This document shows, one piece after another, positions 1-64,000 of a DNA stretch of 64,000 bases (position 1 is its first letter; each line of letters opens with the position of its first letter). The notes beneath the pieces are model-generated. The model ran no database searches. It saw nothing but the letters and a program-made list of their open reading frames with translations, and was not told the DNA's origin. The translations under genes were made by a program, and so were the position numbers. Source of the DNA: Brachionus plicatilis (lineage: Eukaryota; Rotifera; Eurotatoria; Ploima; Brachionidae); the NCBI GenBank assembly GCA_010279815.1, contig QEOQ01000508.1:2480457-2544456 (forward strand), in the 5' to 3' direction.

Positions 1-2207
1 TTGTAAAATGACTTAGCAAATGATAAAATTCTAGAGAAAATAAATTGTATATTCACAAAAGGCAGTCCGAGTGCTTTATTTTGGATATAATATTACCTCC
101 ATGTTGTAAATAATTATTTCACTGTCGAAATTTATTAGTTGTAAATAAATTGTTGAAAATAATTACTTTTTGTTTAATTGAATTAGTTTATTTACTGAAT
201 ATTTATTATTTTTATCTTTATTAATAAAATAATTTTGGGTTTTCCCAGGGTTTGTCCGAATAGCTTAGGCCTTCGTTTAAACCATCTTGTCACGATACAA
301 TGTAAAATATTTAGCGAAATTTTGTAGAAAATTATTATATAAAAAATGATTAAAAATTAAAAACAAAAAAAGAATAAAAATATTAAAATTTTAACTGAAA
401 TGAGTTTGTTAAAATATTTAGTTTAAGTAGAAAATCATTAATCAAAATAAAAGAAAAGGGTTAAGAAAAAGAAAAATTTAAATAAAAATAGAAAATTTAT
501 TTGATTATTGTTTAACTTAAAATTCTTTTGTTTTTTCTTGTTTTGGAGCAACAGCTTTCTGAATATCATTAAGTAGCATTGCTAAAACCTTTTGGTTTAC
601 TGCTAAAGAAATAATATGAGAGCAATAATAATTTTTGAAATGAAAACTACAACTGCATCTAATCCTTGACCAATTATTACTATTAAATTGTACTTTTTAA
701 AGCTGATTGAAATGAAATCAATTTGTTAAATTTTTTTATCTAATTCTAGTTTATTTTATATTAAGATAATTTGAAAATTTTTAATCAAAAACACCCTAAC
801 TTTTCTAATAAAAAATTTACTAATAAGAGGGCTGAAAAGAGGGATTAAACCGCTCGAAACTGCCCCGGAGTCCAACTCCTAAATTATTTTTCAAATAAAT
901 AAATAAATTATATTAAGATAATGTAATCGAAATTTAACTTAATAGGATTTATCTATTAAAACCTAATTTTTATTTTTTCATCATAAAGTAATTATTTTGA
1001 CAAAAATAAATAAAATAAACAAAAACTAATTAATTTCAACTTGTTAAGTTAATTTTTTTGTCCAAAATAGAATTTTTATTCTTTCAACAAAAATTAATTA
1101 ATCTCATAAGAAAGTAATTATATTCGAAGAACACGTAATTAACAGCCTTTCTTTTGGGCATAGTTAAGAATTTATAAAGAGATCTTTTGCTATGAGAAAG
1201 TCTTTTCGAAAAATTTTAATTTCATTTCAAGTTTGGCTTGAAATGTAATGGAAAGATTTTTCAATAAAAAAATTTGATAAATTAAATTATTAATTTAGAG
1301 TATTATTTAATTTTTATAAAATTTAAATTTAACAAATGATTTTATAAATGAAAATAAATTTTTGAGTTTAAACATTACAATTAACTTATGGTAAAGACAT
1401 TAAAAATTAGTTATTCTGATTTTTTTTGAATTTTTAAAATGCCTGGTCTAAGAAAAAAGAAAAGTTTAATTATTTGCCTAGTCATTTTATAAATTGACAG
1501 TGACATATACATGAGATTTGACAAATTTATATCATCATTATTTAATGGAATCATTAAAGGACTACAGCATTGTTTTATTAAATAAGCATCATTGGACCAT
1601 TAGTGTACTAGTTGTTACTATTTAAAAGATTATCATTGCTTTTATATTATTGCTCTAGCCGTGAGTCAGAAGATAGTTGAAATGCCAATTAAGTAAATTA
1701 GGTGTTCTGTTGTAGCTAAAGCTAAAGTTTGTCGGAAGGCAAAATACAAAATATGTTTAGAAATGTAAAAAAACAATTTTATGTTTTTACTAATTAATTA
1801 AAATTTGGAGATAAAAAAAATATTCATCAAAAAGAAATAAAAATCGACTAACTAATTGAATAGTTTAAACAATATTTTTGTAAAAAAGTAATTATTTCTG
1901 AAATACAGGTAATATTTTCTGGTTTTTAATTACTAAATATTTAAGGTCTTAATAGTTATCTAAAATTTAAAAAATTTTGATCGCAATTTTAAATCATAAT
2001 TTTTGCACTGAACGTCTTATTCTCAATTAAATTGCAATATATATATTTGTCAAATATTTATATAAGAGACTGTTAATCATTTATTTTTAAGCAAAGTTAT
2101 AGTCTTACATAACCTTTGAAAATAAGTTGTCAAGGTAACTTATCAATAATAATTCGAATTAACAATTTTATTTAATTTATTATTTCTATTATTATATTAT
2201 ATTTAGA
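1..2207. other. Left-edge non-coding region
   Basis: No supported gene. The stretch is AT-rich with stops in all frames. It holds a short hairpin near 1218-1252 (ATTTCATTTCAAG against CTTGAAATGTAAT), a less AT-rich patch at about 835-885 of unknown nature, and a dispersed repeat at 1711-1925 that recurs in intron 12 of the downstream gene. Whether the promoter of the gene starting at 2208 lies here, or an earlier non-coding exon exists, cannot be decided; the sequence just before the ATG ends in TTTAG and could be a splice acceptor. Confidence 0.6.
1711..1925. repeat. Dispersed repeat, copy A (partner at 10528-11910)
   Basis: The segment GCTAAAGCTAAAGTTTGTCG near 1719 recurs near 10531. The following AT-rich tail, up to GTAATATTTTCT at about 1910-1921, matches 11720-11905. 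The partner copy is interrupted by two inverted-repeat transposons that are absent here, so copy A approximates the empty site. Confidence 0.6.
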
Positions 2208-5200
2208 ATGAGCGAGGTATTAGATTTAGATAAATTTTTTTCAACAGAGACACGATCATTTGATAACAAAAATTACCAATTTTTGAATGCTTCTAAAAAA
2301 ATTAACGTAGCAAACTATAGCCAAAAAGTTAGCCAGAATGAGCTCGTGAACCTTGAAGCTTTAGTTGAATCAAATGACTTCAGGGACGCGGATTTGTTCG
2401 ACTTTTCGAACATTAAAACAGCAACTGATTTACTTTTTTGGAAGTTTGGACAAACTCTGTTTAAGGATGATATCTTCAAGAAAAAAAATTCTGAGTATTT
2501 TCTTCTAAACGGATGCCCAAATATATCAATTTGGTCACTGCACTATTTGAATAAAATTTTTGAAAAAAATCTTCTGAGCATACCTTCAATAAAAGTGAAT
2601 ATATTTTTATTTTTTTTAATGAAAATTTTACTCTCTAAATACTTCACAAGTTAAACGAAAGATTTTCATGTTGTGAAAGAATATCAGAAAGTCTTTTGGT
2701 TTCTTTAAATTATGACCCAAGAAATTTAATAAAACATGGTAAGAAATTTTTTTTTTAGGTTAAAAAAATCACAATTTTTGATTTTAGAGCAAATTTTTGA
2801 TCAAGCAAAATGTGTTATAATTAACTCAGATAATTTTAATCCAAATTTAATAGAAAAAATTAGCAACTCACAAGCAATTTTGCCCGCAGAAAATGAGCTA
2901 AATCATTTTTTTAAATATGGTAGATTGAAAAATGGCAAAAACAAATTTTTAAATCTATATGAATGCTCTGAAGTAAGAGCTTAATTTTTTAGTTAAAATT
3001 TTTAAAAAGTTTTTTTTTCAGTCATTCGCTGAATATTTTATAAGCGAAAGAAATTCAATTGTTCTTACTTTCGATGCTAGTGAAGAAATAGAAAAAAATG
3101 CAAAATCCATTTTATCTCGTCTTTTGGTTGTTTTAGCAAAAAATATTCTCCCTTCTAGCATTTTGGTACTTGGTGTTGGAAAAGATGATGACAATATTAA
3201 TGACAAAATTCGTAGTGCTTTATTTGAAAAACTCAAAAGTGTTAAAGATGAGATTAAATCTGATCAAGACATCTACTTGACGTAAGTTATCGTAATTTTT
3301 ATGTCTTTAAGTGCGTTAAGTTTTATTATTTTGAACATTTTGCATTAAGTTTTATAATAATTTTTAGAAAATTAAATATTGATTAAAAATTGAAAAATTT
3401 TTAAATAAAAAAAATTTTTGATACTAAATTGTGAAAATAACTATAAAATAATAATATATAAAATAATAAATTAAAAGTAAAAAACATTATCTTAAGTAAA
3501 CCATTAATTTGACATTGTGAATTTTAGAACAAAAAAAAGAAAAGATTTTCGTTCCTATAATTATTTTAATTATAAAAAATTGAGACATAGTGCAATATAA
3601 TTTGTTGAAATTTTTTTTTAAATTTATTTTTTAATCTTTAGCTTTAATTTATTAAAAAAGGAAGAATTTTTGTTAAATTTGTATTTGAATTTTACAATAT
3701 CCTTCTTTACTTGACCACGAAAATTTCTAATTTAAAACTTGAAGTTCGAATATTTACAATAAAATTAAATTAAATTTTGATTGTGAGTAAAATAATTTGA
3801 TTTTTAATTGCAGCTGTAGCTAAATAAAAAAGATTCGATAATTGCTTGATTCATAAATAAATTAGTTGTCGAAAATCGCCTTTTTAATCTTATTTGAATA
3901 TTGTTAAAATCAGCTGAGTGTGAAGCAACATATCTCAAAAGAAATAAATAACTAAATTTATAGTTAATTAACAAATACTCGAGTTTGTGGCAGAGGAAGC
4001 ATGGGAGGCAGAGGTGGTAAATTTGTAATCAGAGGCGGGCGCAGGACAAGACTTTGTTTAACTTGATATTTTGTTTAGTTATTTATTTTAATAATTCTTA
4101 ACTTAAAATTTGTATTTCAAAGGACCAATGTATCAATTTCATTAAAAAAAATTTATTAATTTCGTATAAGATTTGAAATAATCTTCAATTATATTTATCT
4201 ACATTTAAAAAAAATCGGATTATTTATATATATTTTGGTAAAAAATTTACTATAAAAAACAGATTTTAAATGAAAAATTGGACAACTTTTTGTATTATTC
4301 AATTTTACAATTATCGTTTTTTGATAATTCTTTTGTGCTAATTAAATGTTTTATTCATTCATTCAAGTTTTCATTAAAAAAAAATTACGATTTTTCAACT
4401 ATTCTACTATTCCATAATTCAACTTTTAAATTTCTTAAACTCATTCAACTATTCAATAATTAAGAAAATTACAAATAAATCAAAACTATTTTAACAAGAT
4501 TTTTATAAAAAATATTTTAAGACCAAAAACTATTATTTATTAAGAATAAATATAAATATCCGGATTTTTAGCACTGAAACATCTAATTAAAATTAATACA
4601 AAATATGAGGTATTTTTGTAATTTATTTTTATAAATCAATGAGCAATTATTTATTAAAAAAAATTTAGCAGTATTTAAGAAATGATGGGTTAAAAATTAA
4701 TATCCTATAATTATTTTAATTATAGGTATTGTTATTAAATTTGTTAAAAAATGTTAAAAAAATTAAATGATATTCAATTTTCATAATCTAATCCATTATC
4801 TAGGATTTTGTTAAAATAAATCTAATTTCAAAATAACATTAGTTATTATTAATATTAGTTGAATTAGTTTTAAAAATTGAGTAATAGAATAAAAGAATAA
4901 TTGAAAAATTGAATAGTTGACTTGAAGATATTTAAGTTGTATAATACAAATTATTATCCATGAATGTTTTAAATACCTGGCCACATAGTAATACATATTA
5001 TTGTAAAAAACACCATTTTCTCAGCTACAATTACATGCAATACAATTCAAAAGCCTACTATTATTCCATATAATTGTGTGTGAAGGTTTACAATTGGTAT
5101 TTCTTCTAATTTAAACCTAACAGCATAGCCAAACATATGTGTTAATACATTATTTTTCATTAAATAGCAGCAAATGCATGAACTTTTTTATAAATTTTTC

Positions 5201-8200
5201 TTCTCGAAATAATTTTTTCCAATTTCTTATCAAAAATTTAAAATTTTTGTATCCGTCTTTTAGTCTTGTATTTTTTATTACTATTAAATAAATAATTTTG
5301 GGTCTCCCCTTTTAAATTTTCAAGTACATTCTTCAAAAATGTGTAATTAAATTGAAAAAAGTGACGAGTTACTTAGTGTTTTAGAAATTTATCAATTTTA
5401 GCCCTTTAAAATAAAAGAATTTTCATTTTTCTCATTTTTCACTTAAAAGTCCAATTCTTTTTTAGAATTTTCATAAATGACGTACCAAAATGAAATAAAA
5501 TAGGCAACCAATACTCATTTCTTTTTGATTTAAAAAAGATAGAAATCTAGAAAAGTTGATTAATAAGTACCTTAAAGAACTTAAAGAACTCCAGCTATGG
5601 CTTTTCAAATGGAAAATGAAAATGTCTGTTGAAAATTCATGCCACATGATCTTTGCAAAAATCAAATATCTCTCAAAAAGCCTAAACTCCAAAATTATGA
5701 ATTTATTTTTATTTAAAGGAACTTTAGCTCGTCACAGATAAACAAATAAAGGGTAAGGATTAAAATACCATAAAAAGAGTGAATCAAAAAATAGAACACA
5801 TAAAAATAAAAAATGCTAATCAAAATTATAAAAAGATTAACCAACACATAAATTTTTTGTATAACAATTGAAAAAGATTAAAAACCATAAAAACTAAATT
5901 TAATTTTTTTTTTATCTGTTAAAAACACATATATTTGAAATTTTTGAAGGCTACATATACGTTAAAACTAGCAGCTAAAAAAGAAATAGAGAATATTAGT
6001 CTAAAAGAAAAAAAAGATAATTATATAAAGAAACACATTATATAAAAAATAATGTGTTTCTTTATATTATATTAATATTACTTAATATAATATAAAGAAA
6101 CTTTATATTACTTAATTTTTTTTTTTTAAATTAATTTTATGTGTTTGTAACATTTTATTAGAATCATTTTATGTGGTTGTAATCTTTTTTGATAAATAAA
6201 TATAAGTTTATGTGTCGTTCACATTATTTAAGTTTTTTAATCCTTTTTTATGGTATTTTAATCCTCACTCACAAATAAATAATAAACTTTTGTTCTAATA
6301 TTCACAATTTTATAAATTCAATCTTCGATATCTAAATCAATATGATTCTTTTCTAAAAAATTTACACAATTTTAAATTTTTAAATTTTTTTTTCAAAATT
6401 TATTAATTATGGACATTTAAATTTTGTTTTTTTTATTTTCTTCAAGAAACTTTTCAAAATTGACTCTTGAGCTTCAAATTGAGCTGAGCGAGCAAATAAA
6501 TTTAGCCGAGCAAATCGATTTAATAGTGAATATTCTAAATTTTGCCATAATTGATCCAAAAAACAATGAGATTGGGGAACAATTCATTAGTAGCAGGATA
6601 AAACCAAAAGATGAAGAAATAATTGAAAAATTATCTGAATATGCTTCTATGATGCAAGAGTCCTTAGATTCCATCCGTAAGAGTGACATAGCTGAGATAA
6701 AATCATTCAAAGCACCACCAGCCGCTGTACAATCTATAGCCGAGGCTTTATGCTATTTGTTTTCAAAACCACCAAATTTTCAGAATTTTATCAAGCTTGT
6801 TAACACAACAGATTTTATCAGCCAGCTAAAATATTTTGATTTAGAGTCGGTAAACGACTATAAATTGACACAAATTAAAAAATATATCCAAATGGAAGAT
6901 TTTATTCCAGAATATGTTGGAAAAATTTCCAAAGCTTCAGCCATTTTGTGCAACTGGATTATATATGTATATAAATACTGTTCAACAAAAGCATCAGTAA
7001 GTTTGAAATTTTTATTTGAAATTTTTTAAAATAAAAAAAAATTTAGCTACAAATTTTTTCATCTAACCTTGATTTGGAATCAAAATCAGCTTCAACTCAT
7101 GGAACACTGAGCACTTATTTATTCGATAGCTCTTTTTTTATGTTCAAATGGTTTTTGTACTATGGAGATAAATATGAAGAAACAGAAATAGAAGTAGATG
7201 AGCTGATTACTAAAACATTAAATTTCGAAAATCGATACATTTTAACAATTGACGATCTAGTTCAAATATTTTTATCTAATAAAAAGCTAAAAGAATTTCA
7301 ATCGAAGTATTTTGACCAACTTTTTTTAAGATATGCAAGAGCTGAGAGTGCCCGAGGGCGATTTTTGTTTGATGAAAAATCTAAATTTTTGATCACTGAC
7401 CAGAGTTGGTTCAAAAATATAGTCGATGTTTTATCCAAAGGAAAGACAAACGATCCAACATTAGATAACATTTTTGGTGCCAATGTTCCGATATGGAATC
7501 AAATTGAGTTGAAAGAGAAATTAAAAAATTTATGTCCTACTGATACAATTTTTGATAATTTAATTTTATTTTTGAAAGAAAATAATTTTATAATTGTAAT
7601 CAACAAAGAAAAAATAATTCCATTATTTCATTTGAGCAAAATTCAAACAGCTTCTTTTGTAAGTATTCAAAAAATTGTGACCGGGTTTTAGAAACATTTT
7701 TTTAAAAAATATTTTCAATCAAATTTAAAAATGACTATTTTTATAACGTGAATTCCTTTAAATTAAGTTCATTATGATATAAAAGTCAAATAACATTTTG
7801 GACTAAAAATTAGATTTAAGAAAGTTATGATAATAATCTTTACTCGAAAAAGAATCAAATTCAATACTTATTTTATGATCTGATGTTATATTTTTTCTTG
7901 AAACAAAATTATGTTTTTGCTTTAAATGTTTAAAAAACTTTCATAACCAGGGATCTTGATGATCAGAATAATTATTGGCTTATAATAGTGTTATGTAAAA
8001 TATTTTTGGTTAATTTTGGAAGAAAAAATTTTAATGATGAATGTTTTTACTTTTAAAATGTTAAATTTATTTAATTTTTTGGTGAAAGTTCAATCGTAGA
8101 ATTTTTTTCGTAAAAAATTTTAATGGAAAAAATATGGAAAAAATAATTCAAGGAAAATTTTTCATAGATTTTTTTTTCAGAACAATAGTCTTTCGTTATT

Positions 8201-11200
8201 TAAATAATTGACAAAATATTTAAAATTTTGGGCAATGTGAAATTTTAGTAAAAAAATTACAATAAAAAAAAAGAAAAATGTAAAAAAAAATTTTAATTGT
8301 ACAAAAATGGTTCTACGAACAATATAAATTTGTACAAACGTATTCTAATCTCTGCAAAAACTTTGCAATTATATGTAAAATGAAAATCATCAAAAAATAA
8401 TTGATTAAAAAATGCAACAAATTGCAAAATTTTTGCAGAGATTAGAAGGTGTTTGCAGAATATTGTACTATTTAAAGAACCATTTTGTACGATTAAAAAT
8501 AAATAAAATTTTTTTCTTTGTAATTTTTGCAAAGATAATTGAGTCTCCTAACACTCATTCAATTTCTGATGAACATAATTTCTCAATAAAACACAAAAAT
8601 CTGCGGTTAGCTTACCAGTCCCATCAAGTGGTTTTGATAGGACTCGAGTGTTTGGTAACATAATAGCGCCAATTTATTTTGAAACGAGATTTATGGTTTT
8701 TCAATTCTGAAACCCGAGTTTAAAAATTAAAATTTTATCTTTTAAAAAAACTAAGGACTGGGATGAGGAATGCGAAGATTTAGAGTACAAAATGGTATGG
8801 CAATTGTTTTCTCCATTAACCTTCAACGCTTTTTCTGAATTCATCTGCATGAATTTTGACACTGAAACATGTCTGAAATTGTGGAAGAATGGTCTTTTAT
8901 ATGAAGATGCTTATTTTCATGTCTTAGTAAAATGTTCTGACAGAGAAAGTAAAAATAAAAACTAGATAAGAATTTTTTGAATTTTATTAATTTATTAATT
9001 TTTAGTTTCTTTGAGTGTTAGAATGATGGATGTAGAAAAAAATATTAATATAATATCTTTTGATGACAAATCATATTTAAGTCACTTAAGAGTACTTTAC
9101 ATGAATTTTTATTTGTGTATAAAGAACTTGCTAACTAAATTTCATGTCGCCAAAAAAGTAAATTTTTACACTTATAATTTTTAACAAATTTTAAAATTTC
9201 CTTAAGATCAAATTTAAAGAGACTTATCATCCTTTGGAATTTGAAAATAATGAAATAAAAATTTTGACACAAAATGATACAGGTATAGGTTATTTTAAAG
9301 AAAATAAATCTTCTACTTTTTAATTTTTAAATAAGACGACCTGATTAGTCTAAACGAAACGCTGTGCCAGAACGATTTTCATTTTTTTCATGAAATTATT
9401 GAGATATGTAGCCACAATTTTAAATTTTATGCATCCAGTAATTTAAAATGTTCCGATTGCTATCTAGACTTGGAAAGACAAAAAATTCTTAAAAAGACTT
9501 ATTTTGAAATGTACAAAAAATTCATAAAAAGTGATTTTATTCTATGGCAAAGTTTTGATAAAGATCTTTCCAACATTGGACTTAATTTTTATATACCCGA
9601 AACTAATGATAAGAAAATTCTTCAAGATTATGAAATTTTTGTTATAAAATTCTCAGATTACGAGCTATTGAAAAAAAACAACATTTTTTTAATATTTCTA
9701 GAGTAAGTAAATTAAAACGAATATTAAAAAAAAAACTTTAAAAAAATAAAAAAGTACTAATGATGACCGGGAGAAAGTATTTATATCATTATTTGATCTG
9801 AATTACCATCAGATAAACAGATCAACAGATCATCAATTTATTAAAGTAAAACTAAGAGGTGATGACACTTTAAATGCGAAAATAAAATTTGGAGATGAAA
9901 TAAGAATTGAATCTGTTAAAAAAGTAAATTTTTAAATTAAAAGTGAAAAATTGAATAATTTTAAAATTTTCTAAGAACGATGATCTAAACTCAATCACTG
10001 TGTTTCTAAATGGAGTGACCATGTTTGAAATTGAATATAGTTCTTTAAATCTTGTTCCGATATTGGGAATTCCTCAATCAGAAGAGTCATACGATTTTTC
10101 TAAAATTGTTGAAAACAGCAATTCAACTAAGAACCATTTCAAAAAGAACGATAATTACAGGTATTTTTCAAATAATTATTTTTTATCAAATTTAATTAGT
10201 TTTGATCAAAAAAAAATATTATAAATTTGTTCAGAACTAAATAAAAAAGATTAGTTAAGTAACAAAATAATTTGTTTATGTGAAAAACATAGTTAATGTT
10301 TCATTCTTAAACATTTTTGTTCATAGATAAAAATATATATGTTAAATATGTAAAGGCACTTGCCGATTGATACGATGAGTAATAAAAAATTTGTTGATCT
10401 TACTAATTGTAGTGAAAAAGGCTGGAAATTGGCTTCAAGTTACCTTTATGGTGGAAAGTCAGTAATAAAGCGTCTTGGTGATAGTAAGAGTTTCATAATA
10501 AATTTTAAGTATACTAAGAATTCTTTTGCAGCTAAAGCTAAAGTTTGTCGAAAGGCAAAAGCAAAAACTATTTAGAAAAGAAGAAGGAAACTCAATATTT
10601 TTACTTTTTTATTTTATTTATTTAATTAAATTTTAAGTTCCATGGACAAATTGAAATAAAATATAATACAAAAAAAAATTGTAGAATAATTTAACTAAAA
10701 ATTAAATATCTATTTTACAATCAAAAAGAAAAAAAAGATCTATCATACAGGGGTTGTGAAGTTCATTTCAATACGATCGTTTCAATTCAGAAAAATTTGA
10801 ATAACTTTTTTACTTTAAGGAATTGAATTTAGCTCTGTAAAATTCTTAATGTTTAAGCAACTTTGCTAAATCCGAAAAGATATGTCTGCACTTTCTATTA
10901 GAACACTTTTTAATGGCGTGCAAAATGCCGAAAATTGCAGAGTATTTTGCAGACCTATTTTATTGCATTAAGTAAATTTGCTTATAATTAAGCATTTTAT
11001 AGAACTAAATTATCTCTTTTAGAAAAAAAGTTATTCAAAGTTTTCTGAATTTACAAGATCGAATTGTAACGAACTTCACAACCCCTATCATACAGCTTAT
11101 TTTACAATTACATAAAAAGCAGAAAAAAAAATAAAAAAAAAATAAATCAATTAAATTTACCATATTCCTTCGTTCGATATTGCAGCCTCATAAAACTTTG

Positions 11201-13379
11201 GCGCAGGCAATAAATACCATCTCGCCTATGTTAAAAAATTCTTAACTTACACTGCATGCGTCAAAATTGTATTTCGAGTCTTGGATCACGTTAAAAATAA
11301 AGTTTTTTAATTTAATGCAGCATTAACAATAGAATTTCTGTCATAAATAAAAAATTTTTTTTTGAATTTTGCATTTGGTGCAGGATCCCAAATTAAACAC
11401 AAAAAAAAAATTAGAAATGAATATTTTTGTTATTCGATTTAAAAAAAAAATACAAAAATTTGATTCTTGACGCGCCATTATTTTTTGAAAAAAATTGTCT
11501 TGAAAAATTAATAAAAATTTAATTTTTAAACTCTATTGTTAATCCTGCATTAAATTAAAAAAACTTTATTTTTAACATGATCCAAAACTCGAAATACAAC
11601 TTTGACGCATGCGGTGTAAGTTAAGAATTTTTTAAACATGGACAAGATGGTATTTATTGCCTGCGCCAAAGTTGTATTTCAGATTGTGAAGCTGCAATAT
11701 CGAACGAAGGAGTATGGTAAATGTTTTTACCTAATTAATTGTAATTGACCATTAAAAAAATATCAAGCAAAAAGGAATAAAAATTGATGATTATAGAGAA
11801 ACAATTTATTCAGACGATAAAAAATTATTTGAGTCATAAACTACTTATTGTTTAACAATATTTTTGACAAAAAGTAATTATTTCTGTAATAGGGTAATAT
11901 TTTCTCTTTTAGAAAAGATGATCTATCTTATTTGATTCATCACCGACTGGAGGCCAGAGATCGTAAGAATGTGCATTTAATTGCCCCTGCATCAATAAGT
12001 AACTTTGAGTATTAAAAATATTGATATTATTCTTATTTTTGTAAAAGGGGAAGTAAATGGAAACTCTGTTTTGGTCCATTTTGATGGATGGAGTGATAAT
12101 TTTAATTATTGGGCTGATATAAATGACCTTGATTTTAGACCAGTTGGTTGGGCTGAATATCAAAAAGAGCAGACAACTCACAGAACCATTGAAGACGATT
12201 ATAAAAATATCAAATTCGATCCGCCTAAAGGTTTTATTATAAAAAAATTAGGAAAAAAAATTAATTTTTCTTTTAATTCTAGATTATTATAAAAACAATG
12301 CAAAAATGTTCACTTGGGAGGACTATTTAAGCGAGAACGATCTAAAAGCAGTTCCATTTGATACATTTACTCAAGTAAATTATTTTTTTTTAAATTTAAA
12401 AAGTATTAATGTTTTTTATTTTTTGCTCAGGAACAAAAAAGTGGAATGTTAAAATGTAATTTTAAAGGGGATAAAAATATGATTATTCAAAAGTCATGCA
12501 CTGAATTTCCAAGAATCCAAGCTAAGGTTGCTGATTTTGATAATTATCTAATGCAAAATGCGGCTTTGATCATGGAAAATAAAGTTAAAATGACCTGTGG
12601 TCAAGCAAGCTCCCAAATTAGAGGAATCCTTTTGTTACCTAGAAATTTTGATGATCTTAAGTTTCGGAATAAAAAAACTATGTTTAAAAACATCCATTTG
12701 CATATGTGTTGTATGACCAGACTAAATGATGATTTAAATGTTTATTCCCACTTGTTAAATACGGAAGGTATTCCAATAACTGATAAATTGATTGATTCAA
12801 ATGAACTAACTGTTATATTATTGTCTTCATATTTGGTGTTAAATTCAAAGGTAAGTTTTATTTATTTTCTAACAAAAAAATTGTCAACAAAGGCAATGTA
12901 AAATTTTAGTACAAAAATTAAGAACTTTATAATTTTTTTTCTAATTGTACAAAAATGGTTCTGCAAAAAGTACAATAATGTACAAAATTGTACAAACGAA
13001 TTATAAGCTCTGCAAAAACTCTGCAATTTTGTGTAAAATGCACACCATCAAAAAATACTTGATTAAACTATGCAATAAATTGCAGAGTTTTTGCAGAGCT
13101 TGAAATTCTATGGTACAATTTGTACATTATTGTACTTTTTGCAGAACAATTTTTGCACAATTAGAAAAAAAATTATAGAGTTTTTGATTTTTCTACTGTA
13201 ATTTTTTGTACTAAAATTTCACATTGCCTCAACATAAACAGCTTTTCTTTCCGAATATGAACTATAGATTATCAGCTCTTCCTCCTCGGAAAAAAAAGGA
13301 TCTGATTAAACCTTCAGCCCAACTAAGACGTAGCAAAGAAAATAAAAAAAAAAACTTTGGTAGTCTCTCAAATCATTAG
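2208..13379 (+). CDS. Roco-type (COR) protein with dynein-stalk-like segment and MBT domain, 17 exons
   Basis: Exons read as 2208-2594, 2651-2738, 2788-2972, 3022-3281, 6447-6996, 7047-7658, 8756-8948, 9006-9157, 9207-9282, 9336-9702, 9755-9923, 9976-10160, 11913-11998, 12048-12230, 12283-12374, 12431-12850 and 13242-13379. All borders are GT-AG, all phases agree, and the total is about 1380 aa. Residues 1-306 are weakly Roc-like (LVLGVGKDD resembles a G4 strand), with no P-loop. Residues about 380-485 resemble a dynein heavy-chain stalk tip (EIKSFKAPPAAV, later KISKASAILCNW). Residues about 610-1070 look like COR, including a winged-helix-like part, PLTFNAFSEF, WKNGLLY and a CSDC motif. Residues about 1075-1195 are an MBT repeat (LEARDRKNVHLIAPASI, VHFDGWSDNFNYW, RPVGWAEY, FTWEDYL). 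The C-terminus is basic (PPRKKK). The family role would be scaffold or signalling; GTPase activity is doubtful. The start ATG and the donor GTTTTA of exon 14 are the weakest calls. Confidence 0.72.
3515..3720. repeat. MITE family B, diverged copy
   Basis: Inverted ends begin near GACATTGTGAATTTTAGAAC and finish near TTTGAATTTTACAATATCC. The right arm matches the left arm of the better copy at 17485-17825 (CAAATACAAATTNAACAAAA type sequence). It lies in the 3.2-kb intron 4 of the Roco-type gene. Confidence 0.5.
3967..4066 (+). other. GC-richer patch encoding an RGG-like string, in an intron
   Basis: One forward frame reads NTRVCGRGSMGGRGG, then a second RGG cluster and a stop. Base composition differs sharply from the surrounding AT-rich intron. 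It could be the 3' end of a decayed retrocopy of an RNA-binding protein or a chance low-complexity patch. No splice sites fit the host gene's phase, so it is not called as an exon. Confidence 0.3.
4275..4925. repeat. Possible old foldback element
   Basis: Words such as TTCAACTATTCAAT near 4442-4458 face TTGAATAGTTGA near 4909-4920, and ATTCAATTTTACAATTA faces similar words on the right. The arms are degenerate and no target duplication was found. Short frames inside are repeats of F, N, L and I codons and are not genes. Confidence 0.3.
5524..5741 (+). pseudogene. Non-LTR retrotransposon reverse-transcriptase fragment
   Basis: A forward frame reads INKYLKELKELQLWLFKWKM followed by KMSVENSCHMIFAK. 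This is the pattern of the RT region just after the catalytic core in many non-LTR elements (a run of Leu/Lys, then W-x-x-x-W-x-M, then a Cys and an I/F-F segment). Only about 65 residues survive, without the YxDD box. It sits in intron 4 of the host gene, directly left of a foldback element. Assignment rests on pattern memory only. Confidence 0.5.
5751..6270. mobile_element. Foldback/MITE element with ACAAATAAA target duplication
   Basis: The left end GGGTAAGGATTAAAATACC is inverted at the right end (GGTATTTTAATCCTCACTC). ACAAATAAA flanks both ends (5742-5750 and 6271-6279). Sub-terminal words such as AACACATAAA recur inverted, and a strong internal hairpin lies at about 6025-6070 (AAGAAACACATTAT against ATAATGTGTTTCTT). 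No coding capacity. The 8-9-bp duplication suits hAT or Mutator-like mobilisation. Confidence 0.75.
8231..8536. mobile_element. MITE family A, right end decayed
   Basis: Starts GGCAATGTGAAATTTTAGTA and shares internal words (ATTGTACAAAAATGGTTCT, TCTGCAAAAACT, GATTAAA.TATGCAA type) with the intact copy at 12892-13228. The right terminal repeat is no longer recognisable. It lies in intron 6 of the Roco-type gene. Confidence 0.6.
10360..10575 (+). pseudogene. Intronic remnant ORF of a dispersed repeat
   Basis: A 71-codon frame (NKKFVDLTNCSEKGWKLASS ... then a Lys/Ala-rich end) opens at a TTG and sits inside intron 12 of the Roco-type gene. Its last 40 bp are part of the dispersed repeat also present at 1711. 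I do not recognise the protein. It looks like a fragment of a transposon- or retrocopy-derived ORF and has no splice signals that fit the host gene. Confidence 0.35.
10751..11084. mobile_element. MITE with 11-bp target-site duplication
   Basis: Terminal inverted repeats of about 28 bp begin GGGTTGTGAAGTTC on the left and end GAACTTCACAACCC on the right. The direct duplication CTATCATACAG flanks it exactly (10740-10750 and 11085-11095). The interior is non-coding and itself foldback (TGCAAAATGC, GCAGAGTATTTTGCAGACC). A 9-11-bp duplication is the habit of Mutator-like elements, so this is probably a non-autonomous MULE-type MITE. Confidence 0.88.
11159..11718. mobile_element. Foldback element with arms of about 180 bp
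   Basis: Left arm 11159-11340 starts ACCATATTCCTTCGTTCGAT. Right arm about 11530-11718 ends ATCGAACGAAGGAGTATGGT. Arms match at roughly nine bases in ten (for example GCATGCGTCAAAATTGTATT against its inverse). The same terminal sequence occurs in the small element at 50576-50667, so the two share a family. No ORF. No clean target duplication was identified. Confidence 0.8.
12892..13228. mobile_element. MITE family A, intact copy, abutting the last splice acceptor
   Basis: Ends GGCAATGTAAAATTTTAGTA and TACTAAAATTTCACATTGCC are inverted. Flanks TCAACAAA (12884-12891) and TCAACATA (13229-13236) form a near-perfect 8-bp duplication. It fills most of intron 16 and ends 13 bp before the first base of the last exon, so the host acceptor (AAACAG) sits within or beside the duplicated target. 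Confidence 0.8.
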
Positions 13380-14277
13380 CTGTAGTTTTAATTTTTACAT
13401 TGAAAAAGAAATTTAAAATAATGATTTTATTTTTTAAGTGAAAGTCCTGACTCGAATTTTATAATTTTTGAAACAAGTCAAGATTTGTCATTTTTTTCTT
13501 AAATTTTCATACTTTTTTCCTGATTTTTATACAAGTCTGAGTCAGACAGATTAATTTCGTTTCCTCCGTTAGACCCTATTAGTTTCGATGAGTTTTTTTT
13601 AAATTAAAGCTAGTAAATTTCTTTTTAAATGCTGAGAAATATTTTGATGATAAATTCTTTTATTATCTGAGTTTAAATTATTAAAATTATCAAAATTTAA
13701 AATTTTTTAAAAGTTTTTATTTAAAATATTTTTAGATAAAATCGATTTCATACTTTTTTAGTAAATATAAAAGCATTATTTATTTTAATTTAAAGTCTTT
13801 TAAAAAAAATTTTAAATCGTTATTCAAAATAAAAGTAATTTTAATCTATTATTTGTAAATTAAAAATAATATAGTTGTCACAAAACTTTATTTGAATGTA
13901 ATTTAATGCAATCTACAAATGCAATTAAAAAAAAATCATTAATTAATAAATAATTTTTTACAGTTAAAAAATAAGAAATCAATTATAAATATAATTTTTA
14001 AAATGAAAATTTAATTAATTTTTAATTTTATTTTAAATTTTTACTAATTTTCTTGACTGCTTTTTTAGACCTTTCTCTTCTTAATTGATGTGACATGTTT
14101 CAGCTGGAAAGGAATCCAAAAATTCTTCACTTAATGACTTTTCTACTTTTTAACCAAATGCAATACCTGGAATGAAACACTATTGCAACACCTTGGCAAT
14201 ACTAGTTTTTAATAAAAGACATAATTTTACTGCTAATTTTTCAATAAATTAATATTTAAAAAAATTTTTTCTTAAAG
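13380..14277. other. Spacer between the two Roco-type genes
   Basis: About 900 bp, mostly AT-rich. A first exon of gene 2 should be here or further left but no clear one is visible. A frame from an acceptor-like TTTCAG at 14101 reads LERNPKILHLMTFLLFNQMQ before a stop, with an in-frame ATG at about 14129, but no good donor follows. Promoter elements were not recognised. Confidence 0.4.
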
Positions 14278-17200
14278 TTTAAGACAATTATTCCAAATAA
14301 TTGCAAAATTTTCGAAAACCAAGACTCAAACTTGGACGAATTACAAGTAACATCAATTATTCGTAAATATTTACAAAACTTGTACCAATATTTCATCCTT
14401 TTCATCAACAAAAATCAAAGCTCAACTCAAAATTTTGATTTTAACCTAAAGAAATATTTTAATCTAATCTCAGAAGAAAAGCAAAGTTCCAAAGTTTACA
14501 GCTTTCAAAAGAGCCCTGGTCTTTTGGGAAGATGCTACTTTTGCTATTTGGCAGATCACAAGTACAATCAATCAAATGATCGTTCATTTTCAATAAAGAA
14601 AAAATTAAATGAATATGCCAAATTTTGTTTGCGATTTGGTATTATTGGACTTCAAAATTCATTCAAATTAGACTCAAATTTTGCGTCCAAATACCGCAAT
14701 GTTGTTGGTATGGTTTTGATAAACGTTCCCCTTCGGATTGAAGATGAAAATTTTTTCAAGCATTTTGATCACTTGGTTCATCTGAAATTATGGTACAATC
14801 ATTTAAATTATATACCACCTTCAATTTTTGAAATGGAAAAGCTGAAAATTTTTCTCTACCAGAACCGATTGAATGAAGCGAACTTAAATTTCAAAAATAT
14901 GTCAAGTCTGGAAATGTTAGAGATCGAAAACCTAGAAATAAAGGATGCCAACATGATGGTTCAAATGCCTGACAGAATTGAAACAATTCGAATCTCTCGG
15001 TCATCTTTTGGTCATTTTTTTCTCAATCTAAACCCAGAGAATATGATTAATTTAAAAATGAGCGGAATTCCGCTTTTTGACATGGATAAATATAGTAGAA
15101 ATAATTCATTAATAAGCAAAGAGAACTTTACCAAAGAAATAGGCAAATCAAAATTTTTAAGTTTTGATTTTATTGAAAAATTATTTTGCCACTTCGACGC
15201 TAATTCGAATGGCTATTTGGAATCAGAGGAAATTATCAAAATAAATGCGTTTTTGTTTAAAAAATTTCTTCGCATAGGCCCTGATCTTCCCAAGATAATT
15301 TTTCAAATGACAAATTTATTAACTTTGGACTTGAGTTTTCAGGCAATTACTCAAATTCCGGATGAAATTAAAATGCTGAAAAAATTGCATACACTGATAC
15401 TTAGTAATTGTGTACTATTGGAAAATATAAGTCCAGAATTGGCAAGCTTGCCTTTAAACAAGCTTGATTTGAACAATTGTCTTTCTTTGGTGACACCTCC
15501 GCCAGAAATTGTGCGAAGAGGCATGGATTCTGTCTTGACTTATCTAAAGCGCATGATTTCAGGCTATGTCAAGCTCAAACGAACAAAACTTATGCTGGTC
15601 GGTCTTGGTCAAGCGGGAAAGACAACTCTTTTAAAATCTTTGAAAGGAAATCAAGATGAATTGAGTGAAGTAACAGATGGTATTAATATCGATGATTGGC
15701 AAGTTGATTTGGATGATGGATCTACTTTAACATTTTCAATGTGGGATTTTGCAGGGCAAAGCGTTTATTACAATACACATCAGTTTTTTTTGACGTCCCG
15801 GGGTGTTTATTTATTAGTTTGGAATGTCAGATTGGGCAGTGAATATGCTGGTTTAGAGTTTTGGTTAAGCAGCATTAGTTGTCATGCTCCAGGTGCTCCT
15901 ATTTTTGTTGTTGGTACTCACATTGATCAAGTAATTTTATTTTATTTTTTTATTTTTTAATTATTAATAATTTCTTTATTACCTTAGTTGCTTTTTTTAA
16001 GATTAGATTTATATTATTTATTTTTTGTCACAATGACAATTTTGAAAGGCAGCTCATTGATTTGTTTAAGTCTTCGAAAATTATACTTGAAAGAAAAAAA
16101 ATTAAACCTCACATAAAAACCAAGTATTAAAATTAGAAGATGTCACTCAATTTTTTCCAGGTTTTAGTACCCTCTCTCTAAAATGTCATATTCCCCAGTG
16201 GTAGACATAGTGAATTTTTGAACAATAAAAAACAAATAAATTAAAATAATCTAAATTTGATGGATTTTCTCTAAATTTTTAAATTGCCTATTAAAAAATA
16301 AAATTAATTTTTATAAATTTTTCATCAAGGTTTCAAAATATTCTTTGGACCAAGAGGATTTAAAATCAAGATACAAAAACATTGTGGGATTTTTTTTTGT
16401 ATCGAGCTACACCAAAGTTGGCATTCAAGATCTAAAGCAAAAATTAATCACGACAACATTACAAGAAAAATATATAGGAGAAAAAATTCCGGTAAATATT
16501 TTTTTTGTTGATTAATTATAAAAGAGTTTAATTTTTGAATATTAAAACGTTGGTTAATTCAATTTAGGATTATCTTTAATTTACGAAAATTTAAAATTAA
16601 TATTTGCAGTGCTTTTTACATTTTGTAATAATGTAAGTGAAGATTAGTTGGCAATTGTGCTGACGAAACTAATCCCAACATCAAGAAAAATAATATTTTA
16701 TTTCTAAGTAATTATGGATCATGTCCAGAATGTGATCAGTGATCAATGATCACATATTTTGGGATCAAAAAAGCCTCTAATTTATGAAAAAATAAAAATA
16801 AATTTTTTTTTGGTGATCAGGAAATTTTTTAAAAAATATATTAAACTTTATTACCAATTTTCAAAATAAAATAAAACAAAATCTAAATTATCCATTGTGT
16901 TTTTTTGACATGTGTAACACCTTTTCATTTTTCATAAATTCACCACAAATGCTTTATTCTACCGGGTTTGACTATTTGCTTAATGCTTTTTTTGCAGATA
17001 ATTTAGCTGCTTTGGACGATTAGATTAAAAAAATTTAAAAAAATATGATACTCAGACAAATTACGGAAAAAATCATAAGATTACAAAGTTAAGCACTTTT
17101 AGGTAAAAGGCGCATTTTTACGTAAAATTATCAAAAAAAAACAGACTATAACATCACTGTATATTAACCAACTAATAAGAAATTCAAAAAACATTTTGAA

Positions 17201-20200
17201 TAAAATCGATTATTTAAAATTGTCAAATCTTGGAAAATTTATTCAATCCTACCTTAAAAATAGTTCACATTCTTACCCAAAATTATCAAAGTTTATAATA
17301 AATAATTTAAAAAAGCTAAAAATTTTGGAATAATTTTAAAATTGATTTTTAAAAAATTTTATCAAAAATTGTCAGTTTTTTGACCGGAATGGAATTTGCA
17401 TAGTCTGACAAAAATTTATATAATATTACGTAATCTTACGTAAGATTATAAACTTCATTAATTTTTAAAACCATGCAAAATAAGGTATTGTGAATTTCAA
17501 ATACAAATTGAACAAAAATTCTTCTTTTTTGATAAATTAAAATTAGAGATTATAAAATTCTTTAAAAAAATATTGCAATGTGCTACATCATACTTTGTTG
17601 CTACTCTTTAGTAAAACAAATCAATAATCAATTTAAATCTTTTTAGTGTTTTATTTATTGTCTTATTTTAACCTTAAAAGAAAAATTATTTAAGGTAAAA
17701 AAGGTTCAACAAAGTATGTTGCACTAAATTGCAGTATTTTTTATAAACATTTTTATTAACTTTAATTTTAATTTATCAAAAAAAGAATGAATTTTTGTTT
17801 AATATTTTTTGAAATTCACAATACCGAAAAATCATTGTGTATTTTTTTGAAAATGAGAATTTCAAAAAGCATAGTTAAATTAGCATCAGTCATCATAGAA
17901 AATTAAAAAAACCTGTGATTATTAAGTTAGTTGTAAGATTTTTTTTTTATCTTAAAAAATAAAAGAAGATATTGTCTTTAGTTAAAAAAAACTTTATTTA
18001 AAATAAAAGAATGGTGCAAAAGTTATAGTTAAAATAAAAAAGATGTTTAATTAACGTTTTAACTCTTACATTGGGGTATTTCCGTAAATTTCATAGATTT
18101 AAGCAATTAAAATACAAAAAAAGTATAAGAAAATAAATGTGTCCCATTTTAAAACAAAATTAGTCTATTTAGAACACTTTTTTGAACAAAAAAATTCCAC
18201 AGTTAAATCAAAGCCTCTTAAAAAAAATGATTTTTAATGACATAAGTCAAAAATTTAGTTATATAAGACTGAAAAATTAAAAATTCGAATTTTTTCTCAA
18301 AAACAGCTGCTAGTAAAAGGCAAATATCTTGGCAAGTAGGGATCATATAAAAAAAAGCTCTTCATTAGTTTGTGCGTATTGAGTAGATCTATCTACTGAT
18401 ATACAATATTAGACATATTCACCTGCCAACGAAGCTCGGCTCTCTTTTTTGTGAAAAAAAAGGTATAAAAGTAAAAAAAAAACAGGTAGATTAAGAATAT
18501 TTTTTATTTTTAAATCAAGAATAATAAAATTTACGGCATTTAAAATCAGAAAATGAAAAAAAAAATATACAAATCGGAGTATTTTTGGGAGAAAAAAGGG
18601 TTTTTAATGTTGCTTTGCATCAAAAAACGCCTTTTTTCAAATTTAAATAACTTTTTACCTGAAATAGGTAGAAACATAAAAAAACCACCAAACATGGGTT
18701 ATCATACATGGGGAACACGAATATGTAAAAAAATTTAGAATCCCAGAGTAGTGACGTAGTTTTGCCTTATTTAAATGCACCTTATTTAAAAGGAAAAAAT
18801 TTTTTTCAAAAAAATGTGATAGTCATTCAAAGAAGAATTCACGGTTTTACCCCATTAACGGTGCAACTCTGAATTACAATATATTTTATATAAATTTGCT
18901 TGACAAAATATGAAAAGCTATCTCTGAGCATCGAGCCCAAATCGACAAACTTTTCTTTCTTTCTTTAATTGATATTCTAATTAAAAAAAAATTAAATCTG
19001 CTCAACAAAAAGTTTTAGAGAATAGCTTCTGATAGACAAAGCAAAATATTTATTCAAAATATCAACAGTAAAGATAAAATCACATAAAAATTGAATTTTT
19101 TTAGGAAGCTTGGCTAAATTTTGAGAAGAGTGTGAGAGAAAAGTCTAAAAAAGAGCCCATAATTAATAAAGACAAGGCAAAGCAGTTGGCTGAAAAAAAT
19201 GGAATATATAATGAGCAAGAATTTGGTCAAGTAGTTAAATTTTTGAATGACCTCGGCTCGCTGCAGTATTTTGAAAATCAGAGTTTAAGAAATAAAATAG
19301 TGATAAACCCCCAATGGATTGTGGACGCATTTGCCAAAATAGTCTCCATAAAAGAAACCTGTATCCAAGACGGAAAATTCACTCACGACAAAATAGATGA
19401 AATATGGAAGGAGTATGATAAAAATTTGCATGAATGGATGCTCAAACTAACAGAAGAATTTGATCTTACATTCCCGATTTCAGAAAAAAATATGAGCATA
19501 GTGCCATGTCTATTGCCGGACGCTGAGCCAAAGTTCGAATGGCCCGAAATTGATCCCAAATATCCGGTTAAAATCAAACAATTTAAAGTAAATTATAGAT
19601 TTGATTATTTGCCCATTGGGTTGTTCAATCGAATCCAAGTTAGACTTTTCCAATATGGTGACAATTCAATCATTTGGAAAAAAGGCTCTTTGTTGAAAAA
19701 AAATTCCCATTTAGCTTTGTTAAATCAGACCAAAAACTCTCTTTCAATTGAAGTCAAAGTCCTGGGTGTAAAGCCGGAAAACATTGTCCTGGTTATTCAC
19801 GAAGCAATTGAAACACTCATTAATGATTCTTTTAATGGACTCAAGTATGATTTCAGCTTTCCATGTCCTGACTGTGTTGAGTCTCAGTCAAGTGATCCGC
19901 ACTTGTTCAGCTCTACTCTGCTCAAAAGAGCTAGTGAAATGAAAGCGCCTTTTTTGCAGTGTGCCAAAGGTTTTCATGTGGTGTCAATTGAGGAACTGAT
20001 GGCCATAATGCCTGTGGATGATTCCAACAACTTGGACCTGAATCTTGAATATTCGATCAGGGACTTGAGAAATTTAAAGGACAATTTCAAATATGACATA
20101 ATGTTTTGGTTTTGTGGACAAGACACAGATCTTGATCCAGACAAGTCCATTAGTCCTTTAAATGTGATCAAGGCCATCGAGTCCCAAGGATACAAAATTT

Positions 20201-20994
20201 GGTTCAGTAAAACTCCATCTCATGAAAAACTTGACAAGATAACAAGTGTTATTAAGCAGTCCAAATTGGTGATCTTCGGAGTGTCGGACAATTTTGCTTC
20301 AGATTCAAGAAGTGTTCAAATTTTTGAATTATCCAAAAATTTGATCAAAAAAACCTATCTATTGATAGAGTTTGGCCTACTGGGCGCTAGAAGTTGGCTT
20401 CAAAATCCGCTTTTTGCCTCTGCGTGTGCCGACTTTCGGGTCATAATGCAGGACCCCAAGAGATATGCTACGAAAATAGCTGACACTTTTGAATCAATCG
20501 AGAAAATTGTGCAAGTTGATCCGAAAAAAAAAGAGGAAAAACATCCAGATGTGTTTGTCAGCTATTGTTGGGCCAATTCTCATGAGGCTATTAAAAAAGG
20601 CTCAAAAGGCACAAAAAAAAGCCTGGGCGCACTCGATCCAAGAATTTTGGTGAAATTTTTTGCCGACAATGGAATAAATGCATGGCTTGATGTTGACAAT
20701 TTGGACTCGACAACTCAAATGTTTGGTGAGATAACCAAAGGAATGAACTTGGCAAAAGTAATTGTGGCCTGTGTTTCGGATGAGTACGTCGAGTCACAAA
20801 ATTGTAAACTAGAATTTAGATTTGCTCACATATCACTCAAACTGCCCATCATAAAAGCAGTAGTTGGTCTTGGCAATGAATGGCGCAAAAATGAAATCGC
20901 GTTTTTGGGCAGCAATTATCCCGAAGTTAATTTTCAATATGAACTAAAAGGTAATTTTAAAATCATATCTGACAAAATTAGTGCCATTTTATGA
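14278..20994 (+). CDS. LRR - EF-hand - Roc - COR - TIR-like - TIR protein (Roco family), N-terminus incomplete
   Basis: Exons 14278-15930, 16330-16491 and 19105-20994 join in phase 0 (about 1234 aa). There is no ATG at the 5' exon start, so an upstream exon is missing. Leucine-rich repeats span residues about 140-260 and 341-415. Between them is a canonical EF-hand loop (DANSNGYLESEE, 15196-15231). Roc follows: P-loop GLGQAGKTT (15601-15627), switch WDFAGQ (15742-15759), VVGTHID, and FFFVSS in exon 2. COR starts at EAWLNFEKSV and includes IVINPQWIVDAF and a PCPDC motif. A degenerate TIR-like domain (YDIMFWFCGQD, about 935-1075) precedes a fuller TIR (DVFVSYCW, about 1087-1234) whose CKLEFRFA keeps the Glu corresponding to the catalytic position of NAD-cleaving TIRs. 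Expected role: GTP-switched, perhaps calcium-tuned, cytosolic signalling or immune sensor. The last intron (2.6 kb) holds a MITE. Confidence 0.85.
17485..17825. mobile_element. MITE family B, good copy
   Basis: Left end GGTATTGTGAATTTCAAA and right end TTTGAAATTCACAATACC are perfect inverses. The similarity continues inward for about 60 bp (ACAAAAATTCTTCTTTTTTGA inverted at 17770-17810), with a second inner inverted pair around CAACAAAGTATG. Non-coding. Located in the last intron of gene 2. Confidence 0.8.
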
Positions 20995-22484
20995 AGTATT
21001 ACCACTGTTGGTCATAAGTCTAAGTCAAATAGAAAAGGTCAGACTTGGCTTGGGCGTTTTATTTTTTTAAGTTATAAAATTCATGAGCAAAATAATAAAA
21101 GACATTTAAGAAGTTTTGCCCACTCGCCAAAGTTACTTTTTTAAATATGTAAAATAAAATGATAGAAAAAATTTTTTAAAAAATTTTTTAAAAAATTTTT
21201 TTTTTATTGAAAAATCGAAATAATTAAATAAATCGATTAAAATAATAAAAATAATATGTCTGTCGACGCGTTTCGGCAAGCTTATGCCTTCTTCAGGACT
21301 ATTTTTAATTTCAAAATTATTTCTCTATATTTATAAATTGGTAAAATAAATTTCATAAATTTTTTTTTATTAATTTTATGAGTTGGCCTAAAGTCAAAGT
21401 TATTACATTTTAATATATTTTATTCCAAGTCAAAGTTAAACTTTAAATTTTAATTTTATTAGTCAATGTATGATTTGACTTAGACTTGGAGTAAAATATT
21501 TTTAAATGTTAAAGTTAAACTTTAACTAGGGCTTAAAATTTTGATTTATTATAAAATAAATAAATTAAAGTAAAGAAATACATATTTGTGAATAAGTTTA
21601 TTTTGACTTATTAAATAAAAAACGTAGAAAAAATCAATATTCTTTTAATTTTAATTGAAAATATAAATTGAGAAACGTAAATTAATTCCAAAATAAAAAT
21701 TTAAAAGGTCAAAGTCCACTTGGACTTTGACTTTTGCAGACTTTTAAATAAATTTTTGACTTTTGACCAACTCTGAATTTTGTTTTAAAAAGTCGATTAA
21801 AAATCTTTTGCTGATTTATAAGTTAAGTTTTGAGTTTTCTTTTTACCAATTCCGAATTTTAATAAGAAATGATAGAACTTCAAAAGAATGATTAATTTTT
21901 ATAAAATTTTTTTTTTTAAATATTCTTCTTTTTCTTTAGAAATAAGTAAACTTTATTAATCAAATACTATCTATTTGTACTATCATTAGTTATATGAAAA
22001 TATAGAGAAAAAAATTTTAAAATCTTTTTAAAAGATTTATAGACAAGTTTTATTTATTAGAAAAAGTGGAATATTTTTATTTGAAAAATTTAGGCTTCGA
22101 TTTTACAATCACAAAAATACAATAATTTTTTAATTTTATTACCTTGATTATTTAATATACATCCTATTTTAATATGCTATTTAAAAATAAATTCATGGAT
22201 TAAAAAATAACATTGTATAAAAGAACGTAAAACAAATCAAAAATTAATTTGTTGACTTCAATAAATTATAAAATTAAAATATTAAGAAACTTTTTAAATA
22301 TATTAAATATATACAGCGGATGATTAGAAGGCTATATTAAATTAATATAAATATTATAAAATGATTCTAATTCTTGATAAATTTGAATCTTTATTTTTAA
22401 ATTTAATTAAAAAACTAAATCCATTAATTTTATTACTGAAACATTAATTTTAAAAATTAATTTAAAAAAAAAAATTTTTTTAAG
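20995..22484. other. Intron or intergenic region after the TIR exon
   Basis: No ORF of note. It contains the hammerhead ribozyme at 21256-21302, low-complexity A/T runs at about 21165-21215, and short arrays of GTCAAAGT / ACTTTGAC words at 21035-21060, 21385-21545 and 21705-21770. These resemble the ends of the foldback element at 47210-47664. If the alternative donor at 20951 is used, the whole stretch is an intron leading to the exon at 22485. Confidence 0.5.
21256..21302 (-). ncRNA. Hammerhead ribozyme, Penelope-element type
   Basis: Read on the minus strand the segment gives CTGAAGA, then a stem (GGCA...TGCC closing a TAAGCT loop), then GAAA, then CGCGTC, then GACAGAC. This is the hammerhead core (CUGANGA ... 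GAAA ... UC before the cleavage site), with a very short stem III. Stem I would form from AGTC before the core and GAC after the cleavage point. Such minimal hammerheads are known from Penelope-like retroelements. No reverse-transcriptase or GIY-YIG ORF is nearby, so it is probably an orphan element end. One extra A sits between CTGAAGA and the GGC stem. Confidence 0.72.
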
Positions 22485-23350
22485 AATCATTGTCAACACT
22501 TCTGAAACATGTTAAAATTGAGCTTTCCAAAATCAACGAGAAAAAAATTGATAAAAAATTTGAGAAAAGCATATCAATTGATGAATCAAATAATTATGCC
22601 TTTCAAGAGTTATATGAATTGACCCAGAGAAAGTTTTTGCGTCAATTGATTCAATTTTCAGAAAAAAATCCAACCATTCGGTCTTATCCTCGACTTTTCT
22701 TTTTAGACCTCATAGATCAAAAGAGATTTGAAAAATTCAAGTACAAAAAAAATGCAAATGAAAAAAATGAGAAAAACGATAACGAAGAAGAAGAAAATGT
22801 AGAGCGAAGATCATCATCAGAATTAGAGTTTTCAGAGCCGAAAAATTTTGTTATATGTATTAGACCTATGTGTGAACATGAAGAATGTTGGCATTTTTCT
22901 AATTTTTTAGTTCTGTATCCAAAAATTTTAACTCCCAATTGCACTTATCTTCTTAGAATGATGACTATCTTACGAAATGGGAGCTATTCGAATGAATTTG
23001 GAATTCTTTTTACAGAACAAGGTAAAAAGTTATTTGATGAAATAAAAGAAAAACTCAGCGGAGATTCAACCGAAATTAGCGATTCATACAGCAGTTTAAG
23101 AAATTATTTTATTGATAAATATGAAGAAGAAGATTTTTACTTTGTCGAACAAAATTCTAACGAGAATTTTTTTAGCTTAAACAAATGTGAGTTGAAAAAT
23201 GGAAAAATTTTGTGGCTATGCCCAGAACATGCTGAAAAGAGTGGTGGCAAAATAATTTCAGATCAAAAAAGTTCCTTGCAGAATCAATTTGAGCAAGAAA
23301 AAAGTAAATTAATCTTAGAATTAGATCAAGTTGAGATCGACATTTTTTAA
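22485..23350 (+). CDS. Terminal coding exon with CEHEECWH domain, probable alternative 3' end of the Roco gene
   Basis: An open frame of 288 codons follows an acceptor (TTTTTTAAG at 22476-22484). The first in-frame ATG lies about 125 codons in, directly before CEHEECWH, so the block needs an upstream exon. A donor-like AAAAG|GTAATT at 20951 inside gene 2's last exon leaves phase 1, exactly what this exon requires; splicing there would replace the last 15 residues of the TIR with this 288-residue tail (about 1508 aa in all). Visible features: a basic helix-rich start, SYPRLFFLDLI, an acidic linker of N and E, FVICIRPMCEHEECWH, then YLLRMMTILRNG. Similar 'PRLF ... CEH..WH ... YL...L' tails occur, as I recall, in large invertebrate LRR/GTPase proteins. 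Function unknown. Confidence 0.7.
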
Positions 23351-25254
23351 ATGAAAAAAAAATAAACTTTTTTTAATCTTACTAAACTTTTTTGTGTAAA
23401 AATTTACCAAATTTTTGATCAATAAAAAAAATTTTTTAATTAGAATTTAAATAACTTACCAAAGATTCTTTGACATTTCTCTCAACATAGAATCTTTATT
23501 TAATTTTGTAAAAATTTGATAATAATAATCCTGCCGCACACAAAAATTTAAACTCTATTTTAAAAATAATAAATTTACGGTATTTCAATTTTTATTAAGT
23601 TAGTTAAATTTTTTGAATTTAATTTAAAAATGACACAAAAATACCCTTGAATGTTAAAACCCATTCTTTCAGAAGGCAAATTAATAGCTTTTCTTTAAAT
23701 CAAAATAAAAGTATAAAAAAATTTTCGAAGTTAACATTGTTCAATAATTGAAAACTAAATCTATGTTAATATTTTTATAAAATTAAATTATCTAAAAATA
23801 AAGAAAACACATTATATTTATCAATAAATAAATAAAAATAAATAAATGAATTTCAATTTACACTTAGATAATAATCCAAAGGCAAATTTTCAAAAGAAAT
23901 AAATTTATCACTAAATTTTTGAATTATAATCTTTTATTTGTTAAAAAAAACCTGATGAAATTGAATTAAAATTAAATTTTGAGATTGTACTGCCAAGTTA
24001 GTTTTGCTGTGTAAAAATTGGCATCTTGCATTCTTGAAGTTTATGATCAATTCAAAACGTTTATGTTTATATATTAAAATAAATCTTTGATTTAATTTAA
24101 ATAATTTTAATGTAACATGATTGTGGTGTATTAATCTTAATCTATATTAATTATTTTGTATTTTGTATTCATTATATAGTCATGTGACTAATCTTACAAT
24201 TTTTATCAATATTATCGAAAGTATTTACACATGCATATTTTTTTAAATTTATAAATTTGAGGGTATCAACTCTACAATAAAGTTTTTTACATCTTTTTTT
24301 AAAATATAATCCACAGCTTGAATATTGAATCATCTAAGCTTAAAAATTAAATTAGGAATCAACACCACAATGATTTAAATGTTATGTAGATTTAATAAAT
24401 AAAAAAAATTTGAAAAACATTATCTCAATCCATTGTTAAATCGATTTTTATATTTAAAATTATTAGCTGATTTTTTATAAAGTTTATTTGAATTTTTATT
24501 TCAAAAAGTATCTTACAATAAAAATTAAATTTAAAAAAGAAATTCAAATAATAAATTCCAAATTAGTAATAAAATGAAAACAAACTTAACAAAAAATCAG
24601 TAAAATAAATTTAAAAATCGATTTTATCAATGGATTGAGAAAATCATTTTTGGATTTTTTTTTTATTTTTTAAATCTACATAACATTTTAATCATGTTAC
24701 ATCATAATTATTTCAATTAAATCAGAGATTTAATTTAATATCTCAAAATAAACGTTTTGAATTGAAATGATATTTTGAATTGATCATCAACTTCAAGATG
24801 CCTAAAAATTGTCATATTATTTAATTTTGACCCTGAAAAACTTGAAAATTTGCAAGACTTGATGAAATAGAATATACAGTACTGCTACAAGTGTTTGTAA
24901 GTGTCTCTTTGCTAAATAACTTTAAAACTAAAAAAGAACCAAAATTTCTTCAATTATTTGTTAATTTTGGTTAATTAACATTAAAAATTAATTTTTTATA
25001 ATTTAAAATAAGATATGATGAAAAAAGAAAATGAATACTTTAATTAGAAATAAGTAAATTTATTAGGGTTAAATTGATTTTAGATTTTATTTCAACTTTT
25101 ATTCAATTTATCAATTATGTCTAAAAAAGAAATACTTTATTTGGGCTAAATTTATTCTTATTTAAAAATAAAAAAAATTTTACTATTTTGTCGCATTTTA
25201 TTTATAAATTAGTTTTTACAATTTAAAAATTAGATTTCGATTTATGTCATTAAA
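23351..25254. other. Spacer with a large foldback element
   Basis: No gene seen. The left part is plain AT-rich sequence. The centre is the foldback 24020-24802. The remainder contains the presumed 3' flank of the minus-strand WD40 gene. Confidence 0.6.
24020..24802. mobile_element. Foldback element with perfect 8-bp target duplication
   Basis: Ends are GGCATCTTG and CAAGATGCC. The arms extend nearly to the centre at about 24480-24590 (for example ATCAATTCAAAACGTTTAT inverted near 24750, and TCTCAATCCATTG inverted near 24632). TAAAAATT flanks both ends (24012-24019 and 24803-24810). No coding capacity. The duplication size suggests hAT-type mobilisation. Confidence 0.85.
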
Positions 25255-26724
25255 TTACTTATTGAAGTGATCAAAATTAAGTAATTTGATTGTTTTATCA
25301 CTTGAACAAGTAAAAATATTCTCATTAGAATCAACTTGTATGCAATTAATTTTATCCTGATGGACTTTTATGGTCTTAATGCTATTCCCTGACGTAAGAT
25401 CCCATATTTTGATAGTACCATCCCAAGAACCACTCATTAATTTGTCATTTTTTAAAGGTAATAGACACGAAATCGGTTCCATGTGCCCTGTGAGTGTTCT
25501 TTCATTAATCCCTGTTTCAACATTCCAAATTTTAATTGTCTTATCCTTCGATCCACTAGCTAGTTTTCCATTTTTCAAAACTTTTATACACAACACAAAA
25601 TCTTGATGACCATTTAACACTCTGAGGCATTTTCCAGCTTGATTCCAAACTCTAATCTGACAATCCGAAGAACCGCTTAGAATTTTTTCATCTTCAGTTT
25701 CATCAATACAATTAATTGAATTTGAATGTCCTTGAAAGACAGCCAAGCATTCGCCTGATTTTTGGTTCCATTTTTTTAATGTACAGTCCGAAGATCCACT
25801 TATCATAAACCCAGATTTTAATAGTGTTAAGCATGTGATTTGATCACTATGAGCAATTATACTCATTTCACATTCTCCTTTCTCTAAGTTCCACAATTTA
25901 ATCTTTTTGTCAAAATAACCAGTGGCCAAAAGACCATCATTAAGTTCACAAATGCACGCTATTGAGTTGATGTGGTTAAAAGCGCTAAATTTTCTGATGC
26001 AGCTTTTGGTTTCAATATCCCACAGCTTGACAGTTCCATCTTTGGAAGCACTTAGCAATTTTGTGTCATCGATTAATTTTAAATCAATGATATCGCCTTT
26101 ATGAGATAAATTTTCGCTCAACGCGCTATCTCGGAAAATATTGTTCACTTCCACCGAAATTTTTTTGTGTTTATTTTCTGCCACTTGACCAAAAACCCGG
26201 TTCATGCTCAAATCAGTAGGAAACATGAAAGAAAAGTCTTCTCTAGTGAGATCAGCTATGGCAGTCTCGACAAGTTTTCCTTTCGATCTAACATCACCTA
26301 AATTATCTTTTAGCAATTCAATTTTTGCACCAGTGTCCAGGTTTTCATCAATTTTGTTCACAAGAATTTGAAAAGCATCGATTTGCTCAATCTGTTGGTT
26401 AAATCTAGCTTTTTTTTCATCTCTATCTTTGGCAATTTTTTCCATTAATTTTAAATAATGGTCTTGAATTATTTTGTCCATTTCATCTCGTCTTTTATTA
26501 ACATCATTACACACTTTTTTAAAACTTTTTTTTATATAAAAATCCGCTTTTCTTCTATATTCTTCCAAGTCTACGATTCTTTTTTCCAGTTTGTCAAGCT
26601 CCAGATTCAATTCTTGCTTTTTTTGATCTAAAATCTTGGTCAAATGACTTGAATTTTGCGAAAGGTGTTTAGAACATAGATGAATTTTTCCCAATTGATT
26701 AATCAAATGCTTGAAATTGGCCAT
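25255..26724 (-). CDS. Coiled-coil / seven-blade WD40 repeat protein
   Basis: A single exon of 489 aa with a clear ATG. The first 170 residues are charged and predicted coiled coil (LDQKKQELNLELDKLEKRIV), in the style of the B-box C-terminal coiled coil of TRIM proteins, but no RING or B-box zinc residues are present. From about residue 208 seven WD repeats follow, each starting GH/AH/NH-type and ending xxKLWDx (VKLWDI, IKLWNL, LKKWNQ, IRVWNQ, IKIWNV, IKIWDL, IKLLNF), which makes a closed propeller. It is a likely scaffold or adaptor, with no catalytic part. It diverges from the dehydrogenase gene, 175 bp start to start. The lack of introns contrasts with neighbours and may mean retroposition. 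Confidence 0.9.
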   Translation of the reverse strand: MANFKHLINQLGKIHLCSKHLSQNSSHLTKILDQKKQELNLELDKLEKRIVDLEEYRRKADFYIKKSFKKVCNDVNKRRDEMDKIIQDHYLKLMEKIAKDRDEKKARFNQQIEQIDAFQILVNKIDENLDTGAKIELLKDNLGDVRSKGKLVETAIADLTREDFSFMFPTDLSMNRVFGQVAENKHKKISVEVNNIFRDSALSENLSHKGDIIDLKLIDDTKLLSASKDGTVKLWDIETKSCIRKFSAFNHINSIACICELNDGLLATGYFDKKIKLWNLEKGECEMSIIAHSDQITCLTLLKSGFMISGSSDCTLKKWNQKSGECLAVFQGHSNSINCIDETEDEKILSGSSDCQIRVWNQAGKCLRVLNGHQDFVLCIKVLKNGKLASGSKDKTIKIWNVETGINERTLTGHMEPISCLLPLKNDKLMSGSWDGTIKIWDLTSGNSIKTIKVHQDKINCIQVDSNENIFTCSSDKTIKLLNFDHFNK

Positions 26725-26899
26725 TTCAAAAAAGCTTTTAATTTTAGGATTTTTGTTTATTTATAAATTTGGCTATTTATATTGTTATATTTATTTTTGA
26801 TGAAAATTTTTAGCTATTTTTAAAATTTTTGAACAAATCCTTTTGCTCTTAAAAAAAAAACCCTAATTTAAAAATTTTAAATTTTTTTAAAAAAATAAA
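26725..26899. promoter_or_regulatory. Shared divergent promoter interval
   Basis: The only 175 bp between the start codons of the WD40 gene (-) and the dehydrogenase gene (+). It must hold both 5' UTRs and core promoters unless far-upstream non-coding exons exist. It is AT-rich with several T runs and TATTTATA-like words near 26768-26780. No specific factor site recognised. Confidence 0.4.
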
Positions 26900-27916
26900 A
26901 TGTTTGACTTGAAGAAACTAAAATCAAAATTATGCTTTGAATCAGTGAAAGATCTGGCATATTTTTTATTCTGTTTAACACCCATCGGTTGCTTTATTTT
27001 TTTGACCAGAAAATTTTATTTCTCCGGTGGTCGATGTAGGTCTAATGTGCGACTAAATGGCAAGACTGTGATTGTGACCGGCTCTAGTGCTGGCATAGGT
27101 AAGCAGACAGCGTTGGATATGGCTCGACGTGGAGCCAGAGTGATAATGGCATGTAGAAATTTGGAAAAGGCTTCCAAGGTTGCTGATCAAATTCGCAAAG
27201 AGACTGGAAACGGCAATGTGGCAATCGAGCTGCTGGATCTTGCCTCCTTTGATTCAATCAGAAAGTTTTGCGCGAGAATTAATGAAAAAGAAGAAAGAAT
27301 CGATGTTTTGATAAACAATGCTGGTGTTTCCATTTGTCCAAAATGGACTACTAAAGATGGTTACGAGCTTCAATTTGGTGTAAACTATCTTGGGCACTTT
27401 CTGTTGACAAATTTACTGCTAGATAAAATAAAAAAATCAGCTCCTTCAAGAATTGTAAATGTGGCATCAATTGTTTATATATTTGGAAAAATAAAATGGG
27501 ATGATTTGAACTCGGAAAAGTCTTATGGTCCAATAATTGCCTATTGTAATTCAAAATTAGCAATCATATTGTTTACCAGGGAGCTGGCAAAAAAATTAAA
27601 AGGAACTAATGTGACAACCTTTTCAGTGCATCCTGGTTCTATACGTTCAGAGGCAGGGCGATATTTGGTTGATGTTTATGGATGGATAGCTTATTTTTTT
27701 CAATTTCTATTGAAACCATGGAAATTATGGTTTTTAAAAAATGCCGAGGAAGGCGCACAAACTTCTATCTACTGTGCTGTTGAGGAAGGTTTGTCCGATT
27801 TAAGCGGATCCTATTTTAAAGATTGTCAGCCTGCAAAATTATTACCACACGCACTAAGTGATTCAGATGCCAACAAATTGTGGGATTTAAGTGAAAAATT
27901 GACTAATTTAAAATAA
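26900..27916 (+). CDS. Short-chain dehydrogenase, retinol dehydrogenase 11-14-like
   Basis: Single exon, 338 aa. A hydrophobic segment at residues about 19-36 should anchor it in a membrane (ER in most relatives). Cofactor motif TGSSAGIG at 60-67, ACRN at 84-87 (favouring NADP(H)), NNAG at 139-142, Asn162, Ser190 in NVASIV, and the catalytic YCNSK at 215-219 are all in place, followed by VHPGSI. The family reduces or oxidises retinoids and other lipid aldehydes; substrate cannot be read from sequence. Length matches RDH11-14. An AATAAA lies 20 bp after the stop (27936-27941). Confidence 0.93.
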   Translation: MFDLKKLKSKLCFESVKDLAYFLFCLTPIGCFIFLTRKFYFSGGRCRSNVRLNGKTVIVTGSSAGIGKQTALDMARRGARVIMACRNLEKASKVADQIRKETGNGNVAIELLDLASFDSIRKFCARINEKEERIDVLINNAGVSICPKWTTKDGYELQFGVNYLGHFLLTNLLLDKIKKSAPSRIVNVASIVYIFGKIKWDDLNSEKSYGPIIAYCNSKLAIILFTRELAKKLKGTNVTTFSVHPGSIRSEAGRYLVDVYGWIAYFFQFLLKPWKLWFLKNAEEGAQTSIYCAVEEGLSDLSGSYFKDCQPAKLLPHALSDSDANKLWDLSEKLTNLK

Positions 27917-30834
27917 TTTTATTTTGTTTTATTTAAATAAAAAAAATTTGTATCTTCAGTGACCAAATGGTCCAGTTGTGCAAAAATGATTTTAAATTTA
28001 AGTTATTTTAATCAAAAAATTAAAAAGTCTCAAAATCAGTAATAGTTAAATCATCGTTAATTCAAATCTTGAAAAAAAAAGCCAGATCATGAATCTTTTT
28101 TCTATGAGGTCTATCTATACTTTAAAATGAGCACTAAAAAAAAAACGAAAAGATGAACATGAAGATGTTTTTGCCTTCATTTAGACCGGAGCGTATATAT
28201 TTGATTAAAAATTCAACACTTAAGATTGGAAAAAAATTATTTATAAATTTTAATTCAAGAGACAAAATTATTTAAAAATAAATAATTCAATAGTTCAGTT
28301 TAACCCTGAGGTTTGTAAAATTTATCTGAAATTTAAAATGCAAACATAGTTTTTTGGAGTCAAAATATTTTTTTTGTATAATAAAAATGATAAAATAATA
28401 ATAAACAGTGCTGATTTGATTTTACAATAATTAACTAATTTTAAGTAAAAATGTAATTAATATACAATTAACGTGAAATTCCGATAATTAACGATAAATA
28501 AAGTTATCATGTTAATTCACTTTAAGAAAATAAAGGACTTATTTTAGATCTTTATAGAATACTATAAAAAAATCTAATTTTTAAAATTTTGATTGATATC
28601 TTTAATGAAACTAGAAACCCCCACTATGGTAAACGTCATAAGCGATGGTAAACAAAAAAAGTTATTGTACAAATGAATTTTATTTACAATTTATAAAAAA
28701 GACTATTTACAATTAATAAAAATAAAAAATTTACATTTTAACATTATTAAAAACATCATAAAAAACTGGATTCCTTGTGTATTTTGTGCCTTTCGGTAAT
28801 GTTATAGTAATATCGTCAAAGTCAAAAATTTTGATTGATATCTCTAATGAAATTTAGAATAATGGGTTTTGTTAAATTTGGTACAAAATTATTAAACAGA
28901 ACGAATTTAACGCCTTTTTACTAAAGGTTTTTAATTAGTTCAGTTAACTTCTTAATTGTCGATTAAAAAAAGTTTGCCAAAAACAACGGTTCTCATCTCT
29001 AATTAGTAAAAAATTTTTTAACTATTACTAATAGTTAATAAACCTTTTGCTAATTGGTTATTTGATATTCAAAAAGATGATGTGTAATTTCTATAATTTA
29101 TCAAAATAAAACCATTAATCTTTATAAACATTAATTTTTATTTTTTTGTATTTAATCACTTTTAATTGCTTTAGATTTTACAGAATTTTTTATCGTTTTT
29201 TTTTTATTAAAACAAATTTTTTTATTTTTATTTTTTATTAATTTTTTTTGATTTTTTTCCGAAAAAAAGAGCTACTGGAAACATACTCAAACTCCGACAA
29301 AATTATGTGTAAATTTCTGAATGCAATCAAATTTTTTTATCTGAATATTCAAATGTTGTTCAAAGTCATGTTCAATTTTAACCCTTTTTTTTGAAAATTT
29401 AACTACAGTGCTTTTAAAAAAGGTCCAGAATGGGCTTAATTACGTTATTTTACGTAATTTTACATTCTTTCTAGTAAGCTTACGTAATCTTAGGTGAATA
29501 TTAGTCGGTAAGAATATGTTATTTCCGAAAAATAATATACCGTTAACTCGGATTTATAGACGCAGCATCTACTTCGAGAACGATATATAAACTCAACATG
29601 GTTACTCCGTAGAGGACCATGTTAAAAAAAATCAAAAAAATCAATTTTAAATTTTTCGCGTTTAAGGCAGGATTAGGTATTACATGCATTATAAAGCCGG
29701 AACTTGACCCTATAATAGCATGCAATTTTTTAATATAAATGCGACCAAAAAAAATTAAAATAAAAATTAAATGTGTTAATAGGTAAAGTGTATTTCATTT
29801 ATTTTGGGATAAGCGCGGTATAAAATTTTAAAAAATAATGCGATTTTAAAATTGAATAGAAATTTAAAAAAAATTGTTTTTAGCCTAAAAATTTCAAATA
29901 AATTGATTAAAATAAAATGATTCTATAAATATCCAACTTTAATTTCTAATTATTTTTCCATTTGCGTTACGTGGTAAAGCTGGTCTACCTAATCTTTTTT
30001 TTTTCAGTTTGAGTTGGTCTTTTATTTAGAATAACTTGGATTTTCTGAATTTGATGCCGCGTTAAATATTAAAGATTTTGATAAAAGTGCATCAGTTTAG
30101 GATGAGTCGAATTTTAACATATGATACTAACATTTGGTATTTAACTTTTGGTGAACCTAACTCTACGCAAGGATTTAAGGTAATTATTATTTGGTATTGC
30201 TTTGATGAAATTATTTTTGTTAAAGAAATTTAAATCAAATAATTTTTTTGTTGTTGAAAGAATCCTCATCTTACTCTTTTTTGCACATTTGATTTATTAT
30301 GAAATATTCGAGTTATTATGAGCAACAAATGTATTTTCATATGATCAGTTGAAGAAAAACATTATTATTTTTTTTCCAAAAATAATTCAATTGTGATTAT
30401 TCAAGTTAGCCTATTTTTATACTTCTATTTTCTTTGTTATTTTGATTTTATTTATAAAATTATTTTTCAGAAAAATAATTTTATGCAAAAACCAAATAAA
30501 TAAAGAACAAAAAAATAAAATTTATTGTCTAATTTAAAAAATTATTGCGGCTTGTTTTTATAATAAAAAATGCTAATTGAGATCTATAAAAAACGTTACT
30601 TATATTTTCTTTTCAAAATAATTTACATTCGAAAAATTAAATGAAAAAATTAAATAAACGTAATTATGAACAACAAAATAAAAAGATGTAATATCTAATT
30701 TGAAAAAATTTTCAATATTTCTAAATTACTGACTAAAACAATAAACAAAATTTCCTAATTTCAAAAATTACTTTAAATAAGACTGACATTCAAAAAAAAT
30801 TTTATTCTATTTATTTTTTCAAATTAGATCAAAA
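27917..30834. other. 2.9-kb intergenic region
   Basis: No supported gene. The phrase AAAATTTTGATTGATATCT is present twice (near 28594 and 28828), the only clear repeat. A patch with ACGTAATTTTAC words at about 29440-29480 resembles the interior of the TA-flanked MITE at 33909. A less AT-rich stretch at 29500-29720 has no convincing frame. Confidence 0.55.
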
Positions 30835-32265
30835 ATGGGAAATACACCTACAGTAAATTTGGTAAACCAGGATCAACTGAGACTGAGTTACTTTTCAGTG
30901 CAGATGTCTAGTTCGGACCGATTTAGGCTTATTCTTGCACCAGACGAAGTAAAACAAGCAACTAAAAATGTTCTGAATTCAACTTGGCCAATTCAGGATG
31001 AAAATCACCAAGTTGGCTTTGTTGAATTTAAGTTACAAGGCTCACCATGGTACAATTATGGCGAAGAAGATTTAGAAGTTAAATATTTTCTTTGCTCTCT
31101 GATAAAGTCATATTACCAAATTGGCTGGCATTTAAAGGCTTCGACCGATTTGGAAAGAAACAGCTCTGAGACAGACGTGTTGTTTTTTCAAAAATTGGAA
31201 CCTGTCGACACCTCTGTAATTTGTCTGAGTCTAAATTCAAGTGACAAAATTCGTATCCTAAGTCCCCAGAATTTATATGAAATGATCAAAAATTGTGTCC
31301 TCAATGGATGGCCTAAAGGTATTCAGCGAGAGCGAATGTTCGGTCTGAGCTATGAAATTAAGCTTTTCGGAAACCCGTGGACCGATTGGTCACGTGATAG
31401 CTCTGATTCGTACAATATTCCTATCTTGGTTCTAGAAATAATGAGAAATTTATTTAAAAATGGCTGGTTGTTCGTGGCAGCCATAGACTCCGGCAAGAGA
31501 CAGTCCAGTCTAAATGCTCTTTATTTCAGGTATGCGCCAGATCAAATCACCAAAATGGACATGGAAAATACGCGTTTTTTTGCGCTGACTTTGAACAAAT
31601 CTGATAGGATTAGATTGCACCAAAGTGACCAAGATTTGAATGCTTTGGTATCAAACCAAAGCTATGGGATACACAGTTTATGGCCAAAAGGAATTCAGAG
31701 AGAATCAATGATTGATCATGCATTGGAATTTAAGCTAGCTGGCAATCCGTGGGATAGCCATGCGTCCGAAGCTGTTGAATCTAGACTTTTACTTAACAGC
31801 TTGTTTAACCTTTTTGCTCGCTATGGTTGGAATTTGTACGCAACTTGTGATTTGACCAAGCATGTGACCAACAAAAGCACATTTTTTTTTCGTACCAAAC
31901 CAATTGAGCCCAAAAGTTTGGTAAATTTTTGTTTAAGCTTGAATGAATCAGACAAGATCCGTCTTATAAATGGAGACTTTGGTCTGGCGAGTGATGTGAA
32001 GGAAGCTGTTTTAAGCGGATGGCACAAAGGAATACAAAAAGAATCGGATTACTTTGGCTCATACCAAATTAAACTTAATGGAAATCCATTTTCAACTTTT
32101 GGTTCTGATAAAGTTTACACATGTGCAATGATGACCTTTATTCTGAGCAATTTGGAAAGACGCGGCTTTAAGTTGTTGTGTAGCGCTGATGTCAGTCAGA
32201 AGTATTATAGTGATAAAAACAATCATTACCCTGTCGATTTACACACATGGTTTTTTGAAAATTAG
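30835..32265 (+). CDS. Protein of four tandem ~115-residue repeats, N-myristoylation-type start
   Basis: Single exon, 476 aa, ATG at 30835. Four repeats at about residues 17-125, 128-240, 247-362 and 364-476 share a pattern: LxLNxSDKIRL, then about 25 residues to GWPKGIQRE, then (F/I)KLxGNPW, a hydrophobic helix, GWxLxxxxD, and a final aromatic xFF. The first repeat lacks KGIQ (TWPIQDEN). The second residue is Gly with Thr at position 6 (MGNTPT), fitting N-myristoylation. No signal peptide or membrane helix. I do not recognise the family; each repeat is an alternating strand/helix unit of a size seen in ligand- or peptide-binding modules. The neighbours give no functional hint. Confidence 0.88.
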   Translation: MGNTPTVNLVNQDQLRLSYFSVQMSSSDRFRLILAPDEVKQATKNVLNSTWPIQDENHQVGFVEFKLQGSPWYNYGEEDLEVKYFLCSLIKSYYQIGWHLKASTDLERNSSETDVLFFQKLEPVDTSVICLSLNSSDKIRILSPQNLYEMIKNCVLNGWPKGIQRERMFGLSYEIKLFGNPWTDWSRDSSDSYNIPILVLEIMRNLFKNGWLFVAAIDSGKRQSSLNALYFRYAPDQITKMDMENTRFFALTLNKSDRIRLHQSDQDLNALVSNQSYGIHSLWPKGIQRESMIDHALEFKLAGNPWDSHASEAVESRLLLNSLFNLFARYGWNLYATCDLTKHVTNKSTFFFRTKPIEPKSLVNFCLSLNESDKIRLINGDFGLASDVKEAVLSGWHKGIQKESDYFGSYQIKLNGNPFSTFGSDKVYTCAMMTFILSNLERRGFKLLCSADVSQKYYSDKNNHYPVDLHTWFFEN

Positions 32266-33908
32266 AGAATTTTTTCTATTTATTTAAGCATTATTTCACA
32301 TCTTTTTTTGATTTTGATTTTAATTAAAATTTTTTTTTTTAATTTTTTAATTTTGTGTAATACGCAATGAATAAATTGTAATAGCCAAAAACAGTTGAAT
32401 CAAAATTTTTATTATATTTTTTAGTTCAAAATTTTCTAATCTTTTTAACTTTAAACTTTGAATTTTTGCTAAATTTACAAACTTTTTACCTCTATTTGTT
32501 AAAATAAAAACAAAATGTATTTAATTGTTTTTTAACAATAAAGTGGTATTTAAAGTAAAACGTAATATGCCTCAGCTAATTTTGTTTTGAATAGTCTTAT
32601 TGATTCGAATGAGCTGATTTAGAATATGTGTAAATTAATTCACTTTACTTGATTTTTCCATTCTAGATAATCAATCAAAGTTTTAGCCTATTTTAGCTTT
32701 AAATATTTCCTTTTGTGTCTATAAAAGAGATAAGGATAATTTTTTTCCTGGAAAAATGTTCACCGTTACAAATTTACATGAAGAATCCGAAAATTAAACT
32801 ATTTTTTTAAAGTATTTTACTTTAATAAAAATAAATTAAAATATGGAAAAAAGAGTCTTTGTCTTTAAGAGTCTCGGGAGTTATCCTAATCGACAATTTT
32901 CGATAGCATATTCGTAATCTACGCATATGAAATCCTAGGAAAACTTGTTTCTTTAGAGGGAGGAAAAAAAAAAAGATTTTTGACTAGAGGGTCTTGAAGT
33001 TTGATAGTTTTTGAAAACAGTGGTTTAGGTTTTTGAAATTTTTGAGATGAGTTTTCATTCAAAACTTACTATATCTATATATATTTTAAAGAGCGCAAAA
33101 TTCTCTATTAAATGATATATTTTTCAAGTATTTTAAGTGGAATTAAGTTGCACTTTAAACCAAAAAAACACATTTTTTTGTGCTTTTTTCCAGTTTTTTT
33201 GATTCTCGTCGGAGGATTGACCCAAGACCCTAACTTTTTTGTTTAAATTATAAAACTAGACAAAATTCTGAATAAATCTCAGGTGTCCCTTTTTTTATTT
33301 AAAGCTTAATTAATCGAAAAAAAAGACAAAATATAGTTCAATTTCTAAAACAAATCATTAAAATTTAATTTTCATCTTTTATATTAATAAGCTATTAGAA
33401 ATTCTTAGATGATCTTATTATGTTTTAGCATTAAATTTGCCAGAGAAGTATGTTTTAAGAATTTGACCGAAGCTCAATCCATTTTTATAAGCTTGACGCA
33501 TAAATTTAATAATTTCGATTAGGAGGGTGTGTTTAAAAATGATTTTAAAGTAGAAATGATAAATACTTAATTTTTTAAAATAACACTTTTTTGTTTTCCC
33601 TCTCAGAATTACCTAGTGATGAAATCTTCAATTAAATAGTCAAGAATATGATTATTCGATGCAATATTCTAACAGATGGAGTTTCGAATGAATTTTCATT
33701 CAAACATCATATTCGGATTAATTTTTATTCAAATATGATATTGGTTCTGACAGTATCTTAAAGCCATTCAGTGAAGCGACTCCTGGAACTATCTGGGTTT
33801 AGTCGTCCAACTATTTCTATTGTTATTCCTCTTTTCTTAAGTCTTCGCAATAAACTTCTCGAAACTTATGATGAATTTTTGTTTTCCACTTCTTTTAAGA
33901 AATATCTA

Positions 33909-34165
33909 CAGTATTGTACTTTAAACCGCAGAACGGGTAATTACATCATTTTACGTAATTTTACGTAATTAAATGTAAGATTACATAAAATAACATCAAA
34001 TTTAGAATGTAATTTAATGTAAGCTTGCGTAAAATGATGTCCAATTTTTGAGACGAAAATATGATTTTTTAATAAATTTTTTTATTTCTATAAAATTTTT
34101 TCGCAATTTGAAATTTACATTTTTTTTTAATTTACATTTTTTCTGCGGTTTAAAGTACAACACTG
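33909..34165. mobile_element. Tc1/mariner-like MITE with TA target duplication
   Basis: Ends CAGTATTGTACTTTAAACCG and CGGTTTAAAGTACAACACTG are inverted, with one mismatch near the tip. TA flanks both sides (33907-33908, 34166-34167). The interior has repeated TTACGTAATTTTACGTAA words and no ORF. The CAGT tips and TA duplication fit the Tc1/mariner group. Confidence 0.78.
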
Positions 34166-34212
34166 TACATAACTACATCGATAGCTATTTAAATAAGTAA
34201 AACGTTCTAAAT

Positions 34213-34347
34213 GATCATTTATTAATAACAGCAACTTATTTAGATGTCCGTACTAAATATTTTATAAGATGTTCCGAAAGACAGAAAAAAGAATACATAA
34301 ACATAGTATTACTCCAAGAGCTCATTTACTCTTTGGACTACTTTTAG
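34213..34347 (+). pseudogene. Possible hAT/BED transposase fragment
   Basis: A short frame reads LLITATYLDVRTKYFIRCSE, resembling the 'A-T-x-L-D-P-R-x-K' strand of hAT transposases. Flanking frames are broken. The call rests on one motif. Confidence 0.3.
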
Positions 34348-34867
34348 AAGTGCTAAACGTCGTAAAGAAGAAGATGGGTTAAAATATATTCATCTAAAAT
34401 GTATTCACTATCGTAATTGTGAAGATAAAATTACAGTCGTATGTTGCCCCATGTTCAACTTCTATTTTACAAAGTAATTTTATTGATAGTATTGGTTGGA
34501 AAAAGGATCATTTGGTTGAATATTTAACATCAGATGGCTTAATGATGTTGGAAAATACAATTAAAATTTTTTTAAATTTTTCAAAATCTTGTAAAATTTG
34601 TTCTTTTTTTTTGTGATTCAAAATTAATCATCTTTTCATTTAAAATGTGTTAATAGAACTTATGTACCAATCAAGAAAATTGGAAATGTGATAACTGTGT
34701 TTAAGTGTTAATCTCTTTTTTATTTTTTTTTATTTAACTTTAAAGAAATGGATAAAAATTTTCTCAAAATTTTATTAAAAAAAATATAAACTTCTATTGC
34801 AAAATAATAAAATCAAAACTAATTCTAAATTAGAACCTTAATTAAAATGCTTGTTGCGCTTGGTCAA

Positions 34868-36407
34868 TTAATAAACTCTCAAATTTTTACTTCTCTGCTT
34901 CAAAAAATACAACTCTTCTTCCAATTGTCTAAGATATTCGGTATAGTTAAACAACCATGGATAGTATCTAGAATATTGCCAATCTGTTCTGTTAGAAGGA
35001 GGCGAATAGTTGGACATGGCTTCATTTTTGGGATACTTGAAGCCGATTCTTTCTTTACCAATCAATCTTTGGGCAGCGTCATGAGCTTCTTTGAAAGGCT
35101 TTTTCTCATACTGTTCCAAAAACGAAGCTCTAGCCAAATCGTTTGAGCTCAGTCTAGTTGTTTCATTAAGAGGCGATCTGGCCCTTGAAAAAATTGAATC
35201 AGAATTCAATCTTTTTGCTCTGGCTTGAATTTGGTTCCTGATGTCTTGGTCCAAACACACTTCGCAGTTGTTCTTAAAGCTCAGGTGCGAATGATCCAAA
35301 TTTTCGTTTGGTAAATTTTGACTTGACTTTCTGCTCGATGGTCTGTAGTTTTCAATGGCCAAATTTTCATTCAAACTTCTATTAAAACTTATGGGACTTA
35401 GCGATCTGGTGATTCTGGACTGAACAGATGCAGATCTGGATGCTGGCCGAGACCTGGACTTTTTGGATTCAAAAATTCTCTTGGGACTTTTTTTGGTCAA
35501 AACGAGTCCATCATGCAGCACGTCATGTGACTCTGGCTTGCGTAGGATGCTAGTTTCGTCAGCTCTACGCACAACAAACGGCCTAAACGATCTGCTTCGG
35601 AATATGTTGGCCGATTGGACACCCTGAGCTGTTTTAACTATTTTTGTCTTCTGTACAGACCGGTTCAGCTCCTCGAGTTTTTGTCTTACGTCTGGTAGAG
35701 TGTAGTCGGCTTTTATAGCTGAAGAAATTGTGTGACTGGCAAAATTTTCGCGGCCAACAAATTCTGAATTTTTGCATTTTCGGCGAGATTTTCTCACCTT
35801 TTTTGAATCTTTTTCCAGTACGGGCTCCGGAACAAGCCGGGTCTCGTATTCGCGCAGAATGTCAAGTGATGGTGTCTGAGTTTCAGCTATGGTGATTGAT
35901 GTACAAAATATCATTTGTGGTGAAATATTGCCCTATTTACATAAAAAATAAAATTAGGTCTTAATTAATTTAAATAGGCTTTAAAAACTCAACTGGAAAG
36001 TTGTCGCCTCGTGTCATGAAAGCGCCCCGCTGAGGACTGTCAAAATTGGCACTGGCATCAGGATCAGGATACAGAAATTGTCTCGCATTGGACTCGTACC
36101 AAGCCAGGACCTCATTACTGCTGGTTCTGCTCAATTGGATCAGTTCTATCAGCACATTTAGATCATCCAAAAAATTGACCACGTCTTCTTGGTCCCGGGC
36201 GTACTTGAATGTCTTTTCAAAAGTCAAGTGGGCCGAGAGTTTGAGCGGAAAAATTGGCTGCACCAATCGAGTCCGCCTTTGTTGGCCCAGAAGACACACG
36301 TTCACATATAAATCGTCTTTGTTGGCCAAGCGGACTCCCGGTGCAGTCAATTCGTGTAAAGAGAGCTCAACTATGCATTTGTAGGCATGTAATGAAAGTT
36401 TTTCCAT
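34868..36407 (-). CDS. SPATA6: Spermatogenesis-associated protein 6 (SPATA6)
   Basis: Two exons, 36407-35994 and 35932-34868, joined in phase 0 (donor GTTGAG, acceptor AAATAG), about 492 aa; human SPATA6 is near 488. The first 130 residues carry the conserved N-terminal domain: CPGV-like APGVRL, DLYVNVCLLGQ, a FPL strand, FEKTF, and a Leu-Ile-Gln-Leu strand followed by FLYPDP. The second exon begins with a strand matching the human F-S-T-T-S-V-I-T-E segment (FCTSITIAET), then a Ser/Arg-rich tail with LRKPESHDVLHDGL and a C-terminal helix. The family builds the sperm head-tail connecting piece. The intron is only 61 bp. Nearest same-strand neighbour is the PAPS synthetase, 3 kb away. Confidence 0.85.
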
Positions 36408-39104
36408 GATTAAAGCTACGAAAAATAATTATTTTCCAAACAACTCAAAGCACATTAAAATCTAAAATTTTAAGAATTAAAAAATTACATAATTTAACTT
36501 TTTTGGTTTTTTTTTTTTTTTAGTTAAGGGAATAAAAATGATTTTCAGAAAACTAAACCTAAAAGGCTCCTTTTTGATATAGAAAAAAAAAATTAATTTT
36601 TATTAAAATAAAAATTCAACCTGGTTACCATGGCAATTATTTTATTTTTATAGTAATTCTGTTACATCATCGATCTAAAATGCTAGAAATAATTTTTCAA
36701 AACCATCATTTGTGAGTGCAAAAATTGTCAAAAACATTTCCTGATTAAATGTGAGCGTCGAATTCCCGAGTGATAATTTTCTCTCTCTAATATTTAAATC
36801 ATTATTTTTAATAATAATAAAAAAAAATAAAATTTTGAATTTTTGACACTCCCGGTTAATAAAATTAAAAAAATTACAAAATCTTGTCACGTTTTAAATT
36901 TTTACTCAAAAATTAAATGACTTAGATTTAGTGGTTAAAAAATAATTCTTGGATAACTATTCAATAAACTGCTCATTCTAAAATAAAGACTAAAACCTTA
37001 AAATAATTTTTGTTAGTTTTTGGTTTATTGTTGAAGTATTTAATTAGCCTCAATAGTTTTAAAATATGGAAAACCCCTCAAATTTCGATCTAAAAAGTGT
37101 TTACTTTATTTGTGGCTTGTTTTTTCACGGATTTTACTTAATTCGATTTGAGGAGTTTTTAAATTATGGCATAAATTTAGTGACTAAAAGGCTACTTTAA
37201 CGACCTGACACAAACATAAACACTCTTCGTTGTAAACTTTCTTATAAACAACTCGTTTCTAAGCTTCGGTAGGCCAACGCGTCAGTAAATAATCATTTTG
37301 AAAAGGTTCGCAAAATTTAAACCAACTTGTTTTGTTTTTGAATAAAATAATTCAACACGGAAAAATGAATTTTATTAAAAAATCAAAGCTGAAAATTTGA
37401 CGAAAATTTCTTTATCAAAAATTCGTCATAACACCATTCGAAAGTATTTCAGCTAATTCACTTACTAAAATTAGGTTATTTTAATACAAAATTTTAAATA
37501 TTTGTTTTGAGTTAAAAATTCAGATATTATTTTCAAAATAAATCAACAAAGACCAGTTAATTGGAAAAAACTACAGTTTGAAAATTTTTAGTTAATTATA
37601 AGTCTAGAAAAAAATTGATTTTAGATTCATATCAAAAATCACCGTATGCCGGCTGAGTCAGGCATTCGAAATCAAAAATTTTAAGCCTGGATTATTAAAT
37701 CGTTTAGTTGGATTAAAAAGTTTAGATTTCAAAAAAGTCGAACAAAAATTTTTTCTTTAAAATTATTCATATTTGCATTAAATCATTTCATACAAAAGAA
37801 TTTTTTCTTGATTTTAAATTATTTTCAAAAGGTTCCCATTCATAAAAATTAACCGATTAGATTCATTTATTAATTCTAACAGACTTAATTTGATTGATGA
37901 TTTCTTATTTTTAGTTTTAATTTTTTTAAATAATATTTTTAACATGGATCTTCAGGCGTTCATTTCAAAAGATAATAAAAAATTTTTGTTAGATGATACA
38001 TTTTTCAGAATGAGTCTTAGAACTTACCTAATCAATTTAAGAAATAAAAACAAATTTTTTCGAAATTAATTTAGAATGATACTTGAATTTTTTTAACAAC
38101 AAAAAAGGGTAAATTTTTGCTAAATTTTACAATTAAATATTATGAATAAGTCTTAAAAAAATTATGAAACGATTACAAATAGTTAAATGAATGACGCAGG
38201 CTCTGGTTCAGAGAGCAAAAAAAACAAATTTTAAGAAATCGATAAATGAAAGAAGTATAAGAAATTAGCTAATTTAGAGATCAGATTTTTAAGATTTTTT
38301 ATTCATGATCATTTAGTAATGCTGTGAAAAGGTGTTTTGTGTAATATTATTTAATTAAGCTATTTTTTGGGTAAAAAAACGCAAAGGTAAAATTCTAAAA
38401 TAATGAAAGAACTATCATAACTTTCCGTATTTTTCAAAACTTTAGTTTTTGTAAAATATAAAAAAATTTAATTTTAAAAATACATAAAATTTAAATTTTG
38501 ACATAAAAATGGTGATTTGTTTATTTTTTCATTTAAATTTGTAGAAAAATTTAATTTAAAATTTAATGATATCTTTAGAAAAAACATTTGCTTACAGAAA
38601 TGATGTTTTTTCAAATCATTTAGGTAGGGCATTGTAAATTTACATATAACCCTTCCAAAAATTACAAAAATAAAATTCTTTTTCCCTTAAATTATAAAAA
38701 ATTAAGTTTTATAAACTTTAATGATGAAACAAAATATGTTTCACAAAATTCACCAAAAAAAATTCAATTTATATTAACACAGGAAATATTAATGATCAAA
38801 AATTTTTTATTGTCTCTATGATCTATTCTAATATTATAATTGATCTCATCTATCTATCTATCATCGTTTTAGCGATGACAGAATTATTAAAGAATACTTA
38901 AATAATTTTTAAATTGGTCGTTATAATTGTAAAGAAATACAACTTACATGTTTAATAATTGAAAATTGAGTACAACAAAAAATTTAATTTTCAAATCTAA
39001 ATTAACATACAATTTGATTAAAAATAATCAATTTATTGCCAAATAATTCTTTAAATTTTTTCCTTAAACTGGACTGTTAAATGGAAAAATTTTTATTTCA
39101 CCTT
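36408..39104. other. 2.7-kb intergenic region
   Basis: No gene supported. A phrase at 38630-38660 (GGGCATTGTAAATTTACATA) resembles the end of MITE family A or B, but no partner end was found. The rest is AT-rich sequence with short accidental frames. Confidence 0.55.
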
Positions 39105-39314
39105 TTAAAAATTACAGAAAAATCTGTAGTTCATAATCCTTTTATCAAATCCTTTTAGTTTGATATTTTGTTCCATTGCATCCATTCGACCATCATCATA
39201 AAGCCGCATTTTGCGTTCTATAGTCCATGATTTATTTGCAAAAATTTTGCGTGAAGATAAAAATACACCTTTGGAGCCTTTTTTGAAATTTTTTTTAAAC
39301 AAAAACTTTTTCAA
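39105..39314 (-). CDS. Small unassigned frame downstream of PAPS synthetase
   Basis: A 69-codon frame on the minus strand (SWTIERKMRLYDDGRMDAME, then IKLKGFDKRIMNYRFF) lies 126 bp past the PAPSS stop. Its composition (W, D, M, G, R) is less AT-driven than neighbouring noise, so it may be the remains of an exon or retrocopy. No family recognised and no splice partner found. Confidence 0.25.
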   Translation of the reverse strand: MKKFLFKKNFKKGSKGVFLSSRKIFANKSWTIERKMRLYDDGRMDAMEQNIKLKGFDKRIMNYRFFCNF

Positions 39315-39440
39315 TAAAATTTTAAATATTTATTTAAATTTTTAATTGGAAAATAAAACTTTTCAAAATCTTTGCGTTGATCGCTTTAAATGATAAAAAC
39401 GATAAAAAATTAAAACAAAAATTTTCTAATCAACTATCAA

Positions 39441-43190
<3,750 letters not shown>

Positions 43191-44970
43191 TTAATTGAAA
43201 TAAATTAATTTTTAATCAGGATTATTTTAAAATTTAAGAAAATAATTTTTTTACAAATCAGAAAAAAATTTAATTTATTTCTGCTTGATGACAGACTAAT
43301 TTCCGCTAATTCTAATATTTTACTCGATAAAAAAATGGTAGTTAAGAATTTAATTAAACATTAGATTCTAGACCTTGTGACATAAATGTAAAATGTAAAA
43401 TTTGTGTAAATTCCTAATATCAAGATAATAATTTTGCTTTTTAGTTTTAAAATTTTAAATGAGTCTAAAATATTAAATGACTTAGCTGATAAAAAATTGT
43501 CAACTTAGTTTGTATATAAAAATTACAATATTGCTTAACAACATACGATTTAAATTCTGGAAACCAATAAGTTTTTTTTTTAAATAACATAACCTAAGGA
43601 TTTATTTATAGTCAAATTTTAAATATAAAAATTCTGTTAATGAAATTTATTGAAACAATTAAAGATCACAATTGCTAAATAGGCAAACTTAAATGCCATG
43701 TTGGCATTATATTTCACAGATGATTGGTTCTTTAATTTCTACGTGTCATTGTATACCTTGAGGTTGAATTAAATTATCTAAATGCATGATCACGACTTTA
43801 TTCAGTCTTAATCATTTTTGGGTATTTAAGACTTAATTGTTTAATCATGTTGAATTTAAATAAAAAAAAAACGCTTGCCTTTTAAAATAAACTAACAAAA
43901 ACTTATGAATAAATATTGGAATTGCTTCTTCTAACCAAGATATTTTTTAATTTTTTTTCCAATTTATTTGCCTAGTTAAATTATGTAAAAGAATTTTTTA
44001 GAAATATTTTATTGTTTTTAGGAAAATCAACAAAGTTTCCCAAAAATCAACTACTCAACTTTACTTTTATTTTCTTAGTAAAAAATATTCTCAAAACTTG
44101 ATTTCAATAATTCTCAAATTTAATTCTTTTTTTGAACTAAACTATTTTTTTAGATATTTCAAATATTAAAAAACAAAAAACTTAACAAAAAATATTTATG
44201 TTTTCCAAATTAATTAAACTTAAAGTTTAAGTTCAAGATTGGAAGTTTTTTCATGATTTTTGTTTATAATCGAAATTACTTTTAAATTTCATTTCAAACC
44301 AATTTATTATGAAAAATTATATTAACATTTCATTAATGACTTAAGTTTATTTATCAAATTGCTTAAAAAATTCGTGAAAAGAGCTTTAATTTTTATTAAT
44401 GAAAAAAAATACTTTAAGAACAATTTTTATAATTTATTTTATTTTTATTCTATCATGATTTTCATTTTTTTAAAAATGAAGATTTCATTAGAATTTGAAA
44501 ATTTTTAAAACGAAAAATTGATCTGAATAATTTTCCGAATTTTACGTAAATTTCAGTAGATTTCAATTTTATGAAATAATGGTTAAAAATCGTAAAAGAT
44601 CAAAAAGGAATACAAAAAAATAGTTTATTATGGCAAAGCAAAACAATTAAATAAATCTTTTTGATGATACAAGCATTTTTGATTCAGACAATTGTATCTT
44701 CAGCTCTGTTGTTATTTAACTAACTATCAAATTAATTTTTTTACTTAGTTGATTACTAAGTAAAATTAGTTTTAAAATTTAAAAAACAAAGAATTTCAAT
44801 ATTAAATTTTAATTTAATTTACGAATATCCGAATTCATTTTAAGTTACAGTCTACTCTCTTTTATCTGAACAAATGAATCTGAATTTGTCTCTGCCTAAA
44901 TGTACGGATTAAAGCTAGAGCACTGTTTTTAATTTAAATTGTTAAAAAAATTATGCTTTTTTAAAAAATT
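43191..44970. other. 1.8-kb intergenic region between divergent PAPSS and DDX20
   Basis: Start codons of PAPSS (-) and DDX20 (+) face away from each other, so both promoters lie here. AT-rich; no repeats of note and no distinct regulatory sites recognised. Confidence 0.5.
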
Positions 44971-47900
44971 ATGATAAAAGAATTTTTTAAAATGCAAAAT
45001 CCTGTTGAATTTAATTTAAAAAAGCGAACCAAAGACATAGAACTTGATGAGAATGTAACCTTTGATGATTTGATGCTGTCCAAACCAGTGCTGGACGGAC
45101 TCAGAACTTCTGGATTTTTAAAACCATCTCCCATTCAGCTAAAAGCCATTCCAATAGGCAAACTTGGTCTTGATTTAATTGTACAGGCAAAGTCCGGAAC
45201 AGGAAAAACTTGCGTTTTTTCCATTTTATCTCTTGAACAAATTCTCGCATCTAAATCAAAAGCTCTACAAGTTTTGGTGCTTGCACCTACACGAGAAGTA
45301 GCAATTCAAATATCTGATTGTGTAAAAGCAATAGGCCATAATTTTGCCAAGTGTCAAGTCTTCATCGGTGGTCAATCCATCAATCAGGATAAAACCAAAG
45401 TAAAAAATTGTCAAATTGCCATCGGAACTCCGGGCCGCATTCTTCATTTGATTGATAAAAATTTACTTAATACCACAAATATACGCTTATTTATTTTGGA
45501 CGAAGCTGACAAGCTTCTTGAACCTGAATTTCAGGACTCAATTAAGTAAAATAATTCTAATAAAAAAAATAAGATCTAATGGTTTAATTAAAAGTCTAAT
45601 TTATTCAAAAATGCCACTCAATAAACAAATGATATTTCTGTCAGCCACATATCCAACTTTTATGGCATCTTATGCAACCCGTTATATGCGTTCACCGACT
45701 TATGTTCGGCTAAACATAGTCGATCCGAGTCTGAGAGGCATTAAGCAATATTACAAAATTACTTCTTTCTCAAAATTACAAAATAAGTGTTTTGATGCCA
45801 AAACAGATGAGTTGTGCAAAATTCTTGGAAGTGTTCAGTTTCAGCAAGCAATTGTTTTTGTCAATTACCAGCTCAAGTAAATAGGAAATTACTTTCGAAT
45901 TCAAATTTTTTAATTATTCTTTAGGGCTGAAAGTTTGAGCTCAACTCTTAATGAACGAGGATGGAACTCAATTTATACATCAGGTCACATCGAACAACAC
46001 CAAAGAAATTTTGCCATGAATCAACTGAAACAGTTTAAATGTCGAATTTTGGTTTCAACCGATTTGGTAATTTTTTTTAAAGCAAACCTGAATCTTTTAA
46101 AGTATGGGACAAATGATGTCAACTAAAATAGATAGATATTCTATTATTTGTTAATGTATTTTGCTAATTTAAGTATTCAGCATTTTGATTAATTTTTGGA
46201 CCAGACTAACTTGAGTGCAATCTGCATCGAACAATCTTTTAATTATATTTAAAAAATGAAAAAAAAATTTTAAAAAATAAAAAACTAGGTTTTTGAGAAC
46301 TGGATTTTAAGACCTTGGCATTCAAAATAATTTTCAAAAAAACTTATTTATTCAATTCATTTTCTATAATTAAAAAAGTACGGCTCATATTTCTCGCGAA
46401 AGAAAAAAATTTAAATATCCAAGAATTGATTGATATATATTTGGTTTTCATTAAATTAAAATTTTATCAACTGATCTAAAAACACTCATTTTTAAAATGC
46501 CAGTTGTATTTCTCTGTATTTCTCTATACAAACCTAATTTTTTAATTCTTGTGAATTTTAAGACCAATGTTTTGGTAATTGTAACAAAATTCATATCCAA
46601 TATATACCTTACATCATGTTTTTACTTAGCTCCTATATTTGATTTTTTTAAATAATGTAAAGAGATTTTTTCGACTTTTTGAATTAATCCAAAGTTTGCA
46701 AAGAAAATGTTTGAAATTGGATTTTATTTTTGCAGCTTTGCAATCACTTGAGGCAGCTGTCATCACTTGCTGCTCGATCACAAAACTTTATTTAGCAACT
46801 TTTTCTATTGAATTTTCTTATTTAAGTCTTAAGAATGATTTCGCCGAGCTTAGGATTGGATTTTTTTTAAATGTTTTCTTAACCATTTCGTTGTGAAACT
46901 TTTTAAAATTTTAAACAAAACATTCAAAGCAATCTTGGCAAAAGTTTTCAAAATTAAACAACGAAATTCAATAATTCTTATGCTGGTTTTGAAAATAAAG
47001 AGACTTCTAAAAAAAGTAAATTCATTAAAAAAAATTTTCATTTTACCATGCGTTCTTCTGATCCCACCAATGCAAGTCTATTCATTTGTTGTAACTTTTA
47101 AAATACTACAATTACAAGTTTTTTTGAAGGGTTAGAATTCGGATAATGGTCTGATCACCAATCTGACAGTAACTTGCTTATCCAAATGGCAAACACACTT
47201 AAAAATAACCAGACTTTGGCAAAACTCATTAAGTCAAAGTCAAGTCAAATGACTTAACTTTAAATTTTTTTTTTTAAAAAGATCACTAAAAATGAAAATT
47301 TAGAATCAATAACACTATTATACAGCAATTTTGACCTCTTAAAAAATTAGTAATTAAACTTTGCTAAAAACTTAAATAAAATACTAATCTAATAATAAAT
47401 TAAAAAAAGTTAGTTTTTTTATATCATGCTTTCCATAACAACTATTCAAAAAAAATGATACTTTATAAAGAATTCAGATTTTTTGCAAAATTTTTTAATT
47501 ACTTATTTTCTAAAGGGTCAAAATTGCTGTATAATAGTGTTATTGATTCTAAATTTTTCATTTTTAGTGATTTTTTTCAAAAAAAAAATTTAAAGTCAAG
47601 CCATTTGACTTTACTTTAAAAAGACTTTAAAATGACTTTTTTTTTTGACTTTTGCCCAAGTCTGAAAATAACTAATTTCAAATAATTTATAAAATAATTT
47701 GTTGATTACAAAGCAGACTGTCAATTTTATATTTATAAAAAATACAGATTTATTTTTGTGAGAATACTAAGCAATCGTTTTTGTTAGAATTTAATTTAAT
47801 TAAAATTTTTCTCTAAAATATTTTTAATACATTATCTTTTTCTAATGTTAGAATTGTAAGCCAAAAATTAAAAATGTTTTTATCTTTTCTCATTGCTTTT

Positions 47901-48883
47901 CTCATTGCTTTTCTCATTGCTTTAAGATCGACAACTTACTAAATTTACTTAAACTTAATTCTCGATCAAAATTTTAAATTTTGTTCTAATTTAAGTGATT
48001 TATTATAGTCAGCTATTTTTTTTGATGACATTGGTCAAAAACCACAATAAAAAGTTGAGCTTTAGCTAAAATCTTTTCTAAGACTGCGCGTGGAGTCGAT
48101 GCCCAAAATGTTGATTTGATAGTTTGTATGGACATACCAGGGGATCCAGAGACGTATTTGCACCGCATTGGAAGGGCTGGTCGATTTGGCTGCCAAGGAA
48201 TTGCTATCAGTCTTGTGACTGAAGGAGAAGAATCATCTAAATTCGATGAGATTGTCGATTCATATAGTCTAGGCATATCTCAATATAGTGGTATTTTTTA
48301 ATTAAATAATAAATTTTTTTAAACCATTAATTTTAAATTCAAAGATAATTTAAATGATGTTATTTGGGTTAAAAATATCAAGTCTGAAGAGTCACGTTAC
48401 GATGATGACGTAACTATTGAAAAAGCTCTTTTGTCCAAAGAGCAACTTGATGTCTCTCTTTTAGAATATGAGAAAAGCAAAGGTGTCAGATATCTTGGGA
48501 AACAGATTTTTAAGCAAAGAGCAAAAACGTCAATAGTCTCGATTGAAAAGATCAAAAATATGTTGAAAGATTGTGATTTAAATTCTGAAAATGAAATGAA
48601 TACTTTATTTAATTCTAAAAAGATAACAGTGTTAAATTTTGATGAAAAATTTTCAAATTTAGTGAAAAAAATGACAAGCCTAACTCTTCAAAGTACGGAA
48701 ACACAGTCAAAAGAAGTAGAAGCTACTGGAACTGTAGATCTGAATGAATTGTATAAATGGGAAGAAGTCAAACGACAAGAAAACGAAAGTCAGCCTGAGA
48801 CACAAAACACAAATACATACAATTTTTATGATTCGTACAGTTATTATTACCAACATTATTTTAATAAATATTTAAACTCTTAA
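44971..48883 (+). CDS. DDX20: DEAD-box helicase DDX20 / Gemin3
   Basis: Exons 44971-45545, 45595-45876, 45925-46066, 48083-48290 and 48345-48883, all in phase. Motifs in order: Q motif ([13 protein letters not shown]), I AKSGTGKT, Ia APTREVA, GG pair IGGQS, Ib GTPGR, II DEAD, III SAT, then [12 protein letters not shown], which is diagnostic of DDX20, motif V TARGVDA, and [12 protein letters not shown]. The gene product is the helicase of the SMN complex that assembles spliceosomal snRNPs. The C-terminal part after the core is short (about 200 aa) and Ser/Tyr-rich, whereas vertebrate forms carry a longer tail that binds Gemin4. Met1 or Met8 could be the start. Intron 3 (2.0 kb) contains a foldback transposon; other introns are about 50 bp. 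Confidence 0.94.
47210..47664. mobile_element. Foldback transposon in DDX20 intron 3
   Basis: Ends CAGACTTTGGCAAAACTC and GACTTTTGCCCAAGTCTG are imperfect inverses. Long arms follow (AATCAATAACACTATTATAC inverted near 47530). AAAATAAC flanks both sides (47202-47209, 47665-47672). No ORF. CAGA-type tips with an 8-bp duplication suggest a hAT-derived MITE. Confidence 0.82.
47885..47920. repeat. 12-bp tandem repeat, three copies
   Basis: CTTTTCTCATTG is repeated three times head to tail within DDX20 intron 3, about 160 bp before the acceptor of exon 4. Confidence 0.85.
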
Positions 48884-48919
48884 AAAAACATTTATTCAAA
48901 ATAATTAAATCAATTTTCT

Positions 48920-49347
48920 TTAGGCACATTTCCACAAGAGAATTGCCTGATTTCCGCCGAAAAACATGTATAATATATTTTTTACTTCATGGGTTATTTC
49001 AAAACCAAAGCCTTCGCCAACCACTACATGCCAAGCTGGTCCAAATTTTTTGTCCAGCGTTTCTTTGATCATTCTTGCCGCACCCTTTAGGTGCACAATT
49101 AATTTGAAAAAAATTAATTAAAAATTTTTAATTATACTTCGTTATTCGATGAAAATTTCTCACAAGCAGTTACACACAACTCCATGGCTTCAGTTCTCAT
49201 TTCTTCATGCATGTCACTATTCTAAAAATCAATTTTTAAATTTTAATTAAAAGTTTACTGATATGGAAAAATTACTCTGATCAATGGGTATGTATGACGC
49301 TTGGAAGTGTCTTCTTTCTGCTGGGATTCACTTTCTTGTTGATCCAT
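48920..49347 (-). CDS. DNAL4: Dynein axonemal light chain 4
   Basis: Three exons (49347-49276, 49221-49138, 49084-48920) join in phase 0 to 106 aa; human DNAL4 has 105. Landmarks are YPLIRNSDMHEEMRTEAMEL, CVTACEKFSSNNE, AARMIKETLDKKFGPAWHVV and the LC8-type core GEGFGFEITHEVKN, ending FFGGNQ and WKCA. It is a light chain of ciliary outer-arm dynein that dimerises and docks intermediate chains. Introns are 54 and 53 bp. The stop codon is 36 bp from the DDX20 stop on the other strand, so 3' UTRs and poly(A) sites must overlap. Confidence 0.95.
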
Positions 49348-50575
49348 TTCCTGATTATTATTAAATTATCAAAAATAAATAGAACCGAAAAGAAAAAAAA
49401 TATAATCCAATCTAACTAGAGTTTACAAGTTTATTCAAAAAAGTTACTGAATATTTGAGTTGCCATGTCAACACAATTTTTTTTTTATTAAGACTTATTT
49501 TCTGTCCTTAAATTATTGCAAGCATAAATTTGGATTAAAATGGAATAAGTGGATAAATTTATTTATTTGTTTATCTGTACCAGACTTGAAAACAGTATAA
49601 GAAAAATCAGTATCAGTCAGTAACAGTATTGAGGCCTTCAGTATCAGTCAGTATTCAGTATTGAGGATGAAATTCAGTATCAAAATCAGCCAGTACCAGT
49701 ATTAAGGCTATCAGTATAAAATCATGTTTTTAAAAAAAAATTTAAATTTTCTAATAAAATATATTTCAGTCTTTTTGTCAATTTTGTGACCATTCAGATA
49801 AAAATACAAAAACAAACAAATAAAGTTTATATCGGACTTATTTTAAAATTTTTTTAAAATTTAACAAAAAAAAATAGAATTTTTATTTTTATAGGTAATC
49901 CTTATTACATTTTAAGAACATTAAATTTGAAAGGTTATTGTATGTGAATCGACTTCGATGTGGTCTCATTAAAAATCCAGATACCGAAAATACCTGTTCG
50001 ATCTTTGCTGAGGTAGCCTGAATACAAAAAATTTCCCTGGATAATATTAAACGCCCCTTTTATTTTTGTTTGTTTTTAAAACAATTATATCCATTTTACA
50101 TAAACATGTAAATTGGAACAACAATGGACACAATGGAGTGACACAATGGAGTCGAATATTCGATATATCTTGATTCGATGTAACCTTTTTTATATTCTTC
50201 CAACAGTCTGAAATATTTATTACCGGTTGAGTTAGCAGAAAATGAAATCTAGTATTTATTAATCGTAAAAAACAAGAATTTTTAAGAATATTTGAGGTTT
50301 TAGAACAAATCGAATTTTAAATATTTGTTATATAAAATAACATAATCAAACAGAAAATATCAAACAAAAAACATTCAATACCATTACTGTTACAAATAGT
50401 ATTTTTATTTGGTTATTTTTTATACTTATTTTGATAATTTTTTATTAAGTTTTTGGCTATTGTAATCAAAATATGATTTAAAATAAAAATTATTTGTAAT
50501 AAAACTACATGAGTGGAAAAAAACTGAATGTCTGATTTAAAATTTAATTTTTGGTTGTTTTATTATACCATATTC
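49348..50575. other. Intergenic region with a minisatellite
   Basis: Holds the CAGTATCAGT minisatellite at 49593-49725. The remainder is AT-rich with nothing recognisable. This side contains the DNAL4 promoter. Confidence 0.5.
49593..49725. repeat. Minisatellite of CAGTATCAGT-type units
   Basis: About three and a half units of 33-37 bp, each beginning TCAGTATCAG and ending CAGTATTGAGG or CAGTATTAAGG, diverging toward the right. Confidence 0.8.
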
Positions 50576-50667
50576 CCTCTTTCGATTATGCTGCACCATA
50601 AGTTAAGATACCAGCTTTTGGACCATGCACCAAAGTACATCTCATCAATCGAACGAGGGATACGGTA
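50576..50667. mobile_element. 92-bp MITE sharing ends with the foldback at 11159
   Basis: Ends TACCATATTCCCTCTTTCGA and TCGAACGAGGGATACGGTA are near-inverses. TTA flanks both sides (50573-50575, 50668-50670). The tip ACCATATTCC plus TTCGAT also ends the 560-bp element at 11159-11718. A three-base TTA duplication fits the PIF/Harbinger group. Confidence 0.65.
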
Positions 50668-50710
50668 TTAGTGGTATAATTTACAATTTTTTTGTGGTTA
50701 CAGTTTACTT

Positions 50711-51209
50711 CAGTGGCGTATTCAGGATTTGTTAAGAGGTATGGCGAAGGATGACTCAAATCAAATGACTGTACCGGGGTGTTGGGGGACGGTGCAAAAA
50801 ATACAAAAATTTATTTTATTACGAAAATTATTATTAATTGGGTTATTGAATGTAAATAGATAGAATTAAATGAAAAAAATAACAATTTATAAAGCATTTA
50901 GTTTAAACAAGTTTTTCAATCTTTGATTGATGAAAAAATATCTACAATACTATCTAAATTTAAAAGCTCTAGTTCTTCTTTTTCAATATTTAAAATTGCT
51001 AAACTAGAAAGACGTTCTTGTAAGATTGTGTTTCTAATGCAAGTCTTTAGTCTTTTTAAACATGCAAATGAACGTTCAACGGAAGCTGATGAAATTGGTA
51101 TAGTTAAATATATCTGAAATAGTTTAGAAATCGTTGGAAACAATTTTATTAGATTATTTTCTATAAATATTTCTTTTAACTTATACAGTGGGTTATTCAA
51201 AAACGACAT
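50711..51209 (-). pseudogene. hAT transposase remnant (C-terminal dimerisation domain) with its terminal end
   Basis: The minus-strand frame 51209-50916 encodes the hAT dimerisation signature: LTIPISSASVERSFACLKRL, then KTCIRNTILQERLSSLAIL. Left of it, CAGTGGCGTATTCAGGATTT at 50711 is a typical hAT terminal tip, in the position expected for the 3' end. Everything upstream of the domain is missing, replaced by the GC-rich inverted repeat at 51211. No intact transposase remains. Confidence 0.8.
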
Positions 51210-51210
51210 A

Positions 51211-51360
51211 CCCCCTAAGGTCGCGACCTAAAACCGAACCATGCCAGCCCTATCAACCGTACCGTGCTAGGCGAACCAGCCGTACGGTTCGGTTGGTACG
51301 GTACGGTTGGTACGGTTCGGCACCGCTGATGGTTCGGTTTTAGGTCGCGACCTTAAGGGG
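51211..51360. mobile_element. GC-rich inverted-repeat element with internal palindrome
   Basis: The outer 32 bp (CCCCTAAGGTCGCGACCTAA ... CCGAACCAT) are inverted at the right end. Each arm also contains the self-complementary AGGTCGCGACCT. The centre is made of GTACGGTT / GGTACGGT units. Its composition is far richer in GC than any other part of the window. It cuts into the hAT remnant. No certain target duplication (possibly CAT). Confidence 0.7.
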
Positions 51361-51429
51361 CATTTCTGTTTAATATCATACTAATGCCGAGATATCTCAC
51401 ATCGCAAATAACATCCCTTTTTTCACATT

Positions 51430-51715
51430 TTTTTGTACCCTTAGTTTAACTAATTCGACTAAACTAAGTTTTAGTCGACTAAAAATTAGTTAACTAAAAA
51501 TAAGTAAACTCAAAATTAGTCGACTTAATTTTAGCCGACTAAAATAAATTAGTTAAGTTAAGACCCATCACTAAAAAACATTACTGCCTCCGAGAAACAT
51601 TTTTATTAGTCTTTTAATTTTATTTTAACTTTAGTTAATAATTTTAGTTTAGTCGACTAAAAATAAGTGGACTAAAAATTAGTTAACTAAACTAGGAAAC
51701 TCCCATCACTAATGT
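51430..51715. repeat. Array of TTAGTCGACTAA-type palindromes
   Basis: Repeated words ACTAAAA, TTAGTCGACTAA, TTAGTTAACTAA and their variants fill two blocks (about 51440-51565 and 51625-51700), separated by about 60 bp that are not part of the pattern. Together they make an imperfect inverted repeat that could fold strongly. Confidence 0.65.
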
Positions 51716-52019
51716 TTTTTAGTGCGTGCAACTACGAGTGTTAATTAGTATCTTGGAAAAATAATAGTCTATAGCTGGTCCCGGTTATTGGTGGTCCGGC
51801 AGTGGTCACAATGGTCAACAGTTCCCTAGCTTTCGCTTTATAAAAGCGGGATAAGATGTGATATAGCGACATCTTGGTCGATGTCACTAGAAAGTTAATT
51901 AACTTAACCATGAGCGTTTAAGTTAACAAGGAGCATAAATACATGAAGGGCCATTTTATTAAACTCAGTAGTAAACTTTTTTATATATTTTTTTTTACTT
52001 TTTAACTTTTAAAAAAAGA

Positions 52020-52270
52020 TGTATTATCATCGCTGCAATTTTTAATGTGAATATTTTGAATTGGCAAGAATTTTTATTTCCCCATCAAATAATTTGTTAA
52101 ATTATTTCCATTTTTCAAAAATTTGTGATCAAATATTAATTGTGTAATAACTAGATAGTTTTAGTGATCATTTTAAAAAATATGTGATCACTTGACAGTT
52201 TTTGTGATCGATTAAAAATTTATGTGATCAGAAAAAAAAATTGGTGATCAATATTGATCACATAACCTTG
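52020..52270. repeat. Degenerate array of TTTGTGATCA words
   Basis: TGTGATCA or TAGTGATCA recurs about every 30 bp (52125-52255) and ends in GGTGATCAATATTGATCACA, itself a palindrome. A related cluster lies at 16725-16825. Nature unknown; probably an old inverted-repeat element. Confidence 0.45.
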
Positions 52271-52770
52271 GAGACCCCTCAAAAAGTCGACTCGAGACTG
52301 TTACTAGTTTAAGTTTATTGATAAGGCATTTTATTTGAGTTGTTTTTCTCAAAAAAATGTGCCTCAATAAAAAAAAAATCATCAGTCATTTTTCATGTAA
52401 AACATGCATTTTTTTTTTGTTTCTAGTAGAAGAAAAAGATGGATAAACTTCTTTTATTTGAGGAAATACGGTAATATTATTTGGGGTCCGATAAATTAAC
52501 TTTTTTCAATTCAATTTAACCTTAAGTATTTGTTGCACTCTTTCCTTAAAGTTTGAATATCTGGCTCTTTTCTCAGTACGAGCCAAATTATAATCTTCAG
52601 TATCAATCATGGGTTGTCTTTTATTTGATTGAGATAAACAAATCAATAAATAAATAAAATAATAATTAAAATTGGACCGATAAAATTTTATTATTAAAAA
52701 TATAAATATTAATTTGATTTTTAAATCTTAATAAATTAGACTAAATATAAAAATATAAAAATATGAACAA

Positions 52771-55700
52771 TTAAAGTTTTGTAATCTGAACAATATCACC
52801 ATTAATCTCTTTATCAGTTTTTGGCAGTAAATCAACACTTGTTACCAGCTCATCATCTTCTTTAATAACTGAATCGTTAGGCTTCTCGCTTACATTATTG
52901 TTCGAATCAATTTGGTTAAGCTCTTGATTATCGACATCAGAATTACTTCCAGAGTCTTTTATTGCTAAAATCACATTGTTTTCTTCTAGTTCGTTATTTG
53001 GTTGTTCTAGAAAATCTTCCTCATTTTGAAGCTTGGCAAAGTTGATAAAAACTTGATCAAGCGTCGTTTGACTCACAGAATAATCCTTAACATTTAAATT
53101 TTCTCTATTGGACTCGATTTGGCCGAATATTGCGGAAATCTTGGTTTCACTGAACGGAAGAACATATTCAAATAGATTGCGGTGTGTTTCCTGAATCTTC
53201 GAAGACGGAAACTTGTTCTTCATAAAATTTTGTAATTTTCGCCCATCTGTATTATCATTTAAACGAATAGATAGCTTAAAGCCGTTGCCAAATTTGACTT
53301 TTAAATGTTGAGGGCTTCCAAGACATTTGAATTGACCATTTACCATAATTACAAGTCTAGTACATAATGCCTCACATTCTTCCATACTATGACTGGTTAA
53401 AATGACCAAACGATTTTCTTTGATTAAACTTATTATATCATTCCACAGCAAACGTCTAGCCTTGGCATCCATTCTTTAAAAAAAATTTTTTTTTCCTAAT
53501 TTAAATTGCTAAAATTAATTCTTACCCAGAAGTTGGTTCGTCCAAACAAATTACACTCGGATTTCCGACTAATGCAATTGCAGTTGATAATTTTCTTTTA
53601 TTGCCACCTGACAAATCTATTAAAAAAAAAAATTCAAATTATTTTAATGTTTTTAATTTTAATAAAATTTAATATTTTTGAACAAATTTCAACCAGAAAA
53701 TTTTTCATCCAAGACTATTTGAATTTAATTTCAAAATTAAAATTTTTTTAGATCAGTTAATCTAATTTGAATAAATTGATAATTTTAAATTAATTTATAT
53801 TTTAGTATCTGTCAATTTTTTCTATTATTATTTTTGAATTTTTTGAAGTTCTAATTGAGCTCTATGCACATTGTCGACAAACTTATTATCAACATGTTCT
53901 AACGTAACGATCTGCAATTACCGACATTGTCGTTAAATATGGGTATCCAGAATTAACGACAGGGTCTTAAAACATTAAAAAGGTTATTTAACGACATGTC
54001 GGTAATTGCAGATCGTTAGGTTATTATTAGGTTTTGTGAAGTTAAGTATAAAAGAACAGAACAAAGTGTAAAAAAAACTTTTTTTCTATAAGTTTAAAAT
54101 AAATTTTGTAAATGCAGAATGGTGCAACATTCAAAGTAACATCAACTGCAAAAGTCTGCTAATGATGTGCAAAATCTCTGCAAATTTAGCAGACCTTGAT
54201 GGGACTATATCATATTTTCGAATTTTTTATTTTCCCGCAAAAAAACATTTTTTTGTCGAAATTTTTTTTGTTGAATATACTTTAGAGAATTTACTTGGTC
54301 GAAAATATTTCTAGAATATTTTTTCTTTAGAAAAAAGTTAAGATTAATTAATAAAGTTAAGTAAATTTAGTAGCAAAATTTGACCGAAATTTTGATTGAG
54401 CAGATCCGGCACGCTGCTGTTTTCCCAAGAAAAATAAAGAAAAAAAAAGATGATGAATTGAAATCTTTTTTATTCGAATACAAAAAATAAAATTTATTAG
54501 AATTTTTTTAAAGAAAATAGTTGGACTTTTTCAAAATAAAAAATTAAATTTCAAATATGAATTAATTAATTAATTGATATTTTTTCCTGTTCTTTTAATC
54601 ATTTTGATTTCACAAAACCCTATTATTATAGGACTTTATAATATAATCTTTGATAGAGCTCTAAGATTTTATCAGCGCAGTTATAATTCAAAATGAAATA
54701 CAAAAAAATAAAGGTATTCTAAACCAAAAAAATATTTATAAAAACTGCCCATTTCTAGTTTAAAAAAAATTTAAACTCAACTAAATTTAAAAAAGGAATA
54801 CATTTTTTTAAAGAATATAAAACAAAAATCTGTCGTTTTGTTTAAAATTTTAAAAGCTAAATTAATCGAGCATATTTTTGTTTCTAAGGGACCATTTTTT
54901 TTTACCATTATTCATTATTTTACGAAGACAAATTAAAATAAATAAAATAATTTGATGTTTTCTGTTTTAAAATAAAGTCTTATTAGCAAGAATATCGACT
55001 GGCTATATTTTTGTAAAAGTAAATTAAAAATTTAACTCCAATTAAATAAATTTTTATGTTATTAAATCTATTTTTATCGTGGCCTACAAAAAATTTCCTT
55101 TTATCACAATGAAAATTTAAATATCCTAATAATTTATTTTCTAAATTTGTGAAATTATTTCTTTGAATTATATCAGTTAAATCATTTAATGTATTACTTT
55201 AATTAGAAAATAGTTTTTATAATTAAAATTATTTAAGTTTACATTGAAAAAATTTCCTAAGAGCTTCAACTGATATTATTGACTGAAAAAAAGTTTTTTT
55301 TTTTTTTTTTTTAAGAATCAGAAATTTACACAATTTGAAAATTTGAAAGTTAAAAAAATTACCTCGAGATATTCGGTCCGCAAACACTGTTAGGCCAACC
55401 CTGTGCATAGCCCATTCACTAATTGGCTTAACATATTTTTCGGGTATACCCCTTAGTCTGGCAAAAAAGATCAAATGTTCTCTGGCTGTCAAAAGTGGAA
55501 AAATTGCATCCGTCTGCGGACAGTAGCCTATATTTTCATGAACTTTCTCTATCTGTCCTGAAACACTATAATTATTCACATAGACATCACCACCACTTAT
55601 TGGTATTTCTCCAGTAATCATTTTAAAACTGGTTGTTTTGCCCGCTCCATTTACTCCGATTAGTCCAAAGCATTCTCCCTTATTTAAACCAATGCATAAA

Positions 55701-58700
55701 TCTTTTACAGCTGCGTGCTTCTTAAATCGATATTTTTTCCATTTTTTATACACTTTGGTCAAATTAACCAAGCGAACATAGTCCTCATTTATTTGAGCGT
55801 TCTTTTCCATTTTATCTTTATCCAACTCTTTTCCCATCATCTTTTTGAAACGTTTAAATCTCTTTTTTTTCATATACTTTTCATTTTTGATGTTATTCAA
55901 TATTCGTTCTCTCTCCATGCGCACATCATCATCTTCAGCCTCAGTATCCTCAGCAAGCTTAAGCTTTTCCAAGTCTTGTACTGGTTTAAATCGAACAAAA
56001 AATTTGTATTGAATTAACAAATTAATGATGAAATACACACAGCCTTGTATGGCTAGAGCTAGTAAATTTCTACCCACATTATTAAATTTGAACGGGTCAT
56101 AGTCGCCCTTAAATCCAAAATTTTTCCTCACCTCAGACACCGTGTACAGTTCGGCCATCTGAATAAAGCCTTGGCCCAGACAGTAGTGGGGAAATAGAAT
56201 AATAAAAATAGGCTTGAGAATTTTATTTATTTCTTTGAGTTCCTTGTCTTCTTCGCCAAGCTGGCTCAGGACAGTGGTAGTCATGGTGGTGATGACTCCA
56301 ATGAAAACATTCAATGAAGAGCTTATAACAAAAGCAGTGCTTGGAATTTTGAACAAATAATTCAATGGATACATCAGAGGAATGCATGCCCAGCCATAGA
56401 GAAGCATTAACGCGACCAGACAAGGTGCATTTTCTTGGGACATGTAAGCTTTGACGCCAAATATGGCAAATATAATGATGCACAAACAAGTTGGTATGAT
56501 GTAATTTACCAAATCCCAGATAAAATTACTTATCCAGTAAACATAAGGCCTAACTCCGCTCACAAACTGAAGTTGTTTGGAGTTGTTTGCTCTTTCTTCC
56601 AGGAGAAATACCAAAAAACTGGCTGGAATGAACGAAAGCGCAAAGATGATGCAAATGGCCACAAAAAGATCAATCATTATTCTTTGTTCTAGCTGATCGA
56701 TAAATTGGGTTCGAGTAAAACTCATTGGGTGATTGATTGCCACAATGCCATGCTCAGTGGGATCAATTTTTTGTGCACTTAATTTGCTTCTCATAAAAGC
56801 ATTGTTCAGAACATTAAGATAGGCCACATTGGCATCGTAGCCTTTGGTGTTGTACCACAATTTGACGTTGTTGTTGGATGTCAAGGAATTTGAGGTGAAA
56901 GTGGCCTGATTGTTAGAAGGAGAGAATTGATTGTTCAAAAAAATTAAATTGTTTAAAAATGTAGAGATTTGATCAGGATTTAGGCCTAGTCGGGGCACTA
57001 AAAATTCATAGCCTCCATATCTTCTCTTTAATATGTTTTTGTTAAGCTCGGTCTTAATGAGCCAGTCTGAGACGTTTCTTCCTGTCAAATCGTATACAAT
57101 GTCTTTGGTCTTGAGTTTGTAGAAATCGCGGTAGAAAATGTCACCACCGGCTGATATCGGGCACTCTGGAAACCCCTCGGAACAATCGCATTCTTTAGAA
57201 CGCTTGGTGTAAGTGTAGTTTGTTGACAAAAGCTCGTTTATAAATGAATAGTTGGGTGTAGAGTTCCTAAATGTTTGATAATTGTCAAATGTTTCACATG
57301 TTAACTCTTTGCCAGAAAGCCTGGTTGGATCTACTCGTGACGATTGAATTTTTATTCGGTATCCTTTCATGCATCTATTGCCGGGACCTTTTAAAACAAG
57401 TTTTTATTTAAAAATTTTTGTCTATTTATTTATTTGTGCCGAACTAAAGCTCATTCAGATTATAAGAATTAAAATTTTAAATTTAAACTAAAATGAGTAT
57501 ATATAAATTATTGCGAGGAACGAACATCGCGACGAGCTAATAACCAGATGTGTACATAGGAAAATCTAGGATACTGAACGATTTTTCAATTCAAGAATTG
57601 AAACCCTGCATTCTGATTCGACGAATACTTCAGCGAAACTATTGGCTATCAGTTTTGTTTAATAATAAAATCTAACACTTAAGTATTAAAATAAAAAGAA
57701 ATCATTTCTTTTTATTTTTAATTGTTTGTTGTTTTCTTTTAGTAAAAGAAAACAACAAACAATTATTGTTCTTTTACTATTTTATCTACCATGAAATTTA
57801 CAATTAATTAATAATAAGCTTGTCCAAATATCAAAGCTTTGTTAATATATATTTAGAGAAGGAAAAGGCGATAAGTACAACAATGAAAAGTTAACTAAAC
57901 TAAACATGCCAATAATAAATTTTATAAGACACAATAGCTCTGGAGTAGCTAGAAAATTAAAAAGTGATCAATTTGCAGGTCTTTCTAATTCAATTTATTG
58001 CTCAATTAATTCAAAAATATACTTAACTTCATATATATGGACTTACACAAGACTTGTGAATAGTGCTGGTGGAACAATTAAGGATATAATTGTCTCAGAA
58101 GATTACAAGCTAGGCGATTTACCGGAAGCAGTTATAATTGAATTTTTGGATTATACTAGTCCTCAACTTTTTGATGAACCCGACCAAAAAAATTCTATCC
58201 CAATTAATCCAATAAGTTCGTTTTCTTAAACACATACCACTACCAGGACTCAAGTTCCAATCCGACTAGGGACAGACACTTAAAAAAGCCATTAAAGATC
58301 TTGGAAAATCTGAAAGATCACTAGGCTTAACGTTTGTCGCATTATCGCGTTTAAAAAATACAAATTACTTTTTAATTGTTCCTTTTCCTTACGATAGGCT
58401 TACTAAAATTAAAGAAAGTATAAATTTAATTCCAAGACAAACAGAAGAATTAAGATTAAATCAGTTAAAAGATAAAACATTAACAATATTTAAAAATTTA
58501 TTGCCTAATTAATAACATATGATTAAAATGTTAATAAATACTTCTTTTCTAATTTTATTTGATATTTTATAATCTTATTTCATTTACAATTTGAAAAATA
58601 AATATATTTAAATTAAACCTCATCTACTCTTTTTGAACTAAGCCCATCAATATTTCAACACATTTGTTATAAAATAACGGCTCGTTACTCGCATATATAA

Positions 58701-61700
58701 AGCTCTGCTTCCTGTATCTTAGAAAACAATTAAAAAGGTAATTTGAAAAAAGGAATGACAGGTGCTACATGTTTAAGTATTGAACATATTTATCAACCTT
58801 TTTATTCGCTTGTCTGTACCGAGCTTAAGTTCTTTCTGATTAAAAACAAATCTAAAAAAGTATATTAAAGCAAAAAAAATTTAAATAAAATAGAGTTTTT
58901 TGCCGGGTCACAAAAGTTGGGTCAAATATTTGGTAATCTAAGATACGAAAAATTTTCAATTTTATTGGTGACCAAAATATTTTGATGGGTCATCAAAATT
59001 TAAATATTTTAAAATTTTAAAAGAAATAATTTAAATTTATCTTCTAATGCTAAAATAATGGTTCCTCGAAATATATTCAAATCAAAAAGGTGGTAGTATT
59101 GCATTAGTTGACATGAGACTAGAATTACAATGTTTGTCATTCAAATTAATTTAAAAATTTAGGAATAGTTCTCTTTAATTCTTCTTCAAATTTAGGTCGA
59201 AAAAATTTCAACCAAAAATTGATTTAAAATATTAAAAAAAAATTTATGGTCATAATGTGTGATCCGAAAAAAATCTCCAGTCACCAAACTGACATGAGTC
59301 ATCAGGACACATATTACATGACCCACATGATTTTAGCACATTCGTCGTGTATTCTCCGTGTATTCTAAAATATGCTATTATGAGAAATTTTTGAAAAACA
59401 TTTTTCAATTATTTATGAATACAAAATTTTATAAAATGTATTCAAGAAAATATAAAAATCTTCAAGAACAGCTTAATTAAAAGTTTAGACCAAAAAAGAA
59501 ACTTTGACTTAAATTTTTTAAGTGAAGTAAATTAAAATTTAAATCAATGAAAATTATTCGACTAAATACATAAATGTCGATATTTGTCAATTTTCTGTTA
59601 AAAAATTTTTTATTAATTTAGAAATTTAATCAAGATTAAATTTTAATTTTATTTTTATGTTTTCTTTTTTTATTTTTTATTACATCGCTAGAATTAAAGC
59701 CAATTGAATCAAGTGAAAAAATTAAAAATTAGCATGATTAGCCAGAATGGAGGCACAGGAGAAGACATCAATCACAAATTCCTTGACTTGTATAATTTCA
59801 TGAATTCAATTTTTAATAATAAACAACTGATTTAAAAAAAAAAAACAGAGTTATTTAAAAGTTTTTTTTACATAAATTACTTTTTTTAATAATTAATTAA
59901 ATTTTTTGGTAAATGATAACAAAAACATATATTTTGTTTATTTTAATTATGTTTTGTTTGATTTCATAAATTTATTTTTGGCTGAATAAATTTGTTTATT
60001 TTTTATTAAATTTGTTGGGAATTTACAAAATTAGTTATATTAAAATATTATAAGTAAAAAAAGTCCAAGTCCGGAATTTTTTTTTAATTTGCTAGATCAG
60101 GCTTCATATCAAAAAATTTTTATACTATTAGGTTGTCTAATGCATTTAGATTTGCCATAATTCAGAATTTTATTGCAATTTATCATAAAAGTCTTCAGTA
60201 TTCAAAATTTTAAAGCCCAGACTTTGAAAAAAAATTTTAAAAAAAAAAGTCCGGACTTGGACTTGACTTAATACTTGTGACTTTTAAACAACTCTTAAAA
60301 ACTCTTTTTAAATAAAAATCTTATCCGATTTATTTTTAAAAGAATAATAAAAAATAATGAAATTTTTTTAAAAAATTCTTAAATGCTTGATTTGGAAAGT
60401 GAATCCAAAAGTAGTTTAATTAAACGAATAAACATGAAAGTATTTTCTAAATAAAGATAAAGACCAAAAGAGAAAAAAAGGCTCCTAATATTTTGCAGTT
60501 AAGAAGTTTTTATAAGATATTTAAATTTTTTTTTCGAACCAATAAAAATTATTTTTAAATTAAAAAAAATCATTTAGATTGACAAAGCTTTTTTATATTG
60601 GAAAAATCTTCTAAACATAAAAATATTTTTATCTTAAAAAGATTGTTTTATAGGCTAAAATTTATTTAATACATTTTATATATATAAATAGATAAAGGCA
60701 AATTGGGTCTTGTAACATCTACGGCCAATTGGCCAGGTCAAGTTTGAAATTGTCAATCTACGGCCAATTTCATAAAACTAATTGGCCAGGTAATTTTTAC
60801 AATTGGCCATGTAATTTTATTAATTGGCCAGGTAATTTTTACTTTTTCTTTTTATTATTTGTGTTTTTGTTAACATTATTACAAACAATCATATTTAAAT
60901 GTTTGAATAAATCAACTATAATTTAGATTTGCATCTTTTTAGTTGATTATATAGCTTTGAAATTAAGTTAGAAAGAGAGTTAGATTAAAAGTTAGATTAA
61001 AATTTTGATTAAAAGCTAAACATAAAAATAAAAATGGAAATAGAAAAGTAATTCCATTTTTAATTAAAATAATTAAATTAAATTAATAACATAATTAAAT
61101 TGAGTCAAGAACCTATACCTTGTCATTCGAATGTGTCAGAAGTTATAAATCCTAGTTCCGAAATTAAAAAAAAAACTCCAAAAAAACGAGGGAGAAAATC
61201 GAAATCTCAAAATAAGGATTCTGTTGATAATAATGATAAAAATTCAGATTCGAATTCAAATCCAAAATATAACTTACGGAAAAGAAACAATTAATTTAAA
61301 AATATTTTTACTGACATGACTTTACTTTTTTATTGAATTATTGAATATTCGACTTGTATTATGATTAATAAATATTCTGATTAATAAATAAAATTTAATT
61401 AAAAAAATAATTTGGCCAGGTAATTTTTTCAATTGGCCGTAGATTGACAATTTCAAACTTGGCCTGGCCAATTGATCGTAGATGTGACAAGACCCGGCAA
61501 ATTTATTCATGTGAAGTTAAAAAAAAAAGAATAAGCAAAAGCAATTTAAATCAAAAAAATTAAAATTTTTTTGCTGATGAATAAATTTTCAGTTAAAGAG
61601 AGTAAATTTACCCAATTTCTTTGTCTTTTTTTAAATAACTAATAATTACCTGGATTATTCATTAAAGCCTCAGTTATATTATTGATTTGTTCAATATTTG

Positions 61701-64000
61701 GTTGCACACTAGAATCAATTACAACATTGGTGCCACTGATTGAGCTATAAAATGTTTTGTCATACTCAAAAGAAGAACTACGGCTTAGAAACATAAGATT
61801 TGGGGTGAGATAATACCATGGATGAAGTTCTAGTGGAGGACGATCTGATGGTTTTGGGGTCAATGTGGCCACTAGCAAAGCAAGACACACAAACAAAACA
61901 GGTAGCACTATTTCAGCAAAAAAGCCTTTTATATTTCTCTTAAGTCTGTGAAAACGTTTTATTAAAAGTGCATACAACTGCTGTACCGAAACCAAAAGAG
62001 AACTGTTCAATCTTTTCTTGGTATATTCGGAGTATTTTTCCAAAATTTCGGGCGTCAATGTCTGGTTGGCTTTATCAGCCGATTTAAACACCGAAAAAGT
62101 ACTAATTTTCTTTTTTATTTTGCTAAAATTGATGCCACAAAATTTTTTTTCTTTGTCAAATGTGTTCGATTTTGGTTGCTTGGCCAACTTGATGAAAATT
62201 TCCTCCAATGTTGTGTCAGATATGCCGATGCTGTCAATTCCCAAATGGTCCATATTCGACTCGACTTGTTGGAAAAATTTCTCGTAATTTTTGGTAAACT
62301 CGGGTCTGTTCGAAATAGAAAAAGTCATCTCTGAGCCAATGTTCTCAACTAAAATGGCATTTTCAATTCGATCCTTGACAAATTTGCACAAACCAATATC
62401 TTGAGCTTTGTCCAGCGAATTGACCAACTTTTCCTCTTTTTCCAATTGTTCCCTTTCAAAATTGTCCAAATCAATTTCTTCATTTTGGTCCAGAGTATCG
62501 TTTGACGAACGCCTGGTCGGATTCGAATCCGTGCCAAAACTGTACAGCGATCTGGCTCCTGAGTCAGAAGATAGGCCCGAATCAGTTGTTAAACGATTTG
62601 GCATCACCAAATCCGGCTCATTTGCCAGGCTTTTTTTGGCAAATGTCAAATAGTAGCCTTTGCCAAATTTTTGCTTCAAAAAGTAAGAGGTGCCGTGAGC
62701 AATGAGTCGACCATTGGAAATAATGGCGATCCTGTCTCCAAGCACATCTGCCTCGTCCATGTGATGGGTCGAGATTATAATTGTCCTTCCCTCGCGGTAC
62801 TTGAACAACAAGTCCCAAATGCTGCGTCTTCCCGAGGGGTCAACTCCGGCGGAAGGCTCGTCTAGAATGACAGTCTTGGAGCCGCCCACAAACGCCACTG
62901 CCACCGACAACTTTCGCTGCATGCCTCCGGACAAATTTTTCGAAAAGTCATTTTTTTTCGGCCTCAAGCCAGTGTCGTCCAGCATTTTTTCCAGCTCTTT
63001 TTCAGTCGATTTTTTGTCCAGGCCTTTTAGTCTGGCAAAGAACCACAAATGTTCTTTGACAGTCAAGTGCGGAAAGAGCACATTGTGTTGGGGCACGAAG
63101 CCGAGTGATTTTCGAATCGAATCCATTGACTCGGTAATGTCCATGTCTTCGATTAGAGCAGTGCCGGATGTGGGCGAGTACAGCCCTGTGAGCAAATGCA
63201 TGGTTGTGCTTTTTCCGGCACCATTGTGGCCAAGAAAAGCCGAAATTTCGTTTTGGTAAAATTTGACAGATAGACCTTTGAGTGCGTGGTTGTTGCCCCT
63301 TGAATATACTTTATGCAGCTTTTGAATGGTGATGCCAGGCGACGCCTCGTCACCCACAGGCTCCACAGACTCCTCCAGCAATTTTCTGCTCCTGTCATCC
63401 TTGAAGCTTTGCTCGTCCATTTTGATAATTTTGGCCTTTTTTTTTGCTTTCAAAAAAGTCAATTTTTCTGTCAATTTGTCCACCAATTTTCTCAATTTGG
63501 AGTCTTTTTTTCTCTTGGTCGATTCGCCGCACCAGAAAGAAGGCTGCACAGGAAAATACCATCTTCTGGGCACGCCGAACTCGCCCGGCGCAATTCCCTC
63601 AATGTACCAAGTGAGCAGCATGTAGATCAAAGCGTCCATTAGCAAAATAAGCGACAAATAGTTCATGTTAAAAGGGTCCTGATTTGAGTATGGTGTTTGG
63701 TAGAAATTTTGCCAATTGGCACCAATTGATTGTCTCTCGTAGGCGGCAATTATTTCGCAGCCGTAGCTGAACGCCACTGTGCTCGACAAACTGGCTAGAA
63801 ATTTTTGCCATGGCAAAATAACTTCCGAGTAGTTGACCAGGACTGTGTATGGCAGGTAGAGAAGAAAATAAATTATGCCAGCTACTACCGAGGCCAGATT
63901 AGCCTGGTTAAAGAAGACACTGATCAAAAAGCACTGTGTTATGGTCGCTATGGTAAAGCATGTGAAAAACACCAGCAGAACACTAAAGTCGCTATTGGGA
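52771..64000 (-). CDS. ABCA1/4/7-type lipid transporter, 5' part beyond the window
   Basis: Exons seen: >64000-61650, 57387-55363, 53616-53526 and 53473-52771, all in phase. The first covers the end of transmembrane domain 1, [14 protein letters not shown]1 (Walker A GHNGAGKS, signature [12 protein letters not shown], Walker [14 protein letters not shown]-loop STHHMDEAD) and the first helix of domain 2 (LHPW). The junction reads [11 protein letters not shown]. Then come the large extracellular loop ([28 protein letters not shown]), five membrane helices, and NBD2 ([43 protein letters not shown]). VFINFA near the C-terminus matches the conserved VFVNFA of ABCA1 relatives, followed by an acidic tail. 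The family moves phospholipid or sterol across membranes. Both ATP sites look intact. Introns of 4.3 and 1.7 kb are full of transposon remnants. Confidence 0.95.
53905..54018. mobile_element. Small hairpin MITE in an ABCA intron
   Basis: TAACGATCTGCAATTACCGA at the left is inverted at the right (TCGGTAATTGCAGATCGTTA), and the arms continue with CATTGTCGTTAA. It lies directly beside the foldback at 54030, whose target duplication starts 4 bp later. Confidence 0.75.
54030..54620. mobile_element. Foldback element with TATTATTA target duplication
   Basis: Left tip GGTTTTGTGAAG and right tip TTTCACAAAACCC are inverted, and a TAAAAGAACAG word recurs inverted near 54592. TATTATTA flanks both sides (54022-54029, 54621-54628). 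Non-coding, within the ABCA intron. Confidence 0.68.
57720..57764. repeat. Perfect 21-bp-arm hairpin
   Basis: AATTGTTTGTTGTTTTCTTT and its exact inverse are separated by about three bases. A second, shorter hairpin (AATAAAAAGAAAT against ATTTCTTTTTATT) lies directly to the left at about 57690-57717. Possibly the end structure of the decayed element that contains the PIF1-like fragment. Confidence 0.8.
57906..58512 (+). pseudogene. PIF1-like helicase remnant with stop, deletion and frameshift
   Basis: The frame 57906-58229 matches the C-terminal region of PIF1/Helitron-type helicases ([43 protein letters not shown]). After an in-frame stop, the same frame goes on [10 protein letters not shown], which is the PIF1 'R-x-Q-x-P-x-R-L' strand. 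The next conserved stretch, with the KSQG motif, is missing; the fragment resumes in another frame with [21 protein letters not shown] and ends at 58512. The element therefore cannot encode an active helicase. It lies in the 4.3-kb ABCA intron, on the opposite strand. Similar sequences flank it in direct orientation (TTTATTTGTGCCGAACT-like at 57425 and TGTACCGAGCTTAAGTTC-like at 58815). Confidence 0.8.
60059..60264. mobile_element. Inverted-repeat element with AAGTCCAAGTCCGGA ends
   Basis: AAGTCCAAGTCCGGAATTTT at the left faces AAAAGTCCGGACTTGGACTT at the right. The interior is AT-rich and non-coding. The GACTT-rich ends recall the family at 47210-47664. Confidence 0.6.
60705..61495. mobile_element. 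791-bp TIR transposon with GGCAAATT target duplication and a small ORF
   Basis: Ends GGGTCTTGTAACATCTACGG and the inverse of the right end (GGGTCTTGTCACATCTACGA) match over at least 65 bp, continuing through AATTGGCCAGG and TTGAAATTGTCAATCTACGG. The duplication GGCAAATT is perfect (60697-60704, 61496-61503). AATTGGCCAGGTAATTTT is repeated three or four times as a sub-terminal motif at the left and once at the right. It holds the ORF at 61082-61294 and sits in the ABCA intron. Confidence 0.9.
61100..61294 (+). CDS. Small basic protein carried by the TIR transposon
   Basis: The frame opens at TTG (61100), or further left if spliced, and encodes about 64 residues: [14 protein letters not shown], then a strongly basic [16 protein letters not shown] (an AT-hook-like RGR), a Ser/Asn/Asp linker, and a C-terminal YNLRKRNN. 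Such small DNA-binding-like proteins could be the N-terminus of a lost transposase. No ATG start is visible and no catalytic region is present. Expression is unproven. Confidence 0.4.
   Translation: MSQEPIPCHSNVSEVINPSSEIKKKTPKKRGRKSKSQNKDSVDNNDKNSDSNSNPKYNLRKRNN

Follow-up and report, generated by a model that had tools for sequence, protein, structure and literature searches.

Members of the Roco family, which includes the Parkinson's protein LRRK2, share an LRR-Roc-COR core, and a passage in a study of brown algae gives up to forty Roco domain combinations for animals (PMC11378527). LRRK2 associates with microtubules, as stated in one part of PMC9758056, which makes the engagement of microtubules by Roco proteins an active question. 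Of two putative receptors described for Aplysia that have ROC and COR domains, one carries an Mbt repeat and the other an EF-hand, according to a section of PMC9334734 (2022) that also lists Aplysia Roco-TIR proteins as immune candidates. LRR, ROC, COR and TIR domains and an Mbt repeat are given there for the putative receptor Aplysia californica LOC101848126.

The window analysed here, a stretch of 64,000 nucleotides from Brachionus plicatilis (C1:2480457-2544456), carries a gene whose predicted protein, W, has the same LRR-Roc-COR core. The order of its domains is a degenerate Roc without a P-loop (Roc1), a dynein microtubule-binding domain, a first COR (COR1), an unassigned region, an MBT domain and another unassigned region, followed in the second half by LRRs with an EF-hand-like stretch, an intact Roc2, COR2, two TIR-like domains and a C-terminal region. 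These predicted domains and their order are well supported. W is probably the product of a single 20-exon gene and a giant two-module Roco GTPase, with a mechanism of TIR signalling linked to microtubules and methyl-lysine that we infer from its domains. Compared with LRRK2, W has TIR domains in place of the kinase, a tandem Roc-COR in which the first Roc is dead, and a dynein-derived domain. We know of no dynein domain in LRRK2. Unlike axonemal dynein heavy chains (DNAH6 type), with which it has the microtubule-binding domain in common, W lacks the AAA+ motor and linker, and the predicted model of its exon 5 has no long stalk coiled coil. With Aplysia LOC101848126 the comparison is one by description only, and neither a dynein domain nor a second Roc-COR is mentioned in the section of PMC9334734 describing that receptor. 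LRR-Roc-COR-TIR proteins of molluscs and a nemertean (P0011, P0013, P0016, P0017, P0019-P0021) are 36-46% identical to parts of the C-terminal half of W, but their precomputed Pfam lists contain no microtubule-binding (MT) domain.

In the protein database, a dynein domain and COR1 were found together only in P0002, a Brachionus plicatilis protein of 1849 aa with the automatic name 'serine threonine-kinase pats1'. P0002 follows a W-like order from its N-terminus to Roc2, its MBT is degenerate, and as predicted it stops inside the gene. The 'kinase' in its name is rejected, since its precomputed Pfam list includes no such domain. The searches behind this are insensitive: one of them, with 7986 candidates scored, returned P0002 alone and missed P0009, which has COR1-B and the middle region in common with W, as well as P0007 and P0010, which begin near the MBT tail. 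Candidates in the protein database search were relatives of up to 3236 aa. In the open-licence literature, neither a Roco protein with a dynein domain nor the domain order of W was found reported, and searches there for Roco with MBT, Brachionus pats1 and rotifer Roco gave no report of a W-type order. The sequence-only reading, which knew of no described protein with such an order, is thus right about the dynein domain as far as open-licence papers go, but goes too far for the remainder, since P0002 is public and an MBT-Roco-TIR protein is reported from Aplysia. The new element is the dynein domain between the dead Roc and its COR; MBT with LRR-ROC-COR-TIR is already reported in Aplysia.

The sequence-only reading had proposed a 17-exon gene at 2208-13379. 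When this model is rebuilt to the base, all 16 of its introns have GT-AG borders and consistent phases, exactly as claimed, and the product is 1380 aa long with 0 internal stops. P0002, one of five matches to it among 7995 candidates scored, aligns to 93% of the model with 44% identity and extends beyond its end into an LRR-Roc region at window 14275-15933. A splice-aware protein-to-DNA alignment, written for this analysis, was used on the window and the other loci. With P0002 as the query, 14 of the 15 introns in 2208-12850 are placed exactly. The exon 8/9 border is misplaced, and exon 1 is split by an extra intron at a point where P0002 has no residues; this intron is not present in paralogue A (from aa 23) or C (from aa 40), where the paralogue support for exon 1 begins. 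The same alignment connects 12850 to 14278 and bypasses 13242-13379. P0008, likewise from Brachionus plicatilis and 99.1% identical to the W gene over 672 residues, extends the gene through exons 18-20 and so sets its end at 23350. The first residues of P0008 are translated from an intron, at 16183-16209; the start of this public annotation, at the end of Roc2, is therefore a prediction artefact, and the gene is cut short in it. Exons 1-16 of the proposed gene (2208-12850) therefore stand, whereas its exon 17 and 3' end do not, exon 16 being joined to 14278-15930. The product of about 1380 aa is replaced by a full protein of 2843 aa, of which the 1380-aa model is the N-terminal half, the whole being an LRR-Roc-COR-TIR protein. 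The predicted gene is about twice as long as first modelled (Table 1).

Table 1. Features of the gene for protein W, in window positions; '~' marks approximate borders
Feature	Position	Strand	Basis or remark
Whole gene W	2208..23350	+	20 exons, 19 GT-AG introns, 2843 aa; ATG 2208, TAA 23348-23350
Exon 1, N-terminal region, aa 1-129	2208..2594	+	Single exon in A from aa 23, in C from aa 40
Exon 2	2651..2738	+	Rebuilt model, P0002 spliced alignment
Exon 3, degenerate Roc1 begins at aa ~160	2788..2972	+	Rebuilt model, P0002 alignment, profile comparison
Exon 4, Roc1 continued	3022..3281	+	Rebuilt model, P0002 alignment, profile comparison
Exon 5, end of Roc1 and dynein-type microtubule-binding domain	6447..6996	+	Pfam, PDB, predicted fold
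Pfam dynein stretch inside exon 5, aa 361-484	~6607-6978	+	PF12777
Exon 6, COR-A-like part of COR1	7047..7658	+	P0002 alignment, profile comparison
Exon 7, COR-B-like part of COR1	8756..8948	+	P0002 alignment, profile comparison
Exon 8, COR-B-like part of COR1	9006..9157	+	Model, paralogues, profiles; P0002 alignment puts end at 9145
Exon 9	9207..9282	+	Model, paralogues; P0002 alignment puts start at 9222
Exon 10, cysteine-containing region without Pfam or PDB assignment	9336..9702	+	P0002 alignment
Exon 11	9755..9923	+	Rebuilt model, P0002 alignment
Exon 12	9976..10160	+	Rebuilt model, P0002 alignment
Intron 12	10161..11912	+	Missing in A, B, C; multi-copy repeat at 11155-11722
Exon 13, start of MBT domain	11913..11998	+	Pfam, P0002 alignment
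Exon 14, MBT core, FDGW..F..YW aromatic-cage residues	12048..12230	+	Pfam, alignment
Exon 15, segment after MBT core resembling arm of MBT repeats	12283..12374	+	P0002 alignment, comparison
Exon 16, no known fold, spliced to 14278	12431..12850	+	P0002 alignment
Exon 17 of earlier model, unsupported as part of gene	13242..13379	+	P0002 alignment, peptide search
Exon 17 as revised: LRRs, EF-hand-like stretch, intact Roc2	14278..15930	+	P0002 alignment, Pfam
EF-hand-like stretch, below cut-off	~15172-15240	+	Pfam
Intact Roc2, portion in exon 17	~15586-15927	+	Pfam
Exon 18, end of Roc2	16330..16491	+	Paralogues, P0008
Exon 19, COR2 and two TIR-like domains	19105..20950	+	Pfam, P0008
COR-A in exon 19	~19105-19515	+	Pfam
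COR-B in exon 19	~19579-20001	+	Pfam
TIR-like 1 in exon 19	~20161-20337	+	Pfam
TIR-like 2 in exon 19	~20650-20832	+	Pfam
Exon 20, conserved C-terminal region without domain family	22485..23350	+	P0008, paralogues

Three paralogues, A (C1:1864137-1879037), B (C1:1888424-1901155) and C (C65:476954-497861), were modelled with the W protein as the query, or with P0002 and the W protein for B, which favours similar borders; the models of A and C lack part of the N-terminus. Two introns of B are absent from W, one of which traces the exon 1 split of P0002 and is discounted, as are the first two small predicted exons of C, taken as forced. With positions matched by hand from the alignment tables, 18 of the 19 introns of W recur at an equivalent position and phase in each of the three paralogues. 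The sole exception is intron 12, whose two sides lie within one exon of 271 (A), 262 (B) or 271 (C) bases. Since A, B and C carry both sides in one exon, separate transcripts for the parts before 10160 and after 11913 are very unlikely, as the sequence-only reading had held, and doubt over this intron has been dropped. Related copies of the repeat within intron 12 are found on many contigs.

The junction between the two halves of the protein is the other place where the locus could be divided, into a dynein-domain/COR/MBT gene ending at 13379 and a separate LRR-Roc-COR-TIR gene downstream. The stretch 13242-13379 has legal splice sites and a stop, intron 16 measures 1427 bp, and P0008 starts only at the end of Roc2; as set out above, this start is an artefact derived from an intron. 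P0002, even though it is itself a predicted protein, connects both halves, and the phase-0 junction between them is common to W, A, B and C. In A, the junction intron is only 53 bp long, not a multiple of three, and contains in-frame stops, so that it leaves no space for a promoter. The peptide of 13242-13379 has no convincing match among 12 loci or 46 proteins (best other E 0.49), and P0002 splices past it, so it is rejected as a terminal exon; it lies 3' of a high-copy hairpin repeat. Two adjacent genes are very improbable on this evidence, and a single gene is preferred. The repeat, at 12900-13205 in intron 16, is a near-palindromic, hairpin-forming, MITE-like element of ~306 bp with 82% inverted identity, and of its 1186 candidate matches 40 were scored, which include 39 other full-length places at 89-92% identity.

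The C-terminal half of W has clear family assignments. Roc2 (Pfam E 1.1e-20) has an intact P-loop, GLGQAGKT, and is directly followed by COR2, with COR-A at E 3.5e-31 and COR-B at E 2.4e-28. The TIR families PF13676 (E 3.5e-11) and PF01582 (E 1.7e-7) each match two stretches; for the second TIR-like domain, the PDB search gave chance hits only. LRRs are found by Pfam, while the EF-hand, at E 7.4e-4, is below the curated cut-off, and Pfam finds no kinase family in W. The second half has 41 matches among 7983 candidates scored, from rotifers, molluscs, a nemertean, other animals and a choanoflagellate. Judged by its sequence, this module has the look of a functional switch that ends in an effector.

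By sequence, the first half of the protein is a second, degenerate Roco module. Pfam gives no COR match in the 17-exon model or in the COR1 region of four family members, COR1 alone has no Roco match in the PDB search, and profiles of four paralogues each for COR1 and COR2 are not significantly similar (best 2.6%). Richer profiles were then built from seven sequences for COR1 and six for Roc1 and compared with profiles of up to 38 Roc-COR sequences; P0002, D and P0009 had been added to the COR1 side and another 34 Roc-COR sequences to the opposite side. With these, hhalign matches COR1 to COR2 at 95.9% over 201 columns, the best of 60 column shuffles reaching 11.1%, and Roc1 to Roc2 at 64.9% with a score of 35.5, against at most 0.67% and a score of at most 16.7 for 60 column shuffles. 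The COR reading is confirmed by this profile comparison, and with it the Roco-like backbone named in the sequence-only reading. The P-loop motif GxxxxGK[ST] is absent from the first 400 residues in six of six sequences. Given the Roc1 and COR1 profile matches and the missing P-loop, the dynein domain is flanked by a degenerate Roc on one side and the COR of that Roc on the other. Two control comparisons, Roc1 with the MTBD profile (99%) and the middle region with MBT (50%), are not evidence, because the cut-outs overlap in sequence, and the structure predicted for exon 6 (pLDDT 40) was set aside. COR1-B and the middle region align with P0009 of B. calyciflorus at E 1.1e-22 (set of 44 proteins), MBT being skipped; the COR1-like N-terminus of P0009 has no Pfam COR match. 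The N-terminus of P0011 from the snail Bulinus is COR-B-like at Pfam E 0.033, below the cut-off. Since P0009 aligns in this way and P0011 has a COR-B-like start, the tandem Roc-COR module may be older than the genus Brachionus.

The dynein-like segment seen in the sequence-only reading is real. PF12777, the dynein stalk/microtubule-binding family, matches it above the curated cut-off (E 6.5e-13), and 75 distinct PDB sequences match at E <= 0.01, the best at 1.8e-17 and human DNAH6 chains ranking next (E 1.6e-16). The predicted exon 5 model has block means of pLDDT 88-96 over residues 61-180, and dynein stalks and microtubule-binding domains head the list of its Foldseek matches. Since Pfam finds no AAA+ motor or linker family in it, W is not a dynein, and the label is rejected. 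Six tubulin contacts in H1, H3 and H6 are described for yeast dynein in a part of PMC7042235, and five of them were mapped to human positions 3306, 3308, 3336, 3344 and 3384, the H3 pair by equivalents given in that paper and the others by renumbering here. The residues at these five positions are E, K, Q, T, K in W, E, R, Q, S, K in C, E, K, Q, T, N in A, S, K, Q, S, E in B and K, K, S, S, E in D. The H1 and H6 positions are thus kept in W (E/K, K) and C (E/R, K), while H6 is N, E and E in A, B and D, and the two H3 salt-bridge positions are conserved in none of the five paralogues. In a comparison of five non-human dyneins, made without loci L015, L018 and L020, both H3 positions are likewise non-basic in three (P0005, L014, L016), and H6 is Ser in two (L014, L019), so H6 is not a sharp test. 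Loss of the H3 contacts in all five copies and of the H6 contact in three, together with the missing coiled-coil stalk, would fit a domain that is a mere structural spacer between Roc1 and COR1 and binds microtubules in no member of the family. Against such a role, the H1 and H6 charges are preserved in W and C, and the H3 loss is matched in those three dyneins; a spacer is conceivable, though we lean against it, and microtubule binding by some copies is the reading kept here.

The MBT domain of the sequence-only reading is equally real, with a Pfam match above the curated cut-off (E 1.3e-15, aa 1086-1143). There is one repeat only, rather than the tandem repeats of Polycomb-type readers. At the positions that we take to form the aromatic cage, alignment indicates a complete cage in W, with Phe for Tyr, a partly kept one in C and A, and a lost one in B. 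The Pfam match is strong in A (E 1.5e-20) and C (E 6.6e-20) and degenerate in B (E 0.035, below cut-off); no MBT was found in D, and locus E has an MBT-like stretch by profile (92.6%) with no Pfam match. Since contacts are lost in some copies and MBT is degenerate in B and was not found in D, neither microtubule nor methyl-lysine binding is conserved throughout the family. In profile comparisons with 30 shuffles, one of three molluscan homologues (P0013) is clearly above the shuffles in score, yet at only 9.4%, while the MBT likeness of P0011 and P0020/P0021 is at shuffle level; the N-termini of P0013, P0020 and P0009 have no Pfam COR or MBT. The middle and C-terminal regions of W match no Pfam family. 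A likeness of aa 835-1075 to SPRY was an impression by eye, for which Pfam and PDB give nothing convincing.

In the whole assembly (102.9 Mb, 173 contigs), nine COR-A matches fall in eight loci, five of which, W, A, B, C and D, have the dynein-type domain. In D, this domain (C4:1654320) is below the Pfam cut-off (E 0.029) and matches the W protein at E 5.9e-15. Order and distance are the grounds for assigning the COR-A matches at C4:1666085-1666556 to D. On contigs C54 and C59 and near C1:4709583, PF12777 has no match at E <= 0.1, locus E (C54) being covered in part. P0002 is the orthologue of B, with 96.8% identity over 1342 residues and 92.8-100% in nine of nine regions, among them the dynein domain (98.6%) and the degenerate MBT (100%). 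The D locus (C4:1652748-1664049; L017, L056, L047) retains the dynein-type domain and COR1; its small predicted exons at locus positions 4514-6390 were forced by the query (P0002, W) and ignored, and P0027 seems to be its public counterpart. A and B are tandem paralogues ~20 kb apart. Their DNA is 94.6% identical over 956 bp (C1:1868057-1869011, C1:1890200-1891148; L032, L033), covering a part of COR1 including introns, whereas other alignable stretches are at ~73-75%, apart from 613-623 bp near the TIR end at 88.8%. From the sequences, the high-identity stretch looks like gene conversion.

How such a protein might work can be outlined from its domains. The dead N-terminal Roc-COR could serve the C-terminal one as a partner, or a brake, within the same chain, and the dynein domain and the MBT, in copies with an intact cage, would place W on microtubules or methylated lysines. 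A ligand or damage sensed by the LRRs would lead to GTP exchange on Roc2, a COR-mediated rearrangement would then cluster the TIR domains, and the clustered TIR domains would set off signalling of an innate-immune or stress type. Both the tethering to microtubules and the immune-type signalling are what we infer from this arrangement. In a more specific form, put forward only tentatively and unlikely to be correct in full, a Roco dimer would be hard-wired in one chain, the dead Roc-COR pairing with the live one, and the dynein domain in the hinge of the dead Roc-COR would couple binding to microtubules, and through MBT to methyl-lysine, to the GTPase switch and TIR output. Variation in the ligand-contact residues between paralogues could also mean that the dynein and MBT domains are integrated decoys, host-like bait in an immune sensor for pathogen factors aimed at dynein, tubulin or chromatin; the binding function of such decoys would be free to decay. 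The amplified family, the apparent partial gene conversion of A and B, the TIR-like effector ends and the listing of Roco-TIR proteins in the cited section on Aplysia (PMC9334734) would all suit bait of this kind. W, however, retains the key residues of both domains apart from H3, there is no known pathogen ligand, and the MBT-Roco link in a mollusc would equally fit a housekeeping role, so that decoys are rather improbable, and tethering coupled to TIR signalling remains our preferred outline.

W connects the rotifer family with the MBT-Roco-TIR protein described for a mollusc in PMC9334734. Evolution appears to have put a dynein microtubule-binding domain into a Roc-COR hinge, with five paralogues in one genome, so that the W family offers a testable variant within the family of LRRK2. 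Since two of the paralogues keep more tubulin-contact residues than the other three, they provide natural variants for asking if contact with microtubules gates the Roc-COR switch, and the degenerate Roc-COR in the same chain gives an opportunity to examine intramolecular pairing. The public gene models here are cut short or named as kinases.

Elsewhere in the window, minus-strand ORFs at 39441-43190 presumably belong to a single PAPS synthase gene, for which they would encode ATP sulfurylase and APS kinase, and we take a minus-strand ORF at 50916-51227 to resemble the C-terminal end of a hAT-type transposase. The GC content of 62001-64000 is 0.43, compared with 0.21-0.34 elsewhere in the window; within this high-GC stretch a long minus-strand ORF (61639-63999, 786 aa), which runs off the window, presumably encodes an A-type ABC transporter. 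The ORF at 30787-32265, of 492 aa, contains about four repeats of ~120 aa.
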